Source: Cetobacterium sp. NK01 (GTDB lineage Bacteria > Fusobacteriota > Fusobacteriia > Fusobacteriales > Fusobacteriaceae). From it: a stretch of 64,000 bases of DNA. The notes under the pieces were generated by a model. The model made no database searches. It was not told where the DNA came from and was given only the letters and a program-made list of their open reading frames with translations. Shown here piece by piece: positions 1 through 64,000 of the stretch (within the stretch, counting starts at the first letter, position 1; the number at the start of each line of letters is the position of its first letter). Both the position numbers and the translations under genes were made by a program. The stretch is from the NCBI RefSeq assembly GCF_024506395.1, contig NZ_JANIBO010000001.1, positions 62,001-126,000 on the forward strand, written 5' to 3'.

Positions 1-58
1 CTAATTGACGACTTTCATTTTGGTCCACAGTGGAGACTCTCACATATCCAACTTTCAT
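1..58 (-). CDS. Serine recombinase (resolvase/invertase), N-terminal fragment running off the left edge
   Basis: The minus strand opens with ATG at 58-56 behind a GGAGG site and reads MKVGYVRVSTVDQNESRQL before the window ends. This is the canonical start of small serine recombinases: the Y-x-R-V-S-T-x-D-Q-N block carries the catalytic serine (residue 9) and the flanking arginine (residue 7). Such enzymes cut and rejoin DNA at res or inversion sites as tetramers. Only 19 codons are visible, so whether the gene is intact cannot be judged. A separate recombinase C-terminal remnant lies at 2147-2338 in the same orientation. Confidence 0.85.
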   Translation of the reverse strand, partial: MKVGYVRVSTVDQNESRQL

Positions 59-88
59 ACTTCCTCCGATAATTAAAATTCTCCATAT

Positions 89-117
89 ATTATACAATAT
101 CGTTCGTTTAAAGTAAA
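89..117 (-). promoter_or_regulatory. Probable promoter of the recombinase gene
   Basis: On the minus strand TTTACT (117-112) and TATAAT (94-89) are separated by 17 bases, about 30 bases upstream of the recombinase ATG. A cgttcg motif sits inside the spacer at 101-106. Autoregulation by recombinase binding, as in Tn3-family resolvases, is therefore plausible but unproven. Confidence 0.55.
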
Positions 118-191
118 TAACAATCATATGTTCATAAAATACGTTCGAAAATTATTTTTAAGGCTTTGTAATTTTAATTTTAAGGCGTTCG
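101..191. repeat. Three direct cgttcg motifs upstream of the recombinase, possible res-like site
   Basis: The hexamer cgttcg occurs at 101-106, 142-147 and 186-191, all on the same strand. It is followed by gtttaa/aaaatt-type AT tracts in two cases (gtttaaa, gtttagg, aaaatt). Tn3-type resolvase half-sites have a similar CG-TTCG-TTTAAA look and cluster upstream of the recombinase gene. Spacing of 41 and 44 bases and the absence of clear inverted partners make this tentative. The stretch 192-404 shows no gene or clear signal. Confidence 0.35.
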
Positions 192-404
192 TTTAGGTTG
201 TACCTTTTAGGATATAGAAAAAATTAAAAATAAAGAAAAGTGAGAAATATGAAGTTATAGGAGATTTTGTTTAAAAATCCTAAATTCTTAAATAAACACA
301 TGGATATAATCATAAAAAACCACCAAAAATATGTATTTGTTAATGGTATAATAAAAGACTCTTGCTGTTTGCAGTCAGATTTTCTATATCCACAATAAAT
401 AAAA

Positions 405-512
405 AAATACGCCGGAAATACGCCGGAAATACGCCGGAAAAAATATTTATAATTAATAAAACCCTTAATTATAAAGAGATTTCAATAAAAAAATACGCCG
501 GAAATATGCCGA
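405..512. repeat. 11-bp GC-containing tandem repeats (aaatacgccgg)
   Basis: Three perfect head-to-tail copies of aaatacgccgg occupy 405-437. A fourth lies at 491-501, directly joined to a degenerate fifth (aaatatgccga) at 502-512. The array ends 6 bases beyond the stop codon of the AlbA_2 gene, that is, in its 3' flank. The unit is not a multiple of three. The cgccgg cores stand out sharply in otherwise AT-rich DNA. No open reading frame explains them. Confidence 0.9.
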
Positions 513-518
513 CGTAAA

Positions 519-2024
519 TTAAATGTTACTTTTTAAAGTTTCTAATATTTCACTAATATGTTCTAATTTTTTTATTTTTTCATCATCTTTAGAAAATTTT
601 AATTTATAATGAGTTCCTTTTCCGTTACCAAATTTTTCAATATACTTTTTATCTAAAAGTAGATTAAAAGTGTCTGTAGCCTCATGTTTGGAAATATCTA
701 AAAATTCTCTGGCCTCTTTATTAGTAATTTTTTCATTCTGAAGAATATAAGAAAGAATAGATTTCTCTTTTAAAGACAAATTCGAATCTTTCTCTAAAAT
801 ATTAGTTTTCCAAAATCTAAAAATAAACCTAGAGTCTTTCTCCTCAATTTCAGGATATTTATATGCCTCTTTTTTTACAGCACTTAAAATTTTAGGAACA
901 CCACTTCCAGCTCTTTCACAAAGATTTATAAATCTAAAAATCTCTTGAATAATATTATTTCGAGGTTTTGAATGTTCTCCTTTGAAGAAGTCACTTTTGC
1001 TTATTCTTAATTCTCCTGGATTTTGAAACTCATAGTAATTAGAATATTTAATTATTTTAACGGCTTCTTCTATTTTAAAGTCTGCATGTATTATAGAATT
1101 AACAAAAGCCTCTCTTAAAGCTATATGAACATCTCCTAGCTCCCTTCTAGTAAAGCCATCTTTCTCAGTTTCAAAAGGATTACCTAATGATGCATATAGT
1201 TTATTTATAACTAAAAAGAAAAAATTATATAAATTCCCCTCACCCCAAGTTCCATCATATACAACTCTTTCACTCCATCTTTCATCAGATAAATTACTTT
1301 TATCAATATATTCTAAATGAAAGTGTGGTAAAGCCTCTTTAATTGATTCCATCTTTCCAAAAACTAAAAGGCCGCCTAATGTTGGTTCTAATTTTGAAGT
1401 TGTTCTATTAACTCTTAAAGCCCCTAGTTTTTTTAATAGATCCTCATTAGACATTCCAACAAAAGGGTGATTGGGCTTAAGGTTTGTAAATCTATTTTTA
1501 TAAGAAGTGATTGTTAGTAAATCTAAATCTTCTATTGAAAATCCATTAACTAAAGTATTATCTAATGAATCATCACTAGAATCTCTAACCATAATTTTCA
1601 CTTCATTTTCAGAGCATTTGTAATCACCTTCATGGTTTCTCTTATATGATTGATATAAGTTCCCATTTAAATATATTGGCTTTTCTGTATAATGTGCTCG
1701 TGGTACTTCAATCATTATAATTATTTTTCCATCGATATTTTCAGTATAAACATGACTATTTGTAATTAAATTTTTACTAACTCTTGTTGGATTATTTAGT
1801 GTATCAAACATATCCTTTTTTATTTTATCAGGATCATTTACACCGACAGGAATAAAGTCACCATCTTTTTCTTCGATACCTAAAAAAAGTATTCCACCAT
1901 CTGTGTTAGCAAAAGCACTATATGTATTTAAAGCTTCCTTTGGAAAGCTATTTTTAGCAAGTTTACATTCAAATTTATCTGACTCTTTAAGTTCGATTAG
2001 TATATCTTTTATTTTATTTTCCAA
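519..2024 (-). CDS. AlbA_2 (Schlafen-like) ATP-binding protein, COG2865 type
   Basis: Residues about 8-130 form an AlbA_2 domain (formerly divergent AAA_4) with the typical E-x-x-x-F-E-x-K start and the F-A-N-T-D-G-G-x-L-x-x-G-I block. A middle region (about 290-385) resembles the HATPase_c_4 module of COG2865 proteins (R-E-A-F-V-N-S-I-I-H-A-D-F; later R-A-G-S-G-V-P-K-I). The C-terminal 70 residues look like a winged helix. The start is TTG at 2024, preceded by AAAGGAG. Family members are called transcriptional regulators or RecG-like and are common in mobile and defence regions; biochemical function is not established. Here it lies alone between two recombinase pieces, with an 11-bp repeat array at its 3' end, consistent with cargo of a mobile element. 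Confidence 0.8.
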   Translation of the reverse strand: MENKIKDILIELKESDKFECKLAKNSFPKEALNTYSAFANTDGGILFLGIEEKDGDFIPVGVNDPDKIKKDMFDTLNNPTRVSKNLITNSHVYTENIDGKIIIMIEVPRAHYTEKPIYLNGNLYQSYKRNHEGDYKCSENEVKIMVRDSSDDSLDNTLVNGFSIEDLDLLTITSYKNRFTNLKPNHPFVGMSNEDLLKKLGALRVNRTTSKLEPTLGGLLVFGKMESIKEALPHFHLEYIDKSNLSDERWSERVVYDGTWGEGNLYNFFFLVINKLYASLGNPFETEKDGFTRRELGDVHIALREAFVNSIIHADFKIEEAVKIIKYSNYYEFQNPGELRISKSDFFKGEHSKPRNNIIQEIFRFINLCERAGSGVPKILSAVKKEAYKYPEIEEKDSRFIFRFWKTNILEKDSNLSLKEKSILSYILQNEKITNKEAREFLDISKHEATDTFNLLLDKKYIEKFGNGKGTHYKLKFSKDDEKIKKLEHISEILETLKSNI

Positions 2025-2146
2025 ATTTATCTCCTTTATTGATTTAAAATACTTTCAATATATTATACTATAAAATAATACAAATCTTAAGAATAAAAAT
2101 ATACCAATAAGGAGTCCCGTCAGGAAAACAAAGAGCTAATTTTATT

Positions 2147-2338
2147 TTAAAACTCTTTTTTCATATCTTCCCACTCTCTAAGTAACTTATAAAAAGTTGT
2201 CTTTTTAAGATTTAGTATCTCCATAGCCCTAGTTTCTGTGATTTCTCTAGTTTTCCAACTGTTGTAAATATCTTTCCAGTTCTCTGGAAAAGGTATTGGT
2301 TTTAGCCCTTTATACTTTCCTAACTCCTTTGCTATCAA
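2147..2338 (-). pseudogene. Serine recombinase C-terminal DNA-binding remnant
   Basis: This 63-residue frame contains G-K-Y-K-G-x-K-P-I, then P-E-N-W-x-x-I-Y, then a helix-turn-helix ending K-K-T-T-F-Y-K-L. That is the hinge and HTH_7 region that closes small serine recombinases, which are normally about 190 residues. The catalytic N-terminal domain is absent: the frame upstream hits TAA within about five codons. A TTG at 2338 behind GGGAGGG could still start translation of an isolated DNA-binding domain. I read it as a decayed copy left by an element related to the recombinase at the left edge. Confidence 0.75.
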
Positions 2339-2605
2339 TATTCCCTCCCTTTACTGCTATTTTGTTAGGACATTCCCATTTTTTAGTAAGTAGAGTTAGG
2401 TATCTCTTTTTTTATTTCACTCATAGTCAATAAAGTTTCAATATTTTTGACTGAACAAAACTATTAATTTTATTGGTCAAAGAACTCCGAATTCTCTTTA
2501 ATTTAATTAAGAAAATTCCTTTTTATGAGTAGTTAAAAATATATAAACAAAAGAAGAAATTATTATTTATCGTAACTTTTATATATAAAAGTTTAGGAGG
2601 TTTTT

Positions 2606-2781
2606 ATGGAAAATATTGATTTTAATAATATTGAATTTATCATTATGATAGATGTCCTCACATTGAATATATTAAAGATATCATTGTTAGAAAGTACGGT
2701 TTTAAAAATGTTGTAGAAGGGACTTATATATCAGCTAAATCAACAAATTTAAGAGATAAAGAAATATATAATAAGTATTAG
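2606..2781 (+). pseudogene. Frameshifted short gene of unknown family
   Basis: A good GGAGG site precedes ATG at 2606, but that frame stops at 2714-2716 after 36 codons. From about 2640 another frame is open to TAG at 2779-2781 and reads like real protein (HYDRCPHIEYIKDIIVRK, later EGTYISAKSTN). The pattern suggests one frameshift in a small gene, or a truncated gene tail. I do not recognise the family. The surrounding 2339-3084 interval holds only remnants. Confidence 0.4.
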
Positions 2782-2783
2782 GC

Positions 2784-2963
2784 TTATTTAGAAATACTCT
2801 TTAATTCATCTAAATATATTTCACCTAATTTTTGGTATATTTTTAGAGCTTCAATAACTTTCATTCCTTTATCGTTAGTTATATAGTATTGAACGTTTAG
2901 TGGATAACCTAGGGATTTTTCTTTAGATACAAGTTTATATTCCAATAGTTCATTCAATTTAGT
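2784..2963 (-). pseudogene. HxlR-type winged-helix regulator, C-terminal remnant
   Basis: Read on the minus strand from 2963, the frame gives LNELLEYKLVSKEKSLGYPL, then V-Q-Y-Y-I-T-N-D-K-G and a final helix ending SISK. This is the second half of an HxlR winged helix (L-x-x-L-E-x-x-x-L-V, then Y-x-x-x-P-x-x-V-x-Y-x-L-T). A TAA lies three codons upstream and no HTH start is present, so the first half is missing. HxlR genes often sit divergent from a target gene, as this remnant does relative to the isochorismatase-family gene at 3085. Confidence 0.65.
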
Positions 2964-3000
2964 TTATTTATTATTCTACTACATGCAAAAAAAATTTAAA

Positions 3001-3022
3001 GTACCCACAAAAAAGTAAGTAC
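3001..3022. promoter_or_regulatory. Possible HxlR-type operator upstream of the isochorismatase-family gene
   Basis: gtac at 3001-3004 and gtac at 3019-3022 bracket an AT-rich centre. A second partial element follows (agtactattcact). HxlR proteins bind such spaced GTAC-containing sites between divergent genes. With the regulator decayed the site may be orphaned. A TATAAT at 3046-3051 could serve the downstream gene. Confidence 0.35.
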
Positions 3023-3084
3023 TATTCACTTTTTAAAAAGTAAATTATAATGAAGTATTACTTTATTTATAGGAGGTTATTTTT

Positions 3085-3603
3085 ATGAAAAAAGCTTTAT
3101 TAATTATTGATTTACAAAATGATTATTTTCCACAAGGTAAATTTCCCCTTTGGAATACAGAAGTTACTTTAAACAATATTCTAGAAGCTATAAAAATATG
3201 TAAAGATAAAAATTATCCAATAGTTCATATTCAGCATATTGCTGATCCTAATTTAGGCTTAGCACCATTTTTCATTAAAGATTCAGAGGGAGTTCAAATA
3301 GTTCCTGAAATATTAGAGGCTGCACCTAACGCTCCTATAGTTATAAAAACATATGCTGATGGCTTTGTAAAAACTAATTTAAATGAAGTTCTAGAAAAGT
3401 TAGATGTGGATGAGCTTTTAGTTTGTGGAATGATGACACAAAATTGTGTTACTCATACATCTATTTCAAACAAAAAAACTAAAAATTATAAAACATCTAT
3501 TTTAATGGATGCATGCACATCTGTATCAGAGCCAATTCATTTAATTGGTTTAGCTGCTACTTTAACTTGGGATATTTCTTTAATTTCATATAAGGATATC
3601 TAA
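3085..3603 (+). CDS. Isochorismatase-family cysteine hydrolase
   Basis: The 172-residue protein has the family layout. D9 lies in L-L-I-I-D-L-Q-N-D-Y, K88 in V-I-K-T-Y-A-D-G-F, and C121 in G-M-M-T-Q-N-C-V-T-H-T; together these make the Asp-Lys-Cys triad. The cis-peptide turn precedes the cysteine. Relatives hydrolyse amides or vinyl ethers (nicotinamide, N-carbamoyl compounds, isochorismate). The exact substrate cannot be read here. The length is normal for the small single-domain group. Start is ATG behind taGGAGGtt. It stands alone between a dead HxlR regulator and repeat copy 1 with a hairpin terminator. Confidence 0.85.
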   Translation: MKKALLIIDLQNDYFPQGKFPLWNTEVTLNNILEAIKICKDKNYPIVHIQHIADPNLGLAPFFIKDSEGVQIVPEILEAAPNAPIVIKTYADGFVKTNLNEVLEKLDVDELLVCGMMTQNCVTHTSISNKKTKNYKTSILMDACTSVSEPIHLIGLAATLTWDISLISYKDI

Positions 3604-3664
3604 TTTTTCCTTAAAAAAATTTAAGAATTTTAACTTTGTTAATTTTAGGACATATTATAATTTT

Positions 3665-3787
3665 ATACAAAAAAGGTAAAGAGCCTCTGGGGGGAAGAGG
3701 CTCTTTTGGGGGGGATTAAATTATTTTACTATTTTCTTAACACTTTTTATAACATTTAGACAACAGATTATTTAAAAAAGTTTTAAT
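3665..3787. repeat. 123-bp dispersed repeat, copy 1
   Basis: By direct alignment this stretch matches 8397-8519 over 123 bases with five substitutions and no gaps. It begins at atacaaaaaagg and includes a hairpin flanked by two runs of G. It continues through about 75 AT-rich bases to gttttaat. Both copies lie immediately 3' of a plus-strand gene. The conservation extends well past the terminator-like hairpin, so it is more than a shared terminator. Confidence 0.9.
3680..3708 (+). terminator. Hairpin terminator inside repeat copy 1
   Basis: agagcctct (3680-3688) pairs perfectly with agaggctct (3696-3704) around a gggggga loop, followed by tttt and then seven G. The U-tract is short, so termination strength is uncertain. 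Confidence 0.7.
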
Positions 3788-3799
3788 TTTTTTTATTTA

Positions 3800-4744
3800 T
3801 TAAGATTTTTTTAGAAAAAGGGGTCTGAAATCATCCATTATTTCTTTTACAGATTTTATAGAATCTATTTTCCACACATCTTTTCCAGCAAAAAATATTC
3901 CTTCATTTAAATCTCCGTCATGTCCTCTTCTTAGTCTTTCGTTTACACAAAAAGTGTGAGTACAGTGTTTTAGACAAGAGTCACACGCTGTAGGTTTTAT
4001 ATCATCTGAATCATTTTTTAATCTTTTTATGAAAGGAGAGATAATAGCATTAGCAGGAAGTCCAGCAGAACTCATTATTGTAACAACATCTCCTTCTTTT
4101 GCATCAACATACATCTGTTTAAATTTTTCATTTACTTCACACTCTTCAGAAGCGATGAATCTGCTTCCCATTTGAATACCGTCAGCTCCTAAGCTCAGCA
4201 TTCTTTCAGCATCTTTAGGTGTGATAACTCCTCCAGCTCCGAAAACAGGTATTGTTACAGCGTCTTTAACTGCTCTTATAATATCCCAAGAATCAAGCTC
4301 TGTTCCAAGGTGACCTCCAGCATTTCCACCTTCAACAATTATTGCATCAGCTCCAAGTTTTTGAGCTAATTTAGCCAGTTTAGGTGAAGAAACTATTGGG
4401 AAAACTTTTACATCTGTTCCTTTAACCATTTCATAGATATCTCTTGAAAAACCTGCTCCAGTAATTATAATATCTACTCCAGCTTCAATAGATGTTTTAA
4501 CTGCCTCTGCAAAGTCAGTAACTGCAAACATTATATTAACAGCTAAGGCTCCACCTTCATTGACAATAAGTTTTTTAGCTTTTTTTATCTCTTCTTTTAA
4601 TTCCTCCATTGTAAGGGCACTTCCAGCGATACAGCCAACTCCACCTTCATTTGCTACTGCAGCAGCTAGATTACTCATAGAAGCCTTTATTGCCATTCCT
4701 CCTTGGATAATAGGAAGCTTTAATTCTAGATTTCCGATCTTCAT
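3800..4744 (-). CDS. FMN-dependent nitronate monooxygenase / FabK-like oxidoreductase
   Basis: The 314-residue TIM-barrel protein opens with the P-I-I-Q-G-G-M-A motif. It carries the FMN phosphate-binding signatures E-G-G-N-A-G-G-H and G-A-G-G-V, then G-A-D-G-I-Q-M-G-S-R-F. The family oxidises nitronates or, as FabK, reduces enoyl-ACP; sequence alone does not decide. The C-terminus has a cysteine cluster (A-C-D-S-C-L-K-H-C-T-H-T-F-C) typical of a subgroup whose role is unclear to me. ATG at 4744 is chosen because GGAGG sits 5 bases upstream; an in-frame TTG at 4756 overlaps that site. It is convergent with repeat copy 1. Confidence 0.8.
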   Translation of the reverse strand: MKIGNLELKLPIIQGGMAIKASMSNLAAAVANEGGVGCIAGSALTMEELKEEIKKAKKLIVNEGGALAVNIMFAVTDFAEAVKTSIEAGVDIIITGAGFSRDIYEMVKGTDVKVFPIVSSPKLAKLAQKLGADAIIVEGGNAGGHLGTELDSWDIIRAVKDAVTIPVFGAGGVITPKDAERMLSLGADGIQMGSRFIASEECEVNEKFKQMYVDAKEGDVVTIMSSAGLPANAIISPFIKRLKNDSDDIKPTACDSCLKHCTHTFCVNERLRRGHDGDLNEGIFFAGKDVWKIDSIKSVKEIMDDFRPLFLKKS

Positions 4745-4782
4745 AATTTCCTCCAAAACTTAAAATGTTAGATGATATTTGT

Positions 4783-4802
4783 TAGATATCTGTAGATATC
4801 TA
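4783..4802. promoter_or_regulatory. 20-bp perfect palindrome, candidate operator
   Basis: tagatatct, a GT spacer and agatatcta form perfect 9-base arms. The site lies 39 bases upstream of the FMN oxidoreductase start and in the divergent region facing the HTH-TPR regulator gene. A dimeric repressor site is likely; which protein binds is unknown. Confidence 0.55.
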
Positions 4803-4973
4803 TTTCTTGATTGTAAAACATTCTGAGTATTTAAGCAACTTATTTTTTTATTTGTTCACTTTGTCTATAAAAAATTATAATAACGCTAAGAAATATTTAG
4901 ATATTTATTTTACTTGCTTTTTTTATAGATATATTGTATTTTAAAGTAAAAATTATAATTGAAAGGATTTATA

Positions 4974-6182
4974 ATGTTTCTAACTCCAGAAGAAAAAATT
5001 AGTTATTTAAGAAAAAAATATGATATTACTCAAAGTGAATTGAGTAGTGTAGAGATAAAAAGACAATTTATCGGAATGATAGAAATTGGAAAAAGAAGTT
5101 TAACAAAAAATACCGCTGAAATTATTTCTAAAAATTTTAATGAAATTTTAAAAAAAAGAAAAATTGAAGAAAAAATAACAACTGCCTATTTACTTGAAAC
5201 AAAGGAAGAACAAGCTTTAAAAAAATTATATAAAATATTAGAAAATCAAAATATGAAAAATGATATAGAAATAGAGATTTGTTTTTTAGAATTAGAAGAC
5301 TTAAAAAGAAAAGAGTTAAGTTTTTTGTTAGGTAAGTTTTATTTTGACTTAAAAGAGATTGAGTTATCAAAAAAGTATTTTGAGATAGCTTTATATCTAT
5401 ATAAACCACTTGAAAATATAGAGATTCTTTTATATTTAAGTAGAATCTATTATTATCTAAATCAGTTTAAAGAAACAGTAGATTTAATAAAAAATTATAT
5501 ATTTTCTTTAATAAAAAATCCTACAGAAGACAATTTAAAAATTTTATATAACTATGGATATTCTTTATATAAAATTGATGAGATAGAAAGTTCAATTGAA
5601 ATATTAAAAAAACTTTTAAAACTCTGTAAAACTGAAGATTTAAGCTTTAAAGTTAAAAATATGCTAGCAGTTATTTATTATTTAAAATTGAATAAGCATA
5701 AATTAGCTTTAAAAATATATAAAGAAATTTTTGAAAATTCAAATCAAGAAAATAGGTTAGTTATTTATGGTAATTATTTAGAAATGTGGTTATCCCTAAA
5801 AAAAGAGATAGAGATAGAAAAAGTTATAGAAGAGATAGAGATTTTTTTGAAAAATTATCAAACATCTCCTGATCATCTTTTTAAAATATATGTTCTAATT
5901 GGAAAATGCTATGCTGAGTTAAACTTAGAAAAAGAAGCTAACGCTTATTATGTAAAAGCTTTAAATATCTCAGATAATAAACTTACACCAATTGAAAATA
6001 AGTACGATATTTTATTGAGGATGCTAAACTTTAATAATCTAAAAGAAGGGGAATTAGATAGTATAATTAAAAATTTCTTCATATTATTCGAAGAAAAGCA
6101 AGACTATAAAATAGCGATTAACTTTATTAAAAAGGTAAAATCAGAAACAAAAAAGTTACAAATTTTAGAAAAATTAAATTAA
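4974..6182 (+). CDS. XRE-type HTH regulator with tetratricopeptide repeats
   Basis: The first 60 residues form a Cro/C1-type helix-turn-helix (Y-L-R-K-K-Y-D-I-T-Q-S-E-L-S, then a recognition helix ending in E-I-G-K-R-S-L). The remaining ~340 residues are helical hairpins of TPR type (for example L-G-K-F-Y-F-D-L-K-E-I-E-L-S-K-K-Y-F). This layout resembles Rgg/PlcR-like peptide-responsive regulators, though the ligand is unknown. ATG at 4974 is preferred because GAAAGGA lies 6 bases upstream; an in-frame TTG at 4959 lies before it. It is divergent from the FMN oxidoreductase with a 20-bp palindrome between them. A hairpin terminator follows. Confidence 0.75.
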   Translation: MFLTPEEKISYLRKKYDITQSELSSVEIKRQFIGMIEIGKRSLTKNTAEIISKNFNEILKKRKIEEKITTAYLLETKEEQALKKLYKILENQNMKNDIEIEICFLELEDLKRKELSFLLGKFYFDLKEIELSKKYFEIALYLYKPLENIEILLYLSRIYYYLNQFKETVDLIKNYIFSLIKNPTEDNLKILYNYGYSLYKIDEIESSIEILKKLLKLCKTEDLSFKVKNMLAVIYYLKLNKHKLALKIYKEIFENSNQENRLVIYGNYLEMWLSLKKEIEIEKVIEEIEIFLKNYQTSPDHLFKIYVLIGKCYAELNLEKEANAYYVKALNISDNKLTPIENKYDILLRMLNFNNLKEGELDSIIKNFFILFEEKQDYKIAINFIKKVKSETKKLQILEKLN

Positions 6183-6192
6183 TTTATACAGA

Positions 6193-6228
6193 TCCATTTT
6201 GATAGGAATTTATTAAAATGGACTTTTT
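6193..6228 (+). terminator. Rho-independent terminator after the HTH-TPR gene
   Basis: tccatttt (6193-6200) pairs with aaaatgga (6215-6222), followed by cttttttat. Confidence 0.75.
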
Positions 6229-6264
6229 TATATATTTAAATTTTTAAAAAAGCAACAAAAATTG

Positions 6265-6292
6265 TTGACAATTTTATAAAAAGTGATAATAT
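6265..6292 (+). promoter_or_regulatory. Promoter of the GNAT gene
   Basis: TTGACA (6265-6270) and TAATAT (6287-6292) are separated by 16 bases, about 44 bases upstream of the start codon. Confidence 0.65.
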
Positions 6293-6335
6293 CTATTGTA
6301 AATAGAAAACAAAAAAATAAATGGGGAGGTTATTT

Positions 6336-6863
6336 ATGTTTAAAGGAAAAAAAATAAGACTAAGAGCTTATAGATCAAATGAGGTTGAAAGAGTTTTAGA
6401 GTTAATTGAAGAGGAGGGACTAAGAGATACATTATCTGTTGCAACTATTTTTCCACAGTCTTATGAGGCTCAAAAAAGTTTTATGGATAAAAATTCAATT
6501 TCTAAAGGGGAACTTTTTAATTTTGCAATTGAATCTCTTGAAACTAAGGAGTACGTAGGTGGATGTGGAATAAATGATTTAGATCGAAAAAATAGTGTTG
6601 CTACAATTGGAATATGGATTGGAAAAGAATATCAAAATAAAGGGTTTGGATCAGATGCTCTTAGAGTTCTTTGTAAATTTATATTTGATGAAATGAATGT
6701 CCATAAAATAAAATTACATTATTTTGAATTTAATAAAAATGCAAAAAGATGTTATGAGACTGTTGGTTTTAAAGAGGAGGGAATCAATAGAAAAGAGATT
6801 TTTAGATATGGAAAATATTATGATACTCTTAATATGGGGTTATTTAGAGATGAATTAAAGTAG
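6336..6863 (+). CDS. GNAT-family N-acetyltransferase (RimJ/RimL type)
   Basis: The 175-residue protein begins M-F-K-G-K-K-I-R-L-R-A-Y, as in RimJ/L-like acetyltransferases. It has I-G-I-W-I-G-K-E-Y-Q-N-K-G-F-G-S-D-A, the acetyl-CoA pyrophosphate loop (Q/R-x-x-G-x-G/A), and the closing N-x-x-A-x-R-C-Y-E-x-x-G-F motif. The acceptor could be a protein N-terminus or a small amine. ATG at 6336 has GGGGAGG 5 bases upstream; the in-frame ATG at 6321 overlaps that site and is rejected. The next gene follows 42 bases later, so co-transcription is likely. Confidence 0.8.
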   Translation: MFKGKKIRLRAYRSNEVERVLELIEEEGLRDTLSVATIFPQSYEAQKSFMDKNSISKGELFNFAIESLETKEYVGGCGINDLDRKNSVATIGIWIGKEYQNKGFGSDALRVLCKFIFDEMNVHKIKLHYFEFNKNAKRCYETVGFKEEGINRKEIFRYGKYYDTLNMGLFRDELK

Positions 6864-6905
6864 TGTAGTTAGGTATTGAAAAAATTAAAAAGCGGAGGAC
6901 AAAAA

Positions 6906-7775
6906 GTGAGTGCTAAACTAAAAATAATTATAACAATGATAACTTTTGGTACCTTAGGGCCGTTCATTAAAAATATAAGTCTTGCTTCTAGTGAAATAGC
7001 TTTATATAGAGCAGTGATAGCTCTAATTATTTTGACTGTCTTTATTATTTTTAATAGAAATTCTTCAAAAATTAAAAGCATTAAGAGCAATCTTTGGAAA
7101 CTATTTTTTTCTGGAGCAGCAATGGGATTCAACTGGATATTACTCTTTGAAGCTTATAACTATACCAGTATTGCTTTAGCAACTCTTTGCTATTATTTTG
7201 CTCCTGTTATTGTAGTTATAGGTAGTACTTTCCTATTTCGAGAAAAACTTACTTTTAAACAAGCGATCTGTTTCATTGGATCAACAGCTGGACTTGTTTT
7301 GATAATTGGAGTTAGCAGTGGTGGAACAAGGGACATGACTGGAATTCTATTAGGTTTAGGAGCAGCAGCACTCTATGCAACAGTGATTTTACTGAATAAA
7401 TCTATAAAAGATGTTGATGGAATAACTAGAACTGTATTTCAACTTGCAGCAGCTGTTGTAGTTTTGTCTCCATATGTTTTTGGAACAGAGGGATTTCATA
7501 TCCAGGAACTCAATAGTTTTGGATTAATCAATCTCCTTGCTGTGGGAATACTACATACTGGAATAGTCTACGTTTTATATTTTTCATCACTCTCAGAACT
7601 AAGTGGGCAAGAAGTATCTGTACTTAGCTATTTAGATCCACTTTTTGCAATTTTAATATCAATTTTATGGATGGGAGAATCTATAACTCAAACTCAATTA
7701 CTAGGTGGAGCATTGATTCTTATGTTTACTCTTATTAATGAGGTTAAAAGTATATATAAGGAGAGTTATTCATGA
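6906..7775 (+). CDS. EamA-family (DMT) drug/metabolite exporter
   Basis: The 289-residue protein has about ten hydrophobic segments in two five-helix EamA repeats. The first starts I-T-F-G-T-L-G-P-F-I-K and the second includes L-L-G-L-G-A-A-A-L-Y-A. The family exports amino acids, purines or other metabolites, and no substrate is evident. GTG at 6906 behind GCGGAGGAC is preferred over an in-frame TTG at 6876. Its stop overlaps the phzF ATG (ATGA at 7772-7775), so the two genes were translationally coupled before phzF decayed. Confidence 0.85.
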   Translation: MSAKLKIIITMITFGTLGPFIKNISLASSEIALYRAVIALIILTVFIIFNRNSSKIKSIKSNLWKLFFSGAAMGFNWILLFEAYNYTSIALATLCYYFAPVIVVIGSTFLFREKLTFKQAICFIGSTAGLVLIIGVSSGGTRDMTGILLGLGAAALYATVILLNKSIKDVDGITRTVFQLAAAVVVLSPYVFGTEGFHIQELNSFGLINLLAVGILHTGIVYVLYFSSLSELSGQEVSVLSYLDPLFAILISILWMGESITQTQLLGGALILMFTLINEVKSIYKESYS

Positions 7776-8390
7776 AAATAAAAGCATACACGCTAAATTC
7801 CTTTGCAAAATCATTAAATGGAGGTAACCCTGCAGCAGTTGTTCTCGATGCAGATAATCTATTAGAAGAACAAATGAAAAAATATAGGTGTTGGAAAATA
7901 CACTCAAGAAACTAAGGCGGGAATACTAAAGGTTGAGGTTAGGGAGGATCTATCAATTATGATGGATCAAAATTTACCAACATATTTTGAAGTTGTAGAT
8001 AAGGAAAAAATAGCTAAAACATTAAATATAGATATAGATTCATTTGTAGAAAATCTCCCAATACAAATAGTTTCAACTGGGCTTAGAGATATCATAATTC
8101 CTCTTAAAAATAAAGAGGTGTTAGAATCTATAAAACCAAATTTTAATAGTATTGCAAAACTAAGCAAAGAATATAATGTAGTTGGGTATCATATATTTAC
8201 CTTAGAGTCATTAGATGATGAGATAATACATTGTAGAAATTTAGCTCCGCTTTACGGTATAGATGAAGAGTCAGCAACTGGAACCTCTAATGGTGCTCTA
8301 TCTTGTTATCTATTTAAAAATAATAAAATAATAGGAGTTAAAGTAGGAGGAAGCACTTTAAACTTAGAAGAGATCGAGGTTGAAATTTAA
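7772..8390 (+). pseudogene. PhzF-family isomerase pseudogene with two internal deletions
   Basis: The start reads MKIKAYTLNSF, then G-G-N-P-A-A-V-V-L, a normal PhzF N-terminus, but the frame breaks near 7880 and stops at 7913-7915. The middle resumes in another frame (G-K-Y-T-Q-E-T-K-A-G-I, then M-M-D-Q-N-L-P-T-Y-F) and runs to 8390. About 55-60 residues that normally include the D/E-x-x-L-C-G-H-A-T loop are missing. Near 8320, Y-L-F-K-N-N-K-I joins directly to I-G-V-K-V-G-G, so some 30 residues are lost in frame. An ATG at 7959 could express a fragment, but it cannot be an active PhzF. It is coupled to the EamA exporter by ATGA. Confidence 0.8.
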
Positions 8391-8396
8391 ATAAAG

Positions 8397-8519
8397 ATAC
8401 AAAAAAGGGAAAAAGCCTCTGGGGGGAAGAGGCTCTTTTTGGGGGGATTAAATTATTTTACTATTTTCTTAACACTTTTTATAATATTTAGACAACAGGT
8501 TATTTAAAAAAGTTTTAAT
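8397..8519. repeat. 123-bp dispersed repeat, copy 2
   Basis: This copy matches 3665-3787 over the full 123 bases with five substitutions. It begins 7 bases after the phzF remnant stop and ends about 30 bases before the TTGACA serving the Met-rich protein gene. Confidence 0.9.
8414..8440 (+). terminator. Hairpin terminator inside repeat copy 2
   Basis: agcctct (8414-8420) pairs with agaggct (8428-8434) around a G-rich loop and is followed by cttttt then six G. Confidence 0.7.
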
Positions 8520-8569
8520 ATTTACAAAATTTTTTTTTAATTAAAAATTGACACAATTCTGTAACAAAT

Positions 8570-8592
8570 ATTTGATATCCTTGTTGTATAAA
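8570..8592 (+). promoter_or_regulatory. Shared 23-base promoter element, plus-strand copy
   Basis: ATTTGATATC, five bases, then TGTATAAA. The same arrangement with identical spacing occurs on the minus strand at 9467-9445 before the second small exported protein. A TTGACA at 8548-8553 lies upstream and could pair with a -10 at TTTGAT. TGTATAAA may itself be a -10. Confidence 0.5.
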
Positions 8593-8617
8593 GAAAAATA
8601 AAAAGGAGTGGTTTTAA

Positions 8618-8989
8618 ATGAAAAAAATATTATTAGTTGGAGCTTTTGTAATATCGGCAGTATCTTTTGCTAACTCAAACAATTCACAAGGATTTATGCA
8701 TGGGACTATGAATAAAGGAATGATGATGAATGGTGGTGGAGTAGCTAATTGTAAAATGATGAATGGTTCTGCAGGTATGGGAATGATGGGAATGAATATG
8801 ACACCAGAATTAAGAAAAGAGATGCAAAATGATATGATAAAAATGCAAGAAAAGCAATTAGAAATCAATAAAATCATGAATACATCTAATCCTGATATGA
8901 AAAAAGTGGAAAAGTTAAATAATGAAATTTATCAAATAAAAGCAAATCATATGACTAAAATGCAACAAAATATGATGAAAACAAATTAA
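8618..8989 (+). CDS. Methionine-rich exported protein, Spy/CpxP-like
   Basis: The 123-residue protein has an 18-residue signal peptide (M-K-K-I-L-L-V-G-A-F core, cleavage after S-F-A). The mature N-terminal part (about 25-62) is exceptionally rich in Met and Gly (M-N-K-G-M-M-M-N, G-M-G-M-M-G-M-N-M). A helical part follows with T-P-E-L-R-K-E-M and repeated M-x-K-M-Q, reminiscent of periplasmic LTXXQ/Spy-like proteins. Methionine clusters often bind Cu(I) or Ag(I), so a metal-binding envelope role is plausible but unproven. It is monocistronic, with its own promoter and a hairpin terminator at 9013-9039. The signal peptide is almost identical to that of the protein at 9183-9410. Confidence 0.65.
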   Translation: MKKILLVGAFVISAVSFANSNNSQGFMHGTMNKGMMMNGGGVANCKMMNGSAGMGMMGMNMTPELRKEMQNDMIKMQEKQLEINKIMNTSNPDMKKVEKLNNEIYQIKANHMTKMQQNMMKTN

Positions 8990-9012
8990 TTTAAATATTT
9001 AGTATGAAGGAA

Positions 9013-9039
9013 GGCGAGGAAAATTCTCGTCTTTTTTTT
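9013..9039 (+). terminator. Terminator of the Met-rich protein gene
   Basis: ggcgag (9013-9018) pairs with ctcgtc (9026-9031, one G-U pair) and is followed by eight T. Confidence 0.75.
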
Positions 9040-9074
9040 ATATTATTTACAATAGTTGAAAAAACACTTACATA

Positions 9075-9118
9075 AAAAAAACTCCAAGTTAAGCAATTTG
9101 ATATTACTTTAACTTGAA
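9075..9118 (-). terminator. Terminator of the minus-strand small exported protein gene
   Basis: On the minus strand ttcaagttaa (9118-9109) pairs with ttaacttgga (9092-9083, one G-U) and leads into a run of eight T. Confidence 0.75.
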
Positions 9119-9182
9119 GATTTTAATAAAGATTTATAATTTGACCCCATTATTCCCCCAGTAACTTATTTTATAGTTTTTA

Positions 9183-9410
9183 TTAAAACTCTCTATTTTT
9201 TCCGATACTTGTGCTATATGTTACCTCTTTTTCAGTTTTGTCACTGTTTATTTTTATTGCCTTTGAATTATTTTCAAACTCATCAAACTCTCTATTTTTA
9301 CCTATACTTGAATCTTTAGAGTAAGTATATTTTACTTCTTTTTCTGGAAAAGAGTTAGCGAAAGACATCGCTGAGATTACAAAAGTTCCTAATAATAATA
9401 TTTTTTTCAT
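9183..9410 (-). CDS. Small exported protein with a tandem S-I-G-K-N-R-E-F repeat, unknown function
   Basis: The 75-residue product has a signal peptide (MKKILLLGTFVISAMSFA, cleaved before N-S). Its mature part of about 57 residues contains E-K-E-V-x-Y-T-Y-S, S-I-G-K-N-R-E-F twice, separated by an acidic linker. The second copy forms the very C-terminus. I recognise no family. The signal peptide differs from that of the Met-rich protein at 8618 at only a few positions, and both genes share a 23-base upstream element. A common 5' end and co-regulation are therefore likely. It has its own terminator. Confidence 0.6.
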   Translation of the reverse strand: MKKILLLGTFVISAMSFANSFPEKEVKYTYSKDSSIGKNREFDEFENNSKAIKINSDKTEKEVTYSTSIGKNREF

Positions 9411-9444
9411 TTAACATCACTCCTATTTATTTGCTTGTTTTATT

Positions 9445-9467
9445 TCTATACACTAATGATATCAAAT
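9445..9467 (-). promoter_or_regulatory. Shared 23-base promoter element, minus-strand copy
   Basis: On the minus strand: ATTTGATATC (9467-9458), five bases, TGTATAGA (9452-9445). This is the same module and spacing as at 8570-8592. The start codon of the exported protein follows 34 bases later. Confidence 0.5.
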
Positions 9468-9518
9468 GTTTGTGTCCAAAATATGTCGAAATTAAATTAT
9501 TATTTCTACCTTGTGTTA

Positions 9519-9547
9519 TTGACGAAAATTGTATATGTTGATATAGT
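9519..9547 (+). promoter_or_regulatory. Promoter of the 37-residue ORF
   Basis: TTGACG (9519-9524), 17 bases, TATAGT (9542-9547), then AAAGGAG and an ATG at 9584. Confidence 0.65.
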
Positions 9548-9583
9548 TTATATATTAAAGATATTTTAGAAAGGAGAAGTTAT

Positions 9584-9697
9584 ATGGATGAGAAAAGATT
9601 TCAGGAGCTTCTCAATAAAGAAGAGTTAACTCTTGAAGAGAAAAAAGAGTTAGAAGCTTTTTTAAAAGAAATGAAAAAATGTAGTTTTAAAGGTTGA
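9584..9697 (+). CDS. Small charged protein of 37 residues, unknown function
   Basis: An ATG 7 bases after a strong GAAAGGAG site, itself downstream of a near-consensus promoter, opens a 37-codon frame. It begins MDEKRFQELLNKEELTLEEK, a predicted amphipathic helical hairpin, and ends K-K-C-S-F-K-G. Start, ribosome site and promoter together argue that it is translated; length and unknown family limit confidence. A GCACT/AGTGC hairpin (9737-9752) lies between it and the methyltransferase gene, so the two may be one transcript. Confidence 0.5.
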   Translation: MDEKRFQELLNKEELTLEEKKELEAFLKEMKKCSFKG

Positions 9698-9778
9698 AGT
9701 AATTGATGAAAGGGTCTTTCAAAAATATATATTTAAGCACTGAGTGTAGTGCAAATTAAATTAAAAGGAATGTGAAAT

Positions 9779-10717
9779 ATGAAAAAAATATTGAAGTATA
9801 TGTACATAGTTAATTATCCAACATTTGAAGAGGAGCTATGTTTACTAGAGATGAGAGCTGTTTTTGGAAAGGAGCCTCAGGAAAAAATGCTATTTTCCAA
9901 TGTGGAGTTTAACCCATCTAACAGTCCTTTTATAAAAACTCGTTTAGATGTTCTTTATGAAAAAGATAGTTTTGAAGAGCTATTATCAGAGATAAGTAAA
10001 GATAAAAATCTGTATGATAACTTTAAGTTAGAGTATGTAAGATTAAATAAAAATAACATTCCATACGAAGAAAGATTGGGTTTAATAAAAGAGATTTCTA
10101 TGAATATTCAAGGTGTTCACAATTTTAAAAATCCTCAGTTTAGTTTTGGAATTACTAAAGTGGAAGGAAAGTGGCTTTTTGGAATTGATAATAAAAATAA
10201 TTATAAATGGCATAGTCACGATAATAAACCATGTTCTTATTCTAACTCATTAAGTGTTAAAGTGGCAAAGGCAGTTGTAAATATAGCTAATAATGGTTTA
10301 AAAGAAAAAACTATTATAGATCCATGTTGTGGAGTAGGAACTACTTTAGTAGAAGGGTTAGATGCTGGTTATATAATAGATGGTTATGAAATAAATAAAA
10401 GTATTGCAAAAAATGCTAATATTAATTTAGAGTTTTATGGTTTCAAACCAGTAGTTGTAAATGATGATATGCATAATATAAAAAAAGAGTATGACAGTTC
10501 AATAGTTGACATTCCTTATGGAATTTTTAGTCATACTTCTCAAGAGGATCAAAGAAAAATAATTGAAACAGCTAGAAGAATCTCAAATAAAATGGTGATG
10601 ATCTCTTTTGAGGATCATGATGCAATGATAGAGAAAGAGGGGTTTGAAATAGTTGACAGATGTGTTGTTACAAAGGGAAGATTTAAAAGGTATATAGTAG
10701 TTGCAAAAAAAAGATGA
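9779..10717 (+). CDS. Trm11-like RNA (guanine-N2) methyltransferase
   Basis: The 312-residue protein has an N-terminal region with no clear signature, and a Rossmann-fold methyltransferase domain from about residue 155. The SAM-binding motif is D-P-C-C-G-V-G-T-T at 181-189. The catalytic-site motif is D-I-P-Y-G at 244-248, in place of the common D-P-P-Y-G. This arrangement is that of the UPF0020/Trm11 group that methylates tRNA or rRNA guanines at N2; the target site cannot be deduced. ATG at 9779 follows AAAAGGAATG. Confidence 0.7.
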   Translation: MKKILKYMYIVNYPTFEEELCLLEMRAVFGKEPQEKMLFSNVEFNPSNSPFIKTRLDVLYEKDSFEELLSEISKDKNLYDNFKLEYVRLNKNNIPYEERLGLIKEISMNIQGVHNFKNPQFSFGITKVEGKWLFGIDNKNNYKWHSHDNKPCSYSNSLSVKVAKAVVNIANNGLKEKTIIDPCCGVGTTLVEGLDAGYIIDGYEINKSIAKNANINLEFYGFKPVVVNDDMHNIKKEYDSSIVDIPYGIFSHTSQEDQRKIIETARRISNKMVMISFEDHDAMIEKEGFEIVDRCVVTKGRFKRYIVVAKKR

Positions 10718-10851
10718 TATAAAAAAAGGAAATTAGATAAAAAAAAGAATGAATATATAAGAAGTTTGCCCTGACTTCTTAAAAAAAACCTCTTAGAGAG
10801 AAATAACTTACCTCTCAAATCGTTATCAAATTTTTGAAATCCAAAATGAAA

Positions 10852-10876
10852 AAGAAGAGTTCTAAAGACTCTTCTT
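10852..10876. terminator. Bidirectional terminator between the methyltransferase and SLC13 genes
   Basis: aagaagagt (10852-10860) pairs perfectly with actcttctt (10868-10876). T-tracts follow in the plus direction and a shorter one in the minus direction. A second hairpin (aagaagt/acttctt, 10759-10780) lies nearby. Confidence 0.75.
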
Positions 10877-10895
10877 TTTTATTTCTAAATTTTGT

Positions 10896-12326
10896 TTAAA
10901 GCAATCCTAATATTCCCCAGTAAGGGACACAAATAACTAATAGGAAAATTATACTCAGTATCATTTTTAATAGATAGATTTTAACAAACTCTTTTAAACT
11001 CATAACACCATAGCTAAACATCATTAAAGGTAAAACGTATTCATAAGGAAAGATAATCTGTTCTAAACCAACAGCATAAGAGTTTAAGATAACAGTAGGT
11101 GAAATTCCATTTTGAATAGCAGCCTCTACTAAAGGTTGTGTTAATGCACTAGCAGCAGCAAGTGGAGTCAATAAAAAGTTAACTATAACACCTATTAACC
11201 AACTTATAGAAACTATTGCGAAACTACTTCCTGTTAAATATGTTGTCAATATTTTACCTATAAAAGCTCCAGTTCCAGTGGCCATAGAGACAGCTCCAAT
11301 AGTCATAGCTCCAGTCATTAGAATTATCATAGGCATATTTACACTTTTTAAATCCTTGTCTTCAGCTACATTGATTCCAGGAAGATAAAAACAGAAAGCC
11401 CCAATGGCAAATACCCATCCAGCAGATATTTTGTGAATGCTACTAGTACATAAAATTGCAACCATAATTGCTAACACAAATATTACTTTTTTTTCACTTA
11501 CACTCATTTTTCCAAGTTTTGAATGTTCTTTATCGAAATATTCTTTTGTTTTAAAGTGATTTTCCTTTTTAAAAATACTAGCATTTCCTTTGTAAAAAAA
11601 TAGAATTGCTACTATATAAACAGTTGATAAAAGGAATGTCATTATTCCCATTTCTTTCATATATTCTACCCAACTTAGATGGACATTAAGATTTCTTGCG
11701 ATTGAATATGAGATTAAATTTATTCCATCTACAATTGTCCAAGGAGTTAAAGCCATAAATGAACTTCCAGCCATTATAGCAATAGCTTCTTTTGAATTTT
11801 TCTTTAAATTTAAAGCTGTTATTATTCCATAAGCTAAAGGTAAAAATAAAGTTGTTCTAGCAGCAGTACTAGGTATAATTATACATAATATTAATCCAAC
11901 AATTAGAAATCCAAATAGTATTCCTTTGTAAGTTCCACCAGCGGTTTTTATGGCTGTTATAGCCATTCTTTTCATTAAGCCAGTTCTTTCAAAAACACTA
12001 GATATAACCATTCCTCCTATAAATAACCAAGGCATCTCTGTTGTCCAAGGGGAAAATGCTTGGGCAGGAGTAGCTAAACCAAAGCTAATATAAACTATTG
12101 GTAAAACTAAAGCTGGTGCAGCTAAAGGCATTAGCTCAAAAGCCCAAATCATAATAATTAAAATTGTAATCATGAAAAAGGTTCTTATATTAGTTGTATA
12201 GCTTTCATTAATTTGCATAAACATTGGAGTAAACATCATCATTATAGAAATAATCCATTTTATCAATTTCTTTTTATCAAAGCTTCTTTCAGTTACTTCG
12301 GTGTTTAGTTGTGCAATATTTTCCAT
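10896..12326 (-). CDS. SLC13/DASS-family anion permease
   Basis: The 476-residue protein has about 11-12 membrane segments. It carries family hallmarks: an early I-W-A-F-E-L-M-P-L-A-A-P-A-L, a P-S-T-A-A-R-T-T helix-hairpin motif, and a second hairpin region rich in T-P-L-A-A-A-S-A-L-T-Q-P. DASS carriers move dicarboxylates, citrate or sulfate with Na+ or by exchange. Lying downstream of an arylsulfotransferase-like gene, sulfate or a sulfonated/sulfated anion is a reasonable guess. Start ATG at 12326 follows AGGAGG. A hairpin terminator ends at that very ribosome site, so its expression may be lower than that of the two upstream genes. Confidence 0.8.
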   Translation of the reverse strand: MENIAQLNTEVTERSFDKKKLIKWIISIMMMFTPMFMQINESYTTNIRTFFMITILIIMIWAFELMPLAAPALVLPIVYISFGLATPAQAFSPWTTEMPWLFIGGMVISSVFERTGLMKRMAITAIKTAGGTYKGILFGFLIVGLILCIIIPSTAARTTLFLPLAYGIITALNLKKNSKEAIAIMAGSSFMALTPWTIVDGINLISYSIARNLNVHLSWVEYMKEMGIMTFLLSTVYIVAILFFYKGNASIFKKENHFKTKEYFDKEHSKLGKMSVSEKKVIFVLAIMVAILCTSSIHKISAGWVFAIGAFCFYLPGINVAEDKDLKSVNMPMIILMTGAMTIGAVSMATGTGAFIGKILTTYLTGSSFAIVSISWLIGVIVNFLLTPLAAASALTQPLVEAAIQNGISPTVILNSYAVGLEQIIFPYEYVLPLMMFSYGVMSLKEFVKIYLLKMILSIIFLLVICVPYWGILGLL

Positions 12327-12338
12327 AGAAACCTCCTA

Positions 12339-12373
12339 TAAAAAAGGCTACCTTAATAATTTAAGGTAACCTT
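12339..12373 (-). terminator. Hairpin terminator or attenuator between sulfotransferase and permease genes
   Basis: On the minus strand a 13-base stem (12373-12361 with 12356-12344, two imperfect pairs) is followed by six T. These run into TATAGGAGG, the ribosome site of the SLC13 gene. Confidence 0.7.
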
Positions 12374-12386
12374 CTTAAAATTAAAA

Positions 12387-14174
12387 TTACTGTTCTAAGA
12401 ATTCCTCTACCTCATCAATTGAATGTGATCCTATTAATCTTCCTTTTAACTCTCCGTTTCTGTATAATATTAAAGTTGGAATTGATTTAATCTTATTCTC
12501 TTCTAAGTATGGTTTTTCTTTGTCAGCATCTAAGTGATATTGCTCAAATTTTCCTTCAAATTCAGGCAATAACTCTTCTAGTATAGGTTGTAAGTCTCTA
12601 CAGTTTTTACATCTTTCAGCTCCTACAAATATAAGGATATCTTTTCCTTGTGTAACCTTTTCCTTTAATTTTGTAGATGTTGTTCCAGGGAATAACTTTT
12701 CATTGATATCAAATAGTTTTGGTTTTTTCTCTACTTCATCTCCAGCCGCAACACAAGCACTAATAGCATCAGCTTTAACATATGGTGTAACACCCTCTAC
12801 TTTAATTTTGAAAGCTCCACCACTTGGAGCAGCTCCAGGAACTCTAAAGTTAGAAACATCTAATTTTTCTATAGGTGTTTCAACTGGTTTTTCCAGTTGA
12901 GGAATCCATTCGTAAGGAACTCTGTATGATCTATAGATCATATTCATATTCATAATCTCTTTATCCCATCTTGGATTTATATATTCCCATACAATTTCAA
13001 AATCAGGTGTTACTTCGATTAGTCTTCCGTTAGATCCCTCTGTTATAAGTGTATTCCCATTTGGTAATCTTTGAGCTCCACTTATAAATGGACTATAGAA
13101 TCTTGAAGCATCTAGTGGCATTACAAATCCAGCTTCTTTTGGTGTATATTGCCATACAATTTCTAACGTAACTGGATCTATTTCTAAAACTCTAGAAAAA
13201 TCTCTTCTTGCATTTTTTTCTCCAAATCTAGATACAGGATTTGGTGCTCCATATCCTGCCCATCCACCATTATCAAATACAAGAATATTTCCTTCTCCAG
13301 GTAGTCCTTTTGGAATCATATGAGCATGGTGTTGTCCTATGATACATCCTAAATGTCTCAACTCAGGAGTATTATAATCAGGTCCTAATTTCCAAACTAC
13401 TTTTCCAGTTTCTTTGCTTATAATAGCAATTATATTTGTTTCTCGAGCATCCCAAATTATATTATCAGGATGGAATCTCTCATCTCCTGCATCGTAAAAT
13501 TTATTTGGACCTAAAACTGACATTGAGTTTATATGCATCCAGTCTCCAACTTTTTCAGGATGTGTAGCTCTTAGATTTGGATCTCTAAATAAAACATTTT
13601 TAGCTTCTTCAGAAAAACCATACTCATCAAAGTGTTCGCTACAAATCCATTTCCAAGTTATTTTATTATTCTCATCAACTTCATAAATAATATCATCATG
13701 TAAAAGTTTATCTGAAATTTTAGGATTTCTAACATTTATATGACCTAGAATTAAAGTTTTTCCTCCACCTAATTTAGGTTCCATTCCTGGTACATAATAA
13801 CCTACTGGATTTCCTTCTCTTTGGTAATCATGGTGTTGCCTTGCCATCCATCTAGGAGTTTCTCCTTCGTCCTCTATATATTCTAACTCATCAAATTTCC
13901 AAACAATATTTCCATCCCAATCTAATTCAACTAAATCTGTTTGATCTTGCATTCCAAACTTAGGACTTCTTTCTCCTCTACTTCCTAGTATATGTCCGTT
14001 AGGGAAAATTTTATTTGGAAAACCTTGTAACCCTTCCCATAGACGAATTTCACGTCCGTTCATATCAATTAACATTGCTCCTAAACCAATTAAATTAAAT
14101 ACTGTGTAACCACTCCATGCTTTTTCTGGATTATAAATCGTTGCTCCTGTTGGATAAATCGTTGGATGACCCAT
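12387..14174 (-). CDS. Cytosolic arylsulfotransferase (ASST)-like protein fused to thioredoxin
   Basis: Residues 1 to about 425 form an ASST-type beta-propeller. Repeated blades read G-N-I-V-W-K or L-P-N-G-N-T-L-I, and conserved histidines occur at 114/115, 214 and in G-Q-H-H-A-H-M-I-P (282-285). ASST enzymes pass sulfuryl groups from a phenolic sulfate to another phenol through a covalent histidine. Residues about 495-595 are a thioredoxin domain with C-K-N-C at 522-525 and the cis-proline S-I-P-T at 564-567. There is no signal peptide, unlike periplasmic AssT of E. coli. It follows the thioredoxin-reductase-like gene by 28 bases and precedes an SLC13 permease. The family is confident; acceptor and donor are unknown. 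Confidence 0.8.
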   Translation of the reverse strand: MGHPTIYPTGATIYNPEKAWSGYTVFNLIGLGAMLIDMNGREIRLWEGLQGFPNKIFPNGHILGSRGERSPKFGMQDQTDLVELDWDGNIVWKFDELEYIEDEGETPRWMARQHHDYQREGNPVGYYVPGMEPKLGGGKTLILGHINVRNPKISDKLLHDDIIYEVDENNKITWKWICSEHFDEYGFSEEAKNVLFRDPNLRATHPEKVGDWMHINSMSVLGPNKFYDAGDERFHPDNIIWDARETNIIAIISKETGKVVWKLGPDYNTPELRHLGCIIGQHHAHMIPKGLPGEGNILVFDNGGWAGYGAPNPVSRFGEKNARRDFSRVLEIDPVTLEIVWQYTPKEAGFVMPLDASRFYSPFISGAQRLPNGNTLITEGSNGRLIEVTPDFEIVWEYINPRWDKEIMNMNMIYRSYRVPYEWIPQLEKPVETPIEKLDVSNFRVPGAAPSGGAFKIKVEGVTPYVKADAISACVAAGDEVEKKPKLFDINEKLFPGTTSTKLKEKVTQGKDILIFVGAERCKNCRDLQPILEELLPEFEGKFEQYHLDADKEKPYLEENKIKSIPTLILYRNGELKGRLIGSHSIDEVEEFLEQ

Positions 14175-14202
14175 TTTGTAACCTCCCTATTTTATGTTTA
14201 TT

Positions 14203-15345
14203 TTATTTGTTTATTACTAACTCTGGACTATCTATATTTTCTTTGTTAAAAAATTTAGCTAAGTGTTTATTTTTTCTAATATCAACATATATAAAATCAT
14301 CTATATTATTTTCTCTTAACTCTTTTTCTTTTTCAGAAAGGTATTTCAATCCATCGCTATCTAAAGAGTTCCAAAATCCAATGGCTACATTTTTATCTTT
14401 AATTCTGTTTATATAAATATTCATCTCCTCCAAATATTTTTCAGCAGCTACAGCAGCTACAGCTCCATCTGCAGCAGCAGTTATAACCTGCTTTAAATAT
14501 TTCTCTCTCACATCTCCAGCTACAAAAACTCCAGAGATTGATGAATTTAATAAACTGTCACATTCAATATGACCTCTTTTATCAAGTTTTAATTCTGTTT
14601 CTTCTAAAAATTCAGTGTTAGGAATCATTCCAACAAAGAAAAACACACCTTTGCAAGGAATATCTGTCATATCTCCTGTTTTTAAATTTTTAACTTTTAC
14701 TTTTTCTACAGATTCATCTCCTATGATTTCATCAAGAGTGGAATTCCAGATAAACTCTATTTTAGGATTTTTAAAAGCTTCCTCTGCACTTAATCTGTTG
14801 CAATCTAATATTCCTTCATCATGAAGAACTATGATTTTTACTTTTGAAGCATATTTAGATATAAACATCCCTTCTTCAATAGCTTGATCACCACTTCCTA
14901 CAACAACAACTTCTTGATTTGAAAAAAATTCAGCATCACAAGTAGCGCAGTACGCCACACCTCTACCTTTAAAATCAATTTCTCCAGGAATTCCTAAAAC
15001 TCTTGGTCTAGTTCCAGTTGCAAAAATTACACTTCTAGCTAGATACTCTTTTCTTCTGCTTTTTAAAATTTTTATTTCTCCATCTAACTCAACAGTTCTT
15101 ATGCTATCTCTTACAATTGTAGCTCCTAAATTTTCTGCGTGCTTAGACATAACTTCTCCTAGTTTTTCCCCTGAAGTTTTAGGGATTCCAGGATAATTAA
15201 CTATCTCTGTAGTCTTTGAAGCCATTCCTCCAATAGTTCCTTTTTCTAAAATTAAAGTTTTCATTTTGGCTCTAGCTCCATATACTCCAGCAGCTAGTCC
15301 AGCTGGTCCTGCACCAACAATTATTAAATCGTAAATTTTATCCAT
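14203..15345 (-). CDS. Thioredoxin-reductase-like flavoprotein with C-terminal extension
   Basis: The 380-residue protein has the FAD motif G-A-G-P-A-G at 11-16 and the redox-active C-A-T-C at 133-136. A second Rossmann motif (V-V-V-G-S-G-D-Q-A, NADPH side) and the closing G-V-F-V-A-G-D-V-R FAD motif follow. Standard TrxB is about 310-320 residues. The extra ~70 (N-V-A-I-G-F-W-N-S, then D-F-I-Y-V-D-I-R-K) look like a thioredoxin-fold remnant without cysteines. ATG at 15345 has GGAGG 5 bases upstream; TTG at 15357 is rejected. It is the first gene of the cluster with the ASST-thioredoxin fusion and is probably its dedicated reductase. Confidence 0.8.
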   Translation of the reverse strand: MDKIYDLIIVGAGPAGLAAGVYGARAKMKTLILEKGTIGGMASKTTEIVNYPGIPKTSGEKLGEVMSKHAENLGATIVRDSIRTVELDGEIKILKSRRKEYLARSVIFATGTRPRVLGIPGEIDFKGRGVAYCATCDAEFFSNQEVVVVGSGDQAIEEGMFISKYASKVKIIVLHDEGILDCNRLSAEEAFKNPKIEFIWNSTLDEIIGDESVEKVKVKNLKTGDMTDIPCKGVFFFVGMIPNTEFLEETELKLDKRGHIECDSLLNSSISGVFVAGDVREKYLKQVITAAADGAVAAVAAEKYLEEMNIYINRIKDKNVAIGFWNSLDSDGLKYLSEKEKELRENNIDDFIYVDIRKNKHLAKFFNKENIDSPELVINK

Positions 15346-15834
15346 GCTATCCTCCAACCTTAAAATATACTAGTATTTTTTTAATGAAAATATAAATATA
15401 TAGTAAAAAAATTATTTGTACTATTATTAATAAATATATTTTTATAAACTAAAAAAAAGTTTATACTTCATAACTAAACACCGTTAAAGGTAGATCATAG
15501 CTTATATTTATTTGAGGTTTATTCATTTGAAATGTGCTAAAATGTTTTCTTTTGATACTTTTAATATGATTTTAACTTGAAAAGAATTATTTATATTCAG
15601 GAGTTTAATTTAAAAATATATTTTTGTCAATTTTTAAATAAGATTAATAAATGACTTTTTAAAGCTCAAATAAGAATCGTTTATTTGAAATGGTTTTAAA
15701 AAATCCAATTTGGAGAACTTTCTAAAAATACAAATATATTAATATACTTGTATTTTATGTTTAGTTTTTAATCTTTAATTTTTCAAAAAAAATTCTCACT
15801 TAATTTTAAGTGAGAGTTATTATAATAAAAATAT
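15346..15834. other. 489-bp intergenic region
   Basis: No gene is seen. It should hold the promoter of the minus-strand reductase/sulfotransferase cluster, but no clear -35/-10 pair stands out in the AT-rich sequence. Two similar blocks (tcatttgaaatg at about 15525 and tttatttgaaatgg at about 15680) may be regulator sites. Confidence 0.4.
15785..15815 (-). terminator. Terminator of the ROK kinase gene
   Basis: tctcacttaa (15794-15803) and ttaagtgaga (15806-15815) form a perfect inverted repeat. On the minus strand it is followed by a run of eight T. Confidence 0.8.
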
Positions 15835-16713
15835 TTATTTTGAATGCTTTTTTATAAAATTATATACAGCTCCAATTAAATTAGAATCATTCTCAAAAAG
15901 AGCTTTTTGGATAAATGGCATTTCTACTTTATCTTCTAGAGATTCATAAAAAGTTTTCAAATGACTATTTAAATTTTCAAAAAAAATAGGATTTGAGCTG
16001 ATCCCTCCGCTGATAATAAAAGTTTCGCTATCAAAGGCACATTGTAAATTATATATGCCTCTTGATAAATTTAAATAATAATTTTGAAGAAGATTTTCAA
16101 TTTCAGGATAATCAGTTAATTTGAGATTAAAAAGTTTAACTCCATCTAAATCCTCAATATTTGTTAAATATCTAGCTTTTTCAACTAAGGAAATTGTTGA
16201 ACAAAGTGAGCTCCAAGTTTTATTTCCTTCTAAAAGCATATATCCAAATTCTCCACTTTGGAAAGTTTTTCCACGAATAAGTTTTTCGTTTTGTATAACA
16301 GCACCACCAACTCCGGATCCCAAAACAAGAGAGATGATATTTTTAAAATCTTTTCCATTTCCTAACCAGAATTCAGCTAAAGCAGAGCAATTACCATCAT
16401 TTTCAATCTCTACAGGAAGATTGAAAGTTTCTTCAAAAATTTTTTTGATTTGAAAGTTGTGTATATATGGAATTGCACTGATCCCACCAATAACTCCAGT
16501 TAAAGAGTTTACAGCACCGGGTGAACTAATTGAAACTCCTTTTGGATTAAAATTTTTCATAGAATATAAAATTATATTCATTCTATTTAAAAGTGTTTCA
16601 AATGAATCATTCGGAGTAGGGAAACTTCCTTTGGATAAGATTTCTCCTAAAGAGTTAAGTATACCATATTTGACACTAGAACCACCTAGATCAAAAGCAA
16701 TAATATTTTTCAT
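15835..16713 (-). CDS. ROK-family sugar kinase (glucokinase / beta-glucoside kinase type)
   Basis: The 292-residue protein starts with the phosphate-binding D-L-G-G-S-S-V-K motif. It has the E-N-D-G-N-C-S-A sugar-binding segment (catalytic Asp) and L-V-L-G-S-G-V-G-G-A for the second phosphate loop. The zinc-binding cysteine cluster of classical ROK repressors is not evident, which fits the BglK-like branch. It lies 3' of the lacI-type gene behind its own promoter and operator. A role in phosphorylating glucose released by the GH1 enzyme, or the disaccharide itself, fits the locus. Confidence 0.8.
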   Translation of the reverse strand: MKNIIAFDLGGSSVKYGILNSLGEILSKGSFPTPNDSFETLLNRMNIILYSMKNFNPKGVSISSPGAVNSLTGVIGGISAIPYIHNFQIKKIFEETFNLPVEIENDGNCSALAEFWLGNGKDFKNIISLVLGSGVGGAVIQNEKLIRGKTFQSGEFGYMLLEGNKTWSSLCSTISLVEKARYLTNIEDLDGVKLFNLKLTDYPEIENLLQNYYLNLSRGIYNLQCAFDSETFIISGGISSNPIFFENLNSHLKTFYESLEDKVEMPFIQKALFENDSNLIGAVYNFIKKHSK

Positions 16714-16722
16714 AATACCCCC

Positions 16723-16751
16723 TTTATAATTTCGTAAACGTTTTCGGTAAA
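16723..16751 (-). promoter_or_regulatory. Promoter of the ROK kinase gene with embedded LacI-type operator
   Basis: On the minus strand TTTACC (16751-16746), 17 bases, TATAAA (16728-16723). The spacer contains the palindrome CGTAAACGTTTTCG (16733-16746 on the plus strand), nearly identical to the site before the PTS operon at 17933-17946. Confidence 0.7.
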
Positions 16752-16755
16752 TGTA

Positions 16756-16780
16756 TAAAAAAAATTCTCTTTAAGAGAAT
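16756..16780 (-). terminator. Terminator overlapping the end of the lacI-type gene
   Basis: attctctt/aagagaat arms at 16764-16780 include the TAA stop of the regulator. A T-run follows on the minus strand. The kinase gene downstream therefore depends on its own promoter. Confidence 0.7.
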
Positions 16781-17787
16781 ATTTTTTTTGTAGATTGCCT
16801 TTTTATTAGTTTTGGCTTAAAAACAAGATTAACTGATTCTTCATTATTTTCTATCATAGAAAATAATATATCTACAGCTTTAGCTCCCATAGTTTGAAAA
16901 TCTTGATATATTGTTGTTAAACCAGGAGATAAATACGCTCCGATTTCAAATCCATCGTAACCAACTAAAGAAATATCTTGGGGAATCTTAAGTCCTTTTT
17001 CTTCAATAGCTTTCATAGCACCAATTGCCATTAAATCACTAGATGCAATTATAGCCGTTGGAATATTTTTTTCATTTAAAAGTTCTTGAGTTGCTCGATA
17101 ACCACTTTTTGATCTAAAATTTCCTGTCTTAACAAACTCTTGTTTATACAACTTTAAAGAATTCATTCTTTTATAAAAGGCATTGAATCTATCTTTTGAA
17201 CATTCTATAAAATCTGGACCTTTAATAAAAGCAATATCTTTATGTCCTAATTGGAAAAGATGGTCTAAAATAGTATTTACTCCATACTCGTTATCTGAAC
17301 CGATATAAGATATATTTTTACCAGAAACTCTTTTTTCTAAAATAACAGTGGGAACTTCAATGTTTCTTAATAACTCAGTATTTTCATCAGTATCTTCTAG
17401 GCCAATGAAAATAGCTCCTTCAACTTGTCTTTCAGAGCAAATATCAATATATTTTTTTTTGTCTTTCAAGTCACTATCTACAGAGAAAATTATGAGATCA
17501 TAATTTTTAGCTTTAATTTTATCTAAAATAACTTCCACATACTTAAAACCTGTATTTTCCTCATTGCTAATGTGTTCTCTAGAAAGAAAAAAAATTCCAA
17601 TAGTATTACTTTTTTTATTGACTAATCTAGCAGCGATGCTATTTTTTTTATATCCAATCTCTTTAGCCACAGCGTTAACTTTCTCTTTTAAACTTTGGCT
17701 GATATCGTGTTTATCATTTAAAGCACGAGAAACTGTAGAAGGAGCTATATTTAATCTTTTTGCAATCTCTTTTATACTTGGCTTCAT
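16771..17787 (-). CDS. LacI-family repressor of the beta-glucoside PTS regulon
   Basis: The 338-residue protein has a textbook LacI HTH and hinge (I-K-E-I-A-K-R-L-N-I-A-P-S-T-V-S-R-A-L-N), then a periplasmic-binding-protein-like effector domain (G-A-I-F-I-G-L, later S-D-L-M-A-I-G-A-M and L-V-G-Y-D-G). It lies divergent from the PTS genes. Near-identical palindromes precede the PTS operon and the ROK kinase, and a half-site (aaacgtt) lies in its own promoter. The likely role is repression of all three units, relieved by a sugar or sugar phosphate. Confidence 0.85.
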   Translation of the reverse strand: MKPSIKEIAKRLNIAPSTVSRALNDKHDISQSLKEKVNAVAKEIGYKKNSIAARLVNKKSNTIGIFFLSREHISNEENTGFKYVEVILDKIKAKNYDLIIFSVDSDLKDKKKYIDICSERQVEGAIFIGLEDTDENTELLRNIEVPTVILEKRVSGKNISYIGSDNEYGVNTILDHLFQLGHKDIAFIKGPDFIECSKDRFNAFYKRMNSLKLYKQEFVKTGNFRSKSGYRATQELLNEKNIPTAIIASSDLMAIGAMKAIEEKGLKIPQDISLVGYDGFEIGAYLSPGLTTIYQDFQTMGAKAVDILFSMIENNEESVNLVFKPKLIKRQSTKKIFS

Positions 17788-17808
17788 AATCTTCCTCCTG
17801 TACTTAAA

Positions 17809-17837
17809 GTTATAATATGAAACGTTATTATTGTCAA
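17809..17837 (-). promoter_or_regulatory. Promoter of the lacI-type gene
   Basis: Minus strand TTGACA (17837-17832), 17 bases, TATAAC (17814-17809). AAACGTT at 17820-17826 in the spacer is half of the regulon palindrome and suggests weak autoregulation. Confidence 0.65.
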
Positions 17838-17896
17838 GTTAAAACTTAATAGCGCATCATATCAGAACTAAAAAAACTATAAATAAATATTTTGTA

Positions 17897-17950
17897 TTGA
17901 CTTTTCAAATTAAATATAGTAATATCCAATTACGTAAACGTTTCCGTAAT
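17897..17950 (+). promoter_or_regulatory. PTS operon promoter and palindromic operator
   Basis: TTGACT (17897-17902), 17 bases, TAATAT (17920-17925). A 22-base near-perfect palindrome at 17929-17950 (ATTACG core arms around AAACGTTT) covers the transcription start region. This is a classical LacI-family operator position. Confidence 0.8.
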
Positions 17951-18015
17951 TAAAAATGAAAAAATTTTAATTATGGCAGATTTGTAAAAAATAAAAAAAT
18001 GAAGAGGTGTAAATA

Positions 18016-18330
18016 ATGGTAAAAATTTTATTAGCATGTAGTGCTGGAATGTCAACAAGTTTAATGGTAAAAAAAATGAAAAAAGTGGCAATGGAAAATG
18101 GATTAGATGTAGAGATATCTGCAGTTCCAGAATCTCAAGCTCAAGATCATTTTGAAAATTTAAATATTTTGCTTTTAGGTCCTCAAGTTAGACATTTAGA
18201 AGGGAAGATGAAAGAGATGTCTCAAGGGAAATTTCCTGTTATGACAATAGATACACAAAAATATGGGATGATGGATGGCTTAGGAGTTTTAAAAGATGCT
18301 ATAAGGGCTATGAAAGCTTTTAAAAAATAA
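18016..18330 (+). CDS. PTS lactose/cellobiose-type IIB component
   Basis: The 104-residue cytosolic protein opens V-K-I-L-L-A-C-S-A-G-M-S-T-S. The phosphocysteine is C8 in the C-S-A-G-M-S-T-S loop, diagnostic of cellobiose/chitobiose IIB. Phosphate passes from a IIA (not encoded in this cluster) to C8 and on to the sugar bound by IIC, encoded 44 bases downstream. It is the first gene of the operon, immediately after the promoter-operator. Confidence 0.9.
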   Translation: MVKILLACSAGMSTSLMVKKMKKVAMENGLDVEISAVPESQAQDHFENLNILLLGPQVRHLEGKMKEMSQGKFPVMTIDTQKYGMMDGLGVLKDAIRAMKAFKK

Positions 18331-18373
18331 TAAAGATAAATTTAGAAAATAACTTTTAATGGGAGGATGATTT

Positions 18374-19714
18374 GTGAGTTTGTTTAAAAGTATAATGGGG
18401 ACTTTTGAAAAAGTGATGATGCCTTTAGCGAGTAAATTAGGTGCTAATAGATATTTAAATGTAATTAGAGATGCATTTATGCTATCTTTTCCTTTAACGA
18501 TATTTGGTTCGATGTTTGTAGTTTTGGCTAATTTGCCATTTTTAGATAAGGTTTTTAGTATAGATTCTTTGAATACCTTTAGAGAAGCTATAAATCCAGC
18601 TATGCAAGGAACGCTATTTATAGCAACGTTGTTTGTAGTTATTGGTTTGGGATATAATTTATCTAAATCTTACGGAGTGGATGCTTTGTTTGGAGCTGCA
18701 CTGGCTTTATCGGCATTTTTAATTTTAACTCCATTTACTTTAGAACATGGAAGTGGAGCAATAGCTGGTGTAATACCTTTAGAAAGATTAGGTGCAAAAG
18801 GTATGTTTGTTGGAATGTTTACAGGAATATTTGCAACTGAAATATATCGAAAAGTTATTCAAAAAGGCTGGATTATAAAAATGCCTGAGGGTGTTCCACC
18901 GGCAGTTAGTAAATCATTCTCAGCATTAATACCGGTATTTATAACGCTTACAGTTTTTGTATTAATAAGAGTTGGGTTTACACTGACATCTTTTGGAAAT
19001 ATCCATGACTTTATTTATACAGTTGTTCAAAAACCATTAGTTGCTTTAGGAAGTGGAGTGGTAACAACTTTAATAGCGATACTTTTTATTCAGGTTTTAT
19101 GGTTCTTTGGATTACATGGACAAATTATAGTAAATAGTGTATTAGATCCAATTTGGAATACACTTTCTCTTGAAAATTTAGAAGCATTTCAAAAAGGGAT
19201 GGAATTACCTCATATAATAACAAAGCAATTCATCGAAACATTTACCGTTGGAATTGGTGGAACTGGAATGACTTTAGGAGTGGTACTTTGTCTTTTAATG
19301 TTTACAAAGAGCAAGCAGTTAAAAGAGGTTGGGAAGTTGTCAGGACCAGCAGGTATATTTAATGTAAATGAACCACTAATCTTTGGGCTACCTATAGTTA
19401 TGAACCCGATAATTCTAATACCTTGGGTGATATCTCCAATTGTAGTTGTAGCTTTTAGTTATTTTGTAATGAGATTTGGAATAGTTCCACCTCCAACTGG
19501 AGTTGCAGTTCCATGGACAGTACCTATATTCTTTAGTGGAATTTTAGCAACAAATTCTATTTTAGGAGGAATTTTACAACTTGTAAACTTATGTATAGTA
19601 ACAGCAATTTGGTTTCCGTTTATAAAAGTTTTAGATAAACAATACTGTTTAAATGAAAATAGTTTTAGTGACGACTTAGAGATGGATTTAAAAGCTGAAT
19701 TTGATAATTTATAG
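18374..19714 (+). CDS. PTS cellobiose-type IIC permease
   Basis: The 446-residue membrane protein has about ten hydrophobic segments. Typical cellobiose IIC blocks are present: N-R-Y-L-N-V-I-R-D-A-F-M-L-S-F-P near the start, L-W-F-F-G-L-H-G-Q-I, and N-V-N-E-P-L-I-F-G-L-P with the conserved glutamate of sugar recognition. The length is normal. GTG at 18374 follows GGGAGG. Its last codon region overlaps the ribosome site of the GH1 gene. IIA is missing locally and must come from elsewhere. Confidence 0.9.
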   Translation: MSLFKSIMGTFEKVMMPLASKLGANRYLNVIRDAFMLSFPLTIFGSMFVVLANLPFLDKVFSIDSLNTFREAINPAMQGTLFIATLFVVIGLGYNLSKSYGVDALFGAALALSAFLILTPFTLEHGSGAIAGVIPLERLGAKGMFVGMFTGIFATEIYRKVIQKGWIIKMPEGVPPAVSKSFSALIPVFITLTVFVLIRVGFTLTSFGNIHDFIYTVVQKPLVALGSGVVTTLIAILFIQVLWFFGLHGQIIVNSVLDPIWNTLSLENLEAFQKGMELPHIITKQFIETFTVGIGGTGMTLGVVLCLLMFTKSKQLKEVGKLSGPAGIFNVNEPLIFGLPIVMNPIILIPWVISPIVVVAFSYFVMRFGIVPPPTGVAVPWTVPIFFSGILATNSILGGILQLVNLCIVTAIWFPFIKVLDKQYCLNENSFSDDLEMDLKAEFDNL

Positions 19715-19728
19715 TGGGAGGAAAAAAT

Positions 19729-21111
19729 ATGTATAAATTTCCAGAGGGATTTTTCTGGGGAGCTGCTACTTCAGGAGTTCAAAGTGAAGGAAGTACTAAT
19801 CAAATTAATCAATCAATATGGAATTATTGGTTTGAAAAAGATCCTAAGAGATTTTGTGGTGAGATTGGGCCAGATATAGTTTGTGATACATATAATAAAT
19901 TTAAAGAAGACGTTACCTTAATGAAGGATATAAACTTTAACTCTTTTCGAACGTCAATTCAATGGGCTAGGCTTATAAAAAATTTAGAAACTGGAGAAGT
20001 TTGTGAAGATGCTGTTAGATTCTATAATGAATATATTGATGAACTTTTAAAAAATGGAGTAGAGCCAATAATTAATTTATATCACTTTGATATGCCAAGT
20101 GAGTTACAAGAGAAATTTGGTGGTTTTGAAAGTAAAAAAGTTGTGGATCTATTTGTGCTCTTTGCTCAAAAAGCCTTTGAACTATTTGGAGATAGAGTTA
20201 AATATTGGACAACTTTTAATGAACCTATAGTACCAGTTGAAGGAGGATATCTTTACGATTTTCACTATCCTAATAAAAAAGATCCAAAGTTAGCAACTCA
20301 AGTAGCTTATAATATTATATTAGCTCATGCTAAAGTTGTTAATCTATATAAAAAAATGGAGATTTCTGGTAAGATTGGAGTAATTTTAAATTTAACTCCA
20401 TCTTATGCAAGGAGTAATAACGAAGAGGATTTGAAAGCCTCATATATGGCTGACTTATTTTTTAATAGAAGTTTTTTAGATCCGATGTTAAAAGGAGAAT
20501 TTCCACAAGATCTTTGTGAAATTTTAAGAGAGCATAATTTAACTCCTGAAGTAACAATTGATGAATTAAAAAAGATAAAAATCGCTAAAGTTGATTTTCT
20601 AGGAGTGAACTACTATGTTCCAAGAAGAGTTAAAGCTAAAGAGGTGAAAGATGAAAAGTTTAATAATCCTGAATATTATTTTGATTACTATATAAATCCA
20701 GAAGGAAGATTTAATCCATATAGAGACAATAATGAGATCTATCCTGTGGCTCTTTATGATATAGCTAAAAATGTTCAAGAAAACTATGGAAATATTCCAT
20801 GGTATTTAGCGGAAATTGGAATAGCTATGGATTTAAATTCAGAGGGAGAGGTAAAAGAGGATGGTCTAATTGATGATACTTTTAGAACTGATTTAATGAA
20901 AGAACACTTTGTGCAACTTCATAGAGCTATTGAAGAAGGGAGTAATTGTTTTGGAGTTCATCAGTGGACATTTATAGATTGTTGGTCGTGGTTAAACTCT
21001 TTTAAAAGAAGATATGGTTTTTATAGATTAGATTTAAAAACAGGGGAAAGAATAAAAAAGAAGCACGGGCAATGGTTTGCAGAATTAGCAAAAAATAATT
21101 ATTTTGAATAA
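19729..21111 (+). CDS. GH1 6-phospho-beta-glucosidase-like enzyme
   Basis: The protein (460 residues) starts Y-K-F-P-E-G-F-F-W-G-A-A-T-S, the GH1 signature. It has T-T-F-N-E-P with the acid/base glutamate at 165. The nucleophile is E362 in Y-L-A-E-I-G-I, where most GH1 enzymes have T-E-N-G. It probably hydrolyses the phosphorylated disaccharide delivered by the PTS. ATG at 19729 is chosen because GGGAGG lies 7 bases upstream; the in-frame GTG at 19714 is that ribosome site. The Asn-to-Ile change after the nucleophile may alter specificity. It is the last gene of the PTS operon and has a strong terminator behind it. Confidence 0.85.
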   Translation: MYKFPEGFFWGAATSGVQSEGSTNQINQSIWNYWFEKDPKRFCGEIGPDIVCDTYNKFKEDVTLMKDINFNSFRTSIQWARLIKNLETGEVCEDAVRFYNEYIDELLKNGVEPIINLYHFDMPSELQEKFGGFESKKVVDLFVLFAQKAFELFGDRVKYWTTFNEPIVPVEGGYLYDFHYPNKKDPKLATQVAYNIILAHAKVVNLYKKMEISGKIGVILNLTPSYARSNNEEDLKASYMADLFFNRSFLDPMLKGEFPQDLCEILREHNLTPEVTIDELKKIKIAKVDFLGVNYYVPRRVKAKEVKDEKFNNPEYYFDYYINPEGRFNPYRDNNEIYPVALYDIAKNVQENYGNIPWYLAEIGIAMDLNSEGEVKEDGLIDDTFRTDLMKEHFVQLHRAIEEGSNCFGVHQWTFIDCWSWLNSFKRRYGFYRLDLKTGERIKKKHGQWFAELAKNNYFE

Positions 21112-21162
21112 AAAAGATAGACCAAGTAAAAAGTAAATAACCTTTTGAAAGGTCCTTTTTAT

Positions 21163-21206
21163 AAAGATCTCCAAGATAAATGAAATTAGAAACTTGGAGA
21201 TCTTTT
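21163..21206. terminator. Strong terminator after the PTS operon
   Basis: aaagatctccaag (21163-21175) pairs perfectly over 13 bases with cttggagatcttt (21193-21205). It sits between convergent genes and may serve both. Confidence 0.75.
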
Positions 21207-21217
21207 GTATTTAAAAG

Positions 21218-22108
21218 TTATTCGTAAATAACTTCAACTATAATATCTTGTTCATAATCTCCAAATGTTTTCCCGAAAATATTTATTCCGCCAGGATTTT
21301 TTGAATCCTTTGGGGAGGAGATTCTGAAATTTAAATCATCTTTAAAATTTTCTTTTAAAGTTTCTAAATTTGTGTTAGAAACTTTATTTTTGTTTATATA
21401 GGTTCCTAAATGATTGATAGAAATTGTAACTAATAAGCCGTACTCTGTTCCCATATTCCACCATTCGGGAGTAAGGGTACCTTTTCGATCGCCGAAATCT
21501 CCAGGAGATTCATAGATACCAATTAAATTGTTGTTTAAATGAAAATATATATCTGAAATAAAATCATTTTTATAAAATGGGAATTCAGAACAAAGTTCTA
21601 GACTAATTTTTAGCTCTTTAATATTTTTTTTTGAAAAAAGATAACTAGGTATATTATATTCAACCCATCCTTCTCTAAACCAAACGATGCCAGCTTCGTA
21701 TCGCTCAGGAGAACTAAAATATTTGGGGTTGTCAGGAAGACCTATGATTTTATCTTTATTTGCAACACCACAACAGGGTTCTACAGAATATTTATTAAAA
21801 CTTCCTACTGGAATTGAAAGTTTTTCTGAAGATATTTGTTCAAAGATATCTTTAAAATCTATATTTAATGAATTTTTTGTTATAGCACAAATTTTTTGAT
21901 TTCCTCTTTTTCCAGGGAAACTATTAGCAGCAACTAGTCCAGCCTCCTCTAATTGCATTATATGCCTTGTAACGATAACTTGAGAAAGATTTAAAATGTT
22001 TGAAATTTCTGTTATATTAGAACTTTTTTTGAAAAGTATTTCTAAGATCTCTAATCTAGTTTTTGAAGCTAACGCTTGAAACAGTTTTATATAATTTTCT
22101 TTTACCAT
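21218..22108 (-). CDS. ArsR-type winged-helix regulator with large C-terminal domain
   Basis: Residues about 5-85 are an ArsR-like winged helix (L-F-Q-A-L-A-S-K-T-R-L-E-I-L, then S-Q-V-I-V-T-R-H-I-M-Q-L). The remaining ~200 residues form a domain I do not recognise. It has an E-P-C-C-G-V block, E-W-W-N-M-G-T-E-Y-G and a conserved-looking ending G-G-I-N-I-F-G-K-T-F-G-D-Y. ArsR metal sensors are only about 100 residues, so this is a different effector class, possibly carbohydrate-sensing. It is divergent from the GH2/ABC operon, with an 18-bp-arm inverted repeat between them, and is probably that operon's regulator. Confidence 0.7.
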   Translation of the reverse strand: MVKENYIKLFQALASKTRLEILEILFKKSSNITEISNILNLSQVIVTRHIMQLEEAGLVAANSFPGKRGNQKICAITKNSLNIDFKDIFEQISSEKLSIPVGSFNKYSVEPCCGVANKDKIIGLPDNPKYFSSPERYEAGIVWFREGWVEYNIPSYLFSKKNIKELKISLELCSEFPFYKNDFISDIYFHLNNNLIGIYESPGDFGDRKGTLTPEWWNMGTEYGLLVTISINHLGTYINKNKVSNTNLETLKENFKDDLNFRISSPKDSKNPGGINIFGKTFGDYEQDIIVEVIYE

Positions 22109-22158
22109 TTTCCCTCCTTTAATAATCTTTTTTTAATTATATAACTTTTTAGTTTATT

Positions 22159-22201
22159 AATCAAACTTTTTTTTATTGAAAAAATAAAAAAAAGTTTGAT
22201 T
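22159..22201. promoter_or_regulatory. Long inverted repeat between regulator and GH2 operon
   Basis: 18-base perfect arms: AATCAAAC followed by eight T and AT (22159-22176), and the exact complement at 22184-22201. The spacer is 7 bases. A TATAAT at 22222-22227 lies downstream. A dimer operator is likely, or a binding site for the divergent ArsR-type protein. Confidence 0.65.
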
Positions 22202-22288
22202 TTTTAGAAAAAAGTATGTATTATAATCTTAAAGTTTAAAAAATAAACAAAATTAAAATAACTTTTTAGTTATACAAAGGAGGATAAA

Positions 22289-24088
22289 GTGTTTTGTAAA
22301 GAATATCCAAGGCCTAATTTAGTTAGAAAAAATTGGGAAAATTTAAATGGTATTTGGGATTTTGAATTTGATGATCTTAAGATAGGTTTAAAAGAGAAGT
22401 GGCATAAACATAAGGAGTTTACAAAAAAAATAAATGTACCCTTTGTTTTTCAAAGTGAATTAAGTGGCATAAATGATTCTAAGTTTCATGATGTAGTGTG
22501 GTATAAAAGAAAATTTAAAATAGATTCAAGTTGGAAAGATAAAGAGATTATAATAAATTTTGAAGCAGTGGATTATATTGCAAAAATCTATATAAATGGT
22601 GAATTTGTTGGAGAACATCAAGGAGGTCATGTAGGTTTTTCTCTGAATATAACAGATTATTTAAATTGGAATGAAGAGGAGATTGTGGTATACGTGTTTG
22701 ATCCATCAATAGATCAAACAATACCTAGAGGAAAGCAATTTTGGAAAGAGCAAAGTGAAGGTATTTGGTATACAAGAAGTACAGGAATTTGGCAGACAGT
22801 ATGGCTAGAAGCTGTAAATTCAAAAAGAATCGAACTAGTTCAGACTACTCCAAATTTAGATAAAGGGAGTGTAGAGTTTTTAATAGAGACTACAGATTTT
22901 AAAAATGAAAATTTAGATGTGGAACTAGAGATAACATTTAAGGGTGAAGTAATATCAAAAGATATTTTTAATTTGAATAAGATATTTATAAAAAGAGAGA
23001 TAGATATATTTAATCAAGATATATTTAGAGGTCCATATCATCATAGTGGATGGTGTTGGACTCCTGAAACACCTAATCTTTTTAATTATAAAATAATTTT
23101 GTCTCAGAATAAAATTAAATTAGATGAGGTAGAAGGATATTTTGGAATGAGAAAAGTACATATTGATAATGGAAAAGTTTATTTAAATAACAGACCATAT
23201 TATCAAAAGTTAGTTTTAGACCAAGGATATTGGCCAAAATCTCTTATGACAGCTCCAACAGATGAAGATTTAAAAAAAGATATATTACTATCAAAAGAGA
23301 TGGGATTTAATGGCTGTAGAAAACATCAAAAAGTAGAAAGTCAAAGATTCTTGTATTGGGCAGATGTTTTAGGATTTTTAGTTTGGGGAGAGATGCCAAG
23401 TTGTATAGAGTACAACTATGATTCTGTTAAAAATATAACGAATGAATGGTTAGAAGTTTTAAAAAGAGATTATAATCATCCATCTGTAGTGGCTTGGGTT
23501 CCTTTAAATGAAAGCTGGGGAGTTCCTAGGATTGGTTTTGACAAAAAAGAACAAGATCACTCATTATCTCTTTATTATATGCTTCACTCTTTAGATAGTA
23601 CACGTTTAGTTATTTCTAATGATGGATGGGAATTAACAAAAAGTGATATCTGTGCTGTACATAACTATAATCATGGAAATAAGTCTGAAAGTAAAAAGTA
23701 TAATAAATTTATTGAAGATATAAAAACAAAAAAGAACATTTTAATGTCAGAACCAGCTGGAAAAAGAATATATGCTAAAGGGTTTAAACATGAAGGAGAA
23801 CCAATTTTATTAACAGAGTTTGGAGGAATAGCCTATGACACAACAAAGTCATCGGGATGGGGATATTCTGTTGCAACAAGTGAAGAGGAGTTTATAGAAG
23901 ATTACGAAAGAGTTTTAAGTGCTGTAGAAAAATCTGAAATTGTTGTAGGATTTTGTTATACACAACTTTGTGATGTTGAACAAGAAATAAATGGGCTGCT
24001 AACTTATGATAGGCAACCAAAATGCAGTTTAGAAGTTATTAAAAGTATAAATGAAAAAATTGATTTAACAAACTATATTGAAGACTAA
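22289..24088 (+). CDS. Glycoside hydrolase family 2 enzyme (beta-galactosidase/glucuronidase-like)
   Basis: The 599-residue protein has the GH2 order: jelly-roll sugar-binding domain (Y-P-R-P-N-L-V-R-K-N-W, then L-N-G-I-W-D-F), immunoglobulin-like domain, and TIM barrel. Catalytic residues are E408 in P-L-N-E-S-W-G and E510 in L-L-T-E-F-G-G. No signal peptide is present, so it acts on imported substrate. It is shorter than LacZ and close to uncharacterised short GH2 enzymes. GTG start behind AGGAGG. It heads an operon with a sugar ABC importer and GalM, which favours a beta-galactoside-like substrate. Confidence 0.85.
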   Translation: MFCKEYPRPNLVRKNWENLNGIWDFEFDDLKIGLKEKWHKHKEFTKKINVPFVFQSELSGINDSKFHDVVWYKRKFKIDSSWKDKEIIINFEAVDYIAKIYINGEFVGEHQGGHVGFSLNITDYLNWNEEEIVVYVFDPSIDQTIPRGKQFWKEQSEGIWYTRSTGIWQTVWLEAVNSKRIELVQTTPNLDKGSVEFLIETTDFKNENLDVELEITFKGEVISKDIFNLNKIFIKREIDIFNQDIFRGPYHHSGWCWTPETPNLFNYKIILSQNKIKLDEVEGYFGMRKVHIDNGKVYLNNRPYYQKLVLDQGYWPKSLMTAPTDEDLKKDILLSKEMGFNGCRKHQKVESQRFLYWADVLGFLVWGEMPSCIEYNYDSVKNITNEWLEVLKRDYNHPSVVAWVPLNESWGVPRIGFDKKEQDHSLSLYYMLHSLDSTRLVISNDGWELTKSDICAVHNYNHGNKSESKKYNKFIEDIKTKKNILMSEPAGKRIYAKGFKHEGEPILLTEFGGIAYDTTKSSGWGYSVATSEEEFIEDYERVLSAVEKSEIVVGFCYTQLCDVEQEINGLLTYDRQPKCSLEVIKSINEKIDLTNYIED

Positions 24089-24101
24089 ATAGGAGGAAGT
24101 T

Positions 24102-25343
24102 ATGAAAAAATTATATAAAGCATCAATTCTTTGTTTAGGAGCAATGACTATATTATCAGCATGTGGAAAAGATAACGGTTCTACACCTAAGGAAAATGAG
24201 CAAGTGAAATTGTGGGTGCCTTTTAGTGGTCCTGATGGTGTTCAAATGGAAAAAATAGTGAAAGAGTATAATCAATCAAAAGGAAAAGATGTTATAAATT
24301 TTCAAATAGTTCCTCAATCGGAATATTATAAAACGTTAGATTTAAATTTAGCTACAGAAAAAAACGGACCAGATATGATGGTAGTTCATGGGGATATGAT
24401 GCTTGGGTATGTTAACAAGGGTCTTTTAAAAGAGTTAGATGGATTTTTAAAAGAAAATAATATAGTGAAAGAGAGTTATAACGAAAATGCATGGGATAAT
24501 GCAAATAAGAAAGAGAAGCAATATGGAGTTCCTTTTGATACGCATCCCCTTCTTTTTTACTACAATAAAGATATGTTTACAAAAGCAGGTTTAGATCCAG
24601 AAAAATATCCTAAAACAAAGCAGGAGTTTTTACAATATGCTCAAGTTTTAACAAATGTTGAAAATAAAGAGTATGGATTTGTTGTACCAACACTATGGCC
24701 ACAACAGTTTATTTTTCCGACAATTGTTTATCAAAATGGAGGAGAATTTTTAAAAGATGGGAAGCCAAATTTTGACACACCAGAAATACTAAAGTCATTA
24801 GAGTTTCTAAAGGATTTAATTTATACTTATAAAGTTTCTCCTACAAATGTTCAACAAGATGGAGAAGTAACTCTATTTTTACAAGGGAAAAATGCAATGC
24901 ATTTTAATGGACCTTGGATGGAGCAGCAGTGGAAAGATGCAGGGCTAAATTATGGAGTAGCAGAGGTTCCTATGTTAGGTGATGAAAAACAGGCCGTTTA
25001 TGCTAATTCACATAACTTTACAGTTCCTTCGTATGTTAAAAGTGAAGATAAAATGTCTATAATCGCAGATTTCTTAAAGTACTTAGAGGATAATTCTTTA
25101 CCTTGGGCTAATTCAGGACAAGCTCCAGTGGCTAAAAAAATGCAAGATACATTAAAAGGTATGCCTCAACAAAGTGTTATTCTAAGTGAGTTAGATTATG
25201 TACAGTACTCTCCAGAGGTTGAAAATTGGGGAAGTATTTCAAGTTCTCTTTGGGAAGAGGTTAATATGTCTCTTTTAAATCAAAAAGATAGTAAAAAAGC
25301 TTTAGAGGATGCAACAAAAAAAGCTATTCAGTTTACAAATTAA
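24102..25343 (+). CDS. Sugar ABC transporter substrate-binding lipoprotein
   Basis: The 413-residue protein has a lipoprotein signal peptide ending L-S-A-C with C21 as the lipidated residue. A family-1 extracellular solute-binding fold follows (V-K-L-W-V-P-F, G-P-D-M-M-V-V-H, P-L-L-F-Y-Y-N-K-D-M-F-T-K-A-G-L-D-P). It lies between GH2 and two sugar permeases in one operon, 13 bases after GH2. It probably delivers the oligosaccharide that GH2 cleaves. Confidence 0.9.
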   Translation: MKKLYKASILCLGAMTILSACGKDNGSTPKENEQVKLWVPFSGPDGVQMEKIVKEYNQSKGKDVINFQIVPQSEYYKTLDLNLATEKNGPDMMVVHGDMMLGYVNKGLLKELDGFLKENNIVKESYNENAWDNANKKEKQYGVPFDTHPLLFYYNKDMFTKAGLDPEKYPKTKQEFLQYAQVLTNVENKEYGFVVPTLWPQQFIFPTIVYQNGGEFLKDGKPNFDTPEILKSLEFLKDLIYTYKVSPTNVQQDGEVTLFLQGKNAMHFNGPWMEQQWKDAGLNYGVAEVPMLGDEKQAVYANSHNFTVPSYVKSEDKMSIIADFLKYLEDNSLPWANSGQAPVAKKMQDTLKGMPQQSVILSELDYVQYSPEVENWGSISSSLWEEVNMSLLNQKDSKKALEDATKKAIQFTN

Positions 25344-25358
25344 AAAAGGAGTAAAAAA

Positions 25359-26240
25359 ATGAATAGAAAGAAATTAGATCAATTAACTTCAAGTTTATTT
25401 ATAATACCTTATATGATAGCTTTTATTATCTTTGGAATGGGTCCTATGATATATGGAATATGGGTTAGTTTTCATGACTGGAATCTTTTATCAAAAAATC
25501 ATAAATTTGTTGGATTAAAAAACTATATAGATATTTTTGATAAGCAAAACTATTTAAATGAATATTTTTTCAATGGTTTATCAAATACGTTTAAATTTGT
25601 TTTGTTAAGTGTACCAGCATTAGTTATATTTAGTTTGTTACTAGCTTTATTATTAAAAAATTTAAATCAGAAGGAACAAAACTTTTTTAGAACGATATAT
25701 TTTGCTCCGTATGTTTTATCAGTATCGGTAATATCTGTTATATGGGTTTGGCTTTTAGATACAAATAGTGGATTTTTTAATCAAATATTAAATAAAACTT
25801 TTAATTTAAATTTTATCCCATGGTTAACTGAAGTACCATGGGCTTGGATATCAATAGTACTAGCTACATTGTGGTGGACAATAGGATTTAATATGGTTAT
25901 TTTTATAAATGGATTGAACCAAGTTCCAGATGATGTATATGAAGCTAGTTCTATAGATGGAGCAAATAAATTAAAGCAATTTTTTCATATAACACTACCG
26001 AGTATAAAACCTGCTATGGTTTTCACTATTTTAACATCAACAATAGCTTCTTTTAACGTTTATGGACAGCCATATATGATGACTAAGGGTGGACCTGGAA
26101 ATTCTACAAAAACTTTACTTATGTATATAGTAGATGAAGCTTTTAATAATAGAAATTTTGGAAAATCATCAGCTATGTCAATAATGTTAGCTATGATAAT
26201 TCTTTTTGTTGTTATGGTGTCTAAAAGATTCAATAAATAG
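25359..26240 (+). CDS. Sugar ABC transporter permease (MalF/UgpA-like)
   Basis: The 293-residue protein has six membrane segments. The EAA loop reads E-A-S-S-I-D-G-A-N-K-L-K-Q-F-F-H-I-T-L-P, where the ATPase docks. Length and order fit the MalF-type partner. ATG follows AAAGGAG. Confidence 0.9.
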   Translation: MNRKKLDQLTSSLFIIPYMIAFIIFGMGPMIYGIWVSFHDWNLLSKNHKFVGLKNYIDIFDKQNYLNEYFFNGLSNTFKFVLLSVPALVIFSLLLALLLKNLNQKEQNFFRTIYFAPYVLSVSVISVIWVWLLDTNSGFFNQILNKTFNLNFIPWLTEVPWAWISIVLATLWWTIGFNMVIFINGLNQVPDDVYEASSIDGANKLKQFFHITLPSIKPAMVFTILTSTIASFNVYGQPYMMTKGGPGNSTKTLLMYIVDEAFNNRNFGKSSAMSIMLAMIILFVVMVSKRFNK

Positions 26241-26254
26241 AAGGAGGATGAAAG

Positions 26255-27085
26255 TTGAATAAATCTATATATAGATCATTATTAATAATATTAGCTATAA
26301 TAATTAGTATTTTATTTGTTTTCCCTATGTTTTGGATGGTTATGACATCTTTTAAAACTGATACTGAGGCATTGGTTTCTGGATTGACAATTTTACCTAA
26401 AAAATTTACATTGGAAAATTATATATACTCTTTTAAAATATCAGGATTGGGAGTATCTGTGGGAAGATGGGTTTTAAACTCTCTTTTTGTAAGTACTTTT
26501 GGAACAGTTCTTATAGTTATCTTAGATTCTTTAGCAGCTTATGGGTTGGCAAGATTAGATATACCTGGGAAAAAATGGATAACATCGATTATTTTTGGAA
26601 CTCTTATGATCCCAGGAATAATAGCATTCTTACCATTATATCTAGAATTTAACTACTTAGGATTTTTAGATTCTTATAAAGCTTTGATACTTCCTTATAC
26701 AGCAAATGCTTTTGGAGTATTTTTAATATATCAATTTTTGAAAGATTTTCCAAAAGAATTAGAAGAAGCAGCTTATATAGAGGGAGCAAATAAATTTCAA
26801 GTATTTTTTAAAGTTATTTTACCTAATATAAAGCCAATTTTATGGACTTTAGGAATATTTTCTTTTACTGGAATATATAATGACTTCTTATGGCCTTTAG
26901 TTTCTATAAGCTCACCTCAACTTAGAACAATAACTTCTGGATTGGCAATAGTTCAACAAGGATTGGTTATAAAATTTGGAAAACTAATGGCTATATCAAC
27001 GATAGCAACAATACCGAGTTTAATAATATTCTTTATTGGACAAAAACATTTTGTTAAAGGAATGGTAAATTCTGGAATGAAATAA
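26255..27085 (+). CDS. Sugar ABC transporter permease (MalG/UgpE-like)
   Basis: The 276-residue protein has six membrane segments and the EAA loop E-A-A-Y-I-E-G-A-N-K-F-Q-V-F-F-K. It shows the MalG-type N-terminal block F-W-M-V-M-T-S-F-K. Start TTG behind GGAGG. No ATPase gene follows; importers of this type often share an MsmK/UgpC-like ATPase encoded elsewhere. Confidence 0.9.
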   Translation: MNKSIYRSLLIILAIIISILFVFPMFWMVMTSFKTDTEALVSGLTILPKKFTLENYIYSFKISGLGVSVGRWVLNSLFVSTFGTVLIVILDSLAAYGLARLDIPGKKWITSIIFGTLMIPGIIAFLPLYLEFNYLGFLDSYKALILPYTANAFGVFLIYQFLKDFPKELEEAAYIEGANKFQVFFKVILPNIKPILWTLGIFSFTGIYNDFLWPLVSISSPQLRTITSGLAIVQQGLVIKFGKLMAISTIATIPSLIIFFIGQKHFVKGMVNSGMK

Positions 27086-27098
27086 AAGGAGAGGGAAA

Positions 27099-28145
27099 GT
27101 GAAAATAGAGAAAGTAAAGTTTTCAGAAACTAAGGATAAAAAGACTGTTTATTCTTATAAGTTGATAAATTCAAAGATTGAGATAGAAATATTAAATTAT
27201 GGTGGAATTATAAAATCTATAAATTTTCCAGATAGAAATGGAAAAAAAGAAAATATAGTTTTATCCTATGATAATTTAGAAAGCTATACAAAGGATGTAA
27301 CATATTTTGGGTGTATAACAGGAAGAGTTGCAGGAAGAATAAAAAATGGGATTTTGAAGATAAATGAAGAGAATTATCAATTGGAGTTAAATAATAATAA
27401 GAATAATCTTCATGGAGGATTTAATGCTTTAAATAATAAGGTATGGGATGTTGTATCTGAAGAGATAGGAAATGATTTCTTAAAAATTGTAATGTGTTAT
27501 AGAAGCCCTCACATGGAAAATAATTTCCCAGCAAATGTAGAGTTTACTGTTAGTTATACTTTGAGAGAATCTACATTAGAGATAGATTATATAGGTGTTC
27601 CTGATAGAGAGACCTATATAAATTTAACAAATCATACATATTTTAATTTGAGTGGAGATGCAAAAAGAGATATTTTGGATCAAAAGATATTTATTTTTGC
27701 AAATGAATATATAAGTGTAGATGAGGAAATAATACCCGTAGAAATCTTACCTGTTATGGATAGTGTATTTGATTTGACAAAGGGAAGAAAGTTTAAAGAA
27801 ATATTTAACTCTCAAGAAAATCAAATTAAAATTGTAGGAAATGGAATTGATCATGGCTTTATTTTAGATAAAAAGCATATAAAAAAATGTAGATGTGAGG
27901 ATATAGAAAGTGGTAGAATTTTAGAGATTGAGACAGATCAGCCTGTTGTAGTATTATATACTGGAAATTACCTTGAAAATACAGACGTTCTAGCTAGCGA
28001 TATAAAACCTCATAAATATTATGGATTTTGTTTAGAAACTCAAGATTATCCAGATATTAAAAATTTAATAGAAGAAAAAATGGAAATATATAATTCAAGT
28101 AATCCTTATATTCAAAAAACTAAATATAGCTTTAAAATTAACTAG
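27099..28145 (+). CDS. galM: Aldose 1-epimerase (mutarotase)
   Basis: The 348-residue protein has the GalM beta-sandwich signature. Key pieces are N-Y-G-G-I-I, G-R-V-A-G-R-I, L-H-G-G-F-N-A-L, and N-L-T-N-H-T-Y-F-N-L-S-G. The catalytic His is in T-N-H-T and a Glu in C-L-E-T-Q-D. It interconverts alpha and beta anomers of galactose or glucose released by the GH2 enzyme. GTG start behind GGAGAGG. It is the last gene of the ABC operon; no clear terminator follows before the PEBP gene. Confidence 0.85.
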   Translation: MKIEKVKFSETKDKKTVYSYKLINSKIEIEILNYGGIIKSINFPDRNGKKENIVLSYDNLESYTKDVTYFGCITGRVAGRIKNGILKINEENYQLELNNNKNNLHGGFNALNNKVWDVVSEEIGNDFLKIVMCYRSPHMENNFPANVEFTVSYTLRESTLEIDYIGVPDRETYINLTNHTYFNLSGDAKRDILDQKIFIFANEYISVDEEIIPVEILPVMDSVFDLTKGRKFKEIFNSQENQIKIVGNGIDHGFILDKKHIKKCRCEDIESGRILEIETDQPVVVLYTGNYLENTDVLASDIKPHKYYGFCLETQDYPDIKNLIEEKMEIYNSSNPYIQKTKYSFKIN

Positions 28146-28203
28146 GAAAGAGAATAAATCTGCCGTATAAGTTGATAACTTAATTTAAATAGGAGGTAAC
28201 TTT

Positions 28204-28761
28204 ATGAAAAAATTTTTACTGAGTATGTTTCTGCTTCTTGGGATGACGTCTTTTGCTTTAGAGTTGACAAGTAGTGGAATAAAAGATGGAGTTATTGAAA
28301 AAAAATACGGAACTTATGGAAAAGATCAGTATCGTGGAATGCCAACTCTTTCAATGCCTTTTGAATGGAAAAATGCACCTGCAGGAACAAAGCAATTTGC
28401 TCTAGTTATTGAGGATTTTGATGCTGTAGAAGCAGTTGGAGTTATCTGGTTACACTGGTTAACTTTAATTCCAGGAGATGCTAATGCTTTACCTGAAAAT
28501 GCCAGTGCTACAGATCCAAAATTAGTTCAAGGTGAAAATAGCTGGTGGTCTTTAATTGGTGGTAGTTTACCAAAAGATGAAGTGGCAAGATATGGAGGAC
28601 CTGTTCCACCTAATAAAACACATACTTATACAATAACACTATATGCTTTAGATAAAGAGATGGATCTAAAAAAAGGATTCTATTTAAATGAGTTATATGA
28701 CGCTATAGATGGTCATGTTTTAGAAAAAACAGTTTTAAAAGCTAAATATATAAAAGAGTAA
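28204..28761 (+). CDS. Exported YbhB/YbcL-type PEBP protein
   Basis: The 185-residue protein has a signal peptide (M-K-K-F-L-L-S-M-F-L, cleavage after S-F-A). The bacterial Raf-kinase-inhibitor-like/PEBP fold follows: F-E-W-K-N-A-P-A-G-T-K-Q-F-A-L-V-I-E-D-F-D-A, the H-W-L-T-L-I-P strand, and Y-G-G-P-V-P-P with the anion-pocket residues. Bacterial PEBPs have no settled function. A cytosolic paralogue lies at 33364-33879. RBS AGGAGG; a bidirectional terminator follows. Confidence 0.85.
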   Translation: MKKFLLSMFLLLGMTSFALELTSSGIKDGVIEKKYGTYGKDQYRGMPTLSMPFEWKNAPAGTKQFALVIEDFDAVEAVGVIWLHWLTLIPGDANALPENASATDPKLVQGENSWWSLIGGSLPKDEVARYGGPVPPNKTHTYTITLYALDKEMDLKKGFYLNELYDAIDGHVLEKTVLKAKYIKE

Positions 28762-28772
28762 CATAACTAAAA

Positions 28773-28797
28773 AAGCTGAGTTCTACGAACTCAGCTT
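28773..28797. terminator. Bidirectional terminator
   Basis: aagctgagttc (28773-28783) pairs over 11 bases with gaactcagctt (28787-28797). It lies between the convergent PEBP and small lipoprotein genes, with T/A runs on both sides. Confidence 0.85.
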
Positions 28798-28804
28798 ATA
28801 TTTT

Positions 28805-28984
28805 TTACTTGTCTAATAATGGCTTTGGTAAAGGTTTTGTTGGAGCTTCAACTGGCTCAGGAGTAGCTACTACAACCTCCTCAACAACTGCCTCTTGAAC
28901 TACAACTTCTTCTTGAGGTTGAGTGCTTGAACATCCAACTAAGAATAAGCTAAAGAAAATGCTTCCTAATACTAATTTTTTCAT
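28805..28984 (-). CDS. Small Pro/Glu/Val-rich lipoprotein, unknown function
   Basis: The 59-residue precursor has a lipoprotein signal (M-K-K-L-V-L-G-S) ending L-V-G-C with C18. The mature part is a low-complexity tail of E-E-V-V-V runs and P-K-P-L motifs. ATG at 28984 is preferred since GAGGAGG precedes it; the in-frame ATG at 29002 overlaps that site. It may be a surface tether or spacer; no family is recognised. Confidence 0.65.
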   Translation of the reverse strand: MKKLVLGSIFFSLFLVGCSSTQPQEEVVVQEAVVEEVVVATPEPVEAPTKPLPKPLLDK

Positions 28985-29066
28985 ATTAAAATCCCTCCTC
29001 ATAATAAATTTGAAATCTCTTTCATTCCTTAATTATAGCACGTTTTCATTAAATTGTCTTCTGTTT

Positions 29067-31688
29067 TCATAACCAAGAATTGAATTTTTTTATAAAATGT
29101 TTTTTTGCAAAAATTATAGTAAAAAAATAACCAATAAGTATTAAAATAACCCAAAAGAAGTATGAAATAGGCATAGGTATAAATCCTAAAGTTCCGTTAA
29201 TTTTAGAATATGGAACAAATACAGAAAAAATCATTATAGTAGAAGTTAAAAAGATAACTTTAATATTAGCATTTGATTCAATAAAAGGGATTTTTTTAGT
29301 TCTTATTAGATGTATTATTAAAGTTTGAGATAGAATACTTTCTATAAACCATCCAGTGTGGAAAAACCCTTGAGTTTCAAGAGAGTTAGCCTTGAAAATA
29401 TAAAACATAACTAGAAAAGTTGCAATGTCAAATATTGAACTTAAAGGACCTATATACATCATAAACTTTCCTACACTTTCAGCACTCCAATTTTTAGGCT
29501 TTAAAACATCCTCTTTATCTACATTATCCCAAGGAATAGAGATTTGAGATATATCATATAGAAGATTTTGAAAAAGTATCTGTATTGGGAGCATTGGTAA
29601 AAATGGTAAAAAAGCACTGGCTAAAACAACACTAAAAACATTTCCAAAGTTAGAAGAAGCAGTCATTTTAAGGTATTTTATCATATTGGTAAAAATTTTT
29701 CTTCCAATAATAACTCCTTCTAAAAGAACAGATAACTCTTTTTCTAAAAGAATTATTTGAGCAGATTCTTTAGCTATATCCATTCCGTTTTCAACAGAGA
29801 TTCCAACATCACATTGGCGAAGAGCAGGAGCATCATTTATACCATCTCCCATATAACCTACAGTATTCCCCATCTCTTTTAAAAGTCTAACAACACGAGC
29901 TTTATCTAAAGGGGATAATTTAGAAAAAATAGTTGTGTTCTTTAAGATTTTTTTAAGTTCTAAATCGTCAATAGATTCAATGTATCCTCCATCAACAGCA
30001 CCTTTAACATCTAGTCCAATATCTTTGCAAATTTTTTGGGTAACTAATTCGTTATCTCCAGTTAAAATTTTAATTTCTACTCCATATTCATTTAATGACT
30101 TTAACGTTTCACCAACACCCTCTTTAGCAGGATCTAAAAATCCAAGCATACCAACAAAAGTTAGAGAATTTTCATCTTTATTACTAAAGTTTAGCTCTCT
30201 ATCTCGAGGAAGTATTTTTTTACCAATTCCAATAACTCTCATACCATCTTCGTTTAATTGATTAACTAAAGATTTTATTTTCTCTTCAATCTCATCTTTT
30301 ATCTCTAAAGTTTCACCATTAATCTCTACAAAATTTGAAATATAGAGCATCTCCTCAATAGCTCCTTTTGTAATCATAGTTCTTTCTCCAGAAAGATCCT
30401 CTACAATTACAGACATTCTTCTACGTTCAAAATCAAATGGAAGCTCATCTATTTTTTTATATTCATTTTTTATTGTGTAGTGTTCCTCTTCAAACTCTAA
30501 AATAGCCCTATCCATAAGGTTTTTAAGCCCTGTTTGAAAAAAACTATTTAAATAAGCGAGATATAATACATTATCATCATCTACACCATTATAATTAAGA
30601 TATTTAACAACAGTAACTTTATCTTGAGTTAACGTACCTGTTTTGTCAGTACATAGGATATTCATAGCTCCAAAATTATGTATTGAATCTAATTTCTTAA
30701 CAATAGTTTTTTTCTTAGAAAGTTCAATAGCACCTTTAGTTAAGTTTCCAGTTACAATCATAGGTAGCATTTCAGGAGTTAATCCAATAGCAACTGATAA
30801 ACTAAAAAGCATAGATTCAAACCAAGCACCCTTTAAATACCCATTTATAAGAAAAACAATAGGAACCATAAAGAGCATAAATTTAATAAGAAGTTTAGAA
30901 ACATCATCAATTCCTTTTTCAAAACTAGTTTCACTAGGAGGAGTTTTTAAGCTTTCACTAATTGTATTTAAAAAAGTATGTTTTCCTGTTCCAAGAACAA
31001 CTCCTAGAGCAGTTCCACTTAAAACATTAGTTCCCATTAAAACAATGTTAGATAGTTCTGAAATAAAAGCAGTTTTTACAAGTAAACTAGGGTATTTCTC
31101 CACAGGATTAGATTCACCAGTAAGTACAGATTGACTTATAAAAAGGTCTTTACTAGATATAATTCTAATATCTCCAGGGACAATATCTCCAGCTGTTAAT
31201 TTTACAATATCTCCTGGAACAAGTGATTTTATATCAATCTCAGTAGAGATTCCATCTCTTATAACAGTTACTTTTGTAACAATAAGATTTTTTAATTTTT
31301 CAGCAGTTTTACTAGAACGATATTCTTGGATAAATTTTATAAAGCTACTTATTAAAATCATAGTTAAAATAAGAATTATAGAGATCCAAGAACGCTCTGT
31401 TTCGTTGGCAAAAATGACATCTGTGAAAAGGGATACAAAAGCTAAAAGTCCAAGTATAAAGTTAAAAGGGTTTAAAAAAGCTAATAAAAGCTGGATATAC
31501 CAGGGTTTAACTTTTTCTTTTGTAATTTCATTAAAACCAAAGGTCTCTAAACGCCTATTAGCTTCATCATTTTTTATTCCATCTAAAGAGGACTCTAAGG
31601 TCAGATATATAGTTTTTATATCTGCTTCTGAAAAAAGCTTAAGAGTTCCCTTTATATTAGATTCACTATTATCAAAGTTTTCATACAT
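29067..31688 (-). CDS. mgtA: Mg2+-importing P-type ATPase (MgtA type)
   Basis: The 873-residue protein has all P-type elements: actuator T-G-E-S at 190-193, P-E-M-L-P in TM4 (305-309), phosphorylated aspartate D348 in D-K-T-G-T-L-T, and the hinge G-D-G-I-N-D-A-P-A-L. The P-E-M-L-P sequence, the N-terminus (F-G-F-N-E-I, then P-W-Y-I-Q-L-L-L-A-F-L-N-P-F-N) and the C-terminal helices fit P3B Mg2+ pumps rather than Ca2+ pumps. It imports Mg2+ under limitation. The region upstream (31689-31839) shows no obvious long leader. Confidence 0.85.
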   Translation of the reverse strand: MYENFDNSESNIKGTLKLFSEADIKTIYLTLESSLDGIKNDEANRRLETFGFNEITKEKVKPWYIQLLLAFLNPFNFILGLLAFVSLFTDVIFANETERSWISIILILTMILISSFIKFIQEYRSSKTAEKLKNLIVTKVTVIRDGISTEIDIKSLVPGDIVKLTAGDIVPGDIRIISSKDLFISQSVLTGESNPVEKYPSLLVKTAFISELSNIVLMGTNVLSGTALGVVLGTGKHTFLNTISESLKTPPSETSFEKGIDDVSKLLIKFMLFMVPIVFLINGYLKGAWFESMLFSLSVAIGLTPEMLPMIVTGNLTKGAIELSKKKTIVKKLDSIHNFGAMNILCTDKTGTLTQDKVTVVKYLNYNGVDDDNVLYLAYLNSFFQTGLKNLMDRAILEFEEEHYTIKNEYKKIDELPFDFERRRMSVIVEDLSGERTMITKGAIEEMLYISNFVEINGETLEIKDEIEEKIKSLVNQLNEDGMRVIGIGKKILPRDRELNFSNKDENSLTFVGMLGFLDPAKEGVGETLKSLNEYGVEIKILTGDNELVTQKICKDIGLDVKGAVDGGYIESIDDLELKKILKNTTIFSKLSPLDKARVVRLLKEMGNTVGYMGDGINDAPALRQCDVGISVENGMDIAKESAQIILLEKELSVLLEGVIIGRKIFTNMIKYLKMTASSNFGNVFSVVLASAFLPFLPMLPIQILFQNLLYDISQISIPWDNVDKEDVLKPKNWSAESVGKFMMYIGPLSSIFDIATFLVMFYIFKANSLETQGFFHTGWFIESILSQTLIIHLIRTKKIPFIESNANIKVIFLTSTIMIFSVFVPYSKINGTLGFIPMPISYFFWVILILIGYFFTIIFAKKHFIKKFNSWL

Positions 31689-31839
31689 ATTATACTCTCC
31701 TGTAACAAAATTTAAATAAAATAGACTTGTTACAAGTATTCTACGTTAAGGAGTTTTGTATCCTTTAAAAAATTAAAAAGGTTTTAAAGAAAAAATTTGT
31801 ATATATAGGTATAATTGGGAAAAAGGAGAGTGTTTCACT

Positions 31840-32082
31840 ATGGAGAACAAGAAAAAACTAGATGAATTAAAAGATGAAGCAAAGGAGAGCTTGAAAAAGG
31901 AGGAACCTCCTAAAAAAGAGGAAGTAGATGATTTTTGGGATAGATTTAAAAAGTTAGAAAAAATTTATAAAGATAACTTTGATAGATTAATAGCAGCTGA
32001 GCTTTTAGATGTAAAGATGTTATTGTTTGAAATTGAAGAAAAGCATAAAGAAAAAGAGAAAGAGGAACAAGATAAAAAGTAA
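31840..32082 (+). CDS. Small highly charged coiled-coil protein, unknown function
   Basis: The 80-residue protein is almost entirely Lys/Glu-rich helix with a central part W-D-R-F-K-K-L-E-K-I-Y and L-L-D-V-K-M-L-L-F-E. It has no signal or membrane segment. A GGAGAG site precedes ATG and a terminator follows, so it is likely a real monocistronic gene. I do not recognise the family. Confidence 0.6.
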   Translation: MENKKKLDELKDEAKESLKKEEPPKKEEVDDFWDRFKKLEKIYKDNFDRLIAAELLDVKMLLFEIEEKHKEKEKEEQDKK

Positions 32083-32096
32083 TAAAAGTATTGAGG

Positions 32097-32121
32097 GGAG
32101 CTATTAATAAGCTCCTTTTTA
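32097..32121 (+). terminator. Terminator after the small charged protein gene
   Basis: ggagct (32097-32102) pairs with agctcc (32110-32115), followed by ttttta. Confidence 0.7.
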
Positions 32122-32209
32122 TAATTTCATTAGAATAGTAATTGTTTACATGATACAATATAGAAATTAATAGGTATCTTAGAGAAATAAGGGTATTAAT
32201 GGAGGCAAA

Positions 32210-32884
32210 ATGAAAAATAAAAATTATAATATAATATTAGAATACATAAAGGATAAAATTGAAAAAAACACTTTAAAACCTGGAGGAAAAATAGAAACAG
32301 AAAGAGATTTAGCAGAAAAATTAAATCTCAGTAGAGCTACAGTAAGAGAGACTTTAAAAGTTTTGACAGCTATGGGAATAACAACGTGCATTCAAGGAAG
32401 TGGTTACTATTTAAAAGATGATTTTACAGATTCTTTTTTTGAAAACTTTAATCTGTTCTTTCTTTTAACAGGAAAAAAAGTTATTGAATTAATAGATTTT
32501 AGAGAAGGAGTAGAGGTTAAAGCTTTTGAACTAGCTTTAAAAAATATAACAAGAGAAGAGTTAGAAGATATAGGAAGAATAATTGAAAAGTTAAAAAATG
32601 TAGCCTCAGAAGAGGAAAGCTCTATTTTAGATGCAGAGTTTCATAGAGCTATAGTAGAAGCTAGTCACAATATATTTTTTATAAGTTTATATAACTCTTC
32701 TAGATCAACTTTAGAAAGTTTTATTAAGAATATAAGAAAAAGTATTTTAAGTACCTCAAAGGATAAAGATATACTCCTAAAACAACACAGGGTAATATAT
32801 CAAGCTTTGGTTGAGAAAAATTTAGAGCAAGGAAGCCAGATGATAAAAGAACATTTTTTGTTGATGAAAAAAAATATTTTTTAA
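32210..32884 (+). CDS. GntR/FadR-family regulator (FCD domain)
   Basis: The 224-residue protein has an N-terminal GntR winged helix (I-E-T-E-R-D-L-A-E-K-L-N-L-S-R-A-T-V-R-E) and an FCD effector domain. The metal-site pattern D-x-x-F-H-R-A-I appears, with later H-x-x-I and E-H-F-L. FCD regulators sense organic acids such as lactate, gluconate or pyruvate. No target gene is adjacent in an obvious operon. Its stop codon overlaps the stop of the convergent YkvA gene. Confidence 0.85.
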   Translation: MKNKNYNIILEYIKDKIEKNTLKPGGKIETERDLAEKLNLSRATVRETLKVLTAMGITTCIQGSGYYLKDDFTDSFFENFNLFFLLTGKKVIELIDFREGVEVKAFELALKNITREELEDIGRIIEKLKNVASEEESSILDAEFHRAIVEASHNIFFISLYNSSRSTLESFIKNIRKSILSTSKDKDILLKQHRVIYQALVEKNLEQGSQMIKEHFLLMKKNIF

Positions 32885-33243
32885 GCATCAGATAAAGCTT
32901 TTTTTTCACAAAAATCTTTATAATCTCTTAAAACTTCAGCATACCCCCGAGCAACATATCCGATTAAAGTAGCATCATCAATCCATCCAACTCCAGGGAT
33001 GAGATCAGAAACGGCATCAATAGGAACAACTACATATATAATAGCAGCACTTAGAATAACTAGATATTTTTTATCTAATTTATATTTTTTGTTTTTAGTA
33101 TCTTTTACAAGATTTACAATAAGAAGAAAGTCTTGGGCACTTGCTCCAAGATTCATGGCTTTTTTTAAAGCTGATTTTAGGTCTTCAGAACTAATTTTTC
33201 TTCCTTGGAATTTTTTAAAGAATTTTATAATTAATTTATTCAT
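32881..33243 (-). CDS. DUF1232 / YkvA-family protein
   Basis: The 120-residue protein carries the DUF1232 core Y-V-V-V-P-I-D-A-V-S-D-L-I-P-G-V-G-W-I-D-D-A. This is a helical hairpin found in YkvA and related membrane-associated proteins of unknown role. ATG at 33243 has GGAGAG upstream; the in-frame ATG at 33297 lacks a ribosome site and lies within the upstream promoter zone. The final TAA overlaps the GntR stop on the other strand by three bases. Confidence 0.75.
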   Translation of the reverse strand: MNKLIIKFFKKFQGRKISSEDLKSALKKAMNLGASAQDFLLIVNLVKDTKNKKYKLDKKYLVILSAAIIYVVVPIDAVSDLIPGVGWIDDATLIGYVARGYAEVLRDYKDFCEKKALSDA

Positions 33244-33363
33244 GACATCTCTCCAATATGAAAATAATATTATTCTATAGTATAGTGTGTTTTTCAAATT
33301 AATTCAAGAGGATATTTTTTCTTTTCTTTGAATAAAAAGATAAAAATAATTGAGGAGGACGCA

Positions 33364-33879
33364 ATGAAGAGTAGTGAAAAATTTAGTTTAACAAGTGATA
33401 GTATTGTAGATGGATATATAAAAGATGATTTTGGAAAGCATGGTGAATCTTGGATAGATGATATGCCTTCTAAATCTATAGAGTTAAAGTGGGAAAATGT
33501 ACCTGTGGGAACAGAGAGTTTTTTAGTTGTTATGCAAGATTATGATGCTATTCCAGTAGCTGGATTTTCATGGATTCATTGGATAGCGGTAGTTCCTAAA
33601 AATTATAAAGAGTTAAAAGAGGGAGCAAGTAGAACAGATAAAAATATAATTCAAGGAATAAATAGTTGGGCATCTAAACTAAAAGGATTACCAAAAGAGA
33701 AAGCTACATTTTATGGAGGACCTACTCCACCAGATAAAGATCACTTATATGAGGTGAAAATATATGCTATAGATAAAAAATTAGATTTGAAAAATGGATT
33801 TTATTTAAATGAAGCATATAAAAAGATAAAAGGACATATTTTAGGAGAAGCTGAAATAGAAGGTATGTATAAATCTTAA
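33364..33879 (+). CDS. Cytosolic YbhB/YbcL-type PEBP protein
   Basis: The 171-residue protein is a PEBP paralogue of 28204-28761 lacking a signal peptide. Matching blocks include L-K-W-E-N-V-P-V-G-T, Q-D-Y-D-A-I, H-W-I-A-V-V-P, Y-G-G-P-T-P-P and G-F-Y-L-N-E. ATG at 33364 has GAGGAGG upstream; the in-frame TTG at 33328 is rejected. With an exported and a cytosolic version 5 kb apart, compartment-specific ligand binding is possible. Function is unknown. Confidence 0.85.
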   Translation: MKSSEKFSLTSDSIVDGYIKDDFGKHGESWIDDMPSKSIELKWENVPVGTESFLVVMQDYDAIPVAGFSWIHWIAVVPKNYKELKEGASRTDKNIIQGINSWASKLKGLPKEKATFYGGPTPPDKDHLYEVKIYAIDKKLDLKNGFYLNEAYKKIKGHILGEAEIEGMYKS

Positions 33880-33994
33880 AAAATGTGTTAAAAAAGACCG
33901 AAATGATTACTATATAAAAATTATATTTTGAAAAAGTGCTACCTAATAGTATAATTGATATCATGAATAATAATATCCTAGGGAGGTAAACACT

Positions 33995-34297
33995 ATGAAA
34001 AAAGCGTTTTTATTTTTACTAGCACTTTCTACATTGAGTTATTCAGCACCGAAAACATCATATAGAACTGGAGTTGCCTTCGCATTAGGAGACTACTTCA
34101 ATACTCCGGCTAAAAAAGTCTTAGAAGCGGGACAAGTGATTCAACTAGAGGATAATATATTTGCTCAAAGAGTAAAATATCAGACCTATAGCGACTTTGG
34201 TGGTCAGATTTTTAAAGAACAGATATTTATATTAAAAAAGATAGATTCTACATATAAGTTTGTGGAAAAGTTAAATGTAGGAGAGATAGATATATAA
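33995..34297 (+). CDS. Small exported protein, unknown function
   Basis: The 100-residue precursor has a signal peptide (M-K-K-A-F-L-F-L-L-A, cleavage near S-Y-S-A). The mature part of about 82 residues is probably beta-rich (Y-R-T-G-V-A-F-A-L-G-D-Y-F-N-T, then V-K-Y-Q-T-Y-S-D-F-G-G). Strong GGAGG site and a clear terminator. No family recognised. Confidence 0.6.
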   Translation: MKKAFLFLLALSTLSYSAPKTSYRTGVAFALGDYFNTPAKKVLEAGQVIQLEDNIFAQRVKYQTYSDFGGQIFKEQIFILKKIDSTYKFVEKLNVGEIDI

Positions 34298-34303
34298 AAA
34301 GAG

Positions 34304-34331
34304 GGTCTAATCGTATGATTAGACCTTTTTT
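34304..34331 (+). terminator. Terminator after the small exported protein gene
   Basis: ggtctaatc (34304-34312) pairs perfectly with gattagacc (34317-34325), followed by six T. Confidence 0.85.
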
Positions 34332-34412
34332 ATTTTAAAAATAAAAAATTATAAATTAATTATAATAATGATATAATATATCATATTAATATAAAATGGA
34401 GAAATAATTTTA

Positions 34413-36467
34413 ATGGAGATGTTATTAAAGATAAAAAATATTGTTGAAAATTGTATGGGAGATTCAGAAGCAGCCTGTAAAAGTAGTTGTCCAATGAATA
34501 CAGATGCCAAAAATTATGTTAGATTAATTGGAGAGGGAAAAGGAGAAGAAGCAATAAAAGTTATAAGAGAAACACTTTTTCTTCCAGGAACATTAGGAAG
34601 AATATGTGCTCATCCTTGTGAACAAAATTGTAGAAGAGGAAAAGAGGGATTACCAATAGCAATTGCCTCTTTAAAAAGATACGCTGCAGATAATTTTGAT
34701 AAAGAGGAAAACTGGGATGTATCATTAAAAGAGAAAAATGGCAAAAAAGTAGCTGTTATAGGTGCAGGTCCTGCTGGAGCTCAAGGAGCAATAGATCTAG
34801 CAAAAGAGGGGTATGAGGTTACTTTGTATGAAAAATCCTCTCATTTTGGCGGGAGTATGAGAACTAGAATTTCTGAGTCCAAACTTCCAAGGTACGTTAT
34901 AGATAGAGAATACTCTTTGTTAGAAAAATTAAAAATTAATATTAAACTGTCAACTGAAATTGGGAAAGATATATCTTTTGAAAAATTAAAAGAAAACTTT
35001 GATGCAATTTTAGTTGCAATAGGGGAAAAATCAGAAAATATATCTGATTTTGATGAGTTAACAATGCAATTAAATGGAGATAAAATGATCTTTGTGGCAG
35101 GAAATTGTGCTAGCTCACGTATTGTTGTAGAGGCTATGGCTCAAGGGCGAAGAGCAGCTAAATCAATAGATAGGTTTTTAAAGGGAGAAGATCTAAAAAA
35201 AGAGAGAACTTTAGAAGCGGAAGGGGGATATAAGACAAAATTATATCTTCCAACAGAGTATCTACCTAAGGGATGGGATGATCCTGAAAAAAATGAGAGA
35301 GTAATTTCTAAAAATACAGCTTTTGAAAATAGAGGTTTTACTAAAGAGGAGGCTATAAAAGAAGCAAATAGATGTTTACAATGTGAATGTAAATTATGTA
35401 TGAAAGAGTGTACTATGCTAAATGATTATACAGATTGTCCTAAAACTTTGTTCACAGAGTATGATAAAAAAGGATACAACAAAATAGATCCTAAAATAGC
35501 TTATTCTTGTAATATGTGTGATCAATGTACTTTAAAATGTCCTAAAAGTTTAGATTTAAAATCGTGTTTTAGTGAAATAAGAAGTAAATATGTTAAAGAT
35601 AATGGTGGAAAATCTCCAATGAAGGGACATAAAGCTGTTGAAATACATCAGTATTTAGGGTTTTCAAAATTATTTAATACTTTAAAAAAAGCCTCTAACA
35701 GAAAGGAAACAAAATATATATTTTTTCCAGGGTGTTCTTTGCCCTCTTATAGTTCAACTGCTGTAAAAAATATAATGGAACATTTAAAAAATAGACTAGG
35801 AGGAGAGGTTGGATCTTTATTAAAATGTTGTGGAAAACCATCTAAGGCTATAGGACAAGATGATTTATTTGAAAGAAGATTTAAGTCTGTTCAAAGGGAA
35901 TTAGATAAAGTAGAAGCTAAGACCATTATAGTTGCATGCCAATCTTGTTATGGCATATTTAAAAAGAACACAAAATATAATGTGATATCTCTTTGGGAAC
36001 TACTTCCAGAGATTGGATTACCAGATGATCAAATTGGTATAGGAAAAGATTCAGATGTTAAGTTTAATATCCATGATTCGTGTCCAACTAGAAAAGAAAA
36101 AAGAATTCATGATGGAATTAGATGGATTATGGATCAGTTAGGGTATGAGATAGAGGAGTTAGAGAACTCTAAAGAAAAAACAAGGTGTTGTGGTTTTGGG
36201 GGAATGGTAGCACCTGCTGCTCTAGAAGTAGCTAAAAAAGTTATGGATAAAAGAGCATCAGAAACAACAACAGGTTATATGGTAACATATTGTGCAGCTT
36301 GTAGAGAATCTATGGAAAATGGTGGAGCAGATGCTCTACATATAGTTGATTTGATATTTGGTGATAAATATGAAAAAGCAAAAGCTAAAAAAAGAAATAA
36401 AGGACCTATGAAACAATGGTTAACAAGATATAAATCAAAGCTAGAACTTAATAAAGAGGAGAGTTAG
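34413..36467 (+). CDS. FAD / iron-sulfur / CCG-domain oxidoreductase fusion
   Basis: Three parts are joined in 684 residues. At 1-100, a Fer4_20-like Cys region (C14, C22, C26, C65, C69, C73) resembles the front of GltD-type proteins. At 112-258, one Rossmann FAD unit has G-A-G-P-A-G at 117-122 and closes with F-V-A-G-N-C-A. The usual inserted NAD(P) domain with a second G-x-G motif is missing. At 320-380 is a Cys-rich stretch including C366-x2-C-x2-C-x3-C376. At 435-635 are two CCG motifs (C472-C473-G; C592-C593-G, with C627/C630), as in HdrB/HdrD and GlpC. It probably passes electrons between a disulfide-type or noncubane cluster site and a ferredoxin or membrane partner. It heads a tight operon with VTT and ABC genes. 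Substrate unknown. Confidence 0.75.
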   Translation: MEMLLKIKNIVENCMGDSEAACKSSCPMNTDAKNYVRLIGEGKGEEAIKVIRETLFLPGTLGRICAHPCEQNCRRGKEGLPIAIASLKRYAADNFDKEENWDVSLKEKNGKKVAVIGAGPAGAQGAIDLAKEGYEVTLYEKSSHFGGSMRTRISESKLPRYVIDREYSLLEKLKINIKLSTEIGKDISFEKLKENFDAILVAIGEKSENISDFDELTMQLNGDKMIFVAGNCASSRIVVEAMAQGRRAAKSIDRFLKGEDLKKERTLEAEGGYKTKLYLPTEYLPKGWDDPEKNERVISKNTAFENRGFTKEEAIKEANRCLQCECKLCMKECTMLNDYTDCPKTLFTEYDKKGYNKIDPKIAYSCNMCDQCTLKCPKSLDLKSCFSEIRSKYVKDNGGKSPMKGHKAVEIHQYLGFSKLFNTLKKASNRKETKYIFFPGCSLPSYSSTAVKNIMEHLKNRLGGEVGSLLKCCGKPSKAIGQDDLFERRFKSVQRELDKVEAKTIIVACQSCYGIFKKNTKYNVISLWELLPEIGLPDDQIGIGKDSDVKFNIHDSCPTRKEKRIHDGIRWIMDQLGYEIEELENSKEKTRCCGFGGMVAPAALEVAKKVMDKRASETTTGYMVTYCAACRESMENGGADALHIVDLIFGDKYEKAKAKKRNKGPMKQWLTRYKSKLELNKEES

Positions 36468-37133
36468 ATGAAGCAAAAAAGAAAACTATTAAAAATAGCT
36501 ATAGTATGTGTTTTAATAATCCTTGTATTTATAGTTATGAAATCAGGAGCTTTGGAGTATTTAAGAAGTAGAGAAAAATTAGAGGTACTGATTAAGGAAC
36601 TAGGGGTATGGGGACCAGTTATATACATGGTTTTATATGCTATTGTAACAACAACGTGTATATCTGTTTTACCTCTAACTTTAGCAGGGGGAATTATCTT
36701 TGGACCTGTAATGGGAATTTTGTACACAGCTATTGGAGCAGGTTTAGGTTTATCTTTGTCATTTTTAATAGCAAGATATGTTGCTAGAAAATTTGTTGAA
36801 GAGAGATTTGGAAAAACAGAAGTTTTTAAAAAGATAGATGAAGGAGTTAAGAAAGAGGGGTGGTTTATTCTTGCCATTACAAGACTATTGCCAATATTTC
36901 CCTTTGGAATCCAAAACTACGTTTATGGATTAACTTCAATAAGTTTTATTAAATACTCTTTATTATCAACAATATTTATATTGCCAGGAACATCAGTATT
37001 TGTATTATTAGCTGGAGCAGTGGCTTCAGGAGATATGGAAAAAGCTGTTAAAATGTCAATAATAGCATCTCTTATATTTTTGGCTTTAACTATAATAGCA
37101 AAATTAATAGCAAGAAAAAATTCGAAATACTAG
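36468..37133 (+). CDS. VTT-domain (TVP38/TMEM64, DedA-like) membrane protein
   Basis: The 221-residue protein has 5-6 membrane segments. The VTT/SNARE-associated domain is marked by L-P-L-T-L-A-G-G-I-I-F-G, F-L-I-A-R-Y-V-A-R, and R-L-L-P-I-F-P-F-G-I-Q-N-Y-V-Y-G-L-T. Relatives include E. coli YdjX/YdjZ. Some VTT proteins scramble lipids or transport undecaprenyl phosphate; others are linked to redox metabolism. The ATG abuts the stop of the FAD protein, so the two are translationally coupled. It could be the membrane partner of that oxidoreductase. Confidence 0.85.
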   Translation: MKQKRKLLKIAIVCVLIILVFIVMKSGALEYLRSREKLEVLIKELGVWGPVIYMVLYAIVTTTCISVLPLTLAGGIIFGPVMGILYTAIGAGLGLSLSFLIARYVARKFVEERFGKTEVFKKIDEGVKKEGWFILAITRLLPIFPFGIQNYVYGLTSISFIKYSLLSTIFILPGTSVFVLLAGAVASGDMEKAVKMSIIASLIFLALTIIAKLIARKNSKY

Positions 37134-37146
37134 GAGGATTATTAAT

Positions 37147-38310
37147 ATGGGAAAAAAAATAAAACTATTTACACTTTCACTGTTAGTTCTTAGTGCACTA
37201 GCAGGTTGTAAAAAAGAGGAAAATAAAGATGTCAATATCTATATGTGGGGAGGATCAAAAGAGATCAATAAGTTTATGGATGATGTAGTGACTCCTAAAG
37301 TTTTAGAGAAAGATGGAATAAATCTAAAAAGGGTTCCTATTGTAGATATAAAAGATGTTGTTAATAAATTGATAATAGAAAAACAAGCGGGAAAGAAAAA
37401 TGGTGTTATAGATATTTTATGGGTTAATGGTGAAAATTTTAAAGCATTAAAGGATGCTAAAGTTTTAGAAGAAAATATCTTAGCAAAAGTTGAAAATAAA
37501 GATTTATTAAAAGAGAGTACAACTGTTAAAGATTTTGGAGAAACTATAAATGGATTGGAAGTCCCATTTGGGGAAGCTCAATTTAATTTTATATACAATA
37601 CAAAAAATGGAAAAATACCTTTTACTGGATGGGAAACTCTAACAGAGTATGTTAAAAAGAATCCTGGAAAATTTACATATCCAAATGCAAATAATTTTAC
37701 AGGAAGCGCTTTTGTAAGAAATATAGTTATTGATATGTTAGGTTATGATAATATTCAAAAGATGACTCCTGAGGAGTTTAAACAAAATCTTAATTTAGTT
37801 TGGAATTATTTAAATGAGATAGAGCCATATTTATGGAGAAAAGGAGAAACTTATCCTGAATCAGAAGGGAAGTTAGATCTTTTATACTCAACAGGAGAAG
37901 TTAACGTAACAATGGGATACACAATAAATAAAGTTAATTCTAAAATAGAATCAAAAGAGTATCCAGATACATCTCAAAGTTTTTTATTGAATAAAGGAAC
38001 GTTATTTAATAATCACTATTTAGCAATACCTAAAAATGCTCAAAATAAAAGTGGAGCTTTAATAGTTATAAATGAGTTAATTTCACCAGAGATGCAGTTA
38101 TTAAAACAAGAACCAAAAAATTGGGGTGATTTTAATATTTTAGATATGAGAAAATTGACTCCAGAGACTGTTAAAAAATTCTTTGATTTAAATAAAAGTG
38201 GGAAAATTCCATCACCAGAAGAACTTCAAGAAAAAAGAGTTATGGAATTAACTCCAGATAAATTGAAAGTTATTGAAGAGGGATGGATAGAGAACGTTGG
38301 AAAAAATTAA
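37147..38310 (+). CDS. ABC transporter substrate-binding lipoprotein (YnjB-like)
   Basis: The 387-residue precursor ends its signal at L-A-G-C with C21. The mature protein has the V-N-I-Y-M-W-G-G-S-K-E-I-N-K-F start, G-E-A-Q-F-N-F-I-Y-N-T, and N-W-G-D-F-N-I-L-D near the end, as in YnjB-type binding proteins (related to thiamine and iron/sulfate binders). The ligand of YnjB is not established to my knowledge. The stop is overlapped by the first permease start. Confidence 0.75.
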   Translation: MGKKIKLFTLSLLVLSALAGCKKEENKDVNIYMWGGSKEINKFMDDVVTPKVLEKDGINLKRVPIVDIKDVVNKLIIEKQAGKKNGVIDILWVNGENFKALKDAKVLEENILAKVENKDLLKESTTVKDFGETINGLEVPFGEAQFNFIYNTKNGKIPFTGWETLTEYVKKNPGKFTYPNANNFTGSAFVRNIVIDMLGYDNIQKMTPEEFKQNLNLVWNYLNEIEPYLWRKGETYPESEGKLDLLYSTGEVNVTMGYTINKVNSKIESKEYPDTSQSFLLNKGTLFNNHYLAIPKNAQNKSGALIVINELISPEMQLLKQEPKNWGDFNILDMRKLTPETVKKFFDLNKSGKIPSPEELQEKRVMELTPDKLKVIEEGWIENVGKN

Positions 38311-39178
38311 AAAATTTATATATATAATACCGTTCTTTTTATATATAACATTTTTCTTTCTTTATGGTTTATACTACGTTTTTATGACCTCTTTTGGATA
38401 TAATAGAATTTTAACTAAATCATATTTTACTTTAGAATATTATAGAGAAGTTATTTATTCTAAAGAGTTTTATGAGAGCTTAATCTATACAATAAAAATA
38501 AATAGTATAGCTTCTATTTTTGCTTTTATATTGACAATAGGAGTTCTATTTTTGGTTTTTATAAGTAAAAGAAGGGGCTATTTTCATACAAAGTTTTTTC
38601 AAAGAGTAATTGAAGCTCCAGTATTTGTTCCATATTTAGTGAGTGCATACGGAGTACTCTTACTTCTTATGAGAAGAGGTATATTAAATAAGATTTTATT
38701 TAAAATAGGGATCATATCCTCTATAGATGATTTTGTAATATTAACAAATGATAGATATGGAGTTGGCATAATATTAACATATGTTTGGAAGGCATTACCT
38801 TTTATGACTATGATGACTCTTCCTATAGTTTTTAGAATTGATAAGAAGTGGGATTCTTTAGGGAAAATATATAATTTAAGTGATATAACTTTTTTTAAAA
38901 AAATAGTTTTCCCTCTAGTTTTTCCAACTCTAAGTATAAGCTTTTTCATAGTTTTAACATATCTTTTTGCATCTTTTGAAACGCCTTATATTTTAGGTGT
39001 TACTCATCCGAGAGTTTTGTCTGTATTAGTATTTGATACATATACAAAGGGAAGTTTAGATATGAGGGGAAAGATAATGGTTATGAATATTTTAATCTCA
39101 TCTATAAGTTTGCTCTTTGGTGGAGTAATGTGTTTAGTTTTAAAGTTTTTTACAAAATTTGAAGAAAGAGAGTGGTAA
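38297..39178 (+). CDS. ABC transporter permease 1 (N-terminal half of YnjC)
   Basis: The 293-residue protein has six membrane segments and a binding-protein-dependent transport loop (L-G-K-I-Y-N-L-S-D-I-T-F-F-K-K-I-V-F-P). It begins with TTG at 38297, inside the end of the binding-protein gene. The next ATG is too far in. In E. coli a single longer YnjC carries both halves; here they are two genes. It forms the pore with the product of 39180. Confidence 0.75.
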   Translation: MEKIKKFIYIIPFFLYITFFFLYGLYYVFMTSFGYNRILTKSYFTLEYYREVIYSKEFYESLIYTIKINSIASIFAFILTIGVLFLVFISKRRGYFHTKFFQRVIEAPVFVPYLVSAYGVLLLLMRRGILNKILFKIGIISSIDDFVILTNDRYGVGIILTYVWKALPFMTMMTLPIVFRIDKKWDSLGKIYNLSDITFFKKIVFPLVFPTLSISFFIVLTYLFASFETPYILGVTHPRVLSVLVFDTYTKGSLDMRGKIMVMNILISSISLLFGGVMCLVLKFFTKFEEREW

Positions 39179-39179
39179 A

Positions 39180-39926
39180 ATGAAAAGGATATTTTTATGG
39201 ATAACATATTTTTTTATCTCTTTAATATTTTTACTACCATTTATTGGGATATTTTTTAATAGCATGAATTTTAAAATGTGGGGATACGTTTTGAAATCTA
39301 AAGCAACTTACAGCAGTTTATTAACAACATTTTTAGTAGTTTTAATGACTATGTTTATAAACTTTATAATAGGAACACCTGTAGCTGCCTTTATGGCTAG
39401 AGAAAATTTTAAAGGGAAAATTTTTATAGAACTTTTAATAATTTTACCGTTGATAATTCCTACAATGGTAAGTACAATGGGAATACAGTTTGCATTTATA
39501 AAATTAGGATTAATAGAAACAACTCTAGGAGTGGCTATAGTACACAGTGTTACAACAATTCCGTACTATATTCAAAGTATGAGATCAGGATATGTGACCT
39601 TAAATAGAGACTATATAAATTTAGGTAAAATTTTAGGTGCTAATTTCATAGAGAGATTTTTTAAAATTACTTTACCAATGATATATCCATCATTTTTAGT
39701 TGGAATGTCTTTAGTTATAATTGTTTCGTTGGCTCAATATTTAGTGACTTTTATAATAGGAGGAGGACAAATTATGACCCTTCCAATTCTAATGATGCCG
39801 TATTTAGTTGATGGAGGAGTTACTAATGGAACAGTTTATAGTGTAATATATGTTGTATTTACATATTTTTTAGTTTTTTTAATAAATCAGTTAGTAAAAA
39901 AAATTTATAAAAGGAGAGAATATTAG
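39180..39926 (+). CDS. ABC transporter permease 2 (C-terminal half of YnjC)
   Basis: The 248-residue protein has six membrane segments and a coupling loop L-G-K-I-L-G-A-N-F-I-E-R-F-F-K-I-T-L-P. ATG at 39180 begins two bases after the previous stop, behind GAGAGTGG. An in-frame TTG at 39159 is rejected. Its stop directly abuts the ATPase start. Confidence 0.8.
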   Translation: MKRIFLWITYFFISLIFLLPFIGIFFNSMNFKMWGYVLKSKATYSSLLTTFLVVLMTMFINFIIGTPVAAFMARENFKGKIFIELLIILPLIIPTMVSTMGIQFAFIKLGLIETTLGVAIVHSVTTIPYYIQSMRSGYVTLNRDYINLGKILGANFIERFFKITLPMIYPSFLVGMSLVIIVSLAQYLVTFIIGGGQIMTLPILMMPYLVDGGVTNGTVYSVIYVVFTYFLVFLINQLVKKIYKRREY

Positions 39927-40916
39927 ATGATAGAGATAAAAGAAGTCTCTAAATCCTTTTCTGCATTTTCTTTAAAAAATATAAATATCTCTATAAAAGA
40001 GGGAGAATTTATAGGAGTACTAGGACAATCAGGATCTGGAAAAACCACTCTTTTAAATATAGTATCAGGACTAGACAAAGAGTTTCAAGGAGAGATATTA
40101 ATAGATGGAAAAAGTCCGAGTAGGATGATAAAGGATGGGAAGATTGCAATGGTTTTTCAAAAGGATCTTCTTCTTCCTCATTTAAATGTTTGGGAAAATA
40201 TAGCTTTTGGATTGAAGATAAAAAAAATATCTAAAGATGAAATTGAAAAAAGAGTTAGAGAAGTTTTACTAGAAATGGATTTAGTGGGAAAAGAGAAAAG
40301 GTTTCCAAATGAACTAAGTGGAGGAGAGAAGCAAAGAGTTTCAATAGCAAGAGCAATAGTTACAAGGCCAAAACTTTTACTAATGGATGAACCTTTTTCT
40401 GCACTAGATTTCAATTTGAGAGATAAAATGCAAAAGATGGTAAAAAAACTTCACGAAAGATTAAAAGTTACAATTATATTTGTAACTCATGATAGAGAGG
40501 AAGCTTTTTATCTCTCTACTAGAATAGGAGTTATGTTTAAGGGAGAGCTTTTAGATTATGGAACACCTAAAGATCTATATAATGAGCCAAAAAATGTTTA
40601 TACAGCTAAATTACTAGGTGTGGAAAATATATTTTTAAAAGAGAAGTTTGAAAGTATATTTAAATGTAAAATAAAACATTGTAAGTTTGTAGCACTTAGA
40701 GGAAAAAGTATTAAAATAGTTAAGGATTCTAATTTAAAAGGAAAAGTAGAAGAGATAACTTATAAAATGGGTGGTCACTGGGTAGTTGTATCTTTAGGAG
40801 ACGAAAAAATAACCTTAGTAGAGGAAAATGAAGTTTTATATGAAAAAGGAGATGAGATCTCTTTAAGTTATAATGACAATGAGAAAATTTTAATAGGAGA
40901 GCAAAGTAGATGCTAG
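39927..40916 (+). CDS. ABC transporter ATPase (YnjD-like, with C-terminal regulatory region)
   Basis: The 329-residue protein has Walker A G-Q-S-G-S-G-K-T-T, Q-loop V-F-Q-K-D, signature L-S-G-G-E-K-Q-R-V-S, Walker B L-L-L-M-D-E-P-F, and switch His in V-T-H-D-R-E-E-A. Residues about 240-325 are a TOBE-like extension. It powers uptake through the two permeases. The final codons overlap the start of the phosphatidyltransferase gene. Confidence 0.9.
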   Translation: MIEIKEVSKSFSAFSLKNINISIKEGEFIGVLGQSGSGKTTLLNIVSGLDKEFQGEILIDGKSPSRMIKDGKIAMVFQKDLLLPHLNVWENIAFGLKIKKISKDEIEKRVREVLLEMDLVGKEKRFPNELSGGEKQRVSIARAIVTRPKLLLMDEPFSALDFNLRDKMQKMVKKLHERLKVTIIFVTHDREEAFYLSTRIGVMFKGELLDYGTPKDLYNEPKNVYTAKLLGVENIFLKEKFESIFKCKIKHCKFVALRGKSIKIVKDSNLKGKVEEITYKMGGHWVVVSLGDEKITLVEENEVLYEKGDEISLSYNDNEKILIGEQSRC

Positions 40917-41503
40917 ATACACATTGTAGAAAATATATTCAACCTTTAATTGGTTTAGGAGCAGATATAGCTATAAAACTTGGATTAGATGCTAATAGAG
41001 TTACAATAATAGCTATGCTAGTTGGAGTTTTAAGTGGAATTTTAACAGCATTAGACTTAAATATAGCTGGAATTTTAATGCTATGGATTTCAGGGTATTT
41101 AGATGCAGTGGATGGGACTATAGCTAGAAAGACAAAATCCTCATCACCTTTTGGAACAGTAATGGATATAACATTTGATAGAATAGTTGAAGGATCTGTT
41201 ATAATAGGTGTTGCTTATAAATATTCCCAGTTTAGTTTTATATCTCTTGTATTAGCTGTTAGTATAATAATATCAATGACAATATTTCTAACAACAGGAC
41301 CATTAGCTGAAAATAAAGGAGAGAAAACATTTTATTATCAAGCGGGATTAGCCGAAAGAACTGAGGGATTTGTAATGCTTAGTTTAATGATACTTTTAAG
41401 AGAGAGAGCAGAAGTTGTTATAAATATATTTTCTGGAGTAGTTTTATTTACCGCTGGGCAAAGATTTATAGAAGCTAAAAAAATATTATCAAAAGACCTA
41501 TAA
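40910..41503 (+). CDS. CDP-alcohol phosphatidyltransferase family protein (YnjF-like)
   Basis: The 197-residue membrane protein has the complete family motif D-x2-D-G-x2-A-R-x8-G-x3-D-x3-D, from D-A-V-D-G-T-I-A-R to D-I-T-F-D. The metal-binding residues are therefore intact. The family joins a CDP-activated lipid or alcohol to an acceptor (glycerol phosphate, inositol phosphate and others). It overlaps the ATPase gene by 7 bases. E. coli ynjF also lies in the ynj neighbourhood, so the link with the transporter is not accidental. Why a transporter locus needs a phospholipid synthase-like enzyme is open. Confidence 0.85.
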   Translation: MLDTHCRKYIQPLIGLGADIAIKLGLDANRVTIIAMLVGVLSGILTALDLNIAGILMLWISGYLDAVDGTIARKTKSSSPFGTVMDITFDRIVEGSVIIGVAYKYSQFSFISLVLAVSIIISMTIFLTTGPLAENKGEKTFYYQAGLAERTEGFVMLSLMILLRERAEVVINIFSGVVLFTAGQRFIEAKKILSKDL

Positions 41504-41544
41504 TCTATACATAGAAAAAAACTTTTCAGAATGCCCTCTATATG

Positions 41545-41558
41545 CTATTATATAATAG
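41545..41558. promoter_or_regulatory. Palindromic -10 region before the HTH regulator gene
   Basis: ctattatataatag is a perfect 14-base palindrome containing TATAAT (41551-41556), 17 bases before the ATG at 41573. A convincing -35 is not visible. Confidence 0.4.
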
Positions 41559-41572
41559 TAGGGGGTGGTATA

Positions 41573-42958
41573 ATGCATACAACAGCTGCAAATATTTTAA
41601 AAATTTTATCTCAGAGTGAAATGTCTGTAGATGATATGCAGTTGTATTTAGAAGTAGAGAAAAGCTCAATAATGAAAGCAATCTTACAACTTAATGAGTT
41701 TTTAGAATCGATCAACTTACCAATAATAAAGAGGAACGACAGCTTATGTTCTTTAAATCTTTCAAATCAACAGATGAAAACACTATTTAACAATTTTAAC
41801 ACTTTAACATCAGTAGAAAAAGTAGATTATCTATTTATTAAATTTATAGCAACGGGATTTTTAAATTTAGAAAAAGAAAAAGAGAATCTAGATATATCTA
41901 GAAGTACAATTTTAAGAGCTTTTAAAACAGTAAAAGAGACATTTGCAAAAAATGGATCAACTTATGAGTATATCCATGGAAAGGGATTAGTTTTAACTCA
42001 TCTCAGTAGTTTAGATAAAACAGCTTTTTGCAAAAAATTAATGATATTCTTTATAGAGGAGGATATTTTAGTTCCAAGCAGAAGAAATTTATTAAATAGT
42101 ATAAAAAAGTTTGATACAAAAGAAAGAGTAGAAAAATTGTATCCTATTTTAAGTAATTCAGAGATGTCTGTTAATTATTTTGTATTGGCATTTATACATG
42201 TTTTAGAAGTTTGTGTAGATATATTTGGAGGGTTTGATTTTAAAGTAGAATCTATTAAAGAGATGGATAAGTTTATAAAAATAAAAAATTCTGTTGAAAA
42301 GTGTGGAAAAGAATTAAGCGAAGAGTATAAAAAACAATTGGTTTACTTTTTATATTCATTCTCTTTAGATCAAGGGCGTTTAGATGGAACTTTAATAAAT
42401 ATAAGTTCTAAATTTATAAGTGATTTAAAAGACTATTTCAAGTTGAAAATTAATAATAAAGATCTTTATAAACTACTTTTTAATAAGGTTTATCTTTCGT
42501 TTTTTAAATTAGAAAATAATATTTTAAAGATATCTAATATAAAAAGAGATAGATCCTATATGAAAATTTTAGAAAAATTAGATATATTTTTAGCAGAAAA
42601 TTCATATAAAATATACTTAGCAGATAAATATGTGATAGCATTTGTTTTAAAAACAATTATTATCGAGGAGAATATTTCAGAAATAAAAAATGTTTTATTA
42701 CTTCTTCATGATGCTGCAATAAATCGGAAAAGTGCTTTTAATATATCCTTAAAAAGGTATATTCCAGCGGTAAATTTTGATGTAGAACCGATATTGTTCT
42801 ATCAAAAAAATGTGGCTAAATTAAAAAAAGATTATGACATAATAATAGCAGACAGCAAAATATCATATGAGTCAATTTTAATAGATTCATATAACAATAT
42901 TAAAATCTATGAAATTTTAGAAAATCATGCATTAAATGTAGGATTGAATAAGAAATAA
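41573..42958 (+). CDS. HTH regulator with Mga/BglG-like architecture
   Basis: The 461-residue protein has two N-terminal winged helices (I-L-K-I-L-S-Q-S-E-M-S-V-D-D, then L-D-I-S-R-S-T-I-L-R-A-F-K-T-V). A long helical middle region and a C-terminal alpha/beta part (D-I-I-I-A-D-S-K) follow. This order recalls Mga and BglG-type regulators, but phosphorylated PRD histidines are not clearly seen. ATG at 41573 follows GGGGGTGG; an in-frame ATG at 41531 overlaps the -10 region and is rejected. It lies 70 bases after the Ynj-like operon and may control it. A hairpin terminator follows. Confidence 0.6.
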   Translation: MHTTAANILKILSQSEMSVDDMQLYLEVEKSSIMKAILQLNEFLESINLPIIKRNDSLCSLNLSNQQMKTLFNNFNTLTSVEKVDYLFIKFIATGFLNLEKEKENLDISRSTILRAFKTVKETFAKNGSTYEYIHGKGLVLTHLSSLDKTAFCKKLMIFFIEEDILVPSRRNLLNSIKKFDTKERVEKLYPILSNSEMSVNYFVLAFIHVLEVCVDIFGGFDFKVESIKEMDKFIKIKNSVEKCGKELSEEYKKQLVYFLYSFSLDQGRLDGTLINISSKFISDLKDYFKLKINNKDLYKLLFNKVYLSFFKLENNILKISNIKRDRSYMKILEKLDIFLAENSYKIYLADKYVIAFVLKTIIIEENISEIKNVLLLLHDAAINRKSAFNISLKRYIPAVNFDVEPILFYQKNVAKLKKDYDIIIADSKISYESILIDSYNNIKIYEILENHALNVGLNKK

Positions 42959-42978
42959 AATGTATAAAAAATAATAGA

Positions 42979-43029
42979 AGAAATAGCAAGTCTTTTTTTG
43001 TGAGAAAAGAGTCACTATTTCTTTTTTTT
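42979..43029 (+). terminator. Terminator after the HTH regulator gene
   Basis: agaaatag (42979-42986) pairs with ctatttct (43015-43022) around a long loop, followed by a run of T. Confidence 0.65.
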
Positions 43030-43033
43030 ATTT

Positions 43034-43474
43034 TTATTTTTCAAATGTCATATCTAAATGAGGAATTCCATCTTCAGAATAAACTGCAGAAACTGGTTTA
43101 AATCCAAGCTCTTTATAAAAATCTTTAAGATATTCTTGAGCACCAATAGTAATTTTATTTGTGTTTAAATTTTTTAAAACGCAGTTTATCCCCTCTGTTA
43201 CAATAGCTCTTGCATAACCCTTTCCTCTAGCGTCTTTAGCAACTAAAACTCTGCCTAAAGAAGCATTGTCGTAGGATACTCCAGGCTGAAGAACTCTAAG
43301 ATATGCTTTAATTTTATCGTTTTCTTTTATCATCACATGAAAAGAGGTTTTATCTTTGTCATCAATATCGTTATAGACACACTTTTGTTCTACAACAAAA
43401 ATTTCAGATCTTAATTTTAAAATATCGTAAAGCTCCTCAAGTGTCAATTCATTAAATTTTTTACATAAAATCAT
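43034..43474 (-). CDS. ElaA-type GNAT acetyltransferase
   Basis: The 146-residue protein has the ElaA pattern: L-R-S-E-I-F-V-V-E-Q-K-C-V-Y-N-D-I-D, then L-G-R-V-L-V-A-K-D-A-R-G-K-G-Y-A-R-A (acetyl-CoA loop), then G-A-Q-E-Y-L-K-D-F-Y. The substrate is unknown. ATG follows AAAGGAGG. The gap 43475-43673 contains an AT-rich inverted repeat and no gene. Confidence 0.85.
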   Translation of the reverse strand: MILCKKFNELTLEELYDILKLRSEIFVVEQKCVYNDIDDKDKTSFHVMIKENDKIKAYLRVLQPGVSYDNASLGRVLVAKDARGKGYARAIVTEGINCVLKNLNTNKITIGAQEYLKDFYKELGFKPVSAVYSEDGIPHLDMTFEK

Positions 43475-43602
43475 ATAAACCTCCTTTAGAAAAAACTATA
43501 AAAAATATAACGTTAAATAAGTATACAATAAAAATATAAAAAAATTCAATAAAAAATAAAAAAATCATGTAAAAAAATAAGGTATTTATGTATAAAAAAA
43601 CA

Positions 43603-43640
43603 ATATCTATAATTTATATAGTAATATAAGTTATAGATAT
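43603..43640. repeat. AT-rich inverted repeat upstream of the lipoprotein gene
   Basis: atatctataa (43603-43612) and ttatagatat (43631-43640) are perfect 10-base arms. There is no T-tract, so an operator or mRNA 5' structure is more likely than a terminator. Confidence 0.45.
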
Positions 43641-43673
43641 TATAAAAAATTATAGAAATAAGGAGATAAATAG

Positions 43674-44060
43674 ATGAAAAAAATAAAAGGAATAATTTTA
43701 TTAATTGCTTTATCTTTTACAGGGTGTGCTTCCACAATGTATGAAGGGCAACAGCAAACTAGGGGAAACAGTTTAGATATGAACTTAGTAGCAAATACAA
43801 TACTTGCTACAGCTCTTTATAATAGCTCTAATAACAGCAGTCCATTTACAGATTTTAATTCTAAAAATAAAACTATAACAGAAACTCATAAAACAGGAAT
43901 GTCTACATCTAATACTGTAGGAACAAGTAAAACAGAAACATATACTCAACCTTATGGTAGTAATGGAATAATGACAACTACAACAAGAAATTCTAACACT
44001 GTAACTCACTCAAACTCTGTTGAAAAAACAACAACAAAAAGTAGATCTTTTGGATTTTAA
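43674..44060 (+). CDS. Ser/Thr/Asn-rich lipoprotein, unknown function
   Basis: The 128-residue precursor has a lipoprotein signal ending F-T-G-C with C18. The mature part is low-complexity and rich in Thr, Ser and Asn (N-S-S-N-N-S-S-P-F, T-E-T-Y-T-Q-P-Y-G, T-T-T-T-R-N-S-N-T). This suggests an extended surface polypeptide. AAGGAGAT precedes the ATG. No family recognised. Confidence 0.65.
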   Translation: MKKIKGIILLIALSFTGCASTMYEGQQQTRGNSLDMNLVANTILATALYNSSNNSSPFTDFNSKNKTITETHKTGMSTSNTVGTSKTETYTQPYGSNGIMTTTTRNSNTVTHSNSVEKTTTKSRSFGF

Positions 44061-44061
44061 T

Positions 44062-44115
44062 TTGACAAAAAATTAACTTCAATGTATTATCTAAATATGA
44101 TATCAAAATTAGATA
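44062..44115 (+). promoter_or_regulatory. chrA-padR promoter with inverted repeat
   Basis: TTGACA (44062-44067), 17 bases, TATTAT (44085-44090) with an upstream TG. tatctaa (44088-44094) and ttagata (44109-44115) form an inverted repeat over the start site, a plausible PadR operator. Confidence 0.7.
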
Positions 44116-44134
44116 AAGAAAAGGAGTTAATTAA

Positions 44135-45196
44135 ATGTTAGATTTATTTAAAATATTTTTTAAACTAGGATGCACAGCTTTTGGAGGACCAGTAGCTCAC
44201 ATATCTATGGTAGAAAGGGAGGTTGTAGAAAAAAGAAAAATAATTTCTAAAGAGGATTTTTTAGATTTTATAGGAAGTGTAAATTTAATACCTGGACCAA
44301 ATTCAACGCAAATAGTTATGCTTACAGGGTTGCGTTATAAAGGATTTTGGGGTATGATAGTTGCAGGTTTGTCATTCATATTTCCTGCAGCTTTTATAAC
44401 TCTATTACTAGCAGTTATATATAGTTATTCAAAAGATATTATATATATAAAGCCTATTTTTGATTATGTAAAATTTGGAGTATTTCCAATAATTATATTT
44501 TCTTTAATAAATATGTATAATAAAATAAAAAAAAATAATGATCAAGTAATAGTTTTACTACTTTCATGTTTTTTAAATTTTTTCTTAGAAAAAGAGATTT
44601 TTATTATTTTCTCTATGGGAATTTTAGCTACAGTTTATACATTGTATCTAAATAAAAATCGTTTAAATGTAGTTATTTTGCCACTATGGGCTATAATCTT
44701 TGAAAAGTTTTTTAAAATAGGAGCCACTTTATTTGGAGGGGGATATATGCTTATTGCTTATATTTCTGATCTTTTTGTTCAAAGTGGAATATTAACAGAA
44801 ACACAACTTTTAGATGCAATAGCTTTTGGGCAATTTACTCCAGGACCTATATTGACAACAGCAACATTTATAGGATATGAAATCGGTGGAGTAGTAGGAT
44901 CTATATGGGCAACAATAGGGATATTTTTGCCATCCTTTATCTTTATATATTTCTTAGGAAGTATAGTGAGTAAAGTAAGAAATAATCTCATAGCTTCAAA
45001 GTTTTTAAACTTTGTCAATGCATCTAGTTTGGGAGTTATGGTATCTGTGATACTACTTATGGGGAAGGACTTAATGAAAGATTTAAAAGGAGTCCCTTTA
45101 GTTATAATTAATTTGCTTTTAATTAAATTTAAAATGGATAGTTATTGTTTGATTATCATATCATTGATATATGGCTATCTAATATGGAGGATATAG
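44135..45196 (+). CDS. Chromate transporter family protein (CHR, bidomain)
   Basis: The 353-residue membrane protein has two CHR halves. The first has F-F-K-L-G-C-T-A-F-G-G-P and N-L-I-P-G-P-N-S-T-Q. The second has F-K-I-G-A-T-L-F-G-G-G and F-G-Q-F-T-P-G-P-I-L-T-T-A-T-F-I-G-Y. Long-chain ChrA exports chromate in some bacteria, but many homologues have other or unknown roles. Its stop shares one base with the start of a PadR-type gene, so it is likely under that regulator's control. Confidence 0.85.
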   Translation: MLDLFKIFFKLGCTAFGGPVAHISMVEREVVEKRKIISKEDFLDFIGSVNLIPGPNSTQIVMLTGLRYKGFWGMIVAGLSFIFPAAFITLLLAVIYSYSKDIIYIKPIFDYVKFGVFPIIIFSLINMYNKIKKNNDQVIVLLLSCFLNFFLEKEIFIIFSMGILATVYTLYLNKNRLNVVILPLWAIIFEKFFKIGATLFGGGYMLIAYISDLFVQSGILTETQLLDAIAFGQFTPGPILTTATFIGYEIGGVVGSIWATIGIFLPSFIFIYFLGSIVSKVRNNLIASKFLNFVNASSLGVMVSVILLMGKDLMKDLKGVPLVIINLLLIKFKMDSYCLIIISLIYGYLIWRI

Positions 45197-45519
45197 TGGA
45201 AAAGAAGGTACAAGAGAAGTATTTAAGAAAAATATTTTTAGGATTTATAAATATTCATATTTTAAGACATGCTAGTAAAAAACCATTTTTTGGATCTTGG
45301 CTTATGGAGCATTTGGAAAAACATGGATATAAAGTTAGTCCAGGAATGATCTATCCGATGCTACACAAAATGGAAGAAGAAAAGGTTTTAAAAACAGAGA
45401 AAATAAAAGAGGATGACGGTAAAATAAGAATATATTATAGTATAACTGAAACAGGAAAAGAGATTTTAGAAGAAGCTGAAAAGCAAGTTTTAGAATTAAC
45501 TAAAAAAATAAAAAAATAA
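45196..45519 (+). CDS. PadR-family transcriptional regulator
   Basis: The 107-residue protein has the PadR winged helix: I-H-I-L-R-H-A-S-K-K-P-F-F-G-S-W-L-M, then S-P-G-M-I-Y-P-M-L-H-K-M-E and Y-Y-S-I-T-E-T-G-K-E. GTG at 45196 overlaps the chrA stop (TAGTG) and has GGAGG 5 bases upstream. In-frame ATGs at 45145 and 45184 are therefore rejected. It probably autoregulates chrA-padR through the inverted repeat at 44088-44115; the inducer is unknown. Confidence 0.8.
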   Translation: MEKKVQEKYLRKIFLGFINIHILRHASKKPFFGSWLMEHLEKHGYKVSPGMIYPMLHKMEEEKVLKTEKIKEDDGKIRIYYSITETGKEILEEAEKQVLELTKKIKK

Positions 45520-45526
45520 AAAAAAG

Positions 45527-45555
45527 TTGACATTTAAAAAAAATTAATATAGAAT
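45527..45555 (+). promoter_or_regulatory. ilv operon promoter
   Basis: TTGACA (45527-45532), 17 bases, TAGAAT (45550-45555), 32 bases before the leader peptide ATG. Confidence 0.8.
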
Positions 45556-45586
45556 CTATAAAAATTAGAAAAAGGAGGGAGCACTC

Positions 45587-45649
45587 ATGAACAGATTCAA
45601 AAACTTATTAACTATAATTATAATAATATGCTTTTGGGTTTGGATTTGA
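45587..45649 (+). CDS. ilv leader peptide (20 residues, Ile-rich)
   Basis: A GGAGGGAG site precedes ATG. The frame reads MNRFKNLLTIIIIICFWVWI and stops at TGA 45647-45649. Six Ile codons (five consecutive), two adjacent Leu and one Val make it a classical sensor of branched-chain aminoacyl-tRNA. It is followed by alternative hairpins and a terminator before ilvD. Ribosome stalling at the Ile/Leu/Val codons would favour the antiterminator and raise ilv expression. Confidence 0.85.
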   Translation: MNRFKNLLTIIIIICFWVWI

Positions 45650-45670
45650 TGAGTTGTATCTCAGAAAATA

Positions 45671-45760
45671 TTCAAGCCTTATTTTGTTTAAAAAATAATG
45701 GCTTGAGCAATGCTAAGATGTTTTAAGAGCTTAAGTCTATGGATTTAAGCTCTTTTTTTT
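45671..45760 (+). promoter_or_regulatory. ilv transcription attenuator (alternative hairpins and terminator)
   Basis: Segment 1 (tcaagcc, about 45672-45678) pairs with segment 2 (ggcttga, 45700-45706). Segment 2 also pairs as cttgagc (45702-45708) with segment 3, gcttaag (45729-45735, one G-U). Segment 3 within aagagcttaa (45725-45734) pairs perfectly with ttaagctctt (45745-45754), followed by T, making the terminator. The three mutually exclusive stems match classical leader-peptide attenuation. Confidence 0.85.
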
Positions 45761-45788
45761 ATAGTTTTTACAATGAGGGAGGTTAGGT

Positions 45789-47444
45789 ATGAGAAGTGAT
45801 GTTGTAACAAAGGGGTTAGGTAGAGCACCACATAGAGCTTTATTTTATTCTATGGGATTGACGCAGAGGGAGATAGACCTACCTAAAATAGGAATAGTTA
45901 ATTCTTACAATGAGATAGTTCCAGGACATATACAGCTAAAAGAGTTAGTAGAAGAGGTTAAAGCTGGAATCTATATGAATGGAGGAGTTCCTATGGAGTT
46001 TAACACTATAGCTATATGTGATGGCATAGCTATGGGACATGAAGGTATGAACAACTCACTTCCAACAAGAGAGATAATAGCAGATTCAATAGAGGCAACA
46101 GCATATGCAATGCCATTTGATGCATTAGTTTTCATGCCAAGTTGTGATAAAGTTGTCCCAGGAATGTTAATGGCAGCTGTGAGACTGAATCTACCATCTA
46201 TTTTTATAAGTGGCGGACCTATGCTAGCTGGAAAATTTCAAGGAAAAAAAATTGGAATATCAGATCTATTTGAATATGTTGGAAAAGTCCAAAATAAAGA
46301 GATGACACTAGAGGAGTTAAAAAAAGCTGAATATGAAGTTTGTAAAACTTGCGGTTCATGTTCAGGGATGTATACTGCTAATACGATGAACTGTTTAACA
46401 GAAGCTTTAGGAATAGCTCTTCCAGGAAATGGAACAGTACCTAGTGTTTATTCTGAAAGAAAAAGATTGGCAAAAGAGTCTGGGATCCAGATTATGGAAC
46501 TTTTGAAAAAAGGAGTGAAAGCAAGAGACATAATAAATAGTTCTAGTTTATATAACTCAGTTGTTGTAGACATGGCTTTGGGAGGATCTACTAACACAGC
46601 TCTTCATCTTCCTGCAATAGCTTATGAGTGTGGAGAAAAATTGACTTTAGATACTTTTGATGAAGTTTCAAATAAAACAAAACAGATAGTAAAACTATCT
46701 CCAGCAAGTTCATACTTTATAGAGGATTTTTATGAAGCAGGAGGAGTAAGTGCTGTTTTAAAAGTTTTAAAAGAGAATAAACTTTTAAAATCAAATCCCA
46801 CTGTGGCTTTAAAAGATATTTTAGATATAGCAGAAAAAGGGGAAGTTTTCAATAAAGAGATAATTCGAGATTTTAACAATCCTTATTTTAATACAGGAGG
46901 ATTATCTGTTTTAAAAGGAAACTTGGCTGCAAAGGGAGCAATTGTAAAATCAGGAGCAGTCCATCCAAGTATGCTAGTTCATAAAGGAAAGGCAAAAGTA
47001 TTTAACTGTGAAGAAAAAGCCACTGAAGCTATATTAGGTGGTAATATTGAAAAAGGTGATGTAGTTGTGATCTCATATGAAGGACCAAAAGGAGGGCCAG
47101 GAATGCGAGAGATGCTATCACCAACAGGAGCTTTAGTAGGGATGGGACTAGATATGTACTGCGCTTTAGTAACTGATGGAAGATTTTCAGGGGGATCTAG
47201 AGGAGCTGCCATAGGGCATGTATCTCCAGAGGCTTTAGATAAAGGTGTGATAGCTTATGTACAAGATGGAGATTATATAGAGATAGATATTCCAAATAAA
47301 AAAATAGAACTGTTAGTTTCAAGTGAAGAGTTAGAAAAAAGAAAAGAGACAACTACTCTTTTAGAAAAAGAAGTAAAAAATAGAATGTTAAAAAAATATA
47401 TGAAGCTAGTTTCAGATTCATCAGAGGGAGCAGTTATGAGATAG
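45789..47444 (+). CDS. ilvD: Dihydroxy-acid dehydratase
   Basis: The 551-residue protein has the IlvD/Edd motifs: C-D-K-V-V-P-G-M-L-M and C-K-T-C-G-S-C-S-G-M-Y-T-A-N-T-M (iron-sulfur cluster ligands), G-G-S-T-N-T-A-L-H, and near the end G-P-K-G-G-P-G-M-R-E-M and D-G-R-F-S-G. It dehydrates dihydroxy acids to the keto acids of valine and isoleucine, using an oxygen-sensitive cluster. It is the first structural gene of ilvDBNC, controlled by the attenuator 29 bases upstream. Confidence 0.95.
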   Translation: MRSDVVTKGLGRAPHRALFYSMGLTQREIDLPKIGIVNSYNEIVPGHIQLKELVEEVKAGIYMNGGVPMEFNTIAICDGIAMGHEGMNNSLPTREIIADSIEATAYAMPFDALVFMPSCDKVVPGMLMAAVRLNLPSIFISGGPMLAGKFQGKKIGISDLFEYVGKVQNKEMTLEELKKAEYEVCKTCGSCSGMYTANTMNCLTEALGIALPGNGTVPSVYSERKRLAKESGIQIMELLKKGVKARDIINSSSLYNSVVVDMALGGSTNTALHLPAIAYECGEKLTLDTFDEVSNKTKQIVKLSPASSYFIEDFYEAGGVSAVLKVLKENKLLKSNPTVALKDILDIAEKGEVFNKEIIRDFNNPYFNTGGLSVLKGNLAAKGAIVKSGAVHPSMLVHKGKAKVFNCEEKATEAILGGNIEKGDVVVISYEGPKGGPGMREMLSPTGALVGMGLDMYCALVTDGRFSGGSRGAAIGHVSPEALDKGVIAYVQDGDYIEIDIPNKKIELLVSSEELEKRKETTTLLEKEVKNRMLKKYMKLVSDSSEGAVMR

Positions 47445-47453
47445 GAGGAGAGT

Positions 47454-49118
47454 ATGAAGGAGATAACAGGAGCTAAAATAGTTTTAGAAACACTTAAATA
47501 TTTAGGAGTTAAGGATATCTTTGGTTATCCAGGGGGAGCAGTAATTCCTATATATGATGCACTATACGACTTTAAAGATATAAGACATTATATGGCAAGA
47601 CATGAGCAAGGTGCTGTTCATAGTGCAGATGGTTATGCAAGAACTAAGATGGTTCCTGGAGTTTGTTTGGCTACATCTGGCCCAGGGGCGACAAATCTAG
47701 TTACAGGCATAATGACAGCTCATATGGATTCAGTTCCTATGTTAGTTATAACAGGTCAAGTTAGTACCTCTTTTTTAGGAAAGGATTCATTTCAAGAAAG
47801 TGATATTATTGGTATAACATCTCCAATAACTAAAAATAACTATTTAGTTAGAGATATTAATGAATTGCCTGAGATACTAAAGGAGGCCTATAGTTTAGCA
47901 AGTCATGGAAGACCTGGACCAGTATTGGTAGATATTCCTAAAAATATTCAAGAACAAAAATTAGATTATATAGTTTTTCAAGAACTTTTAAAAAAAGAGA
48001 TAAAAGAGATAAAAAAATTCAAACCTCTATATGAAGAAAAGGATATTTTAGAGGTTGAGAAGTATTTGAATAGTTCTGAAAAACCTGTACTTGTAGTTGG
48101 AGGGGGAGTATTAAATGGAGATTGTGTTGAAGAGATAAAGCTTCTTTCTAAGAGATTAAAGCTTCCAGTAGTTTCCACACTTATGGGACTTGGAATTTTT
48201 AATAAAAAAGATAAGGGTTATTTAGGTATGATTGGTATGCATGGTCTTTTAGAAGCCAATAGAGCAGTTGATGAAGCAGATCTTCTAATATGTGTTGGAA
48301 TGCGATTTGACGACAGAATTGTAGGAGATAAAAATAGATTTTCTCCTAATTCAAAAAAAATTCATATAGAGATAGACAGAGCTGAAGTAAATAAAAATAT
48401 CGTTGTAGATCTACCTATTGTAGGTAATGCAAAAGATGTTTTAAAAAATATTTTATCACTGGATTTAAAAAATAGCTTTGAATTTTGGAGAGATTCATTT
48501 AAAAGAACTAAAAGCACTGAAGAAAAAAGTTTAAATCAAATTGCAGCTCTAAATGTTTTAAATGAAATTCTAGACGATGACTATATAGTTGTAACTGATG
48601 TTGGGCAGCACCAAATGTTTACAGCTCAACATTTAGATATAAAAAAACCATTTCAATTTTGTACTTCAGGAGGAGCTGGAACTATGGGTTATGGGCTTCC
48701 AGCTGCTATAGGAGCACAAGTGGCAAATCCTAATAAGAAAGTTATAGTTATTGTGGGAGATGGTGGGTTTCAAATGAATCAACAAGAACTGATTCTACTA
48801 GCTCAATACAATCTACCTGTGAAAATATTGATTTTTAATAATGGAGCTTTGGGAATGGTTAAACAGTGGCAGGAACTTTTTAATAATAAAAGATATTCAA
48901 GTGTAATTTTAGATATAAATCCAGATTTTGTAAAATTAGGAAATGCTCACTTTGTAGAGGGTGAAAAAATAGATAACTTACAAAATTTAAATAGATTAAA
49001 GGAGATTTTAGAAAATGATAAACCATATCTGTTAGATATTCAGATGTCATTTGAACATAATGTATATCCTATAATACCAGCTGGAAAATCTTATGAACAT
49101 ACTATTGGAGGTGTATAG
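47454..49118 (+). CDS. ilvB: Acetolactate synthase large (catalytic) subunit
   Basis: The 554-residue ThDP enzyme has the catalytic glutamate in A-R-H-E-Q-G-A-V-H, the FAD-domain block, and the ThDP motif G-D-G-G-F-Q-M-N-Q-Q-E-L. It also has the substrate loop N-N-G-A-L-G-M-V-K-Q-W-Q biosynthetic enzymes share. It condenses two pyruvates, or pyruvate and 2-oxobutyrate. It is followed 3 bases later by the regulatory subunit gene. Confidence 0.95.
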   Translation: MKEITGAKIVLETLKYLGVKDIFGYPGGAVIPIYDALYDFKDIRHYMARHEQGAVHSADGYARTKMVPGVCLATSGPGATNLVTGIMTAHMDSVPMLVITGQVSTSFLGKDSFQESDIIGITSPITKNNYLVRDINELPEILKEAYSLASHGRPGPVLVDIPKNIQEQKLDYIVFQELLKKEIKEIKKFKPLYEEKDILEVEKYLNSSEKPVLVVGGGVLNGDCVEEIKLLSKRLKLPVVSTLMGLGIFNKKDKGYLGMIGMHGLLEANRAVDEADLLICVGMRFDDRIVGDKNRFSPNSKKIHIEIDRAEVNKNIVVDLPIVGNAKDVLKNILSLDLKNSFEFWRDSFKRTKSTEEKSLNQIAALNVLNEILDDDYIVVTDVGQHQMFTAQHLDIKKPFQFCTSGGAGTMGYGLPAAIGAQVANPNKKVIVIVGDGGFQMNQQELILLAQYNLPVKILIFNNGALGMVKQWQELFNNKRYSSVILDINPDFVKLGNAHFVEGEKIDNLQNLNRLKEILENDKPYLLDIQMSFEHNVYPIIPAGKSYEHTIGGV

Positions 49119-49121
49119 AAA

Positions 49122-49604
49122 GTGGAAGCTAAGAGAATACTTTTAGTTATGAAAAATAAACCAGGAGTTTTAAATAAAATATCTGGGTTATTTCAAAAAA
49201 GAGGTATAAATATAGAAAATATAACAGCTGGAGAGGGACATCCAGAAGATACAGTAAGAATGACTATAACTGGATTTTGGGATGATTACACTTTAAATCA
49301 AGTTATAGTACAAGCTGAAAAACTATTTGATGTGGAGTTTATAAAGTCATTTTCCAAAGAAAGTGTTTTAAGAGAACTTGTTTTAGTAAAAGTTAAAGTA
49401 GATTCTAAAAGCAGGCAAGAGCTTCTTCAAATTTTAGATATATATAGAGGTTCTGTTGTAGATGTGGGTCTTGAGAGTTTAATAATTGAGATAACAGGAG
49501 ATATTGGAAAAATAGATGGTTTTTTAAAATTAGTTAGAAATTTTAATATTTTGGAGATTGCAAGAACAGGGGTTTCAGCAATGACTAGAGGCTTAGAAGT
49601 TTAA
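49122..49604 (+). CDS. ilvN: Acetolactate synthase small (regulatory) subunit
   Basis: The 160-residue protein has the ACT domain (V-M-K-N-K-P-G-V-L-N-K-I-S-G-L-F, then R-G-I-N-I-E-N-I-T-A-G) and the C-terminal ALS_ss_C part ending A-R-T-G-V-S-A-M-T-R-G. It confers valine feedback inhibition and activates the large subunit. Start GTG; its ribosome site lies within the last codons of ilvB. Confidence 0.93.
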   Translation: MEAKRILLVMKNKPGVLNKISGLFQKRGINIENITAGEGHPEDTVRMTITGFWDDYTLNQVIVQAEKLFDVEFIKSFSKESVLRELVLVKVKVDSKSRQELLQILDIYRGSVVDVGLESLIIEITGDIGKIDGFLKLVRNFNILEIARTGVSAMTRGLEV

Positions 49605-49637
49605 AAAATAAAAATAGAGATTAGAGGAGGAGTTGTT

Positions 49638-50588
49638 ATGAGTTTACAAGGAAAAAAGGTTGTTGTATTTGGATATGGGTCTCAAGGGCATGCACATGCT
49701 TTAAATTTAAAAGATTGTGGTTACAATGTAAGTGTGGCGTTAAGAGAGGATAGTAAAAGTTGGGATAAAGCAGAAAAGGATGGATTTGAAGTTTTAAATT
49801 TAAAAGATGGTGCTAAAGTTGCGGATGTAGCAATGCTTTTAGTTCCAGATGAAAATCAACCAGCTCTTTACAATGAATATTTAAAGAAAAATTTAAAAGA
49901 TGGTGCCTTTTTAGGTTTTGCTCATGGATTTAATATTCATTACTCTCAAGTAGCACCAAGAAAAGATTTAAATGTCTTTATGGTAGCTCCAAAATCACCA
50001 GGCCATAAAGTAAGAGAGAAATTTTTAGAAAAAGAGGGAGTTCCAGCTCTTATCTCAGTATACCAAGATCCATCAAATGAAACACTTCAATTAGCTAAAG
50101 ATTGGGCTAAGGGCGTTTGTTTAAATTTAGGAGTTCTAGAAACTACTTTTAAAGATGAAACAGAAACAGATCTATTTGGAGAGCAAGCTGTTTTATGTGG
50201 AGGATTAGTAGAACTTATGAAAGCGGGTTACGAAACGCTTTTAAAAGCAGGGTATGATGAAAAGTTAGCGTATTTTGAATGTGTTCATGAGATGAAATTA
50301 ATTGTCGATTTAATCTATTCCAAGGGATTTGCAGCTATGAGGGAGTCAATCTCAAATACTGCTGAGTATGGAGACTATACAACTGGAAAAAAGATTATAA
50401 CAAAAGAGAGTAGAGAGAATATGAAAGAAGTTTTAGAAGATATTCAAAATGGAAAATTTGCTAAAGATTTTATTTTAGAAGGTCAAGCAGGATATCCAAT
50501 TTTAAAAACTATGAGAAATAGATGTAGAGAGGAAAAAATTGAAATTGTTGGAAACGAGCTAAGAGAGATGATGTTTAAAAATAGATAA
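49638..50588 (+). CDS. ilvC: Ketol-acid reductoisomerase, slightly short at the N-terminus
   Basis: The 316-residue class I enzyme has the NADPH motif G-Y-G-S-Q-G-H-A-H-A-L-N-L and M-V-A-P-K-S-P-G-H. Metal ligands lie in D-L-F-G-E-Q-A-V-L-C-G-G and the E-C-V-H-E segment. It starts at the Rossmann strand (L-Q-G-K-K-V-V-V-F-G); the dozen residues usually before it (Y-Y-D-x-D-A-D type) are absent. AGGAGG precedes the ATG, so this appears genuine. Last gene of the ilv operon; terminator follows. Confidence 0.93.
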   Translation: MSLQGKKVVVFGYGSQGHAHALNLKDCGYNVSVALREDSKSWDKAEKDGFEVLNLKDGAKVADVAMLLVPDENQPALYNEYLKKNLKDGAFLGFAHGFNIHYSQVAPRKDLNVFMVAPKSPGHKVREKFLEKEGVPALISVYQDPSNETLQLAKDWAKGVCLNLGVLETTFKDETETDLFGEQAVLCGGLVELMKAGYETLLKAGYDEKLAYFECVHEMKLIVDLIYSKGFAAMRESISNTAEYGDYTTGKKIITKESRENMKEVLEDIQNGKFAKDFILEGQAGYPILKTMRNRCREEKIEIVGNELREMMFKNR

Positions 50589-50601
50589 AAAATATAAAAA
50601 T

Positions 50602-50630
50602 AATCACAGGACTAATTCTGTGATTTTTTA
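50602..50630 (+). terminator. ilv operon terminator
   Basis: aatcacag (50602-50609) pairs with ctgtgatt (50618-50625), followed by tttta. Confidence 0.85.
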
Positions 50631-50732
50631 TTATTTACAAAATAAAGACCTATAATCATATGATTAAAAAAAGAAGGAAAACCATTTTTAAAGAGTAGAC
50701 TATATATAATATTTATTCAAAGGAGGTTTTAC

Positions 50733-52364
50733 ATGGAAAATTATAATAATGGCGGCTGTACTAAACAAATTGATGAAAAAACAAAAATTTTAGAAAAAGC
50801 TATAACTAAAGAAAATACCATATTCTATACAACATTTTTAATTATTTTTGTCATTTTATCAATAATTGGTTGGGATAAAATTACTTTTGAAAAAGTAACT
50901 ACAGAGCTTCTTGATTCTATAATTACAAACTTTGGATTTCTATATTTAATCATTGTACTTTTAATAGCACTAGTTTGTTTATTTCTATGCTGTAGTAGCT
51001 ATGGAAATATTAAACTTGGAAAAGATAATTCTAAGCCTGAATACTCAAATCTTTCTTGGTTTTCAATGCTATTTTCTGCAGGAATGGGAGTTGGATTGGT
51101 ATTCTTTGGAGTAGCTGAACCGATGACTCACTATGTATATCCAGTTGGTGGAATGGAGGGTGGAACTAAAGAAGCCATAGATTTTGCATTTAAAACATCA
51201 TTTTTTCACTGGGGTATTCATCCATGGGCAATATATAGTTTTTTAGCTTTAGCCATGGCATACTTCCAATTTAGAAAAGGAGAAAAAGGACTTGTAAGTT
51301 CTCTTTTTTCACCTATTTTAAAAGGGAGATTTTATGAAAAAAAAGTTAAAAATATAATAGATATAATCGCAATTTTAGCTACAATTACTGGAGTTGCAAC
51401 AACTTTAGGATTAGGAGCATTGCAGATAAATAGTGGATTAAACTATCTTTTTAATATACCAAATAGTATACTCAGTCAAATAGTTATAATAACTGTTGTA
51501 ACTATCATTTTTATAGCATCAGCTTTAGGTTCACTAGATAAAGGAATAAAAATATTGTCTAATATAAATGTTTTAATCTCTGTTGTACTACTGTTGATGG
51601 TTATTATCCTAGGTCCTACAATATCTATATTCAATGTTTTTTCTGAAAACTTAGGAAACTACTTAAATAATTTTTTAAAAATTAGTTTAAAAACAAATAG
51701 TTTTGGTGATAATAAATGGATGTCAGCATGGACAATATTTTATTGGTCTAATTGGGTTGCATGGACACCTTTTGTTGGAACTTTCATAGCTAGAATATCA
51801 AAAGGAAGAACTATAAGAGAGTTTGTAATTGGAGTAGTTATAATTCCATCTGTTGTTTCTTTTATTTGGTTCTCAGCTTTTGGAACTTTAGGAGTAACTT
51901 TAGGAAAAGAGTTTGCAACAGTAGCTGTAGAAAATACAGAGACAGCATTATTTTTAGTTTTTGGTCAATATAAATTTGGAGCTTTAATGAGTGGAATAGC
52001 CATATTGTTGTTAGGATCATTTTTTATAACTTCAGCAGATTCTGCTACATATGTTTTAGGGATGATGAGTTCTGATGGGGACTTGAATCCTCCAAGTTAC
52101 AAAAAGTTAATATGGGGAGTTACGCAATCACTTTTAGCCATAGCTCTAATATTTGCAGGTGGACTAAACATGCTTAAGACGGCTTCTATTATAATTGCTT
52201 TTCCACTACTAATACTATTTCCAATAATGATATTTACAATGTTTTACTCTTTAAAAAGAGATATGTATATTAAAAAACAAATAGCTTTAAGAAATGAACT
52301 TAGAAAAATGTCTTTAGAGGAGATTAGTGATCTTTCAGATGCAATTAAGGGTTTAAAGAAATGA
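50733..52364 (+). CDS. BCCT-family betaine/carnitine/choline transporter
   Basis: The 543-residue protein has 12 membrane segments. Hallmarks are F-S-A-G-M-G-V-G-L-V-F-F-G-V-A-E-P in TM3 and the TM8 block W-S-N-W-V-A-W-T-P-F-V-G-T-F-I-A-R-I-S-K-G-R-T-I. It imports quaternary ammonium compounds with Na+ or H+, or exchanges them; betaine, carnitine and choline cannot be distinguished here. It is monocistronic with AAAGGAGG and its own terminator. Confidence 0.9.
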   Translation: MENYNNGGCTKQIDEKTKILEKAITKENTIFYTTFLIIFVILSIIGWDKITFEKVTTELLDSIITNFGFLYLIIVLLIALVCLFLCCSSYGNIKLGKDNSKPEYSNLSWFSMLFSAGMGVGLVFFGVAEPMTHYVYPVGGMEGGTKEAIDFAFKTSFFHWGIHPWAIYSFLALAMAYFQFRKGEKGLVSSLFSPILKGRFYEKKVKNIIDIIAILATITGVATTLGLGALQINSGLNYLFNIPNSILSQIVIITVVTIIFIASALGSLDKGIKILSNINVLISVVLLLMVIILGPTISIFNVFSENLGNYLNNFLKISLKTNSFGDNKWMSAWTIFYWSNWVAWTPFVGTFIARISKGRTIREFVIGVVIIPSVVSFIWFSAFGTLGVTLGKEFATVAVENTETALFLVFGQYKFGALMSGIAILLLGSFFITSADSATYVLGMMSSDGDLNPPSYKKLIWGVTQSLLAIALIFAGGLNMLKTASIIIAFPLLILFPIMIFTMFYSLKRDMYIKKQIALRNELRKMSLEEISDLSDAIKGLKK

Positions 52365-52370
52365 ATTAAA

Positions 52371-52398
52371 AACAGCAGATAATTTCTGCTGTTTTTTT
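52371..52398 (+). terminator. Terminator after the BCCT gene
   Basis: aacagcag (52371-52378) pairs with ctgctgtt (52386-52393), followed by T. It may also act on the convergent GDPD gene. Confidence 0.85.
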
Positions 52399-52405
52399 AT
52401 ATCTA

Positions 52406-53113
52406 TTACTTTCTAATCTCTTTTGGAAAGTTTGTTATAACTCTAGTTACACCCATATCTTTTAACAGATTAAAATCTTTTGTAGTGTTAACTGTCCAAA
52501 CATTAATATCAATGCCCTTGGAATTTAAATAGTCTACGTCTTTTTTATTTAAAAAACTTTTTCCAGGATGATATGCATCTATTTTAAAACCTAAATTTTC
52601 AATATACAAATCTAGATTTACAAGAGCACATTCTAAAAGAATTCCAACTTTAATAGAGTTATCTAACTCTTTTAAATTTTTTAAAAGGTTATGACTAAAA
52701 GATGAAACAATTATATTTTTTGTGGGATATTTCTTTATAATATCCAAAACTTTTTTTTCAGTTCCTCTTTCAATAGAGTGTTCCTCTTTTAATTCAATAT
52801 TTATAAGTTTATCATCTGGAATGATATTTAAAGTCTCTTCTAAAGTTGGGATTTTTTCTCCTTTAAAATTGTCATTAAACCAACTTCCAACATCTAACTT
52901 TTTTAACTCTTCTAAAGTATGATCTCTTAAATATCCATTACCGTTACTTGTTCTTTCTAAAGTCCAATCATGAAATACAACAATTTCACCATCTTTAGTT
53001 TGTTGAACATCAAACTCGAAACCATCACATCCGTCAACTAAAGCTTTTTTAAATGCTGCAATTGTATTTTCTGGAGCTGTACCTGAAGCTCCTCTATGTG
53101 CTAAAATTTCCAT
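52406..53113 (-). CDS. Glycerophosphodiester phosphodiesterase
   Basis: The 235-residue cytosolic enzyme has the GDPD signature: A-H-R-G-A-S-G-T-A-P-E-N-T, then E-F-D-V-Q-Q-T-K-D-G-E-I-V-V-F-H-D. The catalytic histidines and metal ligands are present, with I-E-L-K-E later. It releases sn-glycerol 3-phosphate from glycerophosphodiesters (UgpQ-like). RBS AGGAGG. Confidence 0.9.
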   Translation of the reverse strand: MEILAHRGASGTAPENTIAAFKKALVDGCDGFEFDVQQTKDGEIVVFHDWTLERTSNGNGYLRDHTLEELKKLDVGSWFNDNFKGEKIPTLEETLNIIPDDKLINIELKEEHSIERGTEKKVLDIIKKYPTKNIIVSSFSHNLLKNLKELDNSIKVGILLECALVNLDLYIENLGFKIDAYHPGKSFLNKKDVDYLNSKGIDINVWTVNTTKDFNLLKDMGVTRVITNFPKEIRK

Positions 53114-53160
53114 CTTTCCTCCTTGAACCTTTTCTATAAAATTAAATTTCTTTACAAAAT

Positions 53161-55110
53161 TTATAAATCACTTTTTTTAATAGATATAAATGTGTCATAG
53201 TACGCAACTTGACCTCCTATGTCAGAGGAAAAACTATTTGTTAAAAAGTTTGGATTTCCTTGTTTTTTACTCCACTGCATAAATATGTATGCTTCATCTT
53301 TTTTTAAATTTTTATCTATTTTAACTTCAGACTCTATACTGCCATTTGGAGAAGAAACAGTAACTATATCCCCCTCCTTAAGACTTCCTAAATTTTCTTT
53401 AGAAATATATATTTTAGAGATATCGTTAACATCTCCAACATGCTGATTGAATAAAGAATTTTTACAGTGAGGAGTCACAAGTCTAATTGGAAACTCTTTA
53501 GTTCCTTTAGTTGCTTTTATAAAAATAGGCATAGATTCAGCTCCATCTTTTAAAGCAGTTTCACTATAAATTTCTATTTTACCTGATGGAGTTTTAAACT
53601 TTTTATCTTTCCAAGCTATATATCCTTTTTGTATATTGATATCCTCTTTCTTTAGATCTTCAATTGTTATATTTAAAGGCTCTAAGACCCTATTTAAATA
53701 CTCAGCTTTAGAAACTTGAGGATACTCTTTTAAATTTAAAATTTTAGCTAACTCTTTAAAAAACTCAAACTCATCTATTCTATAATCTAAAGGATCTACA
53801 ACTTTTTCATTATACATTAAAGATGGCATAAGCATAGATGAGTATATAATATCTTCACTTTCAAGAGTATTTGTAACAGGAATAATAAGATCGCTACTTT
53901 TAGCAGTATCAGTTAAAAACATATCAAAACAAACTTTAAAAGGAATAGAGTTGTAAGCCTCTAAAGTTTTATTTAAATTTGGAAGTTGATTTAACGGATT
54001 TGCTTTGCTAATAAAAATAGCTTGAATATCATTTTCTTTTACAAAATTACTAAAATTAGTAATTGGAAACTCTCGAGAGTTTTTAGCAAAACTTGAGCTA
54101 TTATAAGGATCTCTATTTAAAATATCAGGATAAATTTTGCTTGAATAGAAAACTCCAGCACCGTTTTTTCCAATGTTTCCTGTTATACTCATTAAAGCAT
54201 CAATAGCTCGCACACTATTTCCACCATTTACATATCTTTGTAATCCATATCCTATAAAGGTCATAATATTTCCAAGAGATATATAGTTATAAAATTCAGT
54301 TAATTCATCAAAGCTAACTCCACAATCATCTAAAAGTTCAGTTAAATTAAGAGTCTTGATATATTCTTCAAATTTATGGAATCCGATAATATTATTTTGA
54401 GAAAACCCACGATCAATAAGATTTTTTTCAAAGGCTAATTTACAAAGAGCTAAAGCTAACGCTCCATCACTTCCACCTTTTACATTGATATGAAGATCAC
54501 TTATACTAGAAGTTTCATTTTCTCTAAAATCTATAGTTATAATTTTTATTCCCAACTTTTTCATCTCAAGTAATTTTTTATATAGATGTACAGATGTAAT
54601 CGCAGGATTTCTTGACCAAAGTATAATAACATTAGAATTTTTCATATCATCTAAATCGCTAGTTTTTCTTCCACCAAAATCATAGTCATGGGCAGCACAT
54701 CCAGCAGACCAACAAGTTCCACCGCTTGCAGTTGAAATTCCGCCTAAAAAATTAAAAAATATATCATGAATTCCTTTTAAAAGTCCCCCAGCTCCAGACT
54801 CGCTATAATGAATAATTGAATTTGTAGAACTAGTTTCTTTGATAGTTTTTAATCTATCTTTTATAAGAATTAAGGCTTCTTCAAATGTGATCTCTTTAAA
54901 TCCCTCTCCTACTTTTAAAAGAGGATTTAAAATTCTATTTTCATCATAAAGACGATTTAAATGCTTTAAACCTTTAGAACATAAAAAACCATCAGTTAAA
55001 TTATTTTCTTTGCTTCCCTCTAATTTTATAACTTTATTATCTTTTTTATATACATTAATTTTACATACATCAAAGCAATCAAGAGAACAGCTATTCTTAA
55101 ATATTTCCAC
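53161..55110 (-). CDS. Molybdopterin (bis-MGD) oxidoreductase of the DMSO reductase family
   Basis: The 649-residue protein begins with the 4Fe-4S motif C8-x3-C12-x3-C16 and a fourth Cys in F-L-C-S-K-G (about 44). MGD-binding segments follow, and a C-terminal MoCo-binding beta barrel (R-L-V-T-P-H-C-K-N-S-L-F-N-Q). G-G-T-C-W-S-A-G-C near residue 130-140 may supply the Mo ligand. No Tat signal, electron-transfer subunit or membrane anchor is encoded beside it. It is thus likely a cytosolic stand-alone enzyme; substrate unknown. Start GTG behind AGGAGGG. Confidence 0.8.
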   Translation of the reverse strand: MEIFKNSCSLDCFDVCKINVYKKDNKVIKLEGSKENNLTDGFLCSKGLKHLNRLYDENRILNPLLKVGEGFKEITFEEALILIKDRLKTIKETSSTNSIIHYSESGAGGLLKGIHDIFFNFLGGISTASGGTCWSAGCAAHDYDFGGRKTSDLDDMKNSNVIILWSRNPAITSVHLYKKLLEMKKLGIKIITIDFRENETSSISDLHINVKGGSDGALALALCKLAFEKNLIDRGFSQNNIIGFHKFEEYIKTLNLTELLDDCGVSFDELTEFYNYISLGNIMTFIGYGLQRYVNGGNSVRAIDALMSITGNIGKNGAGVFYSSKIYPDILNRDPYNSSSFAKNSREFPITNFSNFVKENDIQAIFISKANPLNQLPNLNKTLEAYNSIPFKVCFDMFLTDTAKSSDLIIPVTNTLESEDIIYSSMLMPSLMYNEKVVDPLDYRIDEFEFFKELAKILNLKEYPQVSKAEYLNRVLEPLNITIEDLKKEDINIQKGYIAWKDKKFKTPSGKIEIYSETALKDGAESMPIFIKATKGTKEFPIRLVTPHCKNSLFNQHVGDVNDISKIYISKENLGSLKEGDIVTVSSPNGSIESEVKIDKNLKKDEAYIFMQWSKKQGNPNFLTNSFSSDIGGQVAYYDTFISIKKSDL

Positions 55111-55200
55111 TAAAAACCCTCCTAAAAAATAAATTAATTATATCATATTTTTAAAAAAAATGTTATGATGAAAGGATGAGAAAAAATTAAGGAGGAACAT

Positions 55201-56580
55201 GTGAAACAACAGGAATTAACACTACACAATGGTGACATTAAAAAACTACTTATAAAATATTCTATTCCTGCAATAATTAGTATGCTAGTAAGTGCCCTAT
55301 ATAATGTGGTTGATAGAATTTTTATAGGAAATATGGAGGAAGTTGGAGCTTTAGCAATTACAGGAGTAGGAATAACAATGCCTATTGTTACAATTGTTTT
55401 AGCCTTTTCAATGTTAATTGGAATAGGAGCAACTGCAAATATCTCAATAAAGCTTGGAGAGCAAAAAAGAGATAGCGCTGAAAAAATAATGGGAAATATA
55501 ATTACCCTATCTTTAATTTTAGGATTAGTTATAACGGTTTTAGGAACAATTTATAGAGATCCTATTTTAAAAGCTTTTGGAGCAAGTGAAAGTACATTAA
55601 AATATGCAAAAGAGTATATAACAATTATTTTATATGGAACAGTTTTTAATATAATGGGATACGCATTAAATAGTACAATTAGAGCTGATGGTAATCCTAA
55701 AATTTGTTCAGGAATAATGGTATTTAGTTGTTTTGTTAATATCATTTTAGATCCTATATTTATATTTACATTTAATTTAGGAATTCAAGGTGCAGCTTAT
55801 GCAACTGTTCTTTCTCAAGTTATGACTGCCTTACTGTCATATTTATACTATATGAGTAAGAGATCTGATTTAAAAATAAAAAGAAAGAATTTAATGTTAA
55901 ATAAAGATATTGTAAAATTGATATTTGCAATAGGAATATCACCATTTACAATGCAGCTAGCTACAAGTATGGTGCAAATTGTAAATAATAACGCTTTGAA
56001 AACTCATGGTGGAGACTTGGCTATTGGAGCTATGGCTACAGTTAATGCAATAGCATTACTTTTCTTTATGCCTGTGTTTGGAATATCTCAAGGAGCACAA
56101 CCTATTATAGGTTATAACTTTGGAGCTAAACAATATGGAAGAATGGAAGAAGCGTATAAAATAGCAACTTGGGCAGGAGTAGCAATATTTGCAGTAGCGC
56201 TATTTTTAGTAGAGGTTTTCCCAGGAACAATAATTGGACTATTTAATAAAAATCCAGATATAATGGCAATCTCTATTCATGGAATTAGAATCTATTTAAT
56301 GGCAATGCCTGCAATAGCTTTAGGAATGGCAGGAAGTAATTACTTCTTAGCAATTGGTGAAGGAAAAGCTGCAATGTTTTTAAGTTTATTAAGACAAGTT
56401 ATACTTTTAATTCCATTGATTACAATATTTTCAAAGAGCTATGGTCTAACAGGTGTTTGGTTAGCGCAACCTATATGTGATATAATAGCTGCTATTGTAA
56501 CTGTTATCATGGTTGGAAAAAATCTAAATAAATATAATAACTCACAATTTTCATTGTTTAAAATTAGAATTTATGAATAA
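55201..56580 (+). CDS. MATE-family multidrug efflux protein (MepA-like)
   Basis: The 459-residue protein has 12 membrane segments in two halves. It shows the MepA-like start (K-K-L-L-I-K-Y-S-I-P-A-I-I-S-M-L), Y-N-V-V-D-R-I-F-I-G, R-A-D-G-N-P-K and G-I-S-Q-G-A-Q-P-I-I-G-Y-N-F-G-A. It expels cationic drugs using Na+ or H+. Start GTG behind AAGGAGG. It is divergent from the molybdoenzyme gene, with 90 bases between them. Confidence 0.9.
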   Translation: MKQQELTLHNGDIKKLLIKYSIPAIISMLVSALYNVVDRIFIGNMEEVGALAITGVGITMPIVTIVLAFSMLIGIGATANISIKLGEQKRDSAEKIMGNIITLSLILGLVITVLGTIYRDPILKAFGASESTLKYAKEYITIILYGTVFNIMGYALNSTIRADGNPKICSGIMVFSCFVNIILDPIFIFTFNLGIQGAAYATVLSQVMTALLSYLYYMSKRSDLKIKRKNLMLNKDIVKLIFAIGISPFTMQLATSMVQIVNNNALKTHGGDLAIGAMATVNAIALLFFMPVFGISQGAQPIIGYNFGAKQYGRMEEAYKIATWAGVAIFAVALFLVEVFPGTIIGLFNKNPDIMAISIHGIRIYLMAMPAIALGMAGSNYFLAIGEGKAAMFLSLLRQVILLIPLITIFSKSYGLTGVWLAQPICDIIAAIVTVIMVGKNLNKYNNSQFSLFKIRIYE

Positions 56581-56604
56581 GAAATAAAATAAAAAAACTT
56601 AAAG

Positions 56605-56645
56605 GGACCTATTTTTCTGTAAAAAGAAAAATAGGTCCTTTTTTA
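56605..56645 (+). terminator. Strong terminator after the MATE gene
   Basis: ggacctatttttc (56605-56617) pairs perfectly over 13 bases with gaaaaataggtcc (56626-56638), followed by six T. The partial echo gaacctatttttc at about 56647-56659 could form a competing stem. Confidence 0.85.
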
Positions 56646-56660
56646 AGAACCTATTTTTCA

Positions 56661-56674
56661 ACACACACACACAC
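56661..56674. repeat. (AC)7 dinucleotide tract
   Basis: Seven AC units lie directly behind the duplicated terminator arm. No gene or promoter element clearly uses it. The rest of 56675-56851 is AT-rich with nothing identifiable. Confidence 0.8.
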
Positions 56675-56851
56675 TTTATTATACATTATAAGGAAACAAT
56701 GTACTGGTTGTAGTATATATCAGATTAATAACTTTAACAAATATAATAATTATATGATATGGATATATGAAAAATAATATAGTTATTTAAAAAAGGAAAA
56801 ATATTTAAATATAAGTATAATACATTAAATTCATTACAAAAGAGGGGTTAT

Positions 56852-56950
56852 ATGAAAGAGGAAAATAATGTTGTAAAAAAAATTATTATGGGATTAATTT
56901 TGATTTTAATTTTAGTTTTAGGTTTTATAGTGTTTCCATGGAATATTTAA
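56852..56950 (+). CDS. Small single-span membrane protein, 32 residues
   Basis: ATG after AGAGGGG opens MKEENNVVKKIIMGLILIL, then I-L-V-L-G-F-I-V-F-P-W-N-I, stop TAA at 56948. Layout: a charged N-terminus, a ~20-residue hydrophobic helix and a Pro-Trp end. Coding start and hydrophobic pattern are convincing, but no family is recognised. The following segment (56951-57058) carries TTGACA at 56983-56988 and a gagagg/cctctc hairpin (57018-57035) before the next gene. Confidence 0.5.
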   Translation: MKEENNVVKKIIMGLILILILVLGFIVFPWNI

Positions 56951-57058
56951 TGGGATAATCTAAAAAATAAATTATAAAACTATTGACAAAAATCAGAAAA
57001 TATAATATTTAATAAGTGAGAGGAAAAAACCTCTCTTATAAATTTAAAGGAGAATGAA

Positions 57059-57253
57059 ATGGCTAACGGGAGAATGAACTTTGATCAATTTGAGGATGAT
57101 GAAATGAATTACATTCCAAGAGAATTCACAAAAGGAGGAAGTAAAGAGGATAGTAAAAAGAAAATTCCAAAAATGAAGAAAGAATTTAAGGAAAAAACTA
57201 AAACTAAAGTGGTGAATGACAAGAAAAAGCTATATGAATTTATAAGTGAATAA
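57059..57253 (+). CDS. Small charged soluble protein, unknown function
   Basis: The 64-residue protein has an acidic front (F-D-Q-F-E-D-D-E-M-N-Y-I-P-R-E-F) and a Lys-rich rear (K-K-K-I-P-K-M-K-K-E-F-K-E-K). It contains no cysteine or membrane segment. AAAGGAG precedes ATG at 57059, and a terminator hairpin follows. A preceding short hairpin (57018-57035) may affect its mRNA. No family recognised; nucleic-acid binding is possible given its charge. Confidence 0.6.
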   Translation: MANGRMNFDQFEDDEMNYIPREFTKGGSKEDSKKKIPKMKKEFKEKTKTKVVNDKKKLYEFISE

Positions 57254-57274
57254 AACAAAATTATAGATTATAAC

Positions 57275-57297
57275 AGCTGGCAAAGCCAGCTTTTTTA
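57275..57297 (+). terminator. Terminator after the 64-residue protein gene
   Basis: agctggc (57275-57281) pairs with gccagct (57285-57291), followed by six T. Confidence 0.85.
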
Positions 57298-57320
57298 TAT
57301 TAAAAAAGGAGGATGAAATT

Positions 57321-57995
57321 ATGTATAGTTCAGTTGAGATTTCAACAAAAAATAGTTTTCTAAGAAAAGTTTTTATGCAGATGTTTTTAGGGCTTTTAAT
57401 CACAGGGGGTGTTTCTTGGTATGTTGTTCAAAGTCAACCACTGATATCTTTTGTTGCTAACTATATGACTTTCATAATAGTAGCAGAATTATTATTAGTT
57501 CTTGGTTTAAACTTTGGAATAAATAAAATAAGTAGTGGTACAGCTAAGCTTCTTTTTGTGGCTTATTCTGCAATGAACGGTCTTGTATTATCTGTTGTTA
57601 TGTTGATATATAGTCCTTACTCAATACTTTATGTGTTAGGGGTCACATCTTTAATATTTGTAGGAATGACAATTTATGGATTAAAAACTAAAGAGGATCT
57701 ATCATCATATGATGGTTTCTTCAAAGGTGGACTTATAACTTTAGTTATTGTCTCTCTCCTAAACTTATTTTTAAAAATATCAATTCTTGGTTGGTTTATA
57801 TCAGTATGTGCAGTAGTTTTATTCACAGCATTAATAGCTTATGATATAAATAGAATTGTAAAGATATTCCAAGATAACAATTTAACAGAGGAAGACTATA
57901 ATAAATTTTCAACAATTGGAGCTTTAATGCTTTACCTTGACTTTGTTAACCTGTTCCTAAATCTATTAAGATTATTTGGTAGAAGAAACAATTAA
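57321..57995 (+). CDS. Bax inhibitor-1/YccA-family membrane protein
   Basis: The 224-residue protein has seven membrane segments. BI-1 signatures include Y-S-A-M-N-G-L-V-L-S-V-V, Y-G-L-K-T-K-E-D-L-S-S, A-Y-D-I-N-R-I and A-L-M-L-Y-L-D-F-V-N-L-F-L-N-L-L-R-L-F-G. Bacterial members (YccA, YetJ) modulate FtsH or leak Ca2+ in a pH-dependent way. RBS AAAGGAGG; a bidirectional terminator follows. Confidence 0.9.
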   Translation: MYSSVEISTKNSFLRKVFMQMFLGLLITGGVSWYVVQSQPLISFVANYMTFIIVAELLLVLGLNFGINKISSGTAKLLFVAYSAMNGLVLSVVMLIYSPYSILYVLGVTSLIFVGMTIYGLKTKEDLSSYDGFFKGGLITLVIVSLLNLFLKISILGWFISVCAVVLFTALIAYDINRIVKIFQDNNLTEEDYNKFSTIGALMLYLDFVNLFLNLLRLFGRRNN

Positions 57996-58008
57996 TTGTA
58001 ACAAATAA

Positions 58009-58036
58009 AAAATGGACTAAAAATAGTCCATTTTTT
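58009..58036. terminator. Bidirectional terminator
   Basis: aaaatggacta (58009-58019) pairs with tagtccatttt (58024-58034) between convergent genes. Confidence 0.85.
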
Positions 58037-58988
58037 AATTTTCAATCCAATTTGTTTCTGCTATTATCTCTTGAATAAGATCATGCCCCATATTTGGGTG
58101 GATAGTCTCTTCGTGAGATATTGTAACAATTGACATCGCCATAGCGAACTTAACAGTTTCCTTTATAGGAAGATCATTCATATAACCAAATCCTAGTCCT
58201 GCAACAAAAGAATCTCCTGCTCCAGTAACATTTCTAACTGTAACTCCAGTAGCTTTTAATGTTCCGCTCTCTTTACCATTAGTATAGTAAATTCCATCGG
58301 CATCTAAACTTATAAATACATTTTTTATTCCTAAAGATAAGAAATGATTTCCAACTTTTTCTAAATCCTCTCTAGTGTTGATTTTAATACCAGATAAAAC
58401 CTCTGCTTCAACTCTATTTGGCTTTATTGTGTGGAAATGCTTTATAAGATGTTTTACTTTATCAGCTTTTGTAGAAGATATAGGATCTAATATAAAGTTT
58501 GTTTTTCCTTCGAACTTAGTTAATAGGTACTCTAAGTTAATAGGATCATCAGCATCTAAGAATGTAAATGCAGCATTCTCTATCATAGGTGCTTTTGAGT
58601 CTATAAAATCAGTTGTCATAGCACTTATACTATCTAGGTCTGCTACTGCTGAAACCATTTCTCCACTCTCATCTAAAACAGCCATGTAAGTTGGTGTACT
58701 TCTTCCTTCTAAAACTAAAGAGTTTCTCATATCATATCCAATTTTTAAAGAGTGAGTCAACATTGAACGTCCAATCTCGTCATCTCCTATAATAGATATA
58801 AATTTAGTTTTAACTCCAACTCTAGCCATATTTTCAGCTATGTTTCTTGAAACTCCTCCAAAAGAGATCTTTATCTTTCCTGGAATAGAATCGCAGGCCT
58901 TATATGATGAATTACAAAAACCAAACATATCGACAACAGAAGCTCCAAAAACTAGTATATACTTTTGTCCGCTTAGACAATCTTGCAT
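58035..58988 (-). CDS. PfkB-family carbohydrate/nucleoside kinase (pseudouridine kinase-like)
   Basis: The 317-residue ribokinase-fold protein has S-F-G-G-V-S-R-N-I-A-E-N-M-A-R-V-G near the start and the anion-hole/catalytic motif N-V-T-G-A-G-D-S-F-V-A-G near the end. The S-F-G-G-V-x-R-N-I-A-E-N form resembles PsuK. No psuG neighbour is present, so substrate assignment is tentative. RBS AGGAGG. Confidence 0.75.
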   Translation of the reverse strand: MQDCLSGQKYILVFGASVVDMFGFCNSSYKACDSIPGKIKISFGGVSRNIAENMARVGVKTKFISIIGDDEIGRSMLTHSLKIGYDMRNSLVLEGRSTPTYMAVLDESGEMVSAVADLDSISAMTTDFIDSKAPMIENAAFTFLDADDPINLEYLLTKFEGKTNFILDPISSTKADKVKHLIKHFHTIKPNRVEAEVLSGIKINTREDLEKVGNHFLSLGIKNVFISLDADGIYYTNGKESGTLKATGVTVRNVTGAGDSFVAGLGFGYMNDLPIKETVKFAMAMSIVTISHEETIHPNMGHDLIQEIIAETNWIEN

Positions 58989-59158
58989 TACAATTTCCTC
59001 CTAAACATTAAAAAAATAAATAAATATATTTTAACAGATTTTTTACAAAAGTCAAAGATTAAAATTGAACAATTAAAGTTATCTTTATTTATTTCTTTTT
59101 TTATGAATAAATGTTATAATAAACAATTGAAGAAAAAGTATAGATTAAAGGAGAATAT

Positions 59159-60373
59159 GTGAATAATTTTAATGTTTTAAATGTTAATAAAAATATAATA
59201 GAACTATTGAGTAAAAAGGGTATAAAAGAACCTACTGACATACAAAAAGAAGCTATCCCAGCAGCTTTAAATGGAAAAGATATAATAGCCCAAGCTGCTA
59301 CAGGAAGTGGTAAAACTTTAGCCTTTATAATTCCTATTATACAAAATTTGAACAGTAATGTAAAAACTCCTCAAAGTTTAATTGTAACTCCAACTAGAGA
59401 GTTAGCAATACAAATAGCTGAAGAGTGTGATAAAATTAATTTTGACAATAAAAAAATAATGCTTGCATATGGTGGAAGAGAGATTGCAGGACAAATAGAA
59501 AGTTTAAAATCTGGAGTTGATGTTGTTATAGGAACTCCTGGAAGATTAGTAGATTTAATAGAAAGAAAAGCCATTGATCTATCAAAGATCAAAACTTTAG
59601 TTTTAGATGAGGTAGACCAAATTTTAATGATGGGATTTAGAAATGAGATTGATAAAATTATAGAAGTTTGCAGTAGAAAAAGGCAAACGCTTTGTTTCTC
59701 TGCAACAATAGATTCAACAGTAAAAAAAGTAGCCTATAGAATAACTAAAGAGCCTTTAAATATTGTTATTGAAAGTAAAGAAAATAAATTAGCTAATATA
59801 AATCAACATCTTATTAAAACATCAGATAGAAGAAAGTTAGACACTCTTTGTTCTTTATTAAATGATACAAATCCATTTATGGGAATTATCTTCTGTAGAA
59901 CTAAGGTTAGAGTTGATAGTTTAGAGGAAGAGCTATCAGCTAGAGGATATTCTTGTCAAAAATTACACAGTGATATTCCTCAAGCAAAAAGAGAGAAAAT
60001 AATGAAAGCCTTTAAAGATGTTGAGTTCCAATTTTTAGTTGCAACAGATGTTGCAGCAAGAGGGGTAGATATAACAGGAGTTACACATATATTTAACTAT
60101 GATATAACAGAGGATGTTGAAAGTTATATCCATAGAATAGGTAGAACTGGTAGAGCTGGAGAAAAAGGAGAATCTTATCTTTTTGTTACAGAAAGAAATG
60201 AAGATATGTTAAAAGATATAGAGAACACAATTGGTTTTACTATTCCTGAAATTGAAATAGAATTTGCTCAAGGTGTTATGTCAACACTAGAACTACCTAA
60301 AAAGAAGTATAATAAGAAAATAAACGCAAGAACAAAAAATATAGAAGAGCAAAAAAAGCGTTATAGAAGATAG
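59159..60373 (+). CDS. DEAD-box ATP-dependent RNA helicase
   Basis: The 404-residue protein has Q-motif and Walker A (A-A-T-G-S-G-K-T), P-T-R-E-L-A, T-P-G-R, D-E-V-D in place of DEAD, S-A-T, and H-R-I-G-R-T-G-R-A-G, with a short basic tail (K-K-R-Y-R-R). It unwinds RNA in ribosome assembly or decay. GTG start behind AAAGGAG. The HD hydrolase gene follows after 33 bases. Confidence 0.92.
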   Translation: MNNFNVLNVNKNIIELLSKKGIKEPTDIQKEAIPAALNGKDIIAQAATGSGKTLAFIIPIIQNLNSNVKTPQSLIVTPTRELAIQIAEECDKINFDNKKIMLAYGGREIAGQIESLKSGVDVVIGTPGRLVDLIERKAIDLSKIKTLVLDEVDQILMMGFRNEIDKIIEVCSRKRQTLCFSATIDSTVKKVAYRITKEPLNIVIESKENKLANINQHLIKTSDRRKLDTLCSLLNDTNPFMGIIFCRTKVRVDSLEEELSARGYSCQKLHSDIPQAKREKIMKAFKDVEFQFLVATDVAARGVDITGVTHIFNYDITEDVESYIHRIGRTGRAGEKGESYLFVTERNEDMLKDIENTIGFTIPEIEIEFAQGVMSTLELPKKKYNKKINARTKNIEEQKKRYRR

Positions 60374-60406
60374 AAAAGAAACAAAAAGAAGGGGGATGCA
60401 CATAAA

Positions 60407-60988
60407 ATGGAAAGAATTCAAAAACAGATGGCATTTTTATTTGAAATTGATAAAGTTAAAGATATCTTTAGACAATCACTTATTGTAAATGGAAAAAGAG
60501 AGGAAAATGATGCAGAACATAGTTGGCACATGGCTCTAGTTGCTTTAACAATAAAAGAGTATTTTCAAGGAGAAGTAGATCTAGAGAAGTCTTTAAAGAT
60601 GATACTAATACATGATTTAGTTGAAATTTATGCAGGAGATACCCCAGCTTTTGGAGAGGTTAGACCTGATAAGAAAGAGGAGGAGATAAAAGCTGCTGTA
60701 AAACTTTTCTCTCTCCTACCAGACGATCAAAAAGATGAGTTTTTAAATCTTTGGTTAGAGTTTGAAGAGTGCCAAAGCAATGAGGCTAAATTTGCTAATG
60801 TGTGTGATAGATACCAAGGGTTTATGCAAAATTTAACTTCAGATGGTCATACTTGGAAAAAATTTAATGCTCCTATGGAAAGAGTTTTAAAAAGAGCAGA
60901 AGTTATAAAAATATACGTTCCTGAACTGTATGAAAAAGTTATGCTACCTGAATTTTTAAAGTATCAGGAGAGAGGAATAATTAAGTAA
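60407..60988 (+). CDS. HD-domain hydrolase (YfbR/HDDC2-like nucleotidase)
   Basis: The 193-residue protein has the HD metal site: N-D-A-E-H-S-W-H-M-A, then I-H-D-L-V-E-I-Y-A-G-D-T-P, and a later D in N-V-C-D-R-Y. HDDC2/YfbR-type enzymes dephosphorylate deoxynucleoside monophosphates; the specificity here is inferred. RBS GGGGG before ATG. It is probably co-transcribed with the helicase gene. Confidence 0.8.
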   Translation: MERIQKQMAFLFEIDKVKDIFRQSLIVNGKREENDAEHSWHMALVALTIKEYFQGEVDLEKSLKMILIHDLVEIYAGDTPAFGEVRPDKKEEEIKAAVKLFSLLPDDQKDEFLNLWLEFEECQSNEAKFANVCDRYQGFMQNLTSDGHTWKKFNAPMERVLKRAEVIKIYVPELYEKVMLPEFLKYQERGIIK

Positions 60989-60991
60989 AAA

Positions 60992-61015
60992 AACACCAAT
61001 AGAGTGTTGATTTTT
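60992..61015 (+). terminator. Weak terminator after the HD hydrolase gene
   Basis: aacac (60992-60996) pairs with gtgtt (61004-61008), followed by gattttt. Confidence 0.5.
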
Positions 61016-61058
61016 CTCTATTCATATGCTATTATAAAAAGTATCAATTAATGGGTAA

Positions 61059-61144
61059 GGTAGAGTGACCGAGTGGCTAAGGAGCACGCCTGGAACGCGT
61101 GTAGAGCGTAAGCTTCGTGGGTTCAAGTCCCACCTCTATCGCCA
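61059..61144 (+). tRNA. tRNA-Ser (anticodon GGA)
   Basis: Acceptor arms ggtagag (61059-61065) and ctctatc (61134-61140) are followed by g and an encoded CCA (61142-61144). The anticodon stem cacgc/gcgtg encloses ctggaac with GGA at 61092-61094. The long variable arm (around agcgtaagct) and T-arm gtggg-ttcaagt-cccac complete a class II serine tRNA. Confidence 0.95.
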
Positions 61145-61182
61145 ATTTTGAATAAAAAATTAAAAAAAATCTTCATAAAGTA

Positions 61183-61211
61183 TTGACATTTAAGGGTTTA
61201 CTGAGTATAAT
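61183..61211 (+). promoter_or_regulatory. Consensus sigma-70 promoter of the HU gene
   Basis: TTGACA (61183-61188), exactly 17 bases, TATAAT (61206-61211). Both hexamers match the consensus perfectly, as expected for an abundant nucleoid protein. Confidence 0.9.
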
Positions 61212-61296
61212 CGGTTTAAAGATACCATAAATAAAGGGTTTTCAAGTTTTTGGTTTCTTGTATACTATATTTTATAATAGTTCAAGGAGGGTAACA

Positions 61297-61569
61297 ATGA
61301 CTAAAAAAGAGTTTATCGATTTATTTGCAAAAACAGGTGAATACACTAAAAAAGATGCAGAGAAGGCAGTTAAGTTATTTTTAGATTTAGTTGAACAAAA
61401 GCTAGTTGAAGGTGAACCAGTATCATTTATAGGTTGGGGAAAGTTCGAAGTAGTTACTAGAGCAGCCAGACACGTAAGAAACCCACAAACAGGTAAGAAA
61501 ATGAAGTTAAAAGAGAAAAAAGTTGTTAAATTTAGAGTTGGAAAAACTTTAGAGGAAAAAATAGTATAG
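61297..61569 (+). CDS. hup: HU-family DNA-binding protein
   Basis: The 90-residue protein has the HU fold: M-T-K-K-E-F-I-D-L-F, the middle G-W-G-K-F-E-V, and the DNA-binding arm R-N-P-Q-T-G-K-K-M-K. It bends and compacts DNA as a dimer. ATG at 61297 behind AAGGAGGG is the normal HU start; the in-frame start at 61258 lacks a site. It has a perfect promoter and a long terminator. Confidence 0.93.
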   Translation: MTKKEFIDLFAKTGEYTKKDAEKAVKLFLDLVEQKLVEGEPVSFIGWGKFEVVTRAARHVRNPQTGKKMKLKEKKVVKFRVGKTLEEKIV

Positions 61570-61578
61570 TTACAAAAT

Positions 61579-61624
61579 GCTTCGAATACAATTCTTTTGA
61601 AGAATATCATTCGGAGCTTTTTTA
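61579..61624 (+). terminator. Terminator after the HU gene
   Basis: gcttcgaat (61579-61587) pairs with attcggagc (61609-61617), with an inner attctt/aagaat stem, then a run of T. Confidence 0.8.
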
Positions 61625-61642
61625 TTTAAAAAGAGGTGTAAA

Positions 61643-63232
61643 GTGAAAGTCATTATAAACAACATCAATGTCTCTATTGAAAAAGATCAAAACCTTGAAC
61701 TAGAAAAAGAGATAATTAAAAGAGGAATAAAAGCTGATAATATAGAAAAAATTGAATATTCAAAAAGATCAATAGATAGTAGAAAAAAAACAGATATAAA
61801 GTTTGTTTACAATATAGAAGTTACATTAAAAAAAGATGTAGATGTTTCATCGTTAACTAATGTAAATTTAGCAAAAGAGATAGAAGAACCTACTTATAAA
61901 GCAAAAGATGGAATAGAAAGAGTTGCTGTAATAGGTGCTGGACCAGCTGGACTTTTTGCAGCTCTTAGACTTTGTGAACTTGGAATAAAACCCATAGTTT
62001 ATGAACGTGGAGAAAAAGTTGACGATAGAGATAAAACTATTAATGAATTTATAAAGTTTAGTATGCTTAATCCTAATTCCAATATCCAATTTGGAGAGGG
62101 AGGAGCTGGAACATATTCAGATGGTAAACTAAACACAAGAGTTAAAAGTGGATATATGAATAAAATATTTTTAGAGTTAGTTGCCAATGGTGCCCAAGAG
62201 CAGATTCTTTGGGATTATAAACCGCATGTTGGAACTGATGTTTTAAAAGTAGTTGTTAAAAACTTAAGAGAAAAGATTATAGAGTTAGGTGGAGAGTTTT
62301 ATTTTAATACTCTTATAAAAGATGTAGTTATTTTAAATGGAAAAGTCATGGGAATTAAAATCCAAAATGTGAAATCACCTATTGAGGTTGAAGAAACTAT
62401 TTTATATGATCATGTGATTTTAGCTATTGGACACTCTTCTAGAGATACTTATAGAATGCTTCATAAAAATGGTGTATTCATGGAAAATAAACCTTTTGCT
62501 ATTGGAGCTAGAATAGAGCATCCAAGAGTGGATATTGATTCTATGCAATATGGGAAAATGGCAGACCACCCAAATTTAGAAGCTGCAACGTACAGTTTAA
62601 CTTATAATAATAGAGATGAAGAAAGAGGGATATTCTCTTTCTGTATGTGTCCAGGTGGAGTTATTGTAAATGCTGCCTCACAAGAGGGAGGAACCTTAGT
62701 TAATGGAATGAGTTATTCTCAAAGAGATGGTAGATTCTCAAACTCTGCTTTAGTTGTTGGAGTTAAAGCCAATGAATTTGGAGATGAGCTTTTCTCTGGA
62801 ATGGAATACCAAGATCAACTTGAAAAGAAAACTTATGATATAATTGGAAATTATGGAGCACTATATCAAAATACTCTGGATTTCTTAAAGGGTAAAACTA
62901 CTAATAGAAAAATCGAATCTAGCTATGAGATGGAATTAAAAAGTTATGATTTAAATAACCTTTTCCCAGAAGTAATATCTAAAAATATGAAAATGGCTAT
63001 GGGATATTGGGAAAAAACTCAAAGAAACTTTATAAGTGCTCATGCTAATTTAATTGGTCCTGAGACTAGAACTTCCGCTCCTGTAAAAGTTACAAGAAAT
63101 GAGTTTGGAGAATCTATAAATACAAAAGGTCTTTATCCAATAGGAGAGGGAGCTGGATATGCAGGTGGAATCATAAGTGCTGCTATAGATGGATTTAAAA
63201 TAGTGGATTTAGCTTTTACAACTGTAGAATAA
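61643..63232 (+). CDS. FAD-dependent dehydrogenase, COG2509 family
   Basis: The 529-residue protein has a ~90-residue N-terminal domain, then V-A-V-I-G-A-G-P-A-G-L-F-A-A (FAD), G-E-G-G-A-G-T-Y-S-D-G-K-L-N-T-R, and a closing G-L-Y-P-I-G-E-G-A-G-Y-A-G-G-I-I-S-A-A. This is the COG2509 set, whose physiological substrate is unknown. GTG start behind AGAGGTG. A hairpin (aaagatta/taatcttt) follows at about 63234-63255. Confidence 0.85.
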   Translation: MKVIINNINVSIEKDQNLELEKEIIKRGIKADNIEKIEYSKRSIDSRKKTDIKFVYNIEVTLKKDVDVSSLTNVNLAKEIEEPTYKAKDGIERVAVIGAGPAGLFAALRLCELGIKPIVYERGEKVDDRDKTINEFIKFSMLNPNSNIQFGEGGAGTYSDGKLNTRVKSGYMNKIFLELVANGAQEQILWDYKPHVGTDVLKVVVKNLREKIIELGGEFYFNTLIKDVVILNGKVMGIKIQNVKSPIEVEETILYDHVILAIGHSSRDTYRMLHKNGVFMENKPFAIGARIEHPRVDIDSMQYGKMADHPNLEAATYSLTYNNRDEERGIFSFCMCPGGVIVNAASQEGGTLVNGMSYSQRDGRFSNSALVVGVKANEFGDELFSGMEYQDQLEKKTYDIIGNYGALYQNTLDFLKGKTTNRKIESSYEMELKSYDLNNLFPEVISKNMKMAMGYWEKTQRNFISAHANLIGPETRTSAPVKVTRNEFGESINTKGLYPIGEGAGYAGGIISAAIDGFKIVDLAFTTVE

Positions 63233-63316
63233 AAAGATTATATATTGTAATCTTTACTCAAAAGGTATATAATTAAAGGTAGATTATATTTTAATTTTAG
63301 AATTGGAGAATAAATA

Positions 63317-64000
63317 ATGAAAATATCAAAAAAAGACGCATTAGAGTGGTTTAGTCATTTATCATCACTTTCTGGAGATAAAACAGAAGTGTTTAAAAGA
63401 TTTAGCCCAATTATAGATTCAACTATTAGACAGATTGAACTAGCAGTTAATAAAAAACATCAAGAGATGAAAGATGAGATTGCTGATCTAAAAAATTTAA
63501 AAGGAAGAACATTCTTTGTTGGAGATCAACAGAAATTCCCTAAAGGATGTGTATCATGTTTATTTGGTGACGGTCTTGGTGGAATAAGAAAAACTCACCA
63601 GTGTAATTTACTATGTAAGTTCTGTTACTACCATGACAATATAGATAATCAAGAGCCTATCCCTGATGGAATGTGGGAGATAGGAGAGACTCTTTATTAT
63701 GAAGAGGATATAGACCTATTATTATCTATACAGAAAAAACCAAGTGGAATAGCTTATGTTTATTTAGAGCCGTTCTTAGATATTGAAAAATATTATGGAA
63801 TTATAAAAAAGCTAAGTGAAGCTGGAATTTATCAGCATATGTATACGAATGGTTCTTTATGTACAAGAGAGAACTTACAAAAACTTGGTGAAGCTGGATT
63901 AAATGAATTAAGATTTAATTTAGGTGCTGTTAAATGTAGTGATAAAGTTATTGAAAATATGGCAATAGCAAAAGAGTACATTCCAATGGTTGGAATAGAG
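63317..64000 (+). CDS. Radical SAM protein, N-terminal part, runs off the right edge
   Basis: 228 codons are visible. The protein has C78/C81 (G-C-V-S-C-L-F-G) and then the radical SAM cluster motif C96-x3-C100-x2-C103 (C-N-L-L-C-K-F-C-Y-Y). A beta-alpha barrel follows (A-Y-V-Y-L-E-P-F-L-D, then M-Y-T-N-G-S-L-C). The enzyme cleaves SAM to a 5'-deoxyadenosyl radical; target unknown. The C-terminus lies beyond the window, so the subfamily is not assigned. Confidence 0.85.
   Translation, partial: MKISKKDALEWFSHLSSLSGDKTEVFKRFSPIIDSTIRQIELAVNKKHQEMKDEIADLKNLKGRTFFVGDQQKFPKGCVSCLFGDGLGGIRKTHQCNLLCKFCYYHDNIDNQEPIPDGMWEIGETLYYEEDIDLLLSIQKKPSGIAYVYLEPFLDIEKYYGIIKKLSEAGIYQHMYTNGSLCTRENLQKLGEAGLNELRFNLGAVKCSDKVIENMAIAKEYIPMVGIE

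Follow-up and report, generated by a model that had tools for sequence, protein, structure and literature searches.

Gene organization of the Cetobacterium operon

The DNA analysed here (the window; 64,000 nucleotides of Cetobacterium sp. NK01 contig NZ_JANIBO010000001.1, positions 62,001–126,000) contains a seven-gene operon (Table 1) of an anaerobic, Fusobacterium-type bacterium. The Ynj system, to which the operon belongs, is widespread and also found in E. coli, and the present copy is its Fusobacteriota version. The original description of the operon as seven packed genes is exact, because all of them open on the plus strand (34413–41503) with gaps of 0–13 bases or short overlaps, and Pfam and NCBIfam scans backed every gene name in the operon. 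The reading frame of permease 2 has an alternative start at TTG 39159.

Table 1 Features of the operon and its flanks (positions in the window).
Feature	Position	Strand	Basis
Terminator-like hairpin at the end of the previous gene, 5' of the promoter-like site	34304–34325		
Promoter-like site with inverted repeat TGATATAATATATCA, upstream of the operon	34368–34397	+	Consensus match only
GltD/HdrD-type flavoprotein, 684 aa: FAD domain, ferredoxin dicluster, two CCG domains	34413–36467	+	Pfam
VTT/DedA-family membrane protein, YdjX-like, COG0398-type by similarity	36468–37133	+	PF09335, 4.5e-26
YnjB-family substrate-binding lipoprotein of ABC importer	37147–38310	+	NF008633, 390 bits
Importer permease 1, equivalent to one half of YnjC	38297–39178	+	Weak BPD_transp_1; position, conservation in relatives
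Importer permease 2, equivalent to one half of YnjC	about 39180–39926	+	BPD_transp_1, 1.1e-16
Importer ATPase, YnjD equivalent with longer C terminus	39927–40916	+	ABC_tran, 3.1e-36
YnjF-type CDP-alcohol phosphatidyltransferase	40910–41503	+	PF01066 (CDP-OH_P_transf), 1.1e-12
Adjoining HTH protein, judged not part of the system	41573–42958	+	Weak HTH_11, below Pfam cut-off

The binding protein scored 390.2 bits against NF008633 (curated cut-off, 203), which marks a true YnjB-family system; it is 32% identical to E. coli YnjB, matches SBP_bac_8 in Pfam, and shares the operon with two permease units and an ATPase, as befits membership of this family. Its conserved residues include Trp34, Trp92, Glu96, Trp230, and Trp326. 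The VTT protein (PF09335, 92.2 bits; gathering cut-off, 33.9) is 33% identical to E. coli YdjX, and VTT proteins of the COG0398 subfamily have been proposed to be phospholipid scramblases (PMC10127716). In the flavoprotein, Pfam located Fer4_20, Rossmann/FAD, and dicluster Fer4_17 domains together with two CCG stretches. Its NF045663 score of 525.7 bits, covering profile positions 4–658 of 759, fell just short of the membership cut-off of 530, and alignment with relatives of 861–867 aa revealed that it lacks the NAD(P)H-binding subdomain (~170 residues) present in most full-length relatives. A gene for a periplasmic, YnjE-like rhodanese, which lies between the flavoprotein and VTT genes in most Fusobacteriota relatives, is missing here.

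Upstream of the operon, the inverted repeat was read off the sequence of the promoter-like site, consensus matches of this kind being no commoner than in shuffled sequences; neither the site nor the repeat was seen at the same place in G005. Downstream, the more likely start of the HTH gene is ATG 41573, which lies ~70 bases past the operon and is preceded by a ribosome-binding site of its own; the gene also has a separate promoter-like site. Since, moreover, no HTH homologue was found near any of ~100 related loci, the HTH gene is a neighbour of the operon, and its role as the operon regulator was rejected.

Coupling of the importer with YnjF across genomes

What is new here is that the importer and the YnjF-type phosphatidyltransferase are almost perfectly coupled. 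Of 199 genomes sampled from a single Bacillota order, 67 encode both, one encodes the importer without YnjF, none encodes YnjF without the importer, and 131 encode neither; the corresponding numbers for 98 Fusobacteriota genomes are 27, 2, 0, and 69. By these phyletic counts, the gene set occurs far beyond chance, with p-values that overstate independence because the sampled genomes are related to one another. In at least seven of the Bacillota genomes, the importer and YnjF genes lie 97–155 kb apart or on separate contigs, so that adjacency alone does not explain the coupling. Whole-genome comparison in these two phyla shows, as far as gene content goes, that importer and YnjF form a near-obligate pair, usually together with VTT and one of several interchangeable redox enzymes. 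Such a near one-to-one tie between an importer and a lipid enzyme points to uptake of a small alcohol that becomes part of a membrane lipid.

The system recurs in Bacillota, Spirochaetota, Fusobacteriota, and Gammaproteobacteria. Fifty-four named loci had complete flanks; within 7 kb of the importer, a YnjF-type gene was found in 34 of them and a VTT gene in 38. The redox enzyme around this core is interchangeable, being an HdrD-type flavoprotein, a MerA-like reductase, or YdjY with AhpD-/PrdB-like proteins; in the 54 loci, MerA-like enzymes (25 loci) and HdrD-type enzymes (7 loci) never occur together, and the two are interspersed on the importer tree. In some lineages, a kinase/glycosyltransferase set stands in for YnjF: YnjF and the APH kinase did not co-occur in any of the 54 loci, and a genome-wide search for YnjF in three genomes with the kinase set found none. 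These mutual exclusions have exceptions, however: the Fusobacteriota locus L033 carries both attachment sets, and loci L046–L048 carry both redox enzymes. This recurrence, together with the orthologous core in E. coli, bears out the original prediction of one system with differing redox enzymes across phyla, and the objection that its genes might not be conserved together beyond close relatives is itself refuted by the joint conservation of importer and phosphatidyltransferase.

An ordinary nutrient importer (for a polyamine, thiamine, or a sugar) with unrelated neighbours would leave unexplained that the YnjF coupling holds even when the genes are far apart, and is improbable. It is favoured by the listing of YnjB, without test, as a polyamine transporter homologue (PMC9397018) and by the fold of the binding protein (structure model pLDDT, 94), whose best Foldseek matches include PotD and thiamine- and iron-binding proteins and whose best VIA-align matches are glycoside binders (Z 27–29). 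As these matches range across proteins that bind polyamines, iron, thiamine, or sugars, the fold is uninformative on the ligand; solved structures of close relatives were not found by sequence. Nor was any known class of riboswitch, TPP included, found at gathering score in 26 sampled sources. This result, which has no bearing on other kinds of regulation, counts against nutrient import of this type, speaks against thiamine regulation, and led to the rejection of thiamine and other riboswitch-regulated ligands. In L070, a T-box precedes the importer gene by ~4 kb. Counting against the lipid reading, binding-protein relatives from Desulfobacterota, Chloroflexota, and Alphaproteobacteria have no YnjF nearby, implying that the importer can serve other uses.

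Acceptor specificity of YnjF

The YnjF-type protein matches the PF01066 motif D-x2-D-G-x2-A-R-x8-G-x3-D-x3-D with D65, D68, G69, A72, R73, G82, D86, and D90, the four aspartates being kept in 60/60 sequences, and also contains the subfamily motif K[ST]F[YH]YxxG[LV]xExTE common to E. coli YnjF. The best PDB matches of its structure model (pLDDT, 88.6) are phosphatidylinositol phosphate (PIP) synthases. In those enzymes, the phosphate group of inositol phosphate is believed to be bound by two arginines, and mutation of either one cripples the enzyme (PMC4634129). YnjF does not have both residues (R155 and R195 of MtPIPS): the Arg195 equivalent is kept in 60/60 sequences, whereas the Arg155 equivalent is Gly or Thr in 60/60. 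Judging from this replacement, inositol phosphate is an improbable acceptor for YnjF, and the actual acceptor may be free of phosphate.

Selenium, sulfur, and arsenic as candidate substrates

Several features connect the system with selenium. In Bacillota, TIGR03169, a domain that also occurs in fusion with SelD, is strongly associated with the importer (56/68 versus 8/131), selD is present in 27/29 importer-positive Fusobacteriota, NF045663 is named for its nearness to selenoproteins, and Bacilli loci include a PrdB-like gene containing an in-frame UGA. Nevertheless, supply of selenium for selenoproteins is largely refuted by the phyletic test and is very improbable: selD was found in 40/68 importer-positive and 73/131 importer-negative genomes (p = 0.76; 199 related Bacillota genomes), 28 importer-positive Bacillota genomes are without selD, and selD is likewise absent from a Fusobacteriota genome that has the system (G040, 99% complete). 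The original interpretation thus stands as to one recurring system, but not as to a selenium ligand, with selD unlinked to the importer, or the inclusion of the HTH gene, which has no homologue at related loci.

A link of the ligand to sulfur is possible through the rhodanese partner. The core could then be rhodanese, disulfide reductase, and VTT handling sulfane sulfur or metalloids, with the importer feeding in a sulfur compound and YnjF altering the membrane only in support of VTT or for protection. Indeed, most Fusobacteriota loci encode secreted rhodaneses, several of which (in relatives L034, L036, L049, and L050) are fused to VTT; the fused protein scored 118 bits against 3-mercaptopyruvate sulfurtransferase and 90 bits against the selenite/tellurite-operon rhodanese ExtH, both below the cut-offs. 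TusA-like and rhodanese-like genes are present in L088, and the substrate of YnjE itself is unclear (PMC10215317). This explanation is doubtful, because the constant partner is YnjF, the rhodanese being missing from the present operon and found in only 5/40 Bacillota loci, and because membrane protection accounts poorly for the near one-to-one coupling.

Less probable still is the handling of organoarsenic compounds, in which the importer would take up arsenosugar-type ribosides for reduction and joining to lipid. TIGR04283/TIGR04282 genes (arsenosugar glycosyltransferases in NCBI naming) or close relatives adjoin the importer in L031, L033, L035, L061, L088, and L136, all three TIGR04283 genes of the 98 Fusobacteriota genomes sit at the importer locus, and nucleoside hydrolase and methylthioribose kinase genes also occur at the loci. 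To our knowledge, however, the transferases owe the arsenosugar name to their association with a radical SAM enzyme, ArsS, in other settings rather than to any assayed activity. The transferases are missing from most loci, and ArsS (TIGR04167) exceeded the cut-off in 0/98 Fusobacteriota genomes, which led to rejection of the arsenosugar reading. An ArsR-type gene beside Planococcus loci is too weak as an arsenic hint. Against a lipid reading, the kinase, glycosyltransferase, and nucleoside-hydrolase neighbours would also suit a system that takes up a sugar or nucleoside and involves no lipid.

Proposed function

With about even confidence, we consider the best explanation of the whole system to be that YnjF makes an imported free alcohol into a phospholipid head group. 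The importer would take in a small organic alcohol, and the redox enzyme would reduce it or keep its sulfur- or disulfide-type group reduced; in Cetobacterium, where the flavoprotein lacks the subdomain for binding NAD(P)H, its electrons would have to come from another donor. YnjF would then move the phosphatidyl group of CDP-diacylglycerol to the free hydroxyl of the alcohol, yielding a minor phospholipid, and the VTT protein would carry the new lipid or a precursor across the membrane. Where present, the periplasmic rhodanese would work on the substrate outside the cytoplasm, and in lineages without YnjF an APH/choline-kinase-like kinase and two transferases may attach the same compound by another route. 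A more specific version, offered tentatively and at considerably lower confidence, is that the Ynj system, including that of E. coli, makes a phospholipid not described before. Its head group would be an alcohol that is imported, redox-active, and probably sulfur-bearing, with the interchangeable slot performing the reduction and VTT the flipping.

Comparison with known systems

The best structural and profile relative of YnjF is PIP synthase (CDP-diacylglycerol:inositol-phosphate phosphatidyltransferase, PgsA1; TM 0.75 to 6h59), with which it shares all catalytic aspartates, but from which it differs in having no equivalent of Arg155, in the added K[ST]F[YH]Y motif, and in an NF045883 score of only 59.5 bits (cut-off, 170). 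Arsenosugar-type clusters (TIGR04282/TIGR04283 with ArsS) have their glycosyltransferases in common with some Ynj loci, whereas the Cetobacterium locus has neither transferase and Fusobacteriota have no ArsS. The proposed role of YnjF works like the direct choline route, in which a choline importer and phosphatidylcholine synthase (Pcs) lead to phosphatidylcholine, the imported free alcohol being joined directly to CDP-diacylglycerol. That route has no redox or VTT partner, unlike the Ynj system, and YnjF matched no Pcs family in the scans made.

As originally noted, a related assortment exists in E. coli, where ydjXYZ-ynjABCDE and ynjF comprise orthologues of the core, namely YnjB, the YnjC/YnjD-type importer, the YdjX-type VTT protein, and a YnjF with the same catalytic and subfamily motifs. 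The E. coli set differs from the Cetobacterium operon in having the rhodanese YnjE, YdjY and the AhpD-like YnjA in place of the GltD/HdrD flavoprotein, a single fused permease (ynjC), and ynjF on the opposite strand. The E. coli ydj-ynj operon is activated by FNR (PMC3688515), which fits an anaerobic role. For this conserved, anaerobically induced orphan set, the importer/YnjF coupling narrows the problem to one question: which phospholipid depends on ynjB and ynjF. If the lipid reading is true, it would supply a bacterial lipid that has so far been missing and give a role to bacterial VTT proteins, which are related to human TMEM41B and VMP1; with a sulfur-alcohol head group, it would also explain what E. 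coli ydjXYZ-ynjABCDEF does.

Operon architecture in Cetobacterium and its relatives

Seven closely packed genes of the Ynj system, whose core is a YnjB-type ABC importer and a YnjF-type CDP-alcohol phosphatidyltransferase, are present as the original prediction had described them, and each was confirmed by domain scans. They encode a GltD/HdrD-type flavoprotein, a VTT membrane protein, a lipoprotein substrate-binding protein, two permeases, an ATPase, and a CDP-alcohol phosphatidyltransferase in which all catalytic residues are present. Scoring 390 bits against NF008633 (cut-off, 203), the binding protein is a member of the YnjB family. The HTH gene that had been taken to end the set lies outside the unit, since it probably starts ~70 bases downstream and has no counterpart at ~100 related loci.

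The importer was found in 29/98 Fusobacteriota genomes (scores above the family cut-off), and 25 loci of this phylum were retrieved and set against the window and E. coli. A frequent gene order is flavoprotein, rhodanese, VTT protein, binding protein, permease, permease, ATPase, and phosphatidyltransferase; in several loci, the secreted rhodanese and the VTT protein form one fused gene. The rhodanese gene is missing from the locus in the window and in its relative G005, and in the genome of the window no more than a distant rhodanese match, on a separate contig, turned up. The flavoproteins of the window and G005 both lack the NAD(P)H-binding subdomain and have the FAD motif VAGN, not VAGD.

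Features of the window and of compared loci (L-numbers)
Location	Position	Strand	Feature
Window	34413-41503	+	Seven-gene unit
Window	34413-36467		Flavoprotein; subdomain (~170 residues) lost, VAGD to VAGN
L054	7548-9581		Flavoprotein with the same loss and change
Window	41573 (likely ATG start)		HTH gene
Window	12387-15357		Arylsulfotransferase-like protein with thioredoxin-like tail, beside thioredoxin-reductase-like gene and permease
L139 (window's genome G000, C1; outside window)	8330-10882		Full-length 850 aa flavoprotein paralogue, ~108 kb off, near MerR-type regulator and membrane protein; no importer close by
L034 (also L036, L049, L050, L053)	10766-12322		Tandem secreted rhodanese at N terminus of VTT domain
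L031	12507-13706		Methylthioribose kinase (TIGR01767, 445 bits) and fused TIGR04283 glycosyltransferase beside YnjB-type importer without YnjF
L091	8847-9596		PrdB-like (D-proline reductase type) gene adjoining importer operon (also in Bacilli loci L081, L098, L099)
L071 (Bacilli)	14625-15356		As L091
L107 (Chloroflexota)	8200-9723; 14101-15198		YnjB-type importer with sulfoquinovose-isomerase-like protein, DhaK/DhaL-like genes, ADP-ribosylglycohydrolase-like protein, nucleoside-hydrolase-like gene
L070 (Tepidibacter formicigenes)	5606-5817		T-box leader (137.6 bits), ~4 kb upstream of importer gene

Core and extras across phyla

A public-genome scan for which the binding-protein alignment was the query yielded 80 named loci, spread over Bacillota, Spirochaetota, Desulfobacterota, Chloroflexota, and other groups, where clustering of all neighbours and profile searches revealed an invariant core with exchanged extras. 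Among the 54 loci with full flanks, a phosphatidyltransferase lies within 7 kb in 34 and a VTT protein in 38; the redox slot holds a MerA/lipoamide-dehydrogenase-like enzyme in 25, an HdrD-type flavoprotein in seven, and both in none. Some Bacilli have, in place of either enzyme, YdjY and a PrdB-like protein, probably a selenoprotein because both translated copies share an in-frame UGA (LNPGUYICHQS/LSPGUYICHQS). As the redox-enzyme types are intermingled on the importer tree, its occupant has been exchanged repeatedly. The idea that one system recurs with different redox enzymes is correct, and its footing is firmer than the first reading could establish.

Coupling of the importer and YnjF

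Functional partners are expected together in genomes even where they are not adjacent. In 199 Bacillota genomes of the order to which Salimicrobium (locus L101) belongs, the importer occurs in 68 and the YnjF-type enzyme in 67, all within the 68; in Fusobacteriota the 27 genomes with the enzyme likewise all fall within the 29, a plain nesting for which genome kinship makes formal p-values too small. The two genes are 97–155 kb apart on one contig in six of the 67 genomes and on different contigs in another (G224). The two importer-only Fusobacteriota are G011, with its locus on a short contig, and G044, where a fused TIGR04283 transferase and methylthioribose kinase adjoin the importer in place of YnjF.

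YnjF is missing from loci in Halanaerobacter, Vagococcus, a Brevinema-labelled genome, and several Desulfobacterota; these contain an APH/choline-kinase-like kinase, frequently accompanied by TIGR04282- and TIGR04283-type transferases and a nucleoside hydrolase. The kinase and YnjF co-occur in 0/54 full-flank loci, and no YnjF-type gene was found in three kinase-module genomes searched whole; both occur at one Fusobacteriota locus, L033. We infer that the two would be alternative routes attaching the same imported compound.

Candidate ligands

Selenium is hinted at by TIGR03169, named for a SelD fusion (56/68 importer-positive versus 8/131 importer-negative genomes of the Bacillota sample), by a near-Sec flavoprotein family, and by the PrdB-like proteins; the link of NF045663 (an oxidoreductase/dicluster protein family) to selenoprotein neighbourhoods may have been described before. 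As the basis of the ligand, selenium was rejected, selD being in the same sample about as frequent among importer-positive genomes (40/68) as among importer-negative ones (73/131). Riboswitches of the known families were looked for in 26 sources and none was detected, and the originally predicted sulfur, selenium, or thiamine-like compounds are unsupported as specific guesses. ArsS was found in none of the 98 genomes of the phylum Fusobacteriota, so the system does not serve to make arsenosugars here. By fold, the model of the binding protein (pLDDT 94) is close to binders of polyamines, iron, thiamine, and sugars, and the two rankings single out no one class, so the ligand cannot be named from the fold. 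The neighbours at L107 suggest a sugar-type ligand in the Chloroflexota branch.

Possible mechanism and comparison with PIP synthases

FNR is an activator of E. coli ydjXYZ-ynjABCD (PMC3688515), and none of the papers searched assigns ynjF a function. VTT proteins of COG0398 are proposed phospholipid scramblases, most commonly fused with disulfide-reductase domains (PMC10127716). The likeliest mechanism, to which we give about an even chance, is that the importer would take up a free alcohol that YnjF would turn into a phospholipid head group, the reductase and VTT protein acting as helpers.

The predicted YnjF structure (pLDDT 88.6) best matches PIP synthases, in which R155 and R195 (M. tuberculosis numbering) are believed to bind inositol phosphate through its phosphate group, and altering either severely cuts activity (PMC4634129). 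YnjF-type proteins retain the R195 equivalent and its flanking glutamates (60/60), whereas Gly or Thr replaces R155 in all 60. Because this first arginine is replaced, YnjF is ruled out as a PIP synthase and, judging from these residues, may use an unphosphorylated alcohol, which an importer could supply directly.
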